Of a stretch of 38,916 bases of DNA, positions 1-38,916 are shown in pieces. The DNA lies in the IMG/VR virus record IMGVR_UViG_3300022939_002818, positions 1-38,916 of that record; one strand, 5' to 3'. Every line of letters starts with the position of its first letter. The first letter of the stretch is position 1. This DNA comes from a virus. The translations under genes and the position numbers were made by a program. The notes under the pieces were generated by a model that saw only the letters and a list, made by a program, of their open reading frames with translations, was not told the origin of the DNA and ran no database searches.

Positions 1-471
1 ATGGCAAAAAGATTTACTGATAATGACAAGTACGCTTCAAGATTAAGGTTCAAAGTCAACAATCGTAATGATCTTAACGATATTATGAATGATCTTTTAG
101 ACGCATGTAATTCTGATTTCGTTATGCACAATGATGACAAGTTAACATTAATCTTTGATACTGTTCACTACCATCCTAAATGGGGTTGGGATAATGTTGA
201 TGGTTCACAAGCCAAAAAATCTGATCTTGGAGGATACACTCTTAATATGATTGATAAGCTTGCTATGAAAACTGACATTGTAGATATGTGGTACCCTAAA
301 GATGGTCATGTTGGAGTTCACTTTCATAAACATGCTTTAAGTAGAAGATTAAATGGATCAATTAAGCACAAAATTAATACAATGGCTGGTGCTGATGATA
401 GATATATTCCACAAGATGACAGATCATTTGATGATTGGGTAGATGATCAAAGAAAATACATAGTTTTTTAA
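1..471 (+). CDS. Hypothetical protein, possibly 5'-truncated
   Basis: An open frame of 156 residues begins with ATG at the first base of the window, so the true start may lie upstream. I do not recognise the family. The protein is soluble, with many Asp, Asn and Lys residues, a Trp/Gly patch around residues 60-63 and a His-rich stretch (HVGVHFHKH) near residues 104-112 that could bind metal. No signal peptide or membrane segment is visible. It ends just upstream of the sigma70-type promoter at 480-508, so it belongs to the preceding transcription unit. Confidence 0.6.
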   Translation: MAKRFTDNDKYASRLRFKVNNRNDLNDIMNDLLDACNSDFVMHNDDKLTLIFDTVHYHPKWGWDNVDGSQAKKSDLGGYTLNMIDKLAMKTDIVDMWYPKDGHVGVHFHKHALSRRLNGSIKHKINTMAGADDRYIPQDDRSFDDWVDDQRKYIVF

Positions 472-479
472 AAAAAGCC

Positions 480-508
480 TTGACATCTTCTTAGAACTAG
501 TGTATAAT
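480..508 (+). promoter_or_regulatory. Sigma70-type promoter
   Basis: A perfect -35 TTGACA (480-485) and a perfect -10 TATAAT (503-508) are separated by 17 bases. It lies between the gene ending at 471 and the one starting at 538, so it should drive 538-1214. It is one of a set of near-identical host-type promoters in the window. Confidence 0.85.
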
Positions 509-537
509 ATAACTATAAAAATTAAAAAGGAATGATT

Positions 538-813
538 ATGAAAGATATTTTAGTTTGGGGAGTTACTCCTGATGATACTAGAATCCCACAAGTTGATACT
601 TGGCAGGATGATATTCAACATAACATTAATTGTGTACAAAGTGGTCGTGCTGGATGTACTCACATGACTATAGATGATGCTCAAGATTTATTAGTAGCAG
701 TATTAGCCGCTGGTGATATTAGTTTAGGTGATTTAATTAGTACAGGCATGAGACCATTAAATAGACAAAGAACTGGTCATGATGGTACTTGTCACGGAAC
801 AATAAGATTATGA
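538..813 (+). CDS. Hypothetical small early protein
   Basis: This is a 91-residue soluble protein of unknown family, first in the transcript from the promoter at 480-508. An in-frame ATG also occurs at 532, but the AAAGG ribosome-binding site at 526-530 leaves only one base to it and seven bases to the ATG at 538, so 538 is the preferred start. The middle carries a helical segment rich in Ala, Leu and Asp (about residues 43-67). The stop codon overlaps the next start (ATGA), which suggests translational coupling. Position behind a host-type promoter suggests an early host-takeover gene, but that is inference. Confidence 0.65.
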   Translation: MKDILVWGVTPDDTRIPQVDTWQDDIQHNINCVQSGRAGCTHMTIDDAQDLLVAVLAAGDISLGDLISTGMRPLNRQRTGHDGTCHGTIRL

Positions 814-1049
814 GATTTAATTTTAGAGTAGGATGGTTCAGAATTGAAATCCTTCCAAAATTTAAAATTATATTTGATGTACGTCGTACAATTAATAAAA
901 AAGCAAAAAAAGGTACTGATTACACAAAGCGTGGGCAAGTACAAGCTAGAAAAGCGCAAGCACAGCAAAAGAAAATGAATGCTCAATTTAAAAAACAATC
1001 ACGTAAGGCTTTAGGTAATAAACCCATTAAACAAAACAAAATAAAATGA
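810..1049 (+). CDS. Hypothetical basic protein
   Basis: A 79-residue protein starting at the ATG that overlaps the upstream TGA. An in-frame start 21 bases upstream (789) is possible but has no better ribosome-binding site. The N-terminal 30 residues are hydrophobic and aromatic (MRFNFRVGWFRIEILPKF). The remainder is extremely Lys-, Arg- and Gln-rich, as in nucleic-acid-binding or ribosome-associated small phage proteins. I do not recognise the family. It is the second gene of an early operon. Confidence 0.55.
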   Translation: MRFNFRVGWFRIEILPKFKIIFDVRRTINKKAKKGTDYTKRGQVQARKAQAQQKKMNAQFKKQSRKALGNKPIKQNKIK

Positions 1050-1061
1050 AAAGGAGTAAAA

Positions 1062-1214
1062 ATGGTAAAAAATTCTGATATCGTATCAAGTGGAATGTGG
1101 TGTTCTACACCAGATAAGAATGGTAATGTAGAATGCATTTCTTTTGCTAAATACATTAAAATGTCACAAAAAGAAAAAGATCATTTTAATCGCGAAAGAG
1201 GTAAAGACAAATAG
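1062..1214 (+). CDS. Hypothetical 50-residue protein
   Basis: A short frame of 50 codons with a good AAGGAG site at 1051-1055 and seven bases of spacing to the ATG. The product is hydrophilic with two Cys residues (C14, C25) and a charged Lys/Glu/Arg tail. Its family is not recognised. The TAG stop directly abuts the TTGACA box of the next promoter, a layout repeated at two other promoters in this window. Confidence 0.6.
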   Translation: MVKNSDIVSSGMWCSTPDKNGNVECISFAKYIKMSQKEKDHFNRERGKDK

Positions 1215-1243
1215 TTGACAAATACTGTATACTATGTTATAAT
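1215..1243 (+). promoter_or_regulatory. Sigma70-type promoter
   Basis: TTGACA (1215-1220) and TATAAT (1238-1243) with a 17-base spacer. The -35 box begins immediately after the TAG of the upstream gene. It should drive the two genes at 1275-1711. Confidence 0.85.
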
Positions 1244-1274
1244 ATGATTATATAATGCAATAAGGAGTAATATT

Positions 1275-1469
1275 ATGCGAAATTTTGAAAAAATTGTTGA
1301 AAAATTTGTTGTTGAAGATGGAATGACTGATTCAGGTAAAATCATGAATCGTCTTTCTGATGAAGGTTATTTTGATTTCTTTTATTCAGAAGATGATTGG
1401 TGTGAAATAGAACAAGACATTTATCTAATGATAGATGAACTTACTCATCCATTAAATGCAGGAGTATAA
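1275..1469 (+). CDS. Hypothetical small acidic protein
   Basis: A 64-residue acidic protein with a strong AAGGAG ribosome-binding site at 1262-1267. It is probably all-helical and carries no signal peptide or recognisable motif. It is the first gene after the promoter at 1215-1243, and its TAA overlaps the ATG of the following membrane-protein gene by one base (TAATG). Function unknown. Confidence 0.6.
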   Translation: MRNFEKIVEKFVVEDGMTDSGKIMNRLSDEGYFDFFYSEDDWCEIEQDIYLMIDELTHPLNAGV

Positions 1470-1711
1470 TGACCAAGCTTATAATGAATGAGTCATTTGC
1501 AAAATGGACAGCAACAATAATGTTTTTAAGTGCTGGGACTATCCTCTCAGCAAATATAGAATCTTCACGATGGGGATTCTGGATGTTCTTAGTAGGACAT
1601 GTACTACTATCATTATATTTTGCAAGAGAAAAAGATTGGCCAATGTTTGCACAAAACTTTTTCTTTCTTTGGATAGATATTTTCGGAATCTATCGCTGGT
1701 TTATCGCTTAA
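1469..1711 (+). CDS. Small three-helix membrane protein
   Basis: An 80-residue protein with three hydrophobic stretches at about residues 14-30, 36-52 and 60-78. The C-terminal motif, rich in Phe, Trp and Ile (NFFFLWIDIFGIYRW), looks like the repeated transmembrane hairpins of small PnuC- or YgjV-like membrane proteins, but the match is too short to name a function. It is coupled to the upstream gene through a one-base overlap and is the last gene before a 199-base intergenic region. Confidence 0.6.
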   Translation: MTKLIMNESFAKWTATIMFLSAGTILSANIESSRWGFWMFLVGHVLLSLYFAREKDWPMFAQNFFFLWIDIFGIYRWFIA

Positions 1712-1910
1712 ATAATTTAACTATTTAAAAAATAGATAGTTATTATTAAAATAATTAATATTAAAATATTATAATATAGTAATTTAGTATTATAAATAAA
1801 AGTAACAAACATAGTTAGATTATCTAACATGTAAAAAAATCGCTCTAGTAGCGTAATTATTATAACCCGCTCTTTAAGAGCATCATTTAATTCTTAATAG
1901 GAGAATAGAT
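1712..1910 (+). promoter_or_regulatory. Intergenic region with late promoter and structured leader
   Basis: This is the longest non-coding stretch in the window. It holds a T4-type late promoter TATAAATA at 1791-1798, followed by three short hairpins: GTTAGA/TCTAAC at 1814-1828, CGCT/AGCG at 1841-1853 and GCTCT/AGAGC at 1869-1881. All three would lie in the 5' leader of the late transcript for the gene at 1911. The AT-rich first 80 bases show no strong terminator. Confidence 0.65.
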
Positions 1911-2195
1911 ATGAAAAAGCTAGCATTAGCAACAATTATGGCAACAGCCGTTTCAACTGCTTCAGCATTTGATTTTGGCCCTTTTAATAACAACAACTAT
2001 GGTTATGTAGAAGATAACGGTATCTTTTCGTTTAATCCATATTCAATGATGGATCCACGTTGGTATCCAACTGAATTTGTAAATATGATTAACGAAGTTG
2101 ACGATCCAGATTACGTTGTATCTTATCAGCATAATCCATATAAAAATTATGGTTATGCATCACCATACTACAACTTCCCTGTACAAGAGAAGTAA
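1911..2195 (+). CDS. Secreted Tyr/Asn/Phe-rich protein
   Basis: A 94-residue protein with a clear Sec signal peptide (positively charged start, Ala-rich core, probable cleavage after A19 in STASA). The mature part is rich in Asn, Tyr, Phe and Pro (FGPFNNNNYGY, YKNYGYASPYYNF), a composition seen in self-associating or extracellular matrix-like proteins and in sulfur-globule-type proteins. No defined domain is visible. It follows the late promoter at 1791 and a good GGAG site, and is two genes upstream of a TusE/DsrC-like gene. The sulfur-globule comparison rests on composition only. Confidence 0.6.
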   Translation: MKKLALATIMATAVSTASAFDFGPFNNNNYGYVEDNGIFSFNPYSMMDPRWYPTEFVNMINEVDDPDYVVSYQHNPYKNYGYASPYYNFPVQEK

Positions 2196-2209
2196 TATAG
2201 GAGAAATCT

Positions 2210-2500
2210 ATGATAGGTTCAAGCTGTAACGAAAAGAATTGTCCAGGTTGGGCAGCGGCATTGCTAATGGGGGTAATTGCATATGTCGTTGTAGCTGTAA
2301 TGTTTATCAAAGATGTATATGCTGGTCCTGTTGTGGTATCTTTCGAAAGAGAGTTACCCAACGAGACCTTCTACTTTAAAAGAACATTCGAGGACAAAGA
2401 CTCATTTGAGATGTGGTTGATGACAAGATTAGAAGATAAAGGTTGTGATCCATATCTTAAAAATATGTTAATAGAATTTAAACCAACTGAAGAAGTATAA
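2210..2500 (+). CDS. Single-pass membrane protein, unknown function
   Basis: A 96-residue protein with one transmembrane helix at about residues 14-34 (AAALLMGVIAYVVVAVMFI), a short Cys-containing N-terminus (C6, C11) and a charged C-terminal domain of about 55 residues. The start has a GGAG ribosome-binding site (2201-2204). The stop TAA lies inside a late-promoter motif that drives the next gene. It sits in the late operon with the secreted protein at 1911 and the TusE-like gene at 2533. Confidence 0.6.
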   Translation: MIGSSCNEKNCPGWAAALLMGVIAYVVVAVMFIKDVYAGPVVVSFERELPNETFYFKRTFEDKDSFEMWLMTRLEDKGCDPYLKNMLIEFKPTEEV

Positions 2501-2503
2501 ATA
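2496..2503 (+). promoter_or_regulatory. T4-type late promoter
   Basis: TATAAATA at 2496-2503 overlaps the TAA stop (2498-2500) of the upstream gene and lies 30 bases before the TusE/DsrC-like start. The octamer is the consensus of T4 late promoters, recognised by gp55 with gp33. Confidence 0.6.
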
Positions 2504-2532
2504 TTTTTTAATTAAATACCTAGGAGTATATT

Positions 2533-2826
2533 ATGAGTTTACCAGAAAGAGATGGTGACGGTTATTTGTTAGATATGTCAGAATGGTCTGTCGATGTTAT
2601 GAATGCAATGGCAGAAGAAGATGGATATGAACTAACTGATGAAAAAATTGAGCATATTATGAAAGCAAGAGAAATCTATGAGGATACATCAGCTGTTCCT
2701 GCTATTCGTAATTTTGCAAAGGCAATTGGTATGGATAAAAAAGAAGTATTCAAAATGTGGATGACAGGTCCCATGAAACCAATTACTAAATATGGTGGTT
2801 TGCCTAAACCCACAGGTTGTGTTTAA
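2533..2826 (+). CDS. tusE-like: TusE/DsrC family sulfur-relay protein
   Basis: The 97-residue sequence matches the TusE/DsrC family along its length: an N-terminal DGYLLDMSEW segment, a helical middle with LTDEKIEHIMKAREIYE, and the diagnostic C-terminal GLPKPTGC-V with the conserved penultimate cysteine (C96). The second cysteine that marks true DsrC, about ten residues earlier, is absent (Lys there), which favours TusE-type function. TusE accepts sulfur from TusD for 2-thiolation of the tRNA wobble uridine. DsrC-type genes have been reported in marine phages. A late promoter (2496-2503) and GGAG site precede it, so it is probably expressed late. Confidence 0.85.
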   Translation: MSLPERDGDGYLLDMSEWSVDVMNAMAEEDGYELTDEKIEHIMKAREIYEDTSAVPAIRNFAKAIGMDKKEVFKMWMTGPMKPITKYGGLPKPTGCV

Positions 2827-2837
2827 AGGAGTATAAT

Positions 2838-3029
2838 ATGGCAAGTTTAAAAAACTGGTGGAAACTTCAAGCAGAAAAATTTAAAAAAACTGATTGGAAA
2901 GGAAAGTATGAAGCTGAAAAAGAAAGAGCTGATACTTGGCAATTTAGATATAATGGTTTAGCCAGAAAAATCAGGGCGCTTGGAGATGAAGTTTATAATG
3001 ACGACCATATAGATCCTCACATTAGATAA
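2838..3029 (+). CDS. Hypothetical small charged protein
   Basis: A 63-residue protein with an AAGGAG site at 2826-2831 and seven bases of spacing to ATG 2838. An upstream in-frame start overlapping the TusE-like stop is less likely because it lacks a ribosome-binding site. The product is strongly charged and helical (Lys/Glu/Trp-rich, KWKGKYEAEKERADTWQ-type), perhaps a short coiled coil. It is the last gene before the bidirectional terminator. Function unknown. Confidence 0.6.
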   Translation: MASLKNWWKLQAEKFKKTDWKGKYEAEKERADTWQFRYNGLARKIRALGDEVYNDDHIDPHIR

Positions 3030-3030
3030 A

Positions 3031-3060
3031 AAAAGGGAGCAATTAAGCTCCCTCTTTTTT
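3031..3060. terminator. Bidirectional intrinsic terminator
   Basis: A seven-base-pair stem AGGGAGC/GCTCCCT (3034-3040 and 3047-3053) with an AATTAA loop is flanked by A-runs on the left and T-runs on the right, so it can stop transcription from both sides. It sits between convergent genes ending at 3029 (+) and 3077 (-). Confidence 0.85.
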
Positions 3061-3076
3061 TATTAAGACCTTAGTC

Positions 3077-3295
3077 TTATTTAGCAAAGATCTTATACAA
3101 TACAGCTGCTGCTACTAAACCAACTAGTCCTTGTGAACCAAGTTGTGCAACAATACCAGTGATTGTTCCGATTACGTCGCCACCGATGAATGGAACAGTA
3201 CCACCAAAGATAACCTGTAAAACGATTGCTAGTGCGATTAAAGCAACACCTGCTGATGTAGCCTCATTAATCCAACCTACTACTTGTTTTAACAT
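3077..3295 (-). CDS. Small two-helix membrane protein, holin-like
   Basis: A 72-residue protein with two hydrophobic helices at about residues 14-32 and 54-70 joined by a Gly-rich turn, and a short basic C-terminus. Size and topology fit class II holins, which form inner-membrane lesions, but no sequence family is recognised. It is the last gene of a minus-strand operon with another membrane protein and a class 3 lipase, and an AAGGAG site precedes its ATG. The holin role is inference from topology and neighbours. Confidence 0.6.
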   Translation of the reverse strand: MLKQVVGWINEATSAGVALIALAIVLQVIFGGTVPFIGGDVIGTITGIVAQLGSQGLVGLVAAAVLYKIFAK

Positions 3296-3296
3296 A

Positions 3297-3611
3297 TTAT
3301 TTCTCCTTCTTTTGTCTTATTATTTTAGTACCCGCTTTACCTTCAACATTTTTAAGACGTAACTCAATCTCATCAATTTTTTTAGTAATCTTCGGATACT
3401 TTTTACGCCAGGCATCTTCTGGTTCTTGTAACCAAGTCCAACCCCAGCGAATGGCAAGATAATCTAAAAAACTATCAAACTTGCCGTTTAACCATATTCC
3501 TGCATGCGTTTCTTTAAACCATGCTAAGAATGCCGCACCTAGTAAAGCGCCAGCAATTGCAGTATAAATCCACAATGTGTCGCCTAACATGCGATCAATC
3601 ATATCACTCAT
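3297..3611 (-). CDS. Membrane-anchored protein with coiled-coil tail
   Basis: A 104-residue protein with one transmembrane helix near the N-terminus (about residues 12-31, TLWIYTAIAGALLGAAFLAW) and a charged, Lys/Glu-rich C-terminal helix of about 40 residues. Its start codon overlaps the lipase stop by four bases (ATGA), so it is coupled to the lipase. Topology resembles phage spanin- or holin-like accessory proteins. Function is not established. Confidence 0.55.
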   Translation of the reverse strand: MSDMIDRMLGDTLWIYTAIAGALLGAAFLAWFKETHAGIWLNGKFDSFLDYLAIRWGWTWLQEPEDAWRKKYPKITKKIDEIELRLKNVEGKAGTKIIRQKKEK

Positions 3612-4339
3612 TGATTCGCTTCGGTGTATTGTACATAATATTTCATACTATGATCATATGCACCATCAAAAGGACAACCTTTTTTAAGAGCTGCCCAACG
3701 ACCTCTCCATTGATCCTTGATTCTTTGCCAAGGTGTAAGAGATCTAATATTACCGTAATAATTAATGTATCTTGCTTTGCTGTGATGTTTATATCCCATT
3801 AAAGCAAAAGGTACTTTAGTAACCATATCATTATTATTTACGTGTCGATAGTGAGGAATTTGAGCAAATGATTTAACAAATGATCTTGTTCCTACTCTCG
3901 GCGACCCATATGTATATAAAGCATTAACTTTATCACCGAGTCGACTTGTTGCGATTGTAGCCATTGCACCACCAAGTGAATGTCCACAAACGAATAAATT
4001 TTTACCATCAAGTTTCATTTTATTTAATGAAGCTGTAATAGTATCCCATACTTTATTAACTTCTTCCTGAAATCCATTATGAACTAATCCATGTCCGTTA
4101 TTTGCTTTATCAGGAAAAGCATTTAAATCTGCTGTAATATCAGAAAATTCTGTAGGTTCTGTCCCTCTAAAACATAAAACAACTTCATCTTTATTTGATA
4201 CAATATGACACTGAGCACCATCAATATCAATAAATTTGTGTGTTGTATACCCTAGTTTTTTATATTCGGGCTTGGCCGGTTTGCCATCTAAATAAGCAGT
4301 TTGTGCTGCTTTTGCCATTTTTGAACAGTTTTCAATCAT
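3608..4339 (-). CDS. Class 3 lipase-like alpha/beta hydrolase
   Basis: A 243-residue protein with the class 3 (fungal-type) lipase signature CGHSLGGAMATI; S121 is the nucleophile, with D171 in HVNNNDMVTKVP and H230 in DHSMKY as likely partners of the triad. The CFRGTE segment (about residues 56-61) supplies the oxyanion region typical of the family. No signal peptide is seen, so release would need a holin-like partner. It is the first gene of the minus-strand operon with two small membrane proteins and is probably driven by the late promoter at 4369-4376. A role in membrane disruption at lysis is plausible; lipid scavenging is an alternative. Confidence 0.8.
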   Translation of the reverse strand: MIENCSKMAKAAQTAYLDGKPAKPEYKKLGYTTHKFIDIDGAQCHIVSNKDEVVLCFRGTEPTEFSDITADLNAFPDKANNGHGLVHNGFQEEVNKVWDTITASLNKMKLDGKNLFVCGHSLGGAMATIATSRLGDKVNALYTYGSPRVGTRSFVKSFAQIPHYRHVNNNDMVTKVPFALMGYKHHSKARYINYYGNIRSLTPWQRIKDQWRGRWAALKKGCPFDGAYDHSMKYYVQYTEANQ

Positions 4340-4368
4340 ATTTTATACCTCTTTCATACTATCTGTTT

Positions 4369-4376
4369 TATTTATA
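4369..4376 (-). promoter_or_regulatory. T4-type late promoter (minus strand)
   Basis: TATTTATA on the plus strand reads TATAAATA on the minus strand, 30 bases upstream of the lipase start. With the plus-strand late promoter at 4398-4405 it forms a divergent pair. Confidence 0.6.
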
Positions 4377-4397
4377 ATAATTTGATTACTTATTATA

Positions 4398-4405
4398 TAT
4401 AAATA
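4398..4405 (+). promoter_or_regulatory. T4-type late promoter
   Basis: TATAAATA lies 55 bases upstream of the start at 4460. It should drive the block of exported proteins beginning there. Confidence 0.6.
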
Positions 4406-4459
4406 ATCAATAGAGTAAGCTAAGCTTATTTTCAAAAACCAATTTAAAGGAATATTATA

Positions 4460-5011
4460 ATGAATAAATTTTATGCATTATTGATTGGTTTTGCTATGTC
4501 TTTATTTATTAACACAGTGAATGCAGAACCGATCGAAACAATTTCGACCACAGATAGCACTGTGACGACTAATGGCTCGATGAATACAACCATCAAGCAA
4601 CCACCGCCATCTGCGATCTCACCGCAATTTAGTGCAGGTAATAATAGTGACCTATGTACTATTGGTGTAGCAGGTGCAGTTCAAACTCAAATTCTTGGTA
4701 TCTCAGCAGGTACAACATTTACCGAAGAAAATTGTATTAGACTTAAAAATGCTAAAACTATGTATGATATGGGTATGAAAGTCGCTGCTGTATCTATTAT
4801 GTGTCAAGACCAGAAAGTCTTTGATGCTATGATGCACGCCGGAACTCCTTGTCCGTATAATGGATTGATTGGTAACGAAGCTAGATTAGCTTGGGAAACA
4901 CATGTAGAAACAACTCAACAAGAGTTAGATATTTCAGACGGGAAATTAAATGCTAAAGAAACTGCTACTTACGGCCTTGGTGGCCTTGCTGCCTTATTAT
5001 TCTTATTCTGA
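4460..5011 (+). CDS. Exported protein with C-terminal membrane anchor
   Basis: A 183-residue protein with a Sec signal peptide (probable cleavage after A22, VNA|EP), a Thr/Ser-rich linker, a central domain with four cysteines (C66, C92, C115, C131) that could form disulfides in the periplasm, and a C-terminal hydrophobic segment (GLGGLAALLFLF). AAAGGA precedes the start. The final 62 bases overlap the next gene in another frame. I do not recognise the family; position in a late block suggests a periplasmic or envelope role during late infection. Confidence 0.65.
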   Translation: MNKFYALLIGFAMSLFINTVNAEPIETISTTDSTVTTNGSMNTTIKQPPPSAISPQFSAGNNSDLCTIGVAGAVQTQILGISAGTTFTEENCIRLKNAKTMYDMGMKVAAVSIMCQDQKVFDAMMHAGTPCPYNGLIGNEARLAWETHVETTQQELDISDGKLNAKETATYGLGGLAALLFLF

Positions 5012-5834
5012 ATCTATAAAGCCTTATTACGGATTCACGGGGAATGCTGTGAATTATGGCAATCCTTGGAGTATGGATAGTGTATTGCCTGATCCGAGTG
5101 GAACAAGTATTAATAATGTATTTTATACTTACACTCCAATAAAAGAAACCAATTCCAATTTTGAAGTAGACATTGGTAACTGGAATGCTGATAAGTCTGG
5201 TTATGTTTGGAAAGAAACAGATAATTGGGATGGAGCTCCAGGCGGAATTGCGATTATTAAGAATGTTCCACTACCTTATGTACATCGTTCTCAGTTTGGA
5301 GATGGATTTTTAAATACAACTGGTGATGGTACGGTTGAAGATGCAACAGTGATTTACACATATAAAGTAGATCCTTGTTATAATCCACAAGCAAATGTTA
5401 ATTGTCCAGGATTTATTCCACCCAAACCTCCAGAAATTGATGTATCTTCTTTATATGAGCAGTTTGAAGTAGAGGAAGAAGAAACAGATAACAAAGAAGA
5501 AAATTATGACGAAGAAGAAGAAAAGTCTGAAGAAGAATTAGCAGAAGCAGAAGAAAAAGAAGAGAAAGATAGAAAAGAAAGATTAGAAAAAGCATTAGCA
5601 GAAGCAGATAATTCCGCTTTATTTGCAGAGTCAATAGCTCAAGGATTAATGCTACAACAAATGAATAATCAGGTTAATATGACTAGTTATATCAATAGTA
5701 CTATTCCTGGTGGTTCATATAAAGAAACTGTAAAATTAGATGGAGGGCAACTTCCAGATAATAAGAGTGGAAGACGTTTGAATTGGTCCACTCAAAAATT
5801 GCACGAAGAAATGATCAACGCGCAATATAGATGA
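4950..5834 (+). CDS. Exported acidic protein with Glu-rich coiled region
   Basis: A 294-residue protein with its own signal peptide (MLKKLLLTALVALLPYYSYS, cleavage about residue 20) encoded inside the end of the upstream gene. The N-terminal half is aromatic and Gly/Asn-rich with a Cys pair (C138, C146). Residues about 170-225 form a highly acidic Glu/Lys stretch likely to be a long helix or coiled coil. The start at 4950 is chosen because it alone gives a complete signal peptide. Function unknown; it belongs to a run of exported proteins. Confidence 0.65.
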   Translation: MLKKLLLTALVALLPYYSYSESIKPYYGFTGNAVNYGNPWSMDSVLPDPSGTSINNVFYTYTPIKETNSNFEVDIGNWNADKSGYVWKETDNWDGAPGGIAIIKNVPLPYVHRSQFGDGFLNTTGDGTVEDATVIYTYKVDPCYNPQANVNCPGFIPPKPPEIDVSSLYEQFEVEEEETDNKEENYDEEEEKSEEELAEAEEKEEKDRKERLEKALAEADNSALFAESIAQGLMLQQMNNQVNMTSYINSTIPGGSYKETVKLDGGQLPDNKSGRRLNWSTQKLHEEMINAQYR

Positions 5835-5877
5835 TGAATATATGATAAGAAAAAAATAACTAGTTAGGAGAGAACAT

Positions 5878-6378
5878 ATGTTCATTAAAACATTAATCAC
5901 AATTGCTACATTAGGTATGATTACTAGTGCGGCGGCTGATACTCCAATTAATGGTAGTGTACAGTCAAGATGCATTATTTCTACCGACACAGCTGGTGTG
6001 TATGGTAACCCTAATGCTTATACGTTAACAACAGCAGTAGCTGATGGTGGTGTTCTAGCGGTAACACGCGTAGACGTTACATTAGCTGATGCGTATTATG
6101 TAGAATTTACTGCACCAAGTGCTTTTTCATCTGCACCAAATTTACCAGACGTGGTAACATGGTCAGGCGATACTGAAGTATCTGCAGTATCAGACGCTAC
6201 AAATATGGCAGATTATGAAACAAATAAAATTGAATTTGATATGACGGATAAGTATGATTTAACTGCAACAGGAAGTACTTGGTTTAAGACTTCATCTACA
6301 GCAGTTATGGGAGGCTCAAAAGCTTTTCCAGGTGGAAGTTACACAGCACTTGTTGAAGCAAGTTGCGTAGCACAATAA
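5878..6378 (+). CDS. Secreted beta-rich protein, pilin-like
   Basis: A 166-residue protein with a signal peptide cleaved after about residue 20 (AAA|DT). The mature protein is small-residue-rich, with alternating Val/Thr/Ala patterns of a beta sandwich and two cysteines (C32 and C163) placed near the two ends, as in pilin or spore-coat-U-like subunits. A strong AGGAGAG site precedes it. The next gene resembles a fimbrial chaperone fragment, which supports but does not prove a pilin-like reading. Confidence 0.55.
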   Translation: MFIKTLITIATLGMITSAAADTPINGSVQSRCIISTDTAGVYGNPNAYTLTTAVADGGVLAVTRVDVTLADAYYVEFTAPSAFSSAPNLPDVVTWSGDTEVSAVSDATNMADYETNKIEFDMTDKYDLTATGSTWFKTSSTAVMGGSKAFPGGSYTALVEASCVAQ

Positions 6379-6395
6379 TGAGGAAAAATTAGATT

Positions 6396-6782
6396 ATGAA
6401 ATATTTTATTATGATGTTGGCGTTATTACCTTTAACATTGAGCGCTCATGAAATGACGCCAACATACCCAAAATTAGAACCATCTCATGTTGAAGGAGTA
6501 CTAAAAACTACAATGGAGATGTTAAATAAAAGAAAAGATGTAGAGTATTATGAGGTTGGAGTATTTGATAAAGATTGGAAAAATGTTCCGTTTGTAACTT
6601 CTTATTCTATAAGTAAACAAAATATTATAGAATTAAAATATCTTAGTAGAGTTAGATTAGATATTTACATAAGAGAAAAAGATAAAGATAGAGCATTATA
6701 TATTTGTTCTAAATCTAAAATAAAAAAAGAAGATGAAATCAGAACCGCTATCTTATCTAGGATATGTTCTAAAATAAAATGA
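6396..6782 (+). CDS. Exported protein, possible pilus-chaperone-like
   Basis: A 128-residue protein with a signal peptide (cleavage about residue 17, LSA|HE). The mature sequence has a YYEVGVFDKDWKNVPFVTS-type strand pattern followed by two cysteines (C113 region and C124), reminiscent of one immunoglobulin-like domain of periplasmic fimbrial chaperones. The full two-domain chaperone length is not reached. It lies between the pilin-like gene and another exported protein, with four-base ATGA coupling-type spacing downstream. Confidence 0.5.
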   Translation: MKYFIMMLALLPLTLSAHEMTPTYPKLEPSHVEGVLKTTMEMLNKRKDVEYYEVGVFDKDWKNVPFVTSYSISKQNIIELKYLSRVRLDIYIREKDKDRALYICSKSKIKKEDEIRTAILSRICSKIK

Positions 6783-6796
6783 GAAGGAACATTGAA

Positions 6797-7225
6797 ATGA
6801 AAAAATTTGTTGTATTTTGTTTATCAATGATATTTAGCGGCGGAGTTTTAGCTGCTAGTTCATTAAATTTACAATTACCAAATGCTGGTAGTACTTATGG
6901 ACAAGATAGTATAAGATCTCCTGATGGTCTTGATTGTAAAAATGCTATTGGCGGAGCAACTAATTTAGAATTTGGTGTTACTGGTATTATTGATAATTAT
7001 GATTCTCCATTTGGATCGAGTAATCCAAATGTTGATAGTACTAAAGACGTAGGTGTTTATGCGAGAATAATTATTCCGTTAGATGCGCCAAAAGAAAGAA
7101 TTAATTGTAATTCATTATATGAACTTGAGTTAAGAAAGAAAAGACTTGAGGTAATTAAATTACAAGAAGAAATTAATAAATTGAAAAATTTTAAATTTGA
7201 AAACGATTCTGACAAGAAAAAATGA
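6797..7225 (+). CDS. Exported protein with C-terminal coiled coil
   Basis: A 142-residue protein starting at the second in-frame ATG (6797), which has AGAAGGA upstream and gives a clean signal peptide (cleavage about residue 19, VLA|AS). An upstream ATG at 6779 would place six charged residues in front and is less likely. The mature part is Gly/Asn-rich with two cysteines (C47, C104), and the last 40 residues form a Lys/Glu-rich coiled coil. It overlaps the following lipoprotein gene by four bases. Function unknown, probably periplasmic. Confidence 0.6.
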   Translation: MKKFVVFCLSMIFSGGVLAASSLNLQLPNAGSTYGQDSIRSPDGLDCKNAIGGATNLEFGVTGIIDNYDSPFGSSNPNVDSTKDVGVYARIIIPLDAPKERINCNSLYELELRKKRLEVIKLQEEINKLKNFKFENDSDKKK

Positions 7226-7602
7226 AATATTCTATAGTATGTTTAATGATATTTTTAACAGGATGCTCTACTTTAGAAACATATCCTATTATAGATATTA
7301 TTAGTAAAGCAACTACTGTTAAAACTGTATTAGAAGAAACAAAACCAATAACAGAAGATGTTTATGAAGAAGAAAAATATTATGATTCGAATCACAATTG
7401 GAATGGATCAGAAGTTGTGGTTCAAAAAGTAGAGAAGAAAAAACCAGAAGTTAATCAACAAGAAATTGTTGGTGAGGTGGAAGAAGTCGAAGAGCAACCA
7501 TTAAGGTTACCTTGGCCATTATTAATTATATTTTTACTTTCTGGAGGGCTGTATTTAGCAAATACAATTAGATATAAATTATTAATGAGGAAAGAAAAAT
7601 GA
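7222..7602 (+). CDS. Lipoprotein with C-terminal transmembrane helix
   Basis: A 126-residue protein with a lipobox LTGC at residues 12-15 (C15 would be lipidated), an acidic periplasmic linker, and a single transmembrane helix at about residues 97-114 followed by a basic tail. A lipid anchor plus a second membrane helix suggests a protein tethered to the inner membrane at both ends, a spanin-like topology. It overlaps both its neighbours by four bases (ATGA). Spanin function is inference. Confidence 0.6.
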   Translation: MKYSIVCLMIFLTGCSTLETYPIIDIISKATTVKTVLEETKPITEDVYEEEKYYDSNHNWNGSEVVVQKVEKKKPEVNQQEIVGEVEEVEEQPLRLPWPLLIIFLLSGGLYLANTIRYKLLMRKEK

Positions 7603-8057
7603 TTCCAGTAGAACTAATTACAATGGCAGGTGGCGCCGCAATGGGTGGACTTTTTAAGTTCATGGACCAAGCTCAAAAAAATAAAGCAGAACAGCAAAAA
7701 CTTTTAATCGGTAAGATGAATGCCGAGACAGAGAATGATGCTAAGAGAAAACAGGCAGCAACAGATTCAGCAAACGCAGCTGCAAAAAGAGTGGGTAATG
7801 ATCCATTCGCTAAAATGACAAGACGTATCTTTGTATTATCTATGTTAGCAATGGGTGCATGGGCAATGACTGCTGGTTTAACAGGATTAGATATTGTTGT
7901 TCCTGTAGAAGTTACAAAAGGATTTAATTTACTAGGTTTATTTGATAATACACAAACAGTTACAGAGTTTGTAAGACTAGAGAACGCGGTAGTTGCATTT
8001 GAGTGGCTTAAGATTTCTATTCTTGCGGCTGGTTCATTCTATCTAGGAAAGAGTTAA
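7599..8057 (+). CDS. Membrane protein, holin-like
   Basis: A 152-residue protein with a hydrophobic Gly/Ala-rich N-terminus (residues 1-20), an Ala/Gln/Lys-rich amphipathic helix (about 25-65) and two transmembrane helices (about 77-97 and 131-150). This layout recurs in marine T4-like phages and resembles three-segment holins. A GAGGAAAG site precedes it and it overlaps the lipoprotein gene. The holin assignment rests on topology. Confidence 0.55.
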   Translation: MIPVELITMAGGAAMGGLFKFMDQAQKNKAEQQKLLIGKMNAETENDAKRKQAATDSANAAAKRVGNDPFAKMTRRIFVLSMLAMGAWAMTAGLTGLDIVVPVEVTKGFNLLGLFDNTQTVTEFVRLENAVVAFEWLKISILAAGSFYLGKS

Positions 8058-8246
8058 ATGGATTTTGCAAACGTTAACGATGCAATAAAATGGTGTTGGG
8101 ATTCATATGAGCCCAACTACTCTATTGCATCTCAATGTGCTCAATCTTATATCAGTAAATTTACAAAAGAAGAAGTGGAAAGGCAAAGGGAATATAATAA
8201 ACAAAATCCTATTGTATATCCACGTACTAGAATTAAAAGATATTGA
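8058..8246 (+). CDS. Hypothetical 62-residue protein
   Basis: The ATG directly follows the TAA of the upstream membrane-protein gene with a GGAAAGAG site. The product has three aromatic/Cys residues in the N-terminal half (W12, C13, W14) and a basic C-terminus. No signal peptide or membrane segment. Family not recognised. Confidence 0.55.
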   Translation: MDFANVNDAIKWCWDSYEPNYSIASQCAQSYISKFTKEEVERQREYNKQNPIVYPRTRIKRY

Positions 8247-8264
8247 AAACTAGAAAGGTAAATC

Positions 8265-8705
8265 ATGGCAGATAAAGATTTAGGCGAAGAGCTAGAAAAA
8301 TTAGAAGGACTTAAAGACAAATCATTTAATGTAATGGGGTTGAAGATGACTCCTACAACATTAAGTATGGCTATTGCTGGTCTTGGTTCTGTTATTGGTA
8401 TGTTATATGCAGGTTTTACAATGTATCAAAAGATTGAGGAAGTTGCTAATCTTGATGTAGGTGCATTTGAACAGCGCATGGAATTAATTGACCAAAAGAT
8501 TGACAATCAACAAAAACTTTTATCATCAATGGAAACAAACTTAAATGATGCTAAAACAAATATGTATCGTATTGATACAAAAGTAACAGCAAAATTAGAA
8601 AATTATGATACTAAATTAGATCGTTTTGAAAATAAACTAGAAACGACAAAAACAGATCTAGAAGATCGAATTCAAAAAGCTTTAGACAATCCACTTAATG
8701 ATTAA
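8265..8705 (+). CDS. Membrane-anchored coiled-coil protein
   Basis: A 146-residue protein with one transmembrane segment at about residues 31-53 and a long C-terminal coiled coil (about 65-140) with regular hydrophobic spacing (IDQKIDNQQKLLSSME, KLDRFENKLETTK). GAAAGG precedes the start. It resembles small inner-membrane proteins near lysis or structural genes of marine myoviruses. No enzymatic motif is present. Confidence 0.6.
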   Translation: MADKDLGEELEKLEGLKDKSFNVMGLKMTPTTLSMAIAGLGSVIGMLYAGFTMYQKIEEVANLDVGAFEQRMELIDQKIDNQQKLLSSMETNLNDAKTNMYRIDTKVTAKLENYDTKLDRFENKLETTKTDLEDRIQKALDNPLND

Positions 8706-8713
8706 TAAGAAAA

Positions 8714-9436
8714 ATGGCAGAATTTAATTATACTGATAATGAAATTAAAGAGCTGATTGGCATATCAGATTCAGATGATTCATTTTCCTGGGCTAAAAAA
8801 ATTAATTGGGAAGGAAAAGTATTAACTGAAATTTTTGAGAAAAACCCAACAAGAATTATTCAATCTGGAAACTATTATTGGTTACCACACAGAGCTCACG
8901 GAAGAGCAGATTGTCTATGTGGTGATGGAAGCTGGGATGAGTTTATGGGCGGCAATTTAGAAGCAGATATACTAAATCAATTTGAGTTTTATGAGAAGCT
9001 TCAAAAAAGTTTAACATCAGAAAGAAAACCATTTTCAGATGCTGGTGGTACAGATGATGAAAAAATTTGGACTACATATGATAACAAATATATCAATTGG
9101 TTTGCTGATGATAATACTCGTGTAATTTCTTCACAAGAAGCGCATGAAATGTATGGAGATAATGCGGCTGATGTTTTTGTTTGTATTGGTTCTTTAAATA
9201 GCGATGATCAAACTTGGATTGAAGAAGAATTAAAATATGTTGTTAAAATGTCAAGTGATTGGATTTTTGTAAAAGCTAGAATACAAGATGACGGCTGGAA
9301 TGAAGAATTTATTAATAATATGGAAGCTACGTATAATTTAGAAAAAGTCGGCGAGACTTTTTGGCAAAATTGGACCGGCGGACATTTTCAAGATATGAGC
9401 AGATTATGTTGGTGGTGGAGAAAAATTAACACTTAA
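8714..9436 (+). CDS. Possible degenerate methyltransferase relative
   Basis: A 240-residue protein without the classic SAM-binding GxGxG motif. Its C-terminal half nevertheless matches the layout of the methyltransferase paralogs at 21922-24087 and 31387: an ADVFVCIGSLN strand-loop, a helix (WIEEELKYVVKM), a SSDWIFVKARIQ strand where the others have KPGG-strand, and a terminal CWWWRK motif like the WWWKK, WRWKR and WRWNK ends of the others. The N-terminal half has a CLCGDGSW patch. It is placed among late membrane-protein genes rather than in the enzyme cluster. Substrate unknown. Confidence 0.45.
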   Translation: MAEFNYTDNEIKELIGISDSDDSFSWAKKINWEGKVLTEIFEKNPTRIIQSGNYYWLPHRAHGRADCLCGDGSWDEFMGGNLEADILNQFEFYEKLQKSLTSERKPFSDAGGTDDEKIWTTYDNKYINWFADDNTRVISSQEAHEMYGDNAADVFVCIGSLNSDDQTWIEEELKYVVKMSSDWIFVKARIQDDGWNEEFINNMEATYNLEKVGETFWQNWTGGHFQDMSRLCWWWRKINT

Positions 9437-9447
9437 TAGGAGTAAAA

Positions 9448-9960
9448 ATGGCACAGCAAAATAGATATGACGTAGAACTAATTAAAGTAGTAGATGGTGA
9501 TACAGTCGATGTTAACATCAACCTTGGTTTTGGTGTTTGGCTACGCGATGAGCGTGTAAGAATTATGGGCATTGACACACCAGAATCACGCACAAGCGAC
9601 AAAGTAGAAAAACTATTTGGTATTGCTGCTAAAAATAGATTAAAAGAACTTTTGAAAAATGGTGGACAATTAGTTACTACTGAAGATAAAGATGGCGAAG
9701 ATATGAAAGGTAAATTTGGTCGTATTCTTGGCGATTTTTATGTTGAGTATCCTATTACTTCAATGGATTATAATGGCATGACAACCCCCACATTAGTCAC
9801 AGAAATCATGATTAAGGAAGGACATTGTGTTCCTTATTTTGGTGGCTCTAAGGACGATGTACAGGCCAAACATATGAAAAATCGTGAAAAATTGCTATCA
9901 GAAGGTGTTGTTGACCAAGCAAAATACGATAATCTCTGCAAAAAGCTTAAAAAAGACTGA
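9448..9960 (+). CDS. Staphylococcal-nuclease-like endonuclease
   Basis: A 170-residue SNase-fold protein. It carries VVDGDTVDV (about residues 14-22), the catalytic RVRIMGIDTPESR segment (about 37-49, with the Arg, Asp and Glu of the active site) and KFGRILGD with the second catalytic Arg (about 89-96). No signal peptide is present, so it acts in the cytoplasm, probably in degrading host DNA or processing nucleic acid. GGAG precedes the start. SNase-like proteins are common in marine T4-like phages. Confidence 0.85.
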   Translation: MAQQNRYDVELIKVVDGDTVDVNINLGFGVWLRDERVRIMGIDTPESRTSDKVEKLFGIAAKNRLKELLKNGGQLVTTEDKDGEDMKGKFGRILGDFYVEYPITSMDYNGMTTPTLVTEIMIKEGHCVPYFGGSKDDVQAKHMKNREKLLSEGVVDQAKYDNLCKKLKKD

Positions 9961-10010
9961 AATTTTTTCCAAGTTATTGATTTATAAGGCTTTTTTATTT
10001 CAAAAAAAGG

Positions 10011-10039
10011 TTGACATTTTTTGAAAATCATGTTATAAT
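10011..10039 (+). promoter_or_regulatory. Sigma70-type promoter
   Basis: TTGACA (10011-10016) and TATAAT (10034-10039) with a 17-base spacer, in the 117-base gap before the metallopeptidase-like gene. Nothing else was found in that gap. Confidence 0.85.
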
Positions 10040-10077
10040 ATTACTATAAATGGTAAAAAGAGTGGTAATATTACACA

Positions 10078-10500
10078 ATGAAATATATTAATGTAGTCGG
10101 TGGAAAATCTAAAGAACGTGAAATCGTAACATCTACCGTCGAATGGTGTCTCCATAAACTCATGCCGCGTATCCGTAATATCGAAATCGATGTCACTATT
10201 AAAAATAGTGATGCTTATGGATACTGCCTCATGGGTGATACAAATCGCGAATTTGAAATGGAAATTTGTAAAGGTATGTCTTTGTATGAATTAATTGGTA
10301 CTGTTGTACACGAAATGATTCATGTAAAACAATATGCACGTGGTGAATTAAAAGAAATTATTGGCGGTGTACATCGTTGGAAAGGTACATTAGTTCATGA
10401 AGATATTAATTACCATGATGCTCCTTGGGAAGTGGAAGCGTATGAATTAGAAGAGGAATTAACATTAGAAGCTTTTAAAGCTCTTGAAGTAACTTTATAA
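10078..10500 (+). CDS. Zinc metallopeptidase-like protein (HExxH)
   Basis: A 140-residue protein with a VVHEMIHVKQY motif (H78, E79, H82), the gluzincin/SprT-type zinc-binding HExxH, and downstream acidic residues (WEVEAYELEEEL) that could give the third zinc ligand. It is driven by its own host-type promoter at 10011-10039 and has a weak ribosome-binding site. Target unknown; a small cytoplasmic peptidase or a structural use of the fold are both possible. A late promoter overlaps its stop codon. Confidence 0.65.
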   Translation: MKYINVVGGKSKEREIVTSTVEWCLHKLMPRIRNIEIDVTIKNSDAYGYCLMGDTNREFEMEICKGMSLYELIGTVVHEMIHVKQYARGELKEIIGGVHRWKGTLVHEDINYHDAPWEVEAYELEEELTLEAFKALEVTL

Positions 10501-10503
10501 ATA
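10496..10503 (+). promoter_or_regulatory. T4-type late promoter
   Basis: TATAAATA overlaps the TAA of the metallopeptidase-like gene (10498-10500) and precedes the 31-codon gene at 10516 by 12 bases. The short distance would leave almost no leader, so expression may also come from upstream. Confidence 0.45.
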
Positions 10504-10515
10504 AAGGAAAATATA

Positions 10516-10611
10516 ATGAATAAACATTTAACAGTGAAAGAAGTTTTCACTGCAGTTGCAGCAGGTATAGCAGCCGCGGTTGGACTTATAATTTTATTTA
10601 CATTAGAATAA
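10516..10611 (+). CDS. 31-residue membrane microprotein
   Basis: A 31-codon frame with an AAAGGAAA site (10503-10510). The peptide has a short charged start (MNKHLTVKE) and a 20-residue Ala/Val/Ile/Leu helix (VFTAVAAGIAAAVGLIILF), so it should be a single-pass inner-membrane microprotein. It is followed by a strong terminator. Such peptides can be holin- or regulator-like; function unknown. Confidence 0.55.
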   Translation: MNKHLTVKEVFTAVAAGIAAAVGLIILFTLE

Positions 10612-10664
10612 AAAAACTTTTATATATAAATCAATATTATTAAAAAGTAATATTGTGTTAACAA

Positions 10665-10698
10665 TGTTACACTTTGTTTTATAAGTGTAACACTTTTT
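10665..10698 (+). terminator. Intrinsic terminator
   Basis: A ten-base-pair stem (10665-10674 with 10683-10692, TGTTACACTT/AAGTGTAACA) with an eight-base loop is followed by CTTTTTG. It ends the metallopeptidase/microprotein unit and lies only a few bases before the late promoter at 10701. Confidence 0.75.
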
Positions 10699-10700
10699 GT

Positions 10701-10708
10701 TATAAATA
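10701..10708 (+). promoter_or_regulatory. T4-type late promoter
   Basis: TATAAATA directly after the terminator at 10665-10698, upstream of the gene at 10724 and the GroES-like gene. A terminator-promoter junction cleanly separates two transcription units. Confidence 0.6.
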
Positions 10709-10723
10709 ATACGGAGAATTAAA

Positions 10724-10939
10724 TTGGAAAATTTAACTACTGATGAAATAAATGCATTGATTGTAGAAGCCGGTTATAGTATCGTTGTTGATGATTCATC
10801 ATTTGTACAAATTAATGCTTCAGATGAAGCTCAATACGAAGTTCACTATAATATAGGCGATGAAGTTATTGAAAATCATGTATTTATTACAACTGATCAA
10901 GATGGAGATTTAATCGCTGACTGCGCGTCATTTGATTAA
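10724..10939 (+). CDS. Hypothetical acidic protein with TTG start
   Basis: A 71-residue acidic, probably beta-rich protein. The best start is TTG at 10724, nine bases after the GGAG at 10712-10715; there is no in-frame ATG near that site. The sequence has no recognised motif. It is first in a late unit with the GroES-like protein, 17 bases downstream. Confidence 0.55.
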   Translation: MENLTTDEINALIVEAGYSIVVDDSSFVQINASDEAQYEVHYNIGDEVIENHVFITTDQDGDLIADCASFD

Positions 10940-10956
10940 ATATTGAAGGAGAAATT

Positions 10957-11208
10957 ATGAATCCATTGAAAAATTACGTTTTAGTTACCCAGCAAGAAGC
11001 AGAAACGAAAACTGCCAGTGGTATTGTACTAACTGGCTCTTCGGTTGATGTAGGTGCTAGACCAGGTCGAGTCGACGCGGTTGGTCCAGATGTCAACAAA
11101 TATGAAATTAAAGTTGGCGATAAAGTTGCACTAATCTGGGAAAAAAGCTTAAGGATCGATACTAATCGTGTTCTCGTAAGCGACGAATTTATTCTTGGAG
11201 TTTATTAA
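10957..11208 (+). CDS. GroES-like co-chaperonin (gp31 analogue)
   Basis: An 83-residue Cpn10-fold protein: PLKNYVLV at the N-terminus, a mobile-loop sequence ETKTASGIVLTGSS (about residues 16-29) almost identical to the bacterial GroES loop that contacts GroEL, then GRVDAVGPD and KVGDKVALIWE. It is about 14 residues shorter than GroES because the roof hairpin is missing. It probably replaces host GroES on GroEL for folding the capsid protein, as gp31 does in T4. AAGGAG precedes the start. Confidence 0.9.
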   Translation: MNPLKNYVLVTQQEAETKTASGIVLTGSSVDVGARPGRVDAVGPDVNKYEIKVGDKVALIWEKSLRIDTNRVLVSDEFILGVY

Positions 11209-11266
11209 TTCTCTTGAAGGTTAATTACACACCTTAAGTGTATATATTTTATAAAAGGAGATTATA
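11209..11266 (+). other. Leader of porin-like gene with small hairpin
   Basis: A hairpin AAGGT/ACCTT (11217-11221 with 11231-11235) is followed by an AT-rich tract and a strong AAAAGGAG site. There is no consensus TATAAATA, so the porin-like gene is probably read through from the unit starting at 10701. The hairpin has no T-run that would make it a strong terminator. Confidence 0.35.
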
Positions 11267-12145
11267 ATGAAAAAATCTTTTATTGCAGCAGCAGTAGCTG
11301 CTTCTTTTTTAACTACATCAGCAATCGCTGATATTTCTATTACTGGTAATTACGAAGGTACCTTTACAGGTGGTAATGGTCCAGCTAATTATGCTCAAGA
11401 TTTAGATCTTACAGTTAAAGGTAAGTCTGGCGAGTCTACAGTTACTATGATGCTAGAAGACATCGGCGCAGACACTTCAGATAATTCTGTTAATGCTACA
11501 CAAGTTTGGATTGATACTAAACTTGGTGGTTTAGATCTTATGGCTGGTAACAAAAAAGGTATGAAGGGTAATGGCCTTCTACAGAAAAAATCTGCAGCTT
11601 CTCAGAAGTTCTCAGTTGCAACTAACGTTGGTCCAGCTGGTGTTAAAGTAACACAAAAGTCTGGTGACGGTAATGCTACTGCTGATCTTACTTTTAATGT
11701 TGCAGGTGTTGATATTAAAGCACAAAACGTAACAAATGATACTCGTTTCCTTACTCTAGGTACTGAGTTTCAAGGTCTTTCAGTTAACGTAGAAACTCAA
11801 GAAGCTTCTGCTGGTAAAACTAATACTGCTTATTCAGTAGGTGGCGATGTTGCTGGTTTTGGTGTTACATATGTTAATATCGATGTACAAGACGCTGCTG
11901 GTGTAACTCAAGATGATGGTATCCTAGGTGATATCTCTGATGCAGTTGCTGGTAAAGATCTATATGGTGTAGTTGCATCTATGGATGTTGCAGAAGTTGG
12001 TACATTAACAGGTAAGTATATTACTAAAAATGATGCAGATATCTATGTTGGTAAAGTAGAAAGAGGTATTTTCTCTGCTTCAGTAACTGATGATTCATCA
12101 GCTTCAGATCTGGCTTATAAAGTAGAGATGAACGTCGCATTCTAA
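11267..12145 (+). CDS. Porin-like outer-membrane beta-barrel protein
   Basis: A 292-residue protein with a signal peptide (cleavage about residue 21, AIA|DI) and a mature part of alternating polar/hydrophobic strands with Gly/Thr-rich turns. It starts with ISITGNYEG and ends in a terminal Phe (MNVAF), the outer-membrane assembly signal read by BamA. The pattern resembles Gram-negative trimeric porins but is shorter. It could change permeability, block superinfection or replace a host porin. It follows the GroES-like gene and ends at a strong terminator. Confidence 0.7.
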   Translation: MKKSFIAAAVAASFLTTSAIADISITGNYEGTFTGGNGPANYAQDLDLTVKGKSGESTVTMMLEDIGADTSDNSVNATQVWIDTKLGGLDLMAGNKKGMKGNGLLQKKSAASQKFSVATNVGPAGVKVTQKSGDGNATADLTFNVAGVDIKAQNVTNDTRFLTLGTEFQGLSVNVETQEASAGKTNTAYSVGGDVAGFGVTYVNIDVQDAAGVTQDDGILGDISDAVAGKDLYGVVASMDVAEVGTLTGKYITKNDADIYVGKVERGIFSASVTDDSSASDLAYKVEMNVAF

Positions 12146-12170
12146 TATAGCAATTAGAATACTCAAAAAG

Positions 12171-12195
12171 AAAGGGACCAGCCGGTCCCTTTTTT
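12171..12195. terminator. Intrinsic terminator after porin-like gene
   Basis: A nine-base-pair stem AAAGGGACC/GGTCCCTTT (12171-12179 with 12184-12192), AGCC loop and T-run. It ends the plus-strand porin-like transcript and overlaps the end of the convergent minus-strand EF-hand gene, so it may serve both. Confidence 0.85.
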
Positions 12196-12556
12196 ATTTC
12201 TTTTCTTTTCCGCTTTTGGCTACCATAGCTTGACCACCAAAGAACGCAGCAACAATAGCAGCAACTGATACAAAGTATGTAGCAGCCATATCACCAAGAA
12301 TCTTAGCAGCTTGATCTAATGTTAACATTGTAGCAAGAACAACAGCAAAAGGATATAATAACATACCAAATAAAGCGAACCATGCCATAGTTCTTTGCGC
12401 ATCTCTCATTGCATCAGCATCTTCTAATTCTTTACGTTTAAATTCAAGATGCATTTCATATTCCTCTTGAGAAATATGTCCATCACCATCTAAGTCTGCA
12501 TCAGCCATTACCGAGGCATCAATTGTTTTAACCTTTTTAACTTCTTCATCTGCCAT
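12194..12556 (-). CDS. EF-hand membrane protein, holin-like
   Basis: A 120-residue protein with one canonical EF-hand calcium loop at residues 21-32 (DLDGDGHISQEE, all ligand positions present) and two transmembrane helices at about 53-77 and 86-107, ending in a basic tail. The soluble EF-hand would face one side of the membrane and could gate the protein by calcium, which is abundant in sea water. It is a single-gene minus-strand unit from the late promoter at 12607-12614. Holin-like function is inference. Confidence 0.7.
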   Translation of the reverse strand: MADEEVKKVKTIDASVMADADLDGDGHISQEEYEMHLEFKRKELEDADAMRDAQRTMAWFALFGMLLYPFAVVLATMLTLDQAAKILGDMAATYFVSVAAIVAAFFGGQAMVAKSGKEKK

Positions 12557-12606
12557 TTTATAATCTCCTAATTAATTTAGCATAATAAAGAATTCATATC
12601 AATTAG

Positions 12607-12628
12607 TATTTATAAATAAGTATAAATA
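12607..12628. promoter_or_regulatory. Bidirectional late promoter cluster
   Basis: The 12-base palindrome TATTTATAAATA (12607-12618) contains TATAAATA on both strands: 12607-12614 for the minus strand (EF-hand gene) and 12611-12618 for the plus strand. A second plus-strand TATAAATA follows at 12621-12628. The plus copies should drive the structural genes from 12667. Confidence 0.65.
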
Positions 12629-12666
12629 TATTTTGCTAATAGTCAATTTTACAGGAGGAGACGAAG

Positions 12667-12849
12667 ATGGCAATTAAAGTAGCAGGCAACACAATGATTA
12701 GCGATACGTATGAATTACAAAATATCGCAAATACAGATACAATCACAAAAAATACTATTAACTCAGCAATTAAATTTCAAAGTAATGTTTTAAGAATATT
12801 TGATTCTCAAGGTACAGAAGTTAGAACTCTTTATTGCGCAAGAGATTAA
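12667..12849 (+). CDS. Small probable virion protein
   Basis: A 60-residue protein with a very strong AGGAGGAG ribosome-binding site, first in a late unit. Its sequence (MAIKVAGNTMISDTYELQN) resembles the N-termini of tail-fibre-associated small proteins that repeat in T4-like marine phages. No cysteine-rich or catalytic motif. Role in the virion is inferred from its neighbour and late promoter. Confidence 0.55.
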   Translation: MAIKVAGNTMISDTYELQNIANTDTITKNTINSAIKFQSNVLRIFDSQGTEVRTLYCARD

Positions 12850-12864
12850 CTTGGAGAATATAAC

Positions 12865-13854
12865 ATGGCAGTAGTATTCCCCTTTGTATTTGATGGATCA
12901 AATAATATGGTGCAAGCCGATCAAGAAGCAATAGACGATTTAAATGAATTTGCTGGTTGGGTTCACGCACAACTTCCATCTGTTGAATTACAAATAGGTA
13001 ATTATGGAAGTGATCCAAATTTATTATCTGGCTTTCCTTTAACAGATACATATTATATTGCAGGATCTTCAACATCTAGAGTAGATCGTTTTGCAACAGA
13101 AGCTGAAACACCAAACATTTCTCAAAGTTCTACGGTATACAATTCATGTAGAGAAGTAAGATGGTCTGATCCGCAACCAACTGGAGATCTTAATAATTTC
13201 CAATTTCCTGTATATTTAGCAAACACTGCAACAGAGAACTATCAAATTCAAGCAATGACTCGCCAAGATTTTATTGATACATTTGTTACTCCAGTAATAG
13301 ATCAATTTACAACTTCAGCTACAGGAACAGCTCAAGGCGGAACTTATTTTATAAGTACTGCAGCAGCACCAGCAAATGCAACACAAGTAGGAACATTTTT
13401 TGCTGATACTATTGCAGATACTAGTGCATATACTTCTGGTGGTATACCTGAATCTACATATCAACCATTAACAGTTAATACATATTATTTACATAAGGTA
13501 GATTATCCTGAAACCTCTTATGCAGTGATAACAGGTGGAGATCAGTTTCCTATATATTTTGATGCAACAGATGAAACACTTCGAGTACATACTCCAGAAT
13601 CTTGGAGAGATTTGCTTGCTCCATTTATAAATTATGAATTAGCTAATAACGCAACTAAGAAAATATCATATAATATTAATGGTTCAGGTTTAACAGTTGG
13701 AACAAGTATGATAGATACAAGACGAGTGCCTACAGGTACTGGTTATACGACTAGATTTGTAAATGCTGATGATTATAGAACACAAGAGTTTCCAAACGGT
13801 ACACCTCAACAAGTTGGAATATCTCAATCTCTTAGAATTAAAAAAGGAAATTAA
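12865..13854 (+). CDS. Probable virion structural protein
   Basis: A 329-residue beta-rich protein with high Thr, Ser, Ala, Asn and Gln content and very few Lys or Cys, a typical composition of tail or fibre proteins. The GGAG site is well placed. Several Gly/Thr-rich segments (TTSATGTAQGGTYF, GSGLTVGTSMIDT) look like turns in a fibrous or adhesive domain. It follows the small protein at 12667 in the late operon. The exact place in the virion is unknown. Confidence 0.6.
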   Translation: MAVVFPFVFDGSNNMVQADQEAIDDLNEFAGWVHAQLPSVELQIGNYGSDPNLLSGFPLTDTYYIAGSSTSRVDRFATEAETPNISQSSTVYNSCREVRWSDPQPTGDLNNFQFPVYLANTATENYQIQAMTRQDFIDTFVTPVIDQFTTSATGTAQGGTYFISTAAAPANATQVGTFFADTIADTSAYTSGGIPESTYQPLTVNTYYLHKVDYPETSYAVITGGDQFPIYFDATDETLRVHTPESWRDLLAPFINYELANNATKKISYNINGSGLTVGTSMIDTRRVPTGTGYTTRFVNADDYRTQEFPNGTPQQVGISQSLRIKKGN

Positions 13855-13855
13855 C

Positions 13856-14236
13856 ATGAAATCATTTATACACTTTATTACGGAAGCCAAAGTAGGAGAT
13901 AAATGCTCTTGCTGTGGTAATAAAATTAAAGAAGACGGAACTTGTGGTTGTGATGAATCATGTGAATCTTGCGGTGGTCAACATAAGATTTCTGAAGCAA
14001 CTTATAAAGGCAGAGAAGTAACTCTTAATAAACCTACTGCGGGTGATGTTAAAAAATCAAAGGTTTATGTAGATCCTGATGGAGATGGTAAGGCTAAAAA
14101 AGTAGAATTTGGTGATCCTAATATGTCAATTAAAAAGCATATTCCAGCTCGCCGTAAATCTTTTAGAGCTAGACATAATTGTGATAATCCAGGACCTAAA
14201 GATAAAGCCAGGTACTGGAGTTGTAAAGCATGGTAA
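13856..14236 (+). CDS. Cys-rich conserved T4-like phage protein
   Basis: A 126-residue protein; the start at 13856 is chosen over an upstream in-frame ATG because it follows AAAAGGAAA and the previous stop. It begins MKSFIHFITE, a start common in T4-like head proteins, has a cluster of seven cysteines (CSCCGN, CGCDESCESCGG, about residues 17-41) likely to bind one or two zinc ions, and ends with a conserved RRKSFRARHNC-DNPGPKDKARYWSCKAW region. That C-terminal region recurs in marine myovirus proteins. Virion or scaffold role is likely. Confidence 0.6.
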   Translation: MKSFIHFITEAKVGDKCSCCGNKIKEDGTCGCDESCESCGGQHKISEATYKGREVTLNKPTAGDVKKSKVYVDPDGDGKAKKVEFGDPNMSIKKHIPARRKSFRARHNCDNPGPKDKARYWSCKAW

Positions 14237-14248
14237 TAGGAGAAGAAA

Positions 14249-14749
14249 ATGGCAGAATTTAGTGGTAAAATTATAAATGCATATTATATAAATCCGGATC
14301 AAACAAACATTAGAATAGATTGGTCTGATGATGGAAAAACTCTTCTTCCTTTTTATGTGGAAGTTGATGAAAATAATCTAAATTATAAAGCATTACTTGA
14401 AGAAGGTTGGGATGAAGAAAAACTACAAGACTCAACAGCAGAATATAAAAGAATGCATTCAGAAGCACACAATATAGAAGTTGCTGCTGCAGCAAAACAG
14501 TTAATTGAGCAAGGTCTTTATCAAAATTATGAAAAAGATGCGATACATGAGCAAAAGATGAGAATGCTTTCATCTGACAATGATATTTTTGAAAGTATAT
14601 TACAAAATAATGTAGATAAAGACTACTTATTTAAATTTAAATTATGGGCTTTAGAAAGCGATTATATGAAAGATGCTGATGCAGAATTAAAAGGAAAAGT
14701 TCGTAAAGCTCAATCAGTTGTAGAAGCACTGTCTCTAATTACCAATTAA
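14249..14749 (+). CDS. Hypothetical protein, late operon
   Basis: A 166-residue acidic protein. The first 50 residues look beta-rich and end with a LLEEGWDEEKL helix start; the rest is helical and Lys/Glu-rich. GGAG precedes the start. It ends the probable structural unit that began at 12667. No family recognised. Confidence 0.55.
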   Translation: MAEFSGKIINAYYINPDQTNIRIDWSDDGKTLLPFYVEVDENNLNYKALLEEGWDEEKLQDSTAEYKRMHSEAHNIEVAAAAKQLIEQGLYQNYEKDAIHEQKMRMLSSDNDIFESILQNNVDKDYLFKFKLWALESDYMKDADAELKGKVRKAQSVVEALSLITN

Positions 14750-14764
14750 TTAAATTTTTATATT

Positions 14765-15844
14765 ATGTGGGATACTGATAATTTAAAAGTCACTTTAGAC
14801 CTGTGTACGTTTTGTAATGCGGGTTGTCCTCAATGTCATAGAACAAACTCTAAAAATAATTTGCAGAAAAAAGAATGGCTGCCTCTTGTTCAATGGTCTC
14901 TCGATGATTTCAAAAAAGCTTTCTCTCCAGAAGATGTAAAAAAAGTTAAGGATTTTAAATTTGTAGGGTCGTGGGGAGACTCTATTATGATGAAAGATAT
15001 ATTTGAAATAGTAGAATATATTTTAAACAGTTCAAAGTTTGTAACAGTACAAATAGAAACAAATGGATCTATTAGAGATGAAGAATGGTGGTGGAATTTT
15101 GGTATAATGGGAGGACGACGACTAAATGTAAGATTTGATGTTGATGGAATTAATCAAGAGATGCATTCTAAATATCGTAGATTTACAGATTTAAATAAAG
15201 TATTAAATAATATGAAAACATTTGCATCTACATATGCAAATGCAAAAACTCAAACTGTCGTATTTAAGCACAATCAAGATTATTTAGATGAAATAAAAGA
15301 ATTATGTATTAAAAATGGTTCAAAATTTCATACAAATGTTATTTCAGATAGATTTGATAGAAGTGAAATAGATGAAAATGGTAATTATCCTTTTATAAAT
15401 GAAAATGGCGAAAAAGAAGTATTAGAGCCAGCAAATAGAGATTGTTTAACAAATCCTTTTATTCCAGGTGCTAAACCAAATCAACTTGTATTAGATAATC
15501 AAATAAAATGCCGTTGGGCTTTACCAAGAAATGATATTATTATAAATCCACTTGGACAAGTAGTACCTTGTTGTTATATAGACAACGGATATTTTAAATC
15601 AAATTATAAAGATAATACGGATTGGATTAATTCTCCTCATTGGAAAGATTATACAGATAATAAAGAAGATTATAATATTTTTAATCATACTCTCAAAGAA
15701 ATTGTAGATGGAAAATGGTTTACTAAAACTTTACCAGAAAGTTTTAAATCAGAAAAACCTTTATGGCCCTGTGAAAGACAATGTTCGAACCGTGCTAAAA
15801 AAGAACATCAGTTAAGAGAAGAAATAAATGTCACCACAAATTAA
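14765..15844 (+). CDS. Radical SAM/SPASM enzyme
   Basis: A 359-residue radical SAM protein. The CxxxCxxC motif (C17, C21, C24) should bind the [4Fe-4S] cluster that cleaves SAM. GSWGDS (about residues 68-73) is the usual GGE-like position, and a QIETNGS strand follows. The C-terminus has SPASM-like cysteines (CRWALPRND, VPCCYID and CERQCSN) for auxiliary clusters. SPASM enzymes modify peptides, sugars or small molecules. It opens the enzyme cluster, and the next gene overlaps it by 17 bases. No clear promoter precedes it, and its own ribosome-binding site is weak. Confidence 0.85.
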   Translation: MWDTDNLKVTLDLCTFCNAGCPQCHRTNSKNNLQKKEWLPLVQWSLDDFKKAFSPEDVKKVKDFKFVGSWGDSIMMKDIFEIVEYILNSSKFVTVQIETNGSIRDEEWWWNFGIMGGRRLNVRFDVDGINQEMHSKYRRFTDLNKVLNNMKTFASTYANAKTQTVVFKHNQDYLDEIKELCIKNGSKFHTNVISDRFDRSEIDENGNYPFINENGEKEVLEPANRDCLTNPFIPGAKPNQLVLDNQIKCRWALPRNDIIINPLGQVVPCCYIDNGYFKSNYKDNTDWINSPHWKDYTDNKEDYNIFNHTLKEIVDGKWFTKTLPESFKSEKPLWPCERQCSNRAKKEHQLREEINVTTN

Positions 15845-16427
15845 TATTATATTTGTTAAACATGGAAAAAAGTATACAGCAAATCATGTAAATAAATTAC
15901 ATGAGCAATTAATACAATATTATCCAGAAGCAAATTATTATTGTTATACAGATGATATTAAGGGTGTTAAAATTAATTGTATTGGAGTATATAAAAAACC
16001 GTCATTAAAATATTGGTGGAATAAATTAGCATTATTTAGTAAAGACTTTCCATTAAGAGGTAAATGCTTATTCTTTGATTTAGATATGGATATTAAAGAA
16101 GATCCTTCTCAATTTATTACTTGGGATGGATTAACAATACTTAATGCTTATTGGAAAGAAGATTTAGAGTTTGCTAAACATGCTTATGATGTTAAAATAA
16201 ATAGTTCAGTAATTACTTGGATTGCGGGTGAGCAAAATCATATTTGGGAACACTTTATGACGAATAGAGATTATTTTATGCGCAAATATAAAGGCATAGA
16301 TAGATTTTTAGTACATGAAAAATTTAAATTAAATAAATTTGAAAATGGTATAGTAAACAGTGTTGCAAATCCTTATGGAGCTCCTACACCAATTGATATG
16401 TATAATGGTATTGAATATGTCGTATAA
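15828..16427 (+). CDS. Glycosyltransferase-like protein
   Basis: A 199-residue protein with the nucleotide-sugar transferase layout: INIIFVKHG first strand, KYWWNKLALF helix, and CLFFDLDMDI with a DxD metal-binding motif (DLDMD, about residues 83-87). Length is short for GT8-type enzymes, so the acceptor domain is small. It overlaps the radical SAM gene by 17 bases and the following methyltransferase-like gene by 11, indicating coupled expression. Donor and acceptor unknown. Confidence 0.65.
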   Translation: MSPQINIIFVKHGKKYTANHVNKLHEQLIQYYPEANYYCYTDDIKGVKINCIGVYKKPSLKYWWNKLALFSKDFPLRGKCLFFDLDMDIKEDPSQFITWDGLTILNAYWKEDLEFAKHAYDVKINSSVITWIAGEQNHIWEHFMTNRDYFMRKYKGIDRFLVHEKFKLNKFENGIVNSVANPYGAPTPIDMYNGIEYVV

Positions 16428-17055
16428 AGAAAAACTATATAAAAATGCATTAGAAGCAGTAAAAGAATTATATGAATTATCTAAATATGAAACAGATATA
16501 GATTTATATCGTTCAATTGATATTATTAATTCAGTTAAAGAAAGTCAAATTGAAAGTAAAGAGTGGCTCGTTGAAACTTTATTACCTTTTATAGATAATC
16601 CTAAACGTATATGTATAGTAGGTTCTTGGTATGGACTTATTAGTGCAATGCTCAATCAACACTTAAGCGATAATGTAGAAATAAGAAATATTGATTCAGA
16701 TCCAGAATCTCCAAAAATTGGAGAAGTATTACAAAAAGGTTTAATATCAGAAAATACTAAATTCATTCATAATAATGCTGAAGATTATTTGTTTGATACT
16801 ATTAAAAGCTTTGATGTAATTATTAATACAAGTTGCGAACATATGGAACAAGATGATCTTAATTTAATATTAGCATTAAAAAGAAAAGATACAATTATAT
16901 GTTTTCAAGGTAATAATTATCATGATGTACAAAGTCATATTAATACACACAATTCTCTTGAAGAGTTTATAAAATCATTTAACTTAATAGATGTATTTTA
17001 TTCAAATGAAAAAGAACTTGAAAATTGTAATAGATATATGGTAATTGGTAGATGA
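16417..17055 (+). CDS. SAM-dependent methyltransferase-like protein
   Basis: A 212-residue protein; the ATG at 16417 is preferred over an in-frame start 57 bases upstream that lies inside the previous gene. RICIVGSWYGLISAML (about residues 60-75) takes the place of the SAM glycine loop, NVEIRNIDSDPES gives the acidic residue after strand 2, and FDVIINTSCEHM follows the methyltransferase order. It is more distant from the four other methyltransferase paralogs. It overlaps the next gene by four bases. Substrate unknown. Confidence 0.6.
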   Translation: MSYKEKLYKNALEAVKELYELSKYETDIDLYRSIDIINSVKESQIESKEWLVETLLPFIDNPKRICIVGSWYGLISAMLNQHLSDNVEIRNIDSDPESPKIGEVLQKGLISENTKFIHNNAEDYLFDTIKSFDVIINTSCEHMEQDDLNLILALKRKDTIICFQGNNYHDVQSHINTHNSLEEFIKSFNLIDVFYSNEKELENCNRYMVIGR

Positions 17056-18788
17056 AAAGAGTTATTTTTACATTATATGATGATATAAAAATTGATTCTC
17101 GTAAATATTTAGGAAAGCGTAAAATAGATTTATCTGCTGAAAAAGACGCTAGCGTTGCTAAAGAATTAATTACAAAAGATTATTTTGATTTATTAGTAAC
17201 TAATAAAGAAGACTATGCAAAAAAGATTAATGTAGATTTTAAATTCTTTCATAATACAATGAAGGAATTTGACGTAGATACTGAATTAGAGTTTACTAAA
17301 ATAAATTTATATAAACACCATTTATTTGCTCAACTTGCTGAAGAATATGATGAAGTTATGTATGTTGATATGGATGTTGTGTTTAATACAGATTTAAATA
17401 TATTTGATGAGCACGATTTATCAAAAGGTATTCATATTAAAGATCAAGATTATGATATAGTTTCTAAAAATAAAGAAGCTCTTAATTTAGATCAAGTTGG
17501 TTTAAGAAGTCCTGTTCTCAAATACCATATTACGAAAGATTTATTAGATGGTGGAGATAATCATGTAATTAATACTGGTATTATGCTAGCTAACTCTGAG
17601 CATATTAAAAAAATTCATTTCATTGAAAGAATGAAAGAAGCCATTATAAAAATTCAAGAAATTAAAAAAGAAAATTTAAATCGATTTTTTGAAAATTTAT
17701 ATTTTGCAAATAATGAATCTATTTTTTCATATATTTTAGAAAAGTATAAAATACCTTATGTAATTTTTGATGATAAATGGCATAAAATATATGATCATAG
17801 ACCTGCTGATAAAGTTGATGCTCATTGTATACATTATATTAATAAACAATTCAATGCATTTTTTAATAAGAAAACAAAATGTATTTTTTCATTATATGTT
17901 CACATAGACGATAATAAATTAGATGCTCCTCCAAGCTATCGTGATAATGAAAAAAATAAAAGTAAAATAGCACAAGAACAATTTGCAAAATATGAAAATG
18001 AATTAATTCAAAATCATAAAGATTATGCAAAAGCAATTGATGCAACTTATTTAAGATTTACAAGGGATGAAAAATACGAAAATTTTATAAAAAAATTTCC
18101 TGATTTATCAGAATATGATGCTATAAATTTATATAAAATTTATTTGCTTGATAAACTTACTTATGAGTATGATTATGTCATGTACATTGATTATGATGTT
18201 TGGTTTAGAAATCACAGAGATATATTTGATACTGTACCAGTAGACTATGCTATTTGTTGTCAATATGATGATAAACATAAACTACACATTTATGATAAGT
18301 CTCAGGCGTACTTTACTCATTATCAAAAAGATTTTAGAAATCCACAAGCAAAATATTGGAATGCTCATGCTCTATTAAATGAAGATAATTTAGAACCAGA
18401 TAATAATGTATATAATACAGGTGTTATTTGTGCATCAAGATATGGTATGGATAAATTAGATTATTTTAGTAATATAGATGAGATTATTAAAACAATGAAG
18501 GAACTTAAAGAAGACGAATATTCATTTTATCCAGAAAATATAAGAGCTTCTTTTGGTTATGATAATGAAACTATATTTTCATATAAATGTCAAAAAAATG
18601 ATGTATTAATTTATAGATTACCAGAATCTTTCCACTTTAAACAATATTATGGTAGTAAAGCAGAATTTAATACAAATTCCATTTCTTTTAAAACTGCAAA
18701 AGGAAGGTTCGAACAAATAATGAGAGAGGTAGATGTAACAATTGTTCATCTTATTTCTAAAAATTTTAGCTTAGTATTTGATAAATAG
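17052..18788 (+). CDS. Glycosyltransferase-like protein with tandem duplicated domain
   Basis: A 578-residue protein with two homologous halves, about residues 50-267 and 320-572. Matching landmarks: INLYKHHL with VMYVDMDVVF (DxD at about 106-108) versus INLYKIYL with VMYIDYDVWF (about 380-382); NHVINTGIM versus NNVYNTGVI; NNESIFSY versus DNETIFSY; and IHYINKQF versus VHLISKNF. The DxD and NTG motifs are those of GT-A nucleotide-sugar transferases. The two halves may add two sugars or one may be non-catalytic. Its TAG abuts the next promoter. Confidence 0.7.
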   Translation: MKRVIFTLYDDIKIDSRKYLGKRKIDLSAEKDASVAKELITKDYFDLLVTNKEDYAKKINVDFKFFHNTMKEFDVDTELEFTKINLYKHHLFAQLAEEYDEVMYVDMDVVFNTDLNIFDEHDLSKGIHIKDQDYDIVSKNKEALNLDQVGLRSPVLKYHITKDLLDGGDNHVINTGIMLANSEHIKKIHFIERMKEAIIKIQEIKKENLNRFFENLYFANNESIFSYILEKYKIPYVIFDDKWHKIYDHRPADKVDAHCIHYINKQFNAFFNKKTKCIFSLYVHIDDNKLDAPPSYRDNEKNKSKIAQEQFAKYENELIQNHKDYAKAIDATYLRFTRDEKYENFIKKFPDLSEYDAINLYKIYLLDKLTYEYDYVMYIDYDVWFRNHRDIFDTVPVDYAICCQYDDKHKLHIYDKSQAYFTHYQKDFRNPQAKYWNAHALLNEDNLEPDNNVYNTGVICASRYGMDKLDYFSNIDEIIKTMKELKEDEYSFYPENIRASFGYDNETIFSYKCQKNDVLIYRLPESFHFKQYYGSKAEFNTNSISFKTAKGRFEQIMREVDVTIVHLISKNFSLVFDK

Positions 18789-18817
18789 TTGACATATCTT
18801 GTTTTGTATGATATAAT
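18789..18817 (+). promoter_or_regulatory. Sigma70-type promoter placed at a start codon
   Basis: TTGACA (18789-18794) and TATAAT (18812-18817), 17-base spacer, directly after the TAG of the upstream gene. The -10 box ends only five bases before the ATG of the ArfA-like gene at 18823, so the expected transcript would start on or next to the start codon (leaderless or near-leaderless). Confidence 0.8.
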
Positions 18818-18822
18818 AAACT

Positions 18823-18945
18823 ATGAAAAAGACTAAATCAATAAAAAATAAAATTAAACAAGCGGTTCGAACACCGCTTTTTCGTATGCGTGTTGTAAAA
18901 GATAAGAAAAAAGAATTGAAAAAGTCTGGTAAATATTACGAATGA
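18823..18945 (+). CDS. ArfA-like ribosome-rescue microprotein
   Basis: A 40-residue, very basic protein. Residues 14-30 (AVRTPLFRMRVVKDKKK) match the core of the bacterial alternative ribosome-rescue factor ArfA (DPLFRQRVEKNKKGKGSY in E. coli): PLFR-x-RV-x-K-x-KK is identical in spacing. ArfA recruits RF2 to stalled non-stop ribosomes when tmRNA fails. This copy lacks the long C-terminal tail of chromosomal ArfA and varies after KK (KELKKSGKYYE). There is no Shine-Dalgarno site. Its TGA overlaps the next start (ATGA). A terminator-like hairpin lies in codons 13-20. The assignment rests on a short motif. Confidence 0.6.
   Translation: MKKTKSIKNKIKQAVRTPLFRMRVVKDKKKELKKSGKYYE
18860..18882 (+). 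terminator. Terminator-like hairpin inside the ArfA-like frame
   Basis: A seven-base-pair stem AAGCGGT/ACCGCTT (18860-18866 with 18873-18879), six-base loop TCGAAC, followed by a T-run to 18882. It spans codons 13-20 of the ArfA-like gene. Chromosomal arfA genes also contain an in-frame hairpin or terminator that makes them depend on tmRNA, though nearer the 3' end. Whether it terminates here needs RNA data. Confidence 0.6.
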
Positions 18946-20222
18946 TATTTCTCAATAAAAATCCAAAGAGACAATTTACTTGTTTTAAAAACAAATTATG
19001 GATATATGGATACTCAAATTATTCACACGAAGATCTTTATAACAAATTAGAAAATAGAGATCCACCAAAAGATATACGTGGTCAATTTGCATATGTTTAT
19101 ATCGATAACGATTATTGGATAGGTTGTGTAGATCATTATGCAACTACAAATCTTTACTATACAAAAAATAAAATTAGTGATAACCTTAGAGATCTAATAA
19201 AAGATACAGATCAATTAACTGATTGTAAACTTTGGCATGAACAAAAAAATATAATAAAACAATTTACTGTTGGTGAATTAACTCGCTATAATGAGATTGA
19301 ACAAATAATGCCTGAACATTATTGTATTAATACAAAGCAATCTCGTTATATGGATTTATTAAATGAAGATTCTATCTCTGAACCAGATCCTAATAAAACT
19401 TTAAAATGTTTAGAGAGAATATTTTCTCATATTCATAATCTCGATCCAGTAGTATCGTTTAGCGGTGGTAAAGATTCTGCTTTTCTTGCAATGGCTTTAA
19501 AACATTTTGGATTTAATCCGCGCTTAGTAAAAGTACATAGTGATAATGTAAAAAACTTAATTGATATTAATGCTGCTAAAGATTACGAGAATATAGGATG
19601 GAATATAGAATATCTTAATGTTAATAACACTAGACATTTTTCGAAAGATACTTATTGGTGCGAAGATACACATTGGCATGCCGGCCAATTTTCTGTTAAA
19701 AGACATGCAGTAAAAGATAAAGGCGATATAGCAATGTCTGGTGAAGTAGGAGGAGGATATATTGTAGGTGATATCGTAAAATACTCTCATAATTATTTAG
19801 CATCTACAAATAACCCAAAAATAGAAGATCTAGTAAATATTTTTACTAATGCAACTAGTAGTCATTTTCAAAATACTCCTTCTACTATTATTTCAAACGT
19901 AGAAAAAAATGCTGGATATCATTTTATATTAAACTATTTTACTGAAAAATGGAATAGGATAGATAAAGATCCTTATGAAAAAATGCTTGCATTTTATAGA
20001 ACTGAAATAGCATCTTATCGTTTGTGGGGAGAATCTCAAGATTATGATAATACTTGGTTTAGTTTATTTTCAGATCCAGATTTGGTAAAACAATGGCACT
20101 ATTTGTCCTATAAATATAAAAAGAAGAAAAATAATATGCACGATGTTGCAAAACTATTTTCATCTTATACAGATATAAGTTGGAATTATAGAATTACTGG
20201 GATGTCTATACGTGGAACTTGA
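18942..20222 (+). CDS. Asparagine-synthetase-like PP-loop enzyme
   Basis: A 426-residue protein with an AsnB-like layout. The C-terminal part has the ATP-pyrophosphatase loop SFSGGKDS (about residues 172-179) and a SGEVGGGY motif of the synthetase domain. The N-terminal 130 residues keep the outline of the Ntn glutaminase domain (RGQFAYVYID, DHYATTNLYY) but have no catalytic Cys at position 2, so ammonia must come from another source or a non-glutamine substrate is used. Such proteins activate carboxylates as acyl-AMP to make amides. It overlaps the ArfA-like gene by four bases. Confidence 0.75.
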   Translation: MIFLNKNPKRQFTCFKNKLWIYGYSNYSHEDLYNKLENRDPPKDIRGQFAYVYIDNDYWIGCVDHYATTNLYYTKNKISDNLRDLIKDTDQLTDCKLWHEQKNIIKQFTVGELTRYNEIEQIMPEHYCINTKQSRYMDLLNEDSISEPDPNKTLKCLERIFSHIHNLDPVVSFSGGKDSAFLAMALKHFGFNPRLVKVHSDNVKNLIDINAAKDYENIGWNIEYLNVNNTRHFSKDTYWCEDTHWHAGQFSVKRHAVKDKGDIAMSGEVGGGYIVGDIVKYSHNYLASTNNPKIEDLVNIFTNATSSHFQNTPSTIISNVEKNAGYHFILNYFTEKWNRIDKDPYEKMLAFYRTEIASYRLWGESQDYDNTWFSLFSDPDLVKQWHYLSYKYKKKKNNMHDVAKLFSSYTDISWNYRITGMSIRGT

Positions 20223-20997
20223 TATTAATAATGTAATCTTTTTAAAGAATGATATAGCAGCAACTTATTATAGAGAAAATATATTTCCTCATAATATAGA
20301 ATCTATTATAGTAACTGCTGATTATACTTGGCCTAAAGACGAAAAAGTACGAAATTTTATTTGGGAACAAATAAAAACAGATAAATTAGATGTAATTGCA
20401 ATAGGTACTGATCATTTAGATATGGTTAATAATGTAACACATTTATTTGTGATTGATAAATTTATTTCTAATGATATAGAAAATACAATAGAAGTTATTA
20501 AAAACTTTGGTCAATTAAAACAAATCAAACCAACAACTAAGCTCGTCAATCCAAAATATAATACACCTATTTCTACATTATTAGGATATGAATTTAAAAT
20601 AAAAGAAATTTCTTTTAAGGAAATAAAAGAAATATGGGATAATAAATTATGGCCTGGCTTAGACTCTTTTAAAGTGCATGTAGATTCTAATTATCCTCCT
20701 GCAACAGACGAACCAGACTTTTTCGGTTTATATGATAATAATAAACTTATTGGAGTTAACTCGGGTTATGCTACTGGTATGTATTATCGATCACGAGGAT
20801 TATGGGTAGATCCCAATTATAGAGGAATGGGATTATCTAAATTATTACTCGAAGAAGTGATAAATCAAGCAAAATTACATTTTTGTAAAGAAGTTTGGAG
20901 TTTACCGAGTAAAAAATTTATTTATGCTTTTACAGCAGCTGGATTTACCTGTGATAAAGATTATGAAGAAAACAAATACGTAAGGTTAGTATTATGA
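20212..20997 (+). CDS. GNAT acetyltransferase-like protein, GTG start
   Basis: A 261-residue protein. The last 130 residues are a GNAT domain with GLWVDPNYRGMGLSKLL (about residues 196-212), the acetyl-CoA pyrophosphate-binding R/Q-x-x-G-x-G/A loop. The first 115 residues form a separate domain of unknown family. The start is GTG at 20212, overlapping the upstream gene; no in-frame ATG lies nearby. The stop overlaps the pentapeptide-repeat gene by four bases. Substrate may be an amine or a sugar made by the cluster. Confidence 0.65.
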   Translation: MELDINNVIFLKNDIAATYYRENIFPHNIESIIVTADYTWPKDEKVRNFIWEQIKTDKLDVIAIGTDHLDMVNNVTHLFVIDKFISNDIENTIEVIKNFGQLKQIKPTTKLVNPKYNTPISTLLGYEFKIKEISFKEIKEIWDNKLWPGLDSFKVHVDSNYPPATDEPDFFGLYDNNKLIGVNSGYATGMYYRSRGLWVDPNYRGMGLSKLLLEEVINQAKLHFCKEVWSLPSKKFIYAFTAAGFTCDKDYEENKYVRLVL

Positions 20998-21932
20998 TTT
21001 ATACAAGAAATGGAAAATTAAAATATGATGAAGATTTACTTGATATTATTGCAATAGGAGAAAATCTTACAACAACTCAGCATGACCGAACAGCCGGTGA
21101 TGGTAAATACAAATTTAAGAATTGTGATTTTAGAAATCAAGACTTTAGAGGTGTAAGCTTTGATGGATTAGTAATGGACGGTTGTGATTTTACTGGATCT
21201 GATTTACGTGGTGCTACATTCTATAAAGTTGGTTTAAGATCTGCGATCTTTAAAAGATGTCAATTAGATGGTGCAACATTTATAAATTGTAATTTACGTG
21301 AAGGTTATATGACAGAATGTTGGGCTAAAGAACTTACACTTCAAGATTGTAATTTCATTGGAGCAGATTTACAACATTTAATTGCTCCCGATTCTACATT
21401 TATTGCAAATGATTTCCGTAAAGTAAACGCAAGAAAATCAGATTTCCAAGGTTCATTCTTTGATAAAAATAGAATGCGTGGTATGATTACTCGTAATACT
21501 TCTTTTCATTGGACAAATACACCTAGATTTTTTCATGATGCAGCATTACAATATGATTTTATGGAACCAAATGAATGGGTCATTGGATATAAATTAACTG
21601 CTGCAGATGGTAGAGGAATTTATCATCCAAAGATTACATACGAAGTTGGTAAAACATTTGATGCTGAAAACCAAGATGGTAAACATGTTCCATTACATCC
21701 AAAGCATAATACTGGAATGGCAGTTGCTTCTATGGATTGGGTACTAAAAGAATGGGTATCATGCGGTGCTTATGGAGATTATAAATTATTCCAAGCTAAG
21801 TTCCAAGTAAAAGATATTATAGAGAATGAAGGCTCAGATAAATTTAATGTAAGAAAAATGAAAATCGTTAAAGAAATTGATATGAAACAATTTTACGATG
21901 AAATGACCGAGTCTATAAATTATGACGACTGA
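20994..21932 (+). CDS. Pentapeptide-repeat protein
   Basis: A 312-residue protein. Residues about 40-165 are pentapeptide repeats of the A(N/D)LXX/F type (NCDFRNQDFRGVSFDG, GCDFTGSDLRGATF, DGATFINCNLREG), forming a right-handed quadrilateral beta-helix. The C-terminal 120 residues (EWVIGYKLTAADGRGIY, HPKHNTGMAVAS) form another domain that often accompanies such repeats in phages. The repeat fold mimics DNA in gyrase inhibitors, but many copies are just binding scaffolds. Overlaps the neighbours by four and eleven bases. Confidence 0.75.
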   Translation: MIYTRNGKLKYDEDLLDIIAIGENLTTTQHDRTAGDGKYKFKNCDFRNQDFRGVSFDGLVMDGCDFTGSDLRGATFYKVGLRSAIFKRCQLDGATFINCNLREGYMTECWAKELTLQDCNFIGADLQHLIAPDSTFIANDFRKVNARKSDFQGSFFDKNRMRGMITRNTSFHWTNTPRFFHDAALQYDFMEPNEWVIGYKLTAADGRGIYHPKITYEVGKTFDAENQDGKHVPLHPKHNTGMAVASMDWVLKEWVSCGAYGDYKLFQAKFQVKDIIENEGSDKFNVRKMKIVKEIDMKQFYDEMTESINYDD

Positions 21933-22635
21933 TATTACTGGCAAAGTTGAATTACCAAATTGGTGGAATAAACCAATAGAAGAAAGAACAAAAGACTGGC
22001 AAGATAGATATAAAAAAGATGAAGTTGGCTATGATGATTATATTGGTCAATTTACATATGATACAAGAAAATATACTGGAAAATGGTTATTAAGAAATAT
22101 AAGACATAATTCTGGTAAAGATGCTTTAGTATTAGATGTTGGATGTGGTGTAAATCCATTTAAGAATAAAATCAAAAACTTAATTGGTATTGAACCTGGA
22201 ACTTGGGGTAATCCCGATATTAATATAGATTTAGAAGGAGCTTGTAATATATTTCAAAAAGAATCATTTGATTGGGTATTAGCAATTGGAATATTACATC
22301 ATCATGACGAAGTAACAATACATAAAATGATTCAACAATTAAAATATTTAACTAAACCAGGTGGTTATATAGCATGTTTATGTAAACCTTACGATGACGA
22401 TCCCGAAAAATTATATCATCCAGAGTTTGGTAAACCTGCAAATTTATATCCTTGGTTTGTTGAAACAACCCACATTTTTACAAAAGAACACAAATTAAAA
22501 TATTATCAAGAACCTATTATTGATTATACAGATTTAAGTTTAGTTCCAAATGATATTGAAATAAAAGATAAAGTAGTGAATGGCAGAATTAGAGAAAGGT
22601 TATTTTGGATATGGGAAAAAGATACGACGCTATAG
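21922..22635 (+). CDS. Class I SAM-dependent methyltransferase
   Basis: A 237-residue Rossmann methyltransferase with LVLDVGCGVNPFK (SAM loop, about residues 71-83), GIEPGTWGNPD after strand 2, FDWVLAIGILHHHDE and KYLTKPGGYIACL. It is one of four close paralogs in the window (also 22611, 23479 and 31387), sharing the NLIGI-D/E segment and a terminal W-x-W motif (FWIWEKD). It overlaps both neighbours. Likely substrate: a sugar or small molecule produced by the cluster. Confidence 0.8.
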   Translation: MTTDITGKVELPNWWNKPIEERTKDWQDRYKKDEVGYDDYIGQFTYDTRKYTGKWLLRNIRHNSGKDALVLDVGCGVNPFKNKIKNLIGIEPGTWGNPDINIDLEGACNIFQKESFDWVLAIGILHHHDEVTIHKMIQQLKYLTKPGGYIACLCKPYDDDPEKLYHPEFGKPANLYPWFVETTHIFTKEHKLKYYQEPIIDYTDLSLVPNDIEIKDKVVNGRIRERLFWIWEKDTTL

Positions 22636-23486
22636 AAGTTGGTAAATCTCCACGTGAATGGAGATTAGAAAGACTTAAAGATCACTTCTCACAAGATTGG
22701 GCAGAGATTATTCGTGTAACAAGTCCAGCAAAAACTGGATCTGGTTATACTGCAGCAAGAGTTATTAATAAACTAAATCCAGGTTTAGTACTTGATATTG
22801 GTTGTGGTAATAATATGATGAAACAATATATTCCTAATTTAATCGGAATAGATTTATTACCATATAATGGCAATGCTGATATTGTTGGTGATGTAATGGA
22901 TATCCTTCCACGCTTTAAAGATAATTCTGTAGATGCTATTAGATCTGTTGGTCCTTTTAATTTTGGAACAAAAGATGAGATAGTAGAATTAATATTAGAA
23001 TGCAAACGCGTATTAAAGCCAGGCGGGTTAATATGCTCACACGCGAGACCTGGTAGAATATCAGATGAAACACAATTTCAGCAGCGTGGTATGATTCATT
23101 ATCCTTGGACAAGAGATGCTATTCGCCAATTCTCAAATGAATTAGATTTAGAATTACTTGATCCTAATCCTTCTGTACCAGATTTAAAACAGGATATTAT
23201 TACAGAATTTACTGATATGAAACAAGTACCGTGGGAGGTATTAGAATCTTATTGTGATAGATATACTCCAGAAACTACAACAGTTGACGAATGGAATAGA
23301 TGGATAGATCGTCAAACTGATAATTCAGAAATGCTAGATCCTACCGAAGTATATGAAACCTATGATCACATTAGACATGTGTGTTATAATGAAAGATATA
23401 GAAGATTAAAAGACGATAGGTATGATCCTACATTCCCTGATGGTGTAAGACCTAGATTTAATTGGTGGTGGAAAAAATATGAATAG
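22611..23486 (+). CDS. Class I SAM-dependent methyltransferase
   Basis: A 291-residue methyltransferase with LVLDIGCGNNMMK, NLIGIDLLPY, a GPFNFGTKDE motif IV region and RVLKPGGLICSHARPG. The ATG at 22611 is preferred to a TTG six bases upstream. It ends in RFNWWWKKYE, the shared W-x-W end of the paralogs. It is longer than its relatives because of an extra C-terminal helical region (about residues 200-270). It overlaps the gene before it by 25 bases and the gene after it by eight. Confidence 0.8.
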   Translation: MGKRYDAIEVGKSPREWRLERLKDHFSQDWAEIIRVTSPAKTGSGYTAARVINKLNPGLVLDIGCGNNMMKQYIPNLIGIDLLPYNGNADIVGDVMDILPRFKDNSVDAIRSVGPFNFGTKDEIVELILECKRVLKPGGLICSHARPGRISDETQFQQRGMIHYPWTRDAIRQFSNELDLELLDPNPSVPDLKQDIITEFTDMKQVPWEVLESYCDRYTPETTTVDEWNRWIDRQTDNSEMLDPTEVYETYDHIRHVCYNERYRRLKDDRYDPTFPDGVRPRFNWWWKKYE

Positions 23487-24087
23487 ACGATTGTTAGAAC
23501 AAGTAAAACAACAATTTGAAGAATTTCCATATACAAAGGAAAAATTCTTAACACATTCAAAAACTAATATGAATTTAGTAGATGAATTAAAAGAAATAGA
23601 AGGATTAGTTATTGACGTTGGTTGTGGTATTAATCCATATAAAGAACATGTAAAAAATTTAATTGGTTTAGATGTTGCACATTATCCAGAGTCAGATTTA
23701 ACAATGTCTGTCGAAGAAGCATCAAATATATTTCAACCCGGTTGTGCAGATTGTGTAATTGCATTAGGCTCAGTTAACTTTGGTGAGTTTGATAATATTA
23801 TGAATCAAATTGGTATTATGATTGATTTAGTAAAACCTGGTGGAAAATTAATTATAAGAGCAAGACAATTAAGTGAAAGAAAAATAGTTCGTAATCAAAA
23901 AGCATTTAGACATCATGGTTGGACATTAGATGAAGTTTATCAGGTATATGAAAAGTATAAAGATAAAGTTGAATGGATACATGAACCAATAGAAGAAACG
24001 GCTGCTGCGGGTAAAATCGGAGCTCCTGGACAAGCAGATGAAGAAGCAATAATGAGATTATTTGTATGGCGATGGAAAAGAAAATAG
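23479..24087 (+). CDS. Class I SAM-dependent methyltransferase
   Basis: A 202-residue methyltransferase, third in a tandem series. Landmarks: LVIDVGCGINPYK, NLIGLDVAHYP, CADCVIALGSVNFGE and LVKPGGKLIIRARQ, ending in LFVWRWKRK. The close match to the genes at 21922 and 22611 indicates local gene duplication followed by divergence. The next gene begins inside its last 22 bases. Confidence 0.8.
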   Translation: MNRRLLEQVKQQFEEFPYTKEKFLTHSKTNMNLVDELKEIEGLVIDVGCGINPYKEHVKNLIGLDVAHYPESDLTMSVEEASNIFQPGCADCVIALGSVNFGEFDNIMNQIGIMIDLVKPGGKLIIRARQLSERKIVRNQKAFRHHGWTLDEVYQVYEKYKDKVEWIHEPIEETAAAGKIGAPGQADEEAIMRLFVWRWKRK

Positions 24088-24749
24088 TTTTTATAACAGG
24101 TGTACCCGGATCTCGATGGGGAAGACTTGAATACATTTTAAGAAATGAAACTTCTAATATAATTGATAATTCATGTTGGATGCCTCATTTACAAGATACA
24201 CCAAGTAATGGTACTGAACATTATCATAGATTCTTTGGACCATATCATCAATATGGAGAAAGATTCGATCAATTAGCATTAATGGGGAGAGATGCTATAT
24301 TGCAAGAAATTGATAGAGCATTTGATGGTGATGGAATTAGATTTGTAAGATGTCATTGGTTTGCTTATCAATTAGATTGGATAAAAGAAAATTTACCAGA
24401 AGTTGATATATTAATGATGATGAGAGAACCACAAATGTCATTAAATTGGTGGTTAGAATCTGGTGGTTGGGATATTCAATATCCACAATATCATTGGTAT
24501 GGAAATACATCAAATATGAGACGTCAAATCTTTATTGAGAATGAATGTATGGAAAAATTCATTAAAGAAAATAATCTACAAATGAATTATAATGTTTGGG
24601 ATATGCCTGATTGGATAGATGAAAATTGGCCTGAATGGAAAGATTATTTACCAAAGAATAAAACATATCATCATAAATTAAGAAAAGAAGAAGATAAAAC
24701 ACTTTGGCCTGTTTTATATCGCGGAATAAATAGTATTACACATATTTAG
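24066..24749 (+). CDS. Sulfotransferase-like P-loop protein
   Basis: A 227-residue protein with an N-terminal ITGVPGSRW loop (about residues 10-18), positioned like the 5'-phosphosulfate loop of sulfotransferases, and ILMMMREPQMSLNWWLESGGW (about 117-137), positioned like the 3'-phosphate-binding R-x-x-P-x-x-S. A paralog with the same GxPGSRW and R-x-P-x-x-S-x-x-WW motifs lies at 26833. A kinase-type P-loop function cannot be ruled out. It would transfer sulfate from PAPS to a sugar or other acceptor. Confidence 0.55.
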   Translation: MAMEKKIVFITGVPGSRWGRLEYILRNETSNIIDNSCWMPHLQDTPSNGTEHYHRFFGPYHQYGERFDQLALMGRDAILQEIDRAFDGDGIRFVRCHWFAYQLDWIKENLPEVDILMMMREPQMSLNWWLESGGWDIQYPQYHWYGNTSNMRRQIFIENECMEKFIKENNLQMNYNVWDMPDWIDENWPEWKDYLPKNKTYHHKLRKEEDKTLWPVLYRGINSITHI

Positions 24750-24758
24750 GAAACACGC

Positions 24759-25394
24759 ATGCAATTAGAAAAATATCATTATGATAAGTGGAAAGAAGAT
24801 CCAGAAGGACGACACTCTAAAATTCTTGGTGTGCTTGATTATGATTTAGAAGATGAAATCGCAAAAGCTAGAAGTAAAAATCCAAAAGAAAAATGGTATA
24901 GTGCTCGTGGAATTTATGAAGTTTATCCTGAGATTAAAGAAAAATTAAAAGATGAAGTTGGTGCTAATACTAAAATGTTTAGTAAACTTGAATTAAAAAC
25001 ATTCGAAGAATTTCCAAAGTTTCATCTTATTTTTGATTTATTCCATTTAGTTGGTGACACAAAATTTAAATTCAATGATCAATTACCTGGTCATATTTTA
25101 ATGGAACATGTAGATAATTTTCCAGACATGCCAGATAAAGAAAAAGTATATGCAAAAGAACATTTAGATAATAGAGTAAGATTCTTAGTAATGCTTGCAG
25201 ATTGGGAGCCTGGACAAATGGCGCAGTTTGGTAATAGAACTTATACTCAATGGAAAAAAGGTACAGTCTTTCATTGGGAATTTAATACTACTCCTCATTC
25301 TACTGCAAACGCATCTTGGATTGCTAGACCAGCATTGCAAATTACAGGCGAAGCAACGGAAAAAACATGGGAAATTATTAAAAACGGTTTATAA
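24759..25394 (+). CDS. 2-oxoglutarate/Fe(II) oxygenase-like protein
   Basis: A 211-residue protein with the double-stranded beta-helix iron triad H117-V-D119 and H180 plus the 2-oxoglutarate-binding R190 (MEHVDN, TPHSTANASWIARPALQ). Such enzymes hydroxylate amino-acid residues, nucleotides or small molecules. It has an upstream AGGAAACACGC leader after the sulfotransferase-like gene, and its TAA overlaps the next ATG (TAATG). A second oxygenase with the same residues is at 30044. Confidence 0.65.
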   Translation: MQLEKYHYDKWKEDPEGRHSKILGVLDYDLEDEIAKARSKNPKEKWYSARGIYEVYPEIKEKLKDEVGANTKMFSKLELKTFEEFPKFHLIFDLFHLVGDTKFKFNDQLPGHILMEHVDNFPDMPDKEKVYAKEHLDNRVRFLVMLADWEPGQMAQFGNRTYTQWKKGTVFHWEFNTTPHSTANASWIARPALQITGEATEKTWEIIKNGL

Positions 25395-25966
25395 TGAAAG
25401 TATTAATTTCTAGTACAATACTACCCGGAATAAATCCAGACTTTACATTTGATGCCATCGAACATGGATTTTATCAAATGTTTAGAGATCATGATATCAC
25501 TGCTTTATTAAATAGAAAAAATAGTTATAAAAAATTAGCAAAAGAGCATGATTTATTAGTTTTATCAGGTGGAAATGATACACCACAAAGAATAATTACT
25601 GAGATAGATGCAATAAAGCATTTTAGACTATTAGATAAGCCTATTTTGGGTATTTGCCACGGAGCTTTTTTATTAACTCAATTAATGGACGGCAAATTAA
25701 TAGATATAGAAGGTCATAGAAGAACAAGACATAAAATAACATATAAATATACTAGTAGAACAATAAATTCATATCATGGTTCTACTATAGTTAAAGAACC
25801 TGAAGATTCTGAAGTTTTGGTAAGAGATGAAGATGGTCATATAGAATCTTGGATTAAAGGTAACGTAATGGCCGTTGTTTGGCATCCAGAAAGAGAAGAA
25901 GATTTTTGGGTACCTGACGAAATAAAAAAATATATAGGAGTAAATACAAATGACAATGACCGGTAA
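25394..25966 (+). CDS. Class I glutamine amidotransferase-like protein
   Basis: A 190-residue protein with the complete class I GATase triad: C88 in GICHGAF, H164 and E166 in VVWHPERE. LVLSGGND (about residues 55-62) supplies the oxyanion Gly-Gly. It is most like stand-alone glutaminases or gamma-glutamyl hydrolases of the PuuD/C26 type. It may supply ammonia to the AsnB-like protein at 18942, which lacks its own catalytic cysteine; that link is inference. It overlaps the diiron protein gene by 17 bases. Confidence 0.75.
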   Translation: MKVLISSTILPGINPDFTFDAIEHGFYQMFRDHDITALLNRKNSYKKLAKEHDLLVLSGGNDTPQRIITEIDAIKHFRLLDKPILGICHGAFLLTQLMDGKLIDIEGHRRTRHKITYKYTSRTINSYHGSTIVKEPEDSEVLVRDEDGHIESWIKGNVMAVVWHPEREEDFWVPDEIKKYIGVNTNDNDR

Positions 25967-26813
25967 AGAATTTGTCCAAAAAGTTGCAGATTATATTGAG
26001 CCTTTGTATAAATCATCTGAAGAGCAAACTCAAACATATTTCCGTAACGATCCAGATTTGGACGAGGCAATTTTTCATTTTAAACGTAGAATGTTTAATG
26101 AAAGAATGAACATCGTAGAGATTGGTAAAGCACTAGTTGAAAAGCCTGCTTCAACTGATCCTACTACACTTAAGCTTTTATCAAAGCAAGTCTATGATGA
26201 AGCTAAACATTACGATATGGTTCGTAACGTAATCGAATATCTATCAGGACATAAGTTTACTGATCAAGAACTAGAGCAAGAATATGCATGGCAAATGGAT
26301 AAGTCTAAAGTATCTGAAAAAGGTGCTTCTCTATTCGAAGAAATTGGTGGTCACAAAGATGAACTAATGGCTGCAGTATACCAATTTGTTGCAGAAGGTA
26401 GAGCAGCAAGAGTATGGAATGCAATGGCTACATCAATCGATGATCCAATCGTTTCTAAAACTTATGCAAAGATTTCTAAAGATGAGTATATGCACTCAAG
26501 AATTGGAGCAAGAACTATTGAACAACTTGCTACAACTGAAGAAGCTCAGGCTAAAGTAATGGCTGTACTTCCACAAATGATGGAAAGAATGTTTTGGATT
26601 AATTGCCAAGGTACTGCAGCTGTTAAAGAAGGTGCCGAGAGATGTGCTTCAGTTTATGGCTTTGATACTTCTGATGAGAAGATGAAAGAAAAAGGTAAAG
26701 TATGGCAAACTCTTAGAGATGCTAGCTTTAACTGGAAGCCAGTTGCAAGAGGTCAATTCAAGGAGCATGACGTAGCGGATGAAATTGCGATAAATAATTT
26801 CTCTTTCGCTTAA
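25950..26813 (+). CDS. Ferritin-like diiron protein
   Basis: A 287-residue all-helical protein with the four-helix diiron ligand pattern: Glu in the NERMNIVEIG helix (E51 or E57), YDEAKH (E84, H87), VAEGRA (E149) and DEYMH (E179, H182). The pattern fits diiron oxygenases or related ferritin-like enzymes rather than iron-storage ferritin. GGAG precedes the start. Codon use here is more GC-rich at third positions than in its upstream neighbours, which may indicate different expression or origin. Substrate unknown. Confidence 0.65.
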   Translation: MTMTGKEFVQKVADYIEPLYKSSEEQTQTYFRNDPDLDEAIFHFKRRMFNERMNIVEIGKALVEKPASTDPTTLKLLSKQVYDEAKHYDMVRNVIEYLSGHKFTDQELEQEYAWQMDKSKVSEKGASLFEEIGGHKDELMAAVYQFVAEGRAARVWNAMATSIDDPIVSKTYAKISKDEYMHSRIGARTIEQLATTEEAQAKVMAVLPQMMERMFWINCQGTAAVKEGAERCASVYGFDTSDEKMKEKGKVWQTLRDASFNWKPVARGQFKEHDVADEIAINNFSFA

Positions 26814-26832
26814 AACTATGGTATAATATATT

Positions 26833-27477
26833 ATGAATATTTGGTTTTGTGGGATTCCAGGCAGTAGATGGAGTGGAATAGATATATGTATTCGACACTG
26901 TCTACCTTGTGATCAAACCGACGAAACCGAAGATCGTATCTTCTTTCACAAAGCAAATGATAGAGGATACAAATTCAACGGTCATAGAGGTATTTACTGG
27001 GGTCCGGGAATGACATGCGGTCATTCTTGGACTAACCTCAAAGATGTTGGAAAAGAAAATATTCTCGATGAGATTAATAAAGAATTTACAGGTGAAGGCT
27101 ATCGAGTTATTAAATCACATGCACTCGCAAGAAATAATAATTTAGATTTTATCTGGGACAATTTTAAAGGTGACTATATGGTTCTTATAAAAAGAGATCC
27201 AATAGAATCTTTTAAATGGTGGGACTCAATTATGAGTTTCGAAGACGATAAGTATCCATCTTATGTTGAGATGTATAAAGATCGTGAAACTATGCAAAAA
27301 CTTTTAATCGAAGAAGATGCATATATAGATATGTTTGCTAAGAAACATAAGCTTGAATGGAAACTATTTGATGCTGTTGAATCATTTAGAGATATACGAG
27401 GTTATGATTATTCAAAAGCAATCACATTTGAATATAATAAGCATGATGATGTTTATATAAGTGTAACAAAAATATGA
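26833..27477 (+). CDS. Sulfotransferase-like P-loop protein (paralog)
   Basis: A 214-residue paralog of the protein at 24066. It has FCGIPGSRWSG at the N-terminus (about residues 5-15), RVIKSHALARN in the middle and MVLIKRDPIESFKWWDS (about 115-131). An isolated TATAAT occurs at 26822-26827 but without a matching -35 box. It separates the diiron protein from the transport genes. Substrate unknown. Confidence 0.55.
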   Translation: MNIWFCGIPGSRWSGIDICIRHCLPCDQTDETEDRIFFHKANDRGYKFNGHRGIYWGPGMTCGHSWTNLKDVGKENILDEINKEFTGEGYRVIKSHALARNNNLDFIWDNFKGDYMVLIKRDPIESFKWWDSIMSFEDDKYPSYVEMYKDRETMQKLLIEEDAYIDMFAKKHKLEWKLFDAVESFRDIRGYDYSKAITFEYNKHDDVYISVTKI

Positions 27478-27489
27478 ATGAGGTAAATA

Positions 27490-28533
27490 ATGAAAAAATT
27501 AATCGCGCTTTTTGCGATTTGTTTCGCAACAGCTGCTTCTGCAGCAACAATCGAAGTTCAATATCCATCTAAACCTGGAGCACAAGGTACCACTCTATGG
27601 GGTGATACAGTTGTAAAAGAACTTCAAAACTATACTGACCACACTTTAGTACCAAGATTTGTATCAGGTGCTCGTGGTAAAAAATCTTTAAAGTCGTATT
27701 CTTCGACAGATAAATCAACACTACTTATTACACACGGTGGTAATGCAGAAGCTTTCCTACTGGAAAATGTTGGTGATTTCGATTATGCAAAATATGATGC
27801 AATGGTCGTAATGAACTCATCAATGTGGATTTCGAAAGTTGCTAATCGTAAAGGTGTAATGACATTCCCACTTGATGGTGGATCTGGGTTTGGTCCTGAT
27901 TGGATTTCAGTTGGTATGATGGAATGTGGTCCAGAAAAATCTGCAAAGGTTGATACTTTCCTACAATGTGTTAATAAGAAAATGCGTTTAGTCGGTGGTT
28001 TCAAAAAAGGTGGTGTGAGACGTAAAGCATTTAATGATCAGTTACTACAAGGTAGTCGTGATACGATGGCTTCTGCTTTAGCTGCTTCTGAAAGACAATA
28101 TAAAGCAGGTACTCATGTAGTTTGGTATTCACATGGTATTGTTGATAAGAATGGAAAATACGGTGATCCGAATAACGAAAAAGGTAAGCAAACATTTGAA
28201 GAAGCATATAAACTTCAATATGGCGTAGATCCTTCTGGTGAAGTATATGACGCTTATCGTTTAAATCAAGCATATCGTGATGGATTGCAAAAAGCAATCT
28301 TTACTCATAAAGATAATCCATATAAAGATGATATGAATAAAGCAATTAGTAAAATGTTAGAAGATAAAGATGCTGTCGCAAGACTTCAAAAGAAACTTGG
28401 TAACTATCCTTGGTTAGGTGCTAAAGACGCATCAACACACTCTGAATATATTACTAGTATTAAAACAGAAGAAAATTCTAAAAATCTATTAAAAATCGCT
28501 AAAGACTGGTTCAGATACGACGTTAAGAAGTAA
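27490..28533 (+). CDS. TctC-like periplasmic solute-binding protein
   Basis: A 347-residue exported protein with a signal peptide (cleavage about residue 18, ASA|AT), then EVQYPSKPGAQGTTLWGDTVVKELQ, the typical start of TctC/Bug proteins, in which the first loop binds a carboxylate ligand. It is followed directly by a TctA-like permease (stop/start overlap TAATG), as in host tripartite tricarboxylate transporter operons. It should capture a small organic acid in the periplasm. Confidence 0.65.
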   Translation: MKKLIALFAICFATAASAATIEVQYPSKPGAQGTTLWGDTVVKELQNYTDHTLVPRFVSGARGKKSLKSYSSTDKSTLLITHGGNAEAFLLENVGDFDYAKYDAMVVMNSSMWISKVANRKGVMTFPLDGGSGFGPDWISVGMMECGPEKSAKVDTFLQCVNKKMRLVGGFKKGGVRRKAFNDQLLQGSRDTMASALAASERQYKAGTHVVWYSHGIVDKNGKYGDPNNEKGKQTFEEAYKLQYGVDPSGEVYDAYRLNQAYRDGLQKAIFTHKDNPYKDDMNKAISKMLEDKDAVARLQKKLGNYPWLGAKDASTHSEYITSIKTEENSKNLLKIAKDWFRYDVKK

Positions 28534-30047
28534 TGATTGAATCACTCATTTCGCTCCCACTGTATTTGCAGTGGGGTATCATTATTACAGCAGGAGTATT
28601 ATATGGATCTCTTATTGGTCTAATACCTTCTGCTGGTCCAGCAAAAGCATTAATACTACTCTTTGGATTAGTTCAATTATTTGATATTCCTGGAGCAGAA
28701 TACTTATTTGTATTATTTGCAATTGCAGTAATGGTATCGTGTTCTATTGGCGATTCATTTGCTTCGGTACTCATTGGCATCCCAGGAGCTGATGGAACCG
28801 CAGCGACAATGGTAGATGGTTTCCCTCTCGCGAAACAAGGTAAAGCATCATACGCATTGTCAGCAGCAATAACCACTTCTACACTTGGTGGATTATTGTT
28901 TGGAGTTGTTGGATTCTCTTTGTTTCCAATGTACAATCTGATTAGTGATTATATAAGTGTACCAGAAATATTTGGTATGATTGTTTTATCCTTCTCACTT
29001 ATTACTCTTATTACTACTCGCTATGCAATACGTTGTTTAATTGCATTAGCATTTGGTTTGTTTGTAGGATTAATTGGTTATGATATGTACTCGACTCCAA
29101 GATGGACTGGTGGATGGGAATATCTAGTTGATGGCGTATCAATAGTTATTGTCACCGCCGGTTTATTTGCAATGCCAGAATTATTAGAAGTTCTAAGAAA
29201 TAAAAATGAATATTCTAAGATTGATAAGAAACATCATAATCAACAAACTTGGCAGGGCATTAAAGATACATTTAAACATTGGTGGATTGCATTTCAAGGT
29301 TCACTTATTGGTTTTATTGTAGGTGTATTACCCGGAACTGGTGGAGGAATAGGAGATTGGTCTGCATATACTGCAACAACTGCTATTTCTAAAAAAGAAA
29401 AAATTCCATTTGGTAAAGGTAATATTAAAGGTGTAATTGGCAGTGAGGGTGCAAATAATTCCGGTAAAGCTGGAGCACTTCTTCCTGCATTCTTATTTGG
29501 TATTCCAGGCAATCGTGGTGTTGCAATTATCATGGCTCTTTTCATGTATGTAGGCTTTGAAATGGGCACGGTTGCTTTAGTAGAAGATCAGCAATTTATA
29601 GATCATTTATACTGGGGATACATGTTAGGTACTGCAATCGCTGGTATTGTACTCTTATTATTTGCAAGACAAGTATCAAAAATAGTTTATTTAAAACCAA
29701 TCTATTGGGTTCCTATAATGGCAGGATTAACAATATGGTCTGTATTAGCGGCTAATTATTATGTAACTTGGTGGGAGGATTTAACATTACTCACATTCTT
29801 TAGTATACTTGGTTACTATATGAAGAAATATGAATTTAGTCGTCCGGCATTTTTAATTGCATATTTCTTAGCAGAGAGACTTGAAGGTTCATTCTTTCAA
29901 ATACAACAACTATATTTTATGGATGGAAACTACATAAATAATCCTATATGGAGTATGCATCCTATAATGACAGGTTGCTTAATATTCGCATTAATGATTC
30001 TAATTTATGGAATTAAGAGAGATAAATCTCTTACAACATACTCATGA
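28533..30047 (+). CDS. tctA-like: TctA-family tripartite tricarboxylate transporter permease
   Basis: A full-length 504-residue TctA protein with ten or more transmembrane helices. Diagnostic segments are the N-terminal GLIPSAGPAKALILLFGL, FASVLIGIPGADGTAATMVDGFPLAKQGKASYAL and, in the second half, GVLPGTGGGIGDWSAYTATTAISK and GSEGANNSGKAGALLPAFLFGIPGN. These paired GxPG-type motifs mark the duplicated TctA core. A TctB subunit is not present between TctC and TctA. It would import a carboxylate using the ion gradient. Confidence 0.9.
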   Translation: MIESLISLPLYLQWGIIITAGVLYGSLIGLIPSAGPAKALILLFGLVQLFDIPGAEYLFVLFAIAVMVSCSIGDSFASVLIGIPGADGTAATMVDGFPLAKQGKASYALSAAITTSTLGGLLFGVVGFSLFPMYNLISDYISVPEIFGMIVLSFSLITLITTRYAIRCLIALAFGLFVGLIGYDMYSTPRWTGGWEYLVDGVSIVIVTAGLFAMPELLEVLRNKNEYSKIDKKHHNQQTWQGIKDTFKHWWIAFQGSLIGFIVGVLPGTGGGIGDWSAYTATTAISKKEKIPFGKGNIKGVIGSEGANNSGKAGALLPAFLFGIPGNRGVAIIMALFMYVGFEMGTVALVEDQQFIDHLYWGYMLGTAIAGIVLLLFARQVSKIVYLKPIYWVPIMAGLTIWSVLAANYYVTWWEDLTLLTFFSILGYYMKKYEFSRPAFLIAYFLAERLEGSFFQIQQLYFMDGNYINNPIWSMHPIMTGCLIFALMILIYGIKRDKSLTTYS

Positions 30048-30514
30048 ATAAGTATTGTAAAATAATAAAAAAATACGATTTAAATAAAATAAAAGAAGAG
30101 ATAGAAACTCTTCCATATTTTGAAAAAGAATTGTGCTTACAAGGTATAAATCCAGATTCTGATTATAATGAATGTTTAGGAAAAATTGAAAATTTAAAAT
30201 ATCCAGAAGATTCATTTAAATATCCATTATTTGATATTCCATATATTAATTCAATATTAGAAGAAAACAAAATATATAGGACGAGATTACTAATATTAAA
30301 GCCTCATACTTGTTATTCTTGGCATAAAGATCGTACATTTAGATATCATATTCCAATCATAACACATCGAAAATGTAAATTTGCATTTGAAGATTTAGTA
30401 TTTCATATGCCCGCTGATGGAAGTTTATATGAAGTAGATACAAGACAAAAGCATACTGCATTTAATGGTAGAAATGACGAGGGGAATCGTTTACATTTAG
30501 TTGGAAATATATGA
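30044..30514 (+). CDS. Aspartyl/asparaginyl beta-hydroxylase-like oxygenase
   Basis: A 156-residue 2-oxoglutarate/Fe(II) enzyme fold with H94-K-D96 (YSWHKDRTFRYHIP), H137 (RQKHTAF) and R149 (NRLHLVGNI), the exact residue order of the Asp/Asn hydroxylase family. It is much shorter than chromosomal members. It overlaps the TctA gene by four bases and the next gene by four bases. Substrate could be a protein residue or a free amino acid. Confidence 0.7.
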   Translation: MNKYCKIIKKYDLNKIKEEIETLPYFEKELCLQGINPDSDYNECLGKIENLKYPEDSFKYPLFDIPYINSILEENKIYRTRLLILKPHTCYSWHKDRTFRYHIPIITHRKCKFAFEDLVFHMPADGSLYEVDTRQKHTAFNGRNDEGNRLHLVGNI

Positions 30515-30879
30515 AAAAGCCAGATAACGTAGTGGATGCACCAGGATTAACACAATATCCAACTAATGTTGGCGCGCCAGCGTTTACTGTTCCTGCAGTT
30601 CTAACAAAGAAAAGAGAGCGAGGAGCAAATGCAAGAAATCAATTAACAACGCATTTTGAAGAATTAAAAAAAGAATACTTTAGATTATCTCAACTAGCAG
30701 AAGATACTGAAATGGTTTATAATTCTAAATTTAGTTTTAATCCAGTTGTTGGTAGAACTTATCATTTGTATATGAGTAATGATGGTTTATTTTTAAGTAT
30801 GATTGAACCAGAAAGATGGAATATGGAACATCATGGAAGTTTTAAATTGACAAGCGAACATACTTGGGAAAGAATATAA
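30511..30879 (+). CDS. DUF2452-like protein
   Basis: A 122-residue soluble protein. The C-terminal half (NPVVGRTYHLYMSNDGLFLSMIEPERW) resembles the uncharacterised DUF2452 family, in which the same Tyr/Leu and EPERW pattern is found. It is coupled to its neighbours by ATGA and TAATG overlaps. No catalytic residues can be pointed out. Function unknown. Confidence 0.6.
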   Translation: MKKPDNVVDAPGLTQYPTNVGAPAFTVPAVLTKKRERGANARNQLTTHFEELKKEYFRLSQLAEDTEMVYNSKFSFNPVVGRTYHLYMSNDGLFLSMIEPERWNMEHHGSFKLTSEHTWERI

Positions 30880-31385
30880 TGAAAATAGCAATAACTGGAC
30901 ATACAGAAGGAATTGGAAAAGCCATATATCAAGCTTATCTTAATGAAGCCGATGCATTAGCGATTGGGTTTTCAAGACAAAACGAGCATGATATTTCTGA
31001 TAAAACATGGTATAATAAATTATTAGAATTTGATGTTGTTATTAATAATGCACACGAAAAAAATTATCAAATAGATTTATTACATTTTCTTGCTAAAAAT
31101 AATTTTAAAGGTAAAATAATTAATATGGGATCTATTAGTTCTGACGGGGAAAAACAAGAAATCCGTCCTTATTCTACTTGGAAAGCAGCACTTGAACATG
31201 CTAATGCTCAATTATATAATATTGGTTTTAATACTTGTATACTTAAACCAGGATTAATTGATACACCAAGAGTAGAAGGAAGATTTCCAGATAAAGAAAA
31301 AATGCATACTGATGATATTGTTAAAATAATTAAATTAGTTATTGATAGTAAATTTAGATTTAAACAAATTACATTTGGAGAATAA
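30879..31385 (+). CDS. Short-chain dehydrogenase/reductase
   Basis: A 168-residue SDR with AITGHTEGIGKAI (NAD(P)-binding TGxxxGIG, about residues 3-15), VINNAH (NNA motif) and the YSTWK catalytic Tyr-x-x-x-Lys, with a preceding MGSISS serine. The start at 30879 overlaps the upstream TAA. It is about 80 residues shorter than typical SDRs but keeps the active site. Substrate unknown. Confidence 0.8.
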   Translation: MKIAITGHTEGIGKAIYQAYLNEADALAIGFSRQNEHDISDKTWYNKLLEFDVVINNAHEKNYQIDLLHFLAKNNFKGKIINMGSISSDGEKQEIRPYSTWKAALEHANAQLYNIGFNTCILKPGLIDTPRVEGRFPDKEKMHTDDIVKIIKLVIDSKFRFKQITFGE

Positions 31386-31386
31386 T

Positions 31387-32013
31387 TTGCTTAAAAGTAG
31401 AGATTTAGATACATTAGAAAAGATTATTGCTAGATATAATTGCGAGGAAGAATTTCGCAAAAGAGAATTAGCATTATATCGACAAAAGTCTGGATTGGAC
31501 TTAGCATTAGAAGTTCAAGCAAGTAAACCAGATTTAGTAATTGATTTTGGTTGTGGTGGAAATTTATTTAAAGATTACATAGATAATCTTATTGGAATAG
31601 ATATTACACCTCATCCTAAAGTAGATATTGTAGATGATATACATAATGCATTAAATTATTTTAAACCCAAATCTGCAGATTGGATTTTTAATTTTGGCGT
31701 GTATCAATTTCAATCTAATGATGGAGAAAAACAAACAGAAATAATGTCTGAGTTAATTAAAGATAATGGAACTATTGTAGCACACTGTAATAGAATCGCG
31801 CCAGGTACATTATCTATACATGATTCAGAAGAATATATAAAATTATTAGGTGCCCAATATGGTCTTAAAACTACAGAAATTGATTGGAGTTATACAGATA
31901 CTACAAAAATGACACCCGAACATTTAAAAATACAAAAAGAAGTAGCCAAATGGAGTGAGTTTGAAATGAAAGATTTAATTTCTCCAAGATTAACATGGCG
32001 ATGGAATAAATAA
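31387..32013 (+). CDS. Class I SAM-dependent methyltransferase, TTG start
   Basis: A 208-residue methyltransferase paralog: LVIDFGCGGNLFK, NLIGIDITPHP, ADWIFNFGVYQF and terminal LTWRWNK. The TTG at 31387 is chosen because GGAG at 31377-31380 lies six bases upstream and the SDR stop is just before it. In place of the usual KPGG it has KDNG. It is about 7 kb from the other three copies, in the second half of the enzyme region. Confidence 0.75.
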   Translation: MLKSRDLDTLEKIIARYNCEEEFRKRELALYRQKSGLDLALEVQASKPDLVIDFGCGGNLFKDYIDNLIGIDITPHPKVDIVDDIHNALNYFKPKSADWIFNFGVYQFQSNDGEKQTEIMSELIKDNGTIVAHCNRIAPGTLSIHDSEEYIKLLGAQYGLKTTEIDWSYTDTTKMTPEHLKIQKEVAKWSEFEMKDLISPRLTWRWNK

Positions 32014-32031
32014 TATTAAAGGAGAATGAAT

Positions 32032-32598
32032 ATGCACAATGTGGAAGGTCAACAAAGTAAACTTAAAGAGCTTACATGGGCTCATCATCAATCAGCAGAG
32101 CGAAGAGCTTTTGCAAAAGAACTTATTAGTGGCTCAATCGATACAGAAATCTATTATAAATTTTTACAATGCCAATTTTTAAATTATCAAGTATTAGAAA
32201 AACACTGTAAAATTCCAGAACATCTTTACCCAATTCGTAGATCTGATCGTATCTTTCAAGATATTCGTGAGCTTGAATCAGAATACGGATTTTCACCAAA
32301 CGGAAAGTTCCCACCTTCAGTAGATCAATATGAAAGTTATATTAATGAAATAGCAAATGATAATGAGAGACTATTAGCACATATGTATGTGCGTCATTTT
32401 GGTGAATTGCATGGTGGTCAAATTATCAAAAACAAAACTCCAGGTTCAGGTATGATGTACGAATTTAATGGAGATACAAAAGTCCTTATTTCAGAATTTA
32501 GAAAACTATTAAATGATGATATGGCAGATGAAGCAAAAGTTTGTTTTGATTTCGCATCACAGCTTTTTGATGAAATGTCAGAAATGATGAAAAAATAG
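32032..32598 (+). CDS. Heme oxygenase
   Basis: A 188-residue heme oxygenase. LKELTWAHHQSAE contains the proximal heme ligand (H19) and YVRHFGELHGGQ the conserved distal glycines. The ATG at 32032 fits the GGAG site (32021-32024) better than the ATG at 32026. The enzyme opens heme to biliverdin, releasing iron and CO, using ferredoxin. A bilin reductase lies about 1.1 kb downstream. Heme oxygenase/bilin reductase pairs are known in cyanophages and other oceanic phages. Its TAG abuts the next promoter. Confidence 0.9.
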   Translation: MHNVEGQQSKLKELTWAHHQSAERRAFAKELISGSIDTEIYYKFLQCQFLNYQVLEKHCKIPEHLYPIRRSDRIFQDIRELESEYGFSPNGKFPPSVDQYESYINEIANDNERLLAHMYVRHFGELHGGQIIKNKTPGSGMMYEFNGDTKVLISEFRKLLNDDMADEAKVCFDFASQLFDEMSEMMKK

Positions 32599-32627
32599 TT
32601 GACATTTATATTATTATAGTATATAAT
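32599..32627 (+). promoter_or_regulatory. Sigma70-type promoter
   Basis: TTGACA (32599-32604) and TATAAT (32622-32627), 17-base spacer, directly after the heme oxygenase TAG. It should drive 32663-34398, including the bilin reductase. Confidence 0.85.
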
Positions 32628-32662
32628 AAAGATATAAACTGCAAATAATATAAGGAGGAGAT

Positions 32663-32854
32663 ATGATTTTATCAGCAGAAATCAACGAAGACTTAGATTA
32701 CATTCCAGAATATCTAGAAAAAGATAAATCAAAATCCACGAGAATGCAGAGAGACGAAGCTGCCCGCGAGCGTCGTCATAAAACAAAAGAAGTAGTAGTA
32801 ACCCGCACACAAAATGAATGGGCCAAAGCGCATAGAGCGAAGAAGAAAAAGTAA
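32663..32854 (+). CDS. Hypothetical basic 63-residue protein
   Basis: First gene after the promoter at 32599-32627, with an AAGGAGGAG site. The N-terminus is acidic and the rest strongly Arg/Lys-rich (ERRHKTKEVVVTRTQ, HRAKKKK), which suggests nucleic acid binding. Its TAA overlaps the next ATG by one base. Family not recognised. Confidence 0.6.
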   Translation: MILSAEINEDLDYIPEYLEKDKSKSTRMQRDEAARERRHKTKEVVVTRTQNEWAKAHRAKKKK

Positions 32855-33045
32855 TGAGAAAGTTTACACAGAAAATTCAACAAGATAATGAAGGAAACCT
32901 GTATTTTGAATTAGAAGAACAAATATTGGAAGAACTTGGTTGGACATGGGGTGATAATTTAAAATGGGAACCAATTGATGATACGAAAACTTCTTGGAAG
33001 CTTAGTAAAATAGATGATATTCAAAAAGAAAAAGATAGTAGTTGA
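32854..33045 (+). CDS. Small AbrB-like protein
   Basis: A 63-residue protein with the pattern LEELGWTWGDNLKWEPIDDTKTSWKLSK, resembling the swapped-hairpin (AbrB-type) module that recurs in small proteins of T4-like marine phages. It may act as a DNA-binding regulator. The following gene begins 32 bases before its end. Confidence 0.5.
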   Translation: MRKFTQKIQQDNEGNLYFELEEQILEELGWTWGDNLKWEPIDDTKTSWKLSKIDDIQKEKDSS

Positions 33046-33721
33046 TGCATTTACTTTCAATGAAAATATTGCAAAGTATCCAATAGAAAAAACATCAAAA
33101 TATCTTCCAGACTGGTTTAAAAAATTAAAACCGGTACATAATATAGATGAAGATAATCATCATTTAAAAGTTTCTACATTTAAAAAATGTGATGGAATTG
33201 GAGATTTAATTAATAATACATTTGCTCTACCTTTATGGGCAGACTTAAGTATTATAGTAAATGACGATGGAATTTATGAATGGAAATATCCGTCTCCTCC
33301 ATATAATTATGGCATGGAGCAACATCCAGATTATCATTTACAAGGAGCATTTGATCCATTAGTACATGCTAAGATTAAATCTCCTTGGATATTAAAAGAA
33401 AAAACTGGAGTAAATTTTTGTCAAATACAAGGTTTTTATTCTTTTAATAAACAACCATTACAAATTCCACCAGGTATTGTAAATTATAAGTATCAACATT
33501 CAACACATATTAATATGTTTTTAGAACGAAGTAAAAATTACTTTTTTGAAGTTGGCACTGCAATGGTATATTTACTTCCTATGACTGATAAAAAAGTTGA
33601 AATTAAAACTCATGTTGTTTCTAAAGAAGAATATAATAGTTTATCTCAATTAAGTGCTCCACAAAAATTTATGGATGCGTATAAGGAAAGAAAGAAATGT
33701 CCGATTTATGGGAACAATTAG
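33014..33721 (+). CDS. Hypothetical phage protein between heme oxygenase and bilin reductase
   Basis: A 235-residue soluble protein beginning inside the previous gene. It shows DAFTFNENIAKYPIEKTSKYLPDWFKKL and a CDGIGDLINNTFALPLWAD segment, a pattern I have the impression of from other marine phage proteins, without known activity. The aromatic and Pro-rich middle (KYPSPPYNYGMEQ) and His-rich segments could bind a ligand or metal. It overlaps the bilin reductase gene by 25 bases, so the two are coupled, but no pathway link is proven. Confidence 0.5.
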   Translation: MIFKKKKIVVDAFTFNENIAKYPIEKTSKYLPDWFKKLKPVHNIDEDNHHLKVSTFKKCDGIGDLINNTFALPLWADLSIIVNDDGIYEWKYPSPPYNYGMEQHPDYHLQGAFDPLVHAKIKSPWILKEKTGVNFCQIQGFYSFNKQPLQIPPGIVNYKYQHSTHINMFLERSKNYFFEVGTAMVYLLPMTDKKVEIKTHVVSKEEYNSLSQLSAPQKFMDAYKERKKCPIYGNN

Positions 33722-34398
33722 ATAAGTATGCTAAACGATTAGAGTTAACCTTTGATCGTCATATGACTAGAATTGATAATCCTCTATATACCGATGATTT
33801 AAAGTTTGAAGGTTGGAAAGATTTATTTTGGAAATCTTGTTTTATTCGTAAAGCGCACCTTAAAATAATTGATAATAGAGAAACACAAAAGCTTTGGTTA
33901 ATGCATATTAACATTTATCCAAAAGTTGGTATTGAACTACCTATTTTAGGATTTGATATTGTTGCAGGACCAAATAAGATTACAGGTTCTTTTATGGATT
34001 ATTCTCCATTGCATGGTTATGATCATCCATATAATACACATATGAAAGAAGTTGTTTCTAAATTAGAATGGAAAAGATCTCGTGAATTACCTGATTGGGC
34101 TTTAGAAATATTTTCAGAAGATATGATTGCAGTAGGTAATATTAGAGTTGGAGAAGAATTAGATCAATTTATTAAAGTAACTGAAGAATTAACTGATTAT
34201 TATTTAAATAATATGTTTGCTCATGCAGCAGATGAAGACAGAGATACTACCGAGCATTTAAACAAATATTGTATTAATCAAAAGAAAAATCCACACTTAC
34301 ACAATTCTATTTTAAAGATGGGTATTTCTGAAGAGTTAAAAGATAAGTATATAAACAATATTTTATTTGAAGAAATAGTTGACATTACAGAAAATTAG
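33697..34398 (+). CDS. Ferredoxin-dependent bilin reductase (PcyA/PcyX-like)
   Basis: A 233-residue FDBR. Conserved segments are FIRKAHLKIID, LWLMHINIYPKVGIELPILGFDIVAG and FMDYSPLHG. H70 and D87 are 17 residues apart, exactly as His88 and Asp105 of cyanobacterial PcyA, the proton-relay residues of the biliverdin pocket. His at the first position is PcyA-like (PebS has Asn there). It should reduce biliverdin, made by the heme oxygenase at 32032, with reduced ferredoxin; the exact product (phycocyanobilin or phycoerythrobilin) cannot be read from sequence. Confidence 0.85.
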   Translation: MSDLWEQLDKYAKRLELTFDRHMTRIDNPLYTDDLKFEGWKDLFWKSCFIRKAHLKIIDNRETQKLWLMHINIYPKVGIELPILGFDIVAGPNKITGSFMDYSPLHGYDHPYNTHMKEVVSKLEWKRSRELPDWALEIFSEDMIAVGNIRVGEELDQFIKVTEELTDYYLNNMFAHAADEDRDTTEHLNKYCINQKKNPHLHNSILKMGISEELKDKYINNILFEEIVDITEN

Positions 34399-34406
34399 TA
34401 TATAAT
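34379..34406 (+). promoter_or_regulatory. Sigma70-type promoter within the end of the bilin reductase gene
   Basis: TTGACA (34379-34384) and TATAAT (34401-34406), 16-base spacer. The -35 is inside the last codons of the reductase gene (ATA GTT GAC, Ile-Val-Asp) and the -10 just after its TAG. A second TATAAT at 34412-34417 has no -35. It drives the gp33-gp59 unit. Confidence 0.8.
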
Positions 34407-34440
34407 AGATATATAATCGAATTAATAAAAGGAGACAAAA

Positions 34441-34662
34441 GTGGGTATGACAACATCAGGGATGTGGCCAAACACATTACTTAAAGAAAGAGATGGTAAA
34501 ACATTAAAAGTAGAAATTTTTGAAAGTTCGGATGGATCTTCGTGTAAATTTTATATTAATGAAGAGTTAGTGGCAGAAGAAATGTACCCTTTAAAATCTC
34601 GTCAATGGGCAGAAGATGCTGCAGAAAATTGGCTTGATGGTATTAAAACACTTAAAGGATAA
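34441..34662 (+). CDS. Hypothetical 73-residue protein, GTG start
   Basis: The GTG at 34441 is six bases after GGAG (34431-34434); the ATG at 34447 would have 12 bases of spacing. The product is small and acidic (SSDGSSCKFYINEELVAEEMYP), followed by a WAEDAAENWLDG helix. It precedes gp33 by two bases. Family not recognised, though small proteins with this kind of ending are common beside phage replication genes. Confidence 0.55.
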   Translation: MGMTTSGMWPNTLLKERDGKTLKVEIFESSDGSSCKFYINEELVAEEMYPLKSRQWAEDAAENWLDGIKTLKG

Positions 34663-34664
34663 TT

Positions 34665-34901
34665 ATGTTAGTCACGCCAAAAACTCCAGAAAGGATTCAT
34701 CATGAAATAGAAGGCATGTTAAAGAAAGGTGTAAGTTATATAGATGCTCTATGTGAATATGCTAGAATTAATGAAATAGAAATAGAAGTTATAGCAGATA
34801 TTGTTAAGAAATCAACCATATTAAAGGAAAAAATAAAGACCGAAGCAGTTGAGCTGAGGATGGTACATTCAGATGATACAGACATCACTAAGTTATGCTA
34901 A
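34665..34901 (+). CDS. 33: gp33-like late transcription co-activator
   Basis: A 78-residue protein whose IEGMLKKGVSYIDALCEYARINEIEIE...IKTEAVELRM pattern aligns with T4 gp33 (IEKMVEEFGMSYLEATTAFLEENSIPE...IQSEAIDENLLR). gp33 links the sliding clamp and RNA polymerase to allow gp55-dependent transcription from TATAAATA promoters. It lies immediately before gp59 and gp32, the same neighbours as in T4. It lacks the long N-terminal part of T4 gp33, keeping the core. Overlaps gp59 by 29 bases. Confidence 0.75.
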   Translation: MLVTPKTPERIHHEIEGMLKKGVSYIDALCEYARINEIEIEVIADIVKKSTILKEKIKTEAVELRMVHSDDTDITKLC

Positions 34902-35472
34902 TGAAAAGTCGTTTGAGTATTACGTAAAATATTTAGCACTCAAACAACATTTTTCAAGCGATTATGATTTCCATAAGTATAATGGAAAAATAAGAGCAAA
35001 TTTTGATAAGTATCGTACTAGAAATGATTGTTATTTCTTTGAAAAATTATCAAATAAAGATGATCCTATAAATCTAATGGTTGCTAATATGATAGTAAAA
35101 CCAAATGTTTGGATAAGAGAAATTATAGAACAAGATGGTGAAGAAAGATATATTGAATGGAAAAAGAAAATACAATCACTATCAAAAGTATTTAAAACAG
35201 ATTTGAATAATTTACAAGATAATTATCAACAAAACTTTGTATCAGTAGACGGGCAACATCCATATGTAATTACTGCATATATGCAAAGAAAAATTAGTTT
35301 GGAGACGTTAACTATATTAGCAAAGATTTCTAATATATTTCCATATTGGGAAGAAAAAATAGTTGACAAATTCATAGCAGGTGATATAATTAAACTAATA
35401 AAAAATTATTCACCATTTTTAGAAATTGACGAAAAAAAGTTCAAAAAAATTATACGTGAACGTTTTTTCTGA
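34873..35472 (+). CDS. 59: gp59-like helicase loader
   Basis: A 199-residue protein matching T4 gp59: YYVKYLALKQHFSSDYDFHKYNGKIRANFDKYRTRNDCYFFEKLS aligns with YKLYLMIKQHMNGKYDVIKYNWCMR...YFFQKLSEKY. gp59 binds forked DNA and gp32 and loads the gp41 helicase at replication and recombination forks. Helical, basic and cytoplasmic. Position between gp33 and gp32 agrees with T4. A sigma70-type promoter for gp32 lies inside its 3' end. Confidence 0.8.
   Translation: MIQTSLSYANEKSFEYYVKYLALKQHFSSDYDFHKYNGKIRANFDKYRTRNDCYFFEKLSNKDDPINLMVANMIVKPNVWIREIIEQDGEERYIEWKKKIQSLSKVFKTDLNNLQDNYQQNFVSVDGQHPYVITAYMQRKISLETLTILAKISNIFPYWEEKIVDKFIAGDIIKLIKNYSPFLEIDEKKFKKIIRERFF
35363..35390 (+). promoter_or_regulatory. 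Sigma70-type promoter inside the gp59 gene
   Basis: TTGACA (35363-35368) and TATAAT (35385-35390), 16-base spacer. The -35 is read as ATA GTT GAC (Ile-Val-Asp) in the gp59 frame. It would drive gp32, uvsX and gp41 with a leader of about 150 bases. Confidence 0.75.
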
Positions 35473-35546
35473 TATAAATAAGTATGTAGGTTATCCTACG
35501 TATATAACGCAATATAAAAATACAACGCAATATAAGGAGAAATGAT
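35473..35546 (+). promoter_or_regulatory. gp32 leader: late promoter, hairpin and direct repeats
   Basis: A late promoter TATAAATA (35473-35480) is followed by a hairpin of eight pairs (35483-35490 with 35495-35502, TATGTAGG/CCTACGTA, one G-T pair) and a 12-base direct repeat AACGCAATATAA at 35506-35517 and 35524-35535, the second touching the GGAG site. T4 gp32 represses its own mRNA by binding a pseudoknot and an A/U-rich leader; this may be an equivalent. Confidence 0.6.
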
Positions 35547-36479
35547 ATGTCATTCGACGCACTCAAAAAGAATCGTTCAGCTTCGCTCGATAAACTGAAC
35601 AAACAACTAGAAAACATTTCACAAAAATCTTACTCAGATCCTAACGAAGGAAAGTTTTGGAAGCCAACTCGCGATCAAGCAGGTAATGGTTTTGCAATCA
35701 TTCGTTTCTTGCCAGCACCTAATGGTGAAGAAATGCCTTTTGTACGTATCTGGGATCACGGTTTCCAAGGTCCTACGGGTCTTTGGTATATCGAAAATTC
35801 TCTTACTACTTTAAATCAAGATGATCCTGTATCAGAATACAATGGTAAACTTTGGAATAGTGGTGTTGAAGCTGATAAAGAACAAGCACGTAAACAAAAG
35901 CGTCGTTTGAAATATGTCGCTAATATCCAAGTTATTAAAGATTCTGCTAATCCAGCAAATGACGGTAAAGTATTCCTTTATCAGTTTGGTAAAAAGATCT
36001 TTGATAAATTGAATGATCTTATGAATCCACAATTCGAAGATGAAACACCAGTAAATCCATTTGATCTATGGGAAGGTGCTAATTTCCGTCTTAAGATTCG
36101 TCAGTTCGAAGGTTATCCTAACTATGATAAATCTGAGTTCGAAGCTCCATCACCTCTATCTGAAGATGATGCAGTGTTAGAATCGATTTATAATCAAGAG
36201 CATTCATTGCAAGATTTGATTGATCCTAAGAATTTTAAATCTTATTCTGAATTGAAAGCAAAATTACACCGTGTACTTGCACTTGGTGAAGCTCCAATTG
36301 AACCTTCTACAGCAGAAGATAATATTGAAGCAGATGATCTAGATCTAAGTAAAATGGGTAATAATGAGAAAGTAGCATCTGCTCCAGAAGCTCCTGCTGC
36401 ACCTCAAGAGTCATCAGCAATGAATATGGCAGATGATGACGATGATCTTTCAATTTTTAAGGAACTAGCAAATGGCTAA
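35547..36479 (+). CDS. 32: Single-stranded DNA-binding protein gp32
   Basis: A 310-residue gp32: basic N-terminal B domain (MSFDALKKNRSASLDKLNKQLE), the OB-fold core (IIRFLPAP, FGKKIFDKLNDL, WEGANFRLKIRQFEGYPNYDKSEF) and an acidic C-terminal tail (MADDDDDLSIF) for partner proteins. The protein has no cysteine: the zinc ligands of T4 gp32 are gone, though a His (H71) remains in WDHGF. It coats single-stranded DNA and recruits UvsX, gp59 and gp41. Overlaps the next gene by eight bases. Confidence 0.9.
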   Translation: MSFDALKKNRSASLDKLNKQLENISQKSYSDPNEGKFWKPTRDQAGNGFAIIRFLPAPNGEEMPFVRIWDHGFQGPTGLWYIENSLTTLNQDDPVSEYNGKLWNSGVEADKEQARKQKRRLKYVANIQVIKDSANPANDGKVFLYQFGKKIFDKLNDLMNPQFEDETPVNPFDLWEGANFRLKIRQFEGYPNYDKSEFEAPSPLSEDDAVLESIYNQEHSLQDLIDPKNFKSYSELKAKLHRVLALGEAPIEPSTAEDNIEADDLDLSKMGNNEKVASAPEAPAAPQESSAMNMADDDDDLSIFKELANG

Positions 36480-36801
36480 TAAAACCTACGAGGAGCTCTT
36501 AGACTTTGACTTTGGCTTCAGCTTTATCGACGAGGAACTCGAAGAAAAACAAGCTGCGGCCGAAGAAACCATTCAACAAGTCAGTAGCGAAAAGCAAACT
36601 TTAGAAGATCAATTAACTGACGCTAAAGTAAAAGCTGACGACCTTGAATATCGTCTAGAACTTTTATATAAATCAATAACACCGTTTTTAGACAATTTAT
36701 GTCAAAATGCGGATAAGTCAACAATTTATTGGCCTGATCGTGTTTCAAAGATTAATGCCTATAAAGCAAAACTATTAACAATTGTAGATGGAGGGTCTTA
36801 A
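36472..36801 (+). CDS. Coiled-coil protein between gp32 and UvsX
   Basis: A 109-residue protein. Residues about 25-65 form a Glu/Gln/Lys-rich coiled coil and the C-terminus has the conserved-looking NADKSTIYWPDRVSKINAYK. A protein with this IYWPDR-type motif is a widespread companion of T4-like replication genes, but its role is not established. It is translationally coupled to both gp32 and uvsX through overlapping codons. Confidence 0.65.
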   Translation: MANKTYEELLDFDFGFSFIDEELEEKQAAAEETIQQVSSEKQTLEDQLTDAKVKADDLEYRLELLYKSITPFLDNLCQNADKSTIYWPDRVSKINAYKAKLLTIVDGGS

Positions 36802-37871
36802 TGAGTCTATTAGATAAGATTGTAAAAAATAGTACCATTAAAATGACTGCTCCTATTGCAGAGTCAAAAGTTTTTGGTAAAAAAGATATGGCACCAACAT
36901 CAGTGCCTATGGTAAATGTTGCATTATCTGGTAATTTAGATGGTGGTTTAACTCCAGGACTTCTTGTTCTGGCTGGACCATCTAAACATTTCAAATCTGC
37001 TTTCGCTCTTTTAATGGCTTCAGCATATATGAAAAGAAATCCAGATGCAGTATTATTGTTTTATGATTCAGAGTTTGGTACACCACAAGCTTATTTCGAA
37101 TCATTTGATATTGACATGAATCGTACAGTTCATACTCCAGTTACAAATGCTGAAGAACTTAAATTCGATATTACTTCTCAACTTGATAAGATTGAAAAAG
37201 GCGAGAAGGTTATTATTGTAATCGATTCAGTTGGTAACCTTGCATCTAAGAAAGAGGTTGAAGATGCACTTGACGGTAAATCAGTTGCTGATATGTCACG
37301 TGCTAAAGCACTTAAATCTCTATTCCGTATTGTAACACCACATTTAAATCTTAAAGATATTCCACTTATTGCAGTTAATCATACTTACAAAGAGATTGGA
37401 TTATTCCCTAAAGATGTTGTGTCTGGTGGTACAGGTATTTACTATTCAGCTGATGCAATTTGGATTATTGGTCGTCAACAAGATAAAGTTGGTACAGAAA
37501 TTCAAGGTTATCATTTTGTAATTAACATCGAAAAATCTCGTCATGTTAAAGAAAAATCTAAGATTCCTATTACAGTAAGTTGGGAAGGTGGTATTCAAAA
37601 ACTATCTGGACTTATGGAAGTTGCTGAAAAAGGTGGATATATTATCAAACCAAAAGTTGGTTGGTATCAAGCTGTAGATCCATCTACTGGTGAAGTTATT
37701 TCTGGCGATAAAAATTATCGTGCGAAAGAAATAGTTGACAATCCAGAGTTTTGGGATATAATATTTAATAATACAGATTTTAAAGATTATATTAAAAATG
37801 CTTTTTCAGTGGGAGGAAGTGTTATAATCTCTGATGATGAAACAGTGACTGAAGACGTAAAGGATGATTGA
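36801..37871 (+). CDS. uvsX: UvsX recombinase
   Basis: A 356-residue RecA/UvsX protein with the T4-type Walker A LAGPSKHFKSAF (about residues 57-68) and Walker B VIIVIDSVGNLAS (about 133-145). NHTYKEIG and GGTGIYYSAD are the DNA-interacting loop region. It forms filaments on gp32-coated single-stranded DNA to start recombination-dependent replication. The last codons overlap the gp41 gene by eight bases. A promoter is embedded near its 3' end. Confidence 0.92.
   Translation: MSLLDKIVKNSTIKMTAPIAESKVFGKKDMAPTSVPMVNVALSGNLDGGLTPGLLVLAGPSKHFKSAFALLMASAYMKRNPDAVLLFYDSEFGTPQAYFESFDIDMNRTVHTPVTNAEELKFDITSQLDKIEKGEKVIIVIDSVGNLASKKEVEDALDGKSVADMSRAKALKSLFRIVTPHLNLKDIPLIAVNHTYKEIGLFPKDVVSGGTGIYYSADAIWIIGRQQDKVGTEIQGYHFVINIEKSRHVKEKSKIPITVSWEGGIQKLSGLMEVAEKGGYIIKPKVGWYQAVDPSTGEVISGDKNYRAKEIVDNPEFWDIIFNNTDFKDYIKNAFSVGGSVIISDDETVTEDVKDD
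37735..37762 (+). promoter_or_regulatory. Sigma70-type promoter inside uvsX
   Basis: TTGACA (37735-37740) and TATAAT (37757-37762), 16-base spacer, about 100 bases before gp41. The -35 again falls on ATA GTT GAC in frame. It would boost gp41 independently of uvsX. Confidence 0.7.
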
Positions 37872-38916
37872 AAAAACAGTAATATCAAACCTAGTATTTA
37901 ATGAAGACTATTATCGAAAAGTATATCCATATGTACAAGTAGAGTACTTTGATGATAATAGTCTGAAAAAAATATTTGAAACCTATTCTACATACGTAGA
38001 AGAATTTAAAGAGCCTCCTTCAATAGAGGCTCTCAAAATTTCACTAGATAAGAGAAAAGATTTAAATGAAGATGGATATAAAGAAGTTATGTCCACCGTG
38101 GATTCTCTTGCTCTAGATAATGATACAAACATTGACTGGCTAGTTTCTGAAACTGAGAAATTCTGCCAGGATAAAGACTTGTTTAACTCTATTCGTAAAG
38201 CAATTTTGATCATGGATGGTGAAGACAAAGTAAATGAAAAAGGTTCTATTCCCGAACTTTTATCTAAGTCTCTTTCCATCAGTTTTGATAGTTCGATTGG
38301 TCATGATTTTATTGATGATGCTGATAGTCGTTATGACTTCTATCATAGAAAAGAAGAACGACTACCTTTTGATATTGAGATGCTGAATAAAGTTACCAAG
38401 GGCGGGCTACCACGTAAGTCCATGTCAGTACTCCTTGCAACGACTGGCGGTGGTAAGTCTCTCGTCAAATGTCATATGGCTGCTTCTTATCTAATGCAAG
38501 GTAAGAACGTAGTTTATATTACTATGGAAATGGCAGAGGAAAGAATTGCAGAGCGTATCGATGCTAATATGATGGATACTTCTCTTGATGATTTAAAAAT
38601 TATGCCAAGAGATGTATATGAAAAACGAATTAATCGTATTAAAGATAAAACAACTGGTAAACTTGTTGTAAAAGAATATCCAACCGGTTCTGCTCATGCT
38701 GGACATTTCCGACATCTATTAAATGAATTAAAGATGAAACGTGGATTTACTCCAGACGTTATCTTTATTGATTATCTAAATATATGTGCTTCATCTCGAG
38801 TTAAAGGTGCGGCTCAAGCAAACTCTTATACACTTGTAAAATCAATTGCAGAAGAAATTCGTGGTCTTGCAATGGAGTTTAATTGCGCTATTGTAACATC
38901 TTCTCAATATAATAGA
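37864..38916 (+). CDS. 41: Replicative DNA helicase gp41, truncated by the window edge
   Basis: 351 codons are visible without a stop at the right edge. After an N-terminal helical domain, ATTGGGKS (residues 192-199) is the Walker A, YITMEMAEERIAERID follows as in DnaB/gp41 helicases, and VIFIDYLNIC is the Walker B. VTSSQYNR at the edge is helicase motif H3. It unwinds the fork with the gp61 primase and is loaded by gp59. The start ATG (37864) overlaps the uvsX stop, GGAT before it serving as a poor ribosome-binding site. Confidence 0.9.
   Translation, partial: MIEKTVISNLVFNEDYYRKVYPYVQVEYFDDNSLKKIFETYSTYVEEFKEPPSIEALKISLDKRKDLNEDGYKEVMSTVDSLALDNDTNIDWLVSETEKFCQDKDLFNSIRKAILIMDGEDKVNEKGSIPELLSKSLSISFDSSIGHDFIDDADSRYDFYHRKEERLPFDIEMLNKVTKGGLPRKSMSVLLATTGGGKSLVKCHMAASYLMQGKNVVYITMEMAEERIAERIDANMMDTSLDDLKIMPRDVYEKRINRIKDKTTGKLVVKEYPTGSAHAGHFRHLLNELKMKRGFTPDVIFIDYLNICASSRVKGAAQANSYTLVKSIAEEIRGLAMEFNCAIVTSSQYNR

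Follow-up and report, generated by a model that had tools for sequence, protein, structure and literature searches.

A TctC-like binding protein and a TctA permease encoded together without TctB by a clade of mostly T4-like phages

Bacterial TTT systems and transport genes in phages

To our knowledge, binding-protein-dependent import is the only mode in which TTT systems operate, and we know of no established role for TctB. Bacterial TTT systems (TctABC, TpiBA-TphC, AdpC and MatC) combine a TctA permease of family PF01970 with a binding protein of TctC/Bug fold, encoded by adjacent and coupled genes, and in these respects the phage gene pair that we describe here resembles them. The phage pair differs in being virus-encoded, in having no TctB, and in specifying a binding protein that is 10–15% identical to the solved ones and altered at the P-F-x-A-G-G-x-x-D signature. 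In the one TTT system that has been tested, TpiBA/TphC of Comamonas, uptake required each of the two membrane subunits, and archaeal TctA occurs without TctB (PMC5812351).

The closest annotated gene order is that of alphaproteobacterial TctC–TctAB operons (Thalassospira, Shinella, Sagittula and Palleronia plasmids), in which TctC is followed directly by TctA, with no gene in between, and which adjoin 4-oxalomesaconate tautomerase or tricarballylate genes. The TctA encoded there is 29–33% identical to the phage TctA. Unlike the phage genes, these operons specify a permease of about 645–676 amino acids with a C-terminal TctB domain and a binding protein that mostly retains the signature phenylalanine and aspartate, and they have two-component regulator genes nearby.

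In the literature that we searched, the sole viral precedent was a tctA domain match on SUP05 viral contigs, recorded as 'protein domain hit only' with its role given as unknown (Roux et al., 2014, PMC4164917; listed in PMC6359870). Like our locus, it places TctA on marine viral contigs; unlike our locus, it is a domain match alone, with no TctC, TctB or clade described. A second parallel is PstS of cyanophages, a phosphate-binding protein reported as gained from the host (PMC10976474), with which a T4-like marine phage likewise provides a periplasmic binding protein to the infected host. The locus described here differs from that case in that the permease is also phage-supplied and the transport is of the secondary type.

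A coupled gene pair in a T4-like phage fragment

The window (the whole stretch of DNA that we analyzed) is a linear virus record of 38,916 bases with 31.5% GC. Because its right end carries genes for gp32, UvsX and gp41 (Table 1), we assign it on gene content to a T4-like phage; the nearest relative of its gp32 is that of Methylophilales phage Melnitz (62%). A linear, possibly incomplete metagenome fragment could in principle be bacterial or chimeric, in which case the transporter would not be phage-encoded. This reading is extremely improbable, as the three replication and recombination genes lie 5.5 kb from the transporter pair on the same strand, two near-identical contigs from other samples each contain gp41, and a relative carries the pair between tail-sheath stabiliser and terminase genes, with genes for the sheath, tube and portal coming next. 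The records of further relatives contain gp23 and terminase. The pair thus sits in a phage genome beside hallmark genes, as is expected of phage auxiliary metabolic genes. Scanning the window for Rfam families and tRNA genes gave no matches, and a search for enrichment of the T4 late promoter TATAAATA found none.

Table 1. Features of the transporter locus and phage hallmark genes in the window.
Feature	Position	Strand	Evidence
'GxPGSxWS' family protein, 214 aa	26833..27477	+	recurs near viral tctA/tctC
GAGGT ribosome-binding site of the binding-protein gene	27480..27484	+	sequence; 5 bases upstream of the ATG at 27490
TctC-like periplasmic binding protein, 347 aa	27490..28533	+	tblastn, AlphaFold2, Foldseek, profile search
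Predicted Sec-type signal peptide MKKLIALFAICFATAASA of the binding protein	27490..27543	+	sequence reading; hydrophobic segment at residue 5
TAATG stop/start overlap joining the binding-protein and tctA genes	28531..28535	+	sequence
TctA permease, 504 aa, full length	28533..30047	+	PF01970 (288 bits); alignment; AlphaFold2 (pLDDT 85)
Asp/Asn beta-hydroxylase-like protein (2OG oxygenase)	30044..30514	+	PF05118 (E 8e-5); sequence
T4 gp32-like single-strand binding protein	35547..36479	+	phrog_224 (E 2e-117)
UvsX-like recombinase	36801..37871	+	phrog_97 (E 2e-82)
gp41-like replicative helicase, truncated by the contig end	37864..38916	+	phrog_19 (E 2e-94)

Both transporter reading frames lie where the original prediction had placed them, and the direct coupling that it proposed is borne out by the overlap of the stop codon of the first with the start codon of the second. 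It was also correct in describing a full-length TctA permease: the PF01970 match spans residues 17–441 (E 1.4e-85). PHROGs returned no match to TctA, and a Foldseek search with the model of the permease found no solved relative. The further claim that both core GxPG-type motifs are intact holds for the TM7 motif (G-SLI-G-FIV-G-VL-PGTG) and for both GIPG motifs, but the TM1 copy reads PSAG rather than PGxG, with serine replacing the glycine that follows the proline. The duplicated glycine-proline motif is therefore present in TM1 and TM7 with one substitution, and P32 and G35 are invariant among the viral TctA sequences.

The binding protein is harder to recognize. Pfam, NCBIfam and PHROG searches with it gave no match, and a single-sequence search of the PDB returned nothing significant, a catalase match being spurious. 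With tblastn, residues 206–340 matched proteins annotated as TTT binding proteins in Paracoccus, Rhizobium and elsewhere (best E 7e-6), and a profile of the family searched against the PDB retrieved BugD (E 2e-21), BugE and MatC, at E 2e-21 to 2e-18. We aligned 43 viral with 42 bacterial relatives; the AlphaFold2 model built from this alignment had a pLDDT of 92 and a pTM of 0.90, and the top 17 PDB matches to this model in Foldseek were all TTT binding proteins (TBP, BugE, BugD, TphC, MatC, Bug27 and AdpC; E 4e-9 to 2e-7, TM-score ~0.5–0.6), which ruled out a TRAP- or ABC-type protein. Judged by predicted fold and family profile, the window protein is of the TctC/Bug fold, though far diverged, in agreement with the proposed TctC-like secreted binding protein. 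When the viral contigs were scanned for conserved motifs taken from the mixed alignment of binding proteins, nothing matched because the patterns were derived from bacterial motifs. Common family libraries miss this system, PHROGs having no match to its TctA and Pfam being blind to its binding protein.

Distribution of the pair and the whereabouts of TctB

A scan of IMG/VR found TctA relatives on 284 viral contigs, of which we read the best 80. A second scan, led by a bacterial TctAB query and aimed at fused forms in viruses, added 74 newly read loci on ~50 new contigs, bringing the viral contigs examined over both scans to ~130. Throughout these contigs TctA was 457–531 amino acids long and had no TctB domain, and a binding protein nearly always adjoined it. 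All 76 complete TctA ORFs of the first scan were 474–531 residues long, and a binding protein, nearly always touching, lay on the same contig in 77 of 80 cases, the other three having TctA at the contig end. In the second scan (TctA 457–504 residues, best identity 36–38%), no viral match extended beyond residue 524, such that the TctB domain was never reached, and the pair was present at 71 of 74 loci, with the remaining three cut by contig ends. The binding-protein gene comes first in the window and its close kin, and tctA comes first at most other viral loci. The carriers are many uncultured phages, mostly T4-like. The family is absent from the deposited phage genomes of INPHARED, in which we found only 23–27% matches to host-like TctA.

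The original prediction held that TctB is missing between the two genes. It is indeed gone altogether, but the space between the genes was the wrong place to expect it, as bacterial relatives carry TctB either fused to the C terminus of TctA or just downstream. The extra 150–180 C-terminal residues of the bacterial permeases matched TctB weakly but consistently (PF07331, E 2.5e-5 to 4.5e-4), and in the alignment the window TctA stops at this A/B junction, where its bacterial relatives run on into the TctB domain. Among complete permeases at bacterial loci, 79 of 85 were at least 600 residues long, with TctB fused to the TctA C terminus, and five of the six short ones had a separate TctB-like ORF just downstream or adjoining. 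The sixth lies on a 106,270-bp contig (PBDY01000027.1) binned in the MAG 'Gammaproteobacteria bacterium SP335'; because this contig carries the T4 major capsid gene gp23, we take it to be phage DNA, and its TctA nests within the viral clade, which ruled out a cellular origin. TctAB fusions are common in Alphaproteobacteria and others at the frequency just given, which comes from a sample biased to this subfamily; a 2018 review gives a single case.

Within the window, TctB was absent both between the genes and elsewhere. A four-helix neighbour that might serve as an unrecognized TctB was ruled out: the other same-strand ORFs of the window have at most one predicted transmembrane segment. In the flanks of viral TctA genes from the first scan, nothing matched a profile built from the TctB domain of bacteria. 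By means of TctB profiles, the suggested search for a tctB-like gene elsewhere was extended to 31 whole viral records (the window and 30 relatives, up to 359 kb and mostly fragments), and no partner for the pairs was found. The sole TctB in these records belongs to a separate canonical TctB–TctA pair on a 182-kb phage contig, 45 kb from the viral-type pair. Because most of the records are fragments, an unrecognized small membrane subunit could lie elsewhere in these genomes. As no four-TM TctB subunit, separate or fused, was found in the window or the 30 related records, the pair should not be filed as TctABC; its parts are by homology TTT parts, and the assembly may yet work like one.

Two viral records hold additional transport-related genes. 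The canonical TctB–TctA pair occupies positions 116985–118918 of the T4-like 182-kb contig (G011; L176:8986-10919) and is followed by a possible TonB-receptor-like ORF (L176:13251-14861). A 328-kb phage contig (G023) has a second, very divergent TctA together with a 320-amino-acid secreted protein, which has no Pfam match, and no TctB (L179:7172-9687).

In the TctA tree, the viral sequences, including that of the SP335-binned contig, formed one side of a branch with support of 100 and a long stem (SH-aLRT 97–100 for the viral clade), and in the binding-protein tree the viral sequences were wholly separate from the bacterial ones. When rooted with a canonical TctA outgroup, the viral clade fell inside TctB-bearing bacterial lineages (supports 82–98, to be read with caution given a very long row), a nesting most simply explained by loss of TctB on the viral stem. 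The absence of TctB and the altered pocket signature might also be expected if the pair were bacterial passenger DNA in decay that had already lost TctB. However, the genes are open, coupled and full-length across ~130 contigs and monophyletic with a long stem, and the median dN/dS was 0.06 for tctA and the binding-protein genes alike, which contradicts decay, shows purifying selection on both genes, and makes the passenger reading very improbable.

The original prediction had the phage using host TctB or none. In the first case, the phage TctA and binding protein would plug into a host TctB and add a new specificity to the host membrane complex. TctB was essential in the sole tested bacterial TTT, and the canonical pair on the 182-kb contig means that phages can carry TctB. 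Yet TctB was absent from the ~130 viral contigs, and the nearest bacterial subfamily usually has it as a covalent part of its own TctA, with no free subunit to lend. Moreover, conservation of TctB is low, and many phages belong to the clade. Neither the bin that contains a clade phage nor any of the ten relatives closest to that bin has a TctA of its own, although the phage–host link there is weak. (We did not accept MAG SP335 as the proven host of that phage, as the link by composition is weak.) Use of host TctB is thus unsupported and, in our judgment, unlikely, and TctB-free import is the more probable reading.

Binding pocket, neighbouring genes and a model for import

The P-F-x-A-G-G-x-x-D loop of TctC proteins contacts the ligand carboxylate through its main chain and through water (PMC5812351). 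At this loop the window protein reads PSKPGAQGTTLW, and across the viral set the proline and glycines are kept while the phenylalanine is replaced by glutamine or serine and the aspartate by serine, alanine or threonine. In window numbering, R178 and R190 are invariant in the viral proteins (43 of 43) and position 62 is arginine in 34 of 43; the bacterial relatives have arginine at position 178 in 30 of 42, mostly tyrosine or phenylalanine at 190, and glycine at 62. If these three arginines face the ligand, it is probably strongly anionic. Loss of ligand-pocket residues had been named as a result that would count against transport, and the canonical phenylalanine and aspartate are indeed lost; the new invariant arginines, however, leave a decayed pocket unsupported. 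The proposed citrate-like substrate is likewise unproven, because the signature differs from that of known TctC proteins, and the substitutions appear to favor neither a citrate-like ligand in particular nor a pocket in decay.

At one viral locus (L024:5712-8004), two binding proteins of different types stand in tandem ahead of a single TctA, an arrangement that suggests swapping of specificity. Binding proteins seem to have been exchanged or differentially kept between viral loci, as the window protein is sister to the first of these types and other close permeases pair with the second.

The surroundings of the pair raise another possibility. The pair lies among methyltransferase-, radical-SAM-, acetyltransferase- and oxygenase-like genes; across viral loci, methyltransferase-like genes occur near tctA/tctC at 59 of 79 and GxPGSxWS genes at 50 of 79. 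Together with the altered pocket signature, these neighbours would suit a pair that exports or recaptures the product of adjoining phage modification enzymes, or that acts in envelope signalling or superinfection exclusion. Against this, the strict pairing of permease and binding protein in two gene orders indicates binding-protein-dependent import, and defence models gave no match; we consider such roles rather improbable.

The 2OG oxygenase gene begins within an ATGA overlap with the tctA stop codon and is probably part of the same transcript. It belongs to a long same-strand island of enzyme genes (14765–25966 and 30044–32598) with radical SAM, several methyltransferase, GNAT, pentapeptide, class I GATase, diiron/ferritin-like, 2OG oxygenase, SDR and heme oxygenase members, which looks like a phage-borne small-molecule modification pathway. 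A second GxPGSxWS paralogue is found at 24066–24749; this family has no Pfam, PHROG or PADLOC match.

Taken as a whole, the identity and fold of the genes, their coupling and phage context, the monophyly of the clade, the absence of TctB, purifying selection and the signature changes, all of which come from sequence and its comparison, are in our view probably best explained by an old, phage-adapted, two-component TTT-type importer that is independent of TctB. We infer inward transport, ion coupling, an anionic substrate, TctB independence and a benefit to the phage. In this model, the secreted TctC-fold protein would pick up a small anion in the periplasm of the host and pass it on to TctA, which would use an ion gradient to bring the anion into the cytoplasm with no involvement of TctB; an old viral clade would have lost TctB and acquired arginines in a remodelled binding pocket. 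The TctA core may not need TctB, because archaeal TctA proteins occur without it. The requirement for both membrane subunits in Comamonas TpiBA/TphC would, by analogy, speak against the model, as would the canonical TctC signature not being retained. The coupled, TctB-less pair of the original prediction has nonetheless been borne out as a phage-encoded unit.

Through this pair, infected cells may take up a nutrient that is probably negatively charged. A bolder version, in which a large phage clade has a truly TctB-independent two-component TTT with an arginine-rich ligand site that imports a substrate some hosts otherwise cannot, we hold more tentatively, at somewhat short of even chances. 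Nature here offers a test of the need for TctB, in a viral lineage that is widespread, is under strong selection and retains TctA and TctC while consistently lacking TctB. If the bolder version is true, the phage pair would be a minimal TTT system that reveals what TctB is for. The pair also suggests that phages give infected cells a complete binding-protein-dependent importer, beyond a PstS-type binding protein alone. The family is present on hundreds of contigs from uncultured viruses, and it could redirect how infected cells take up dissolved organic anions.
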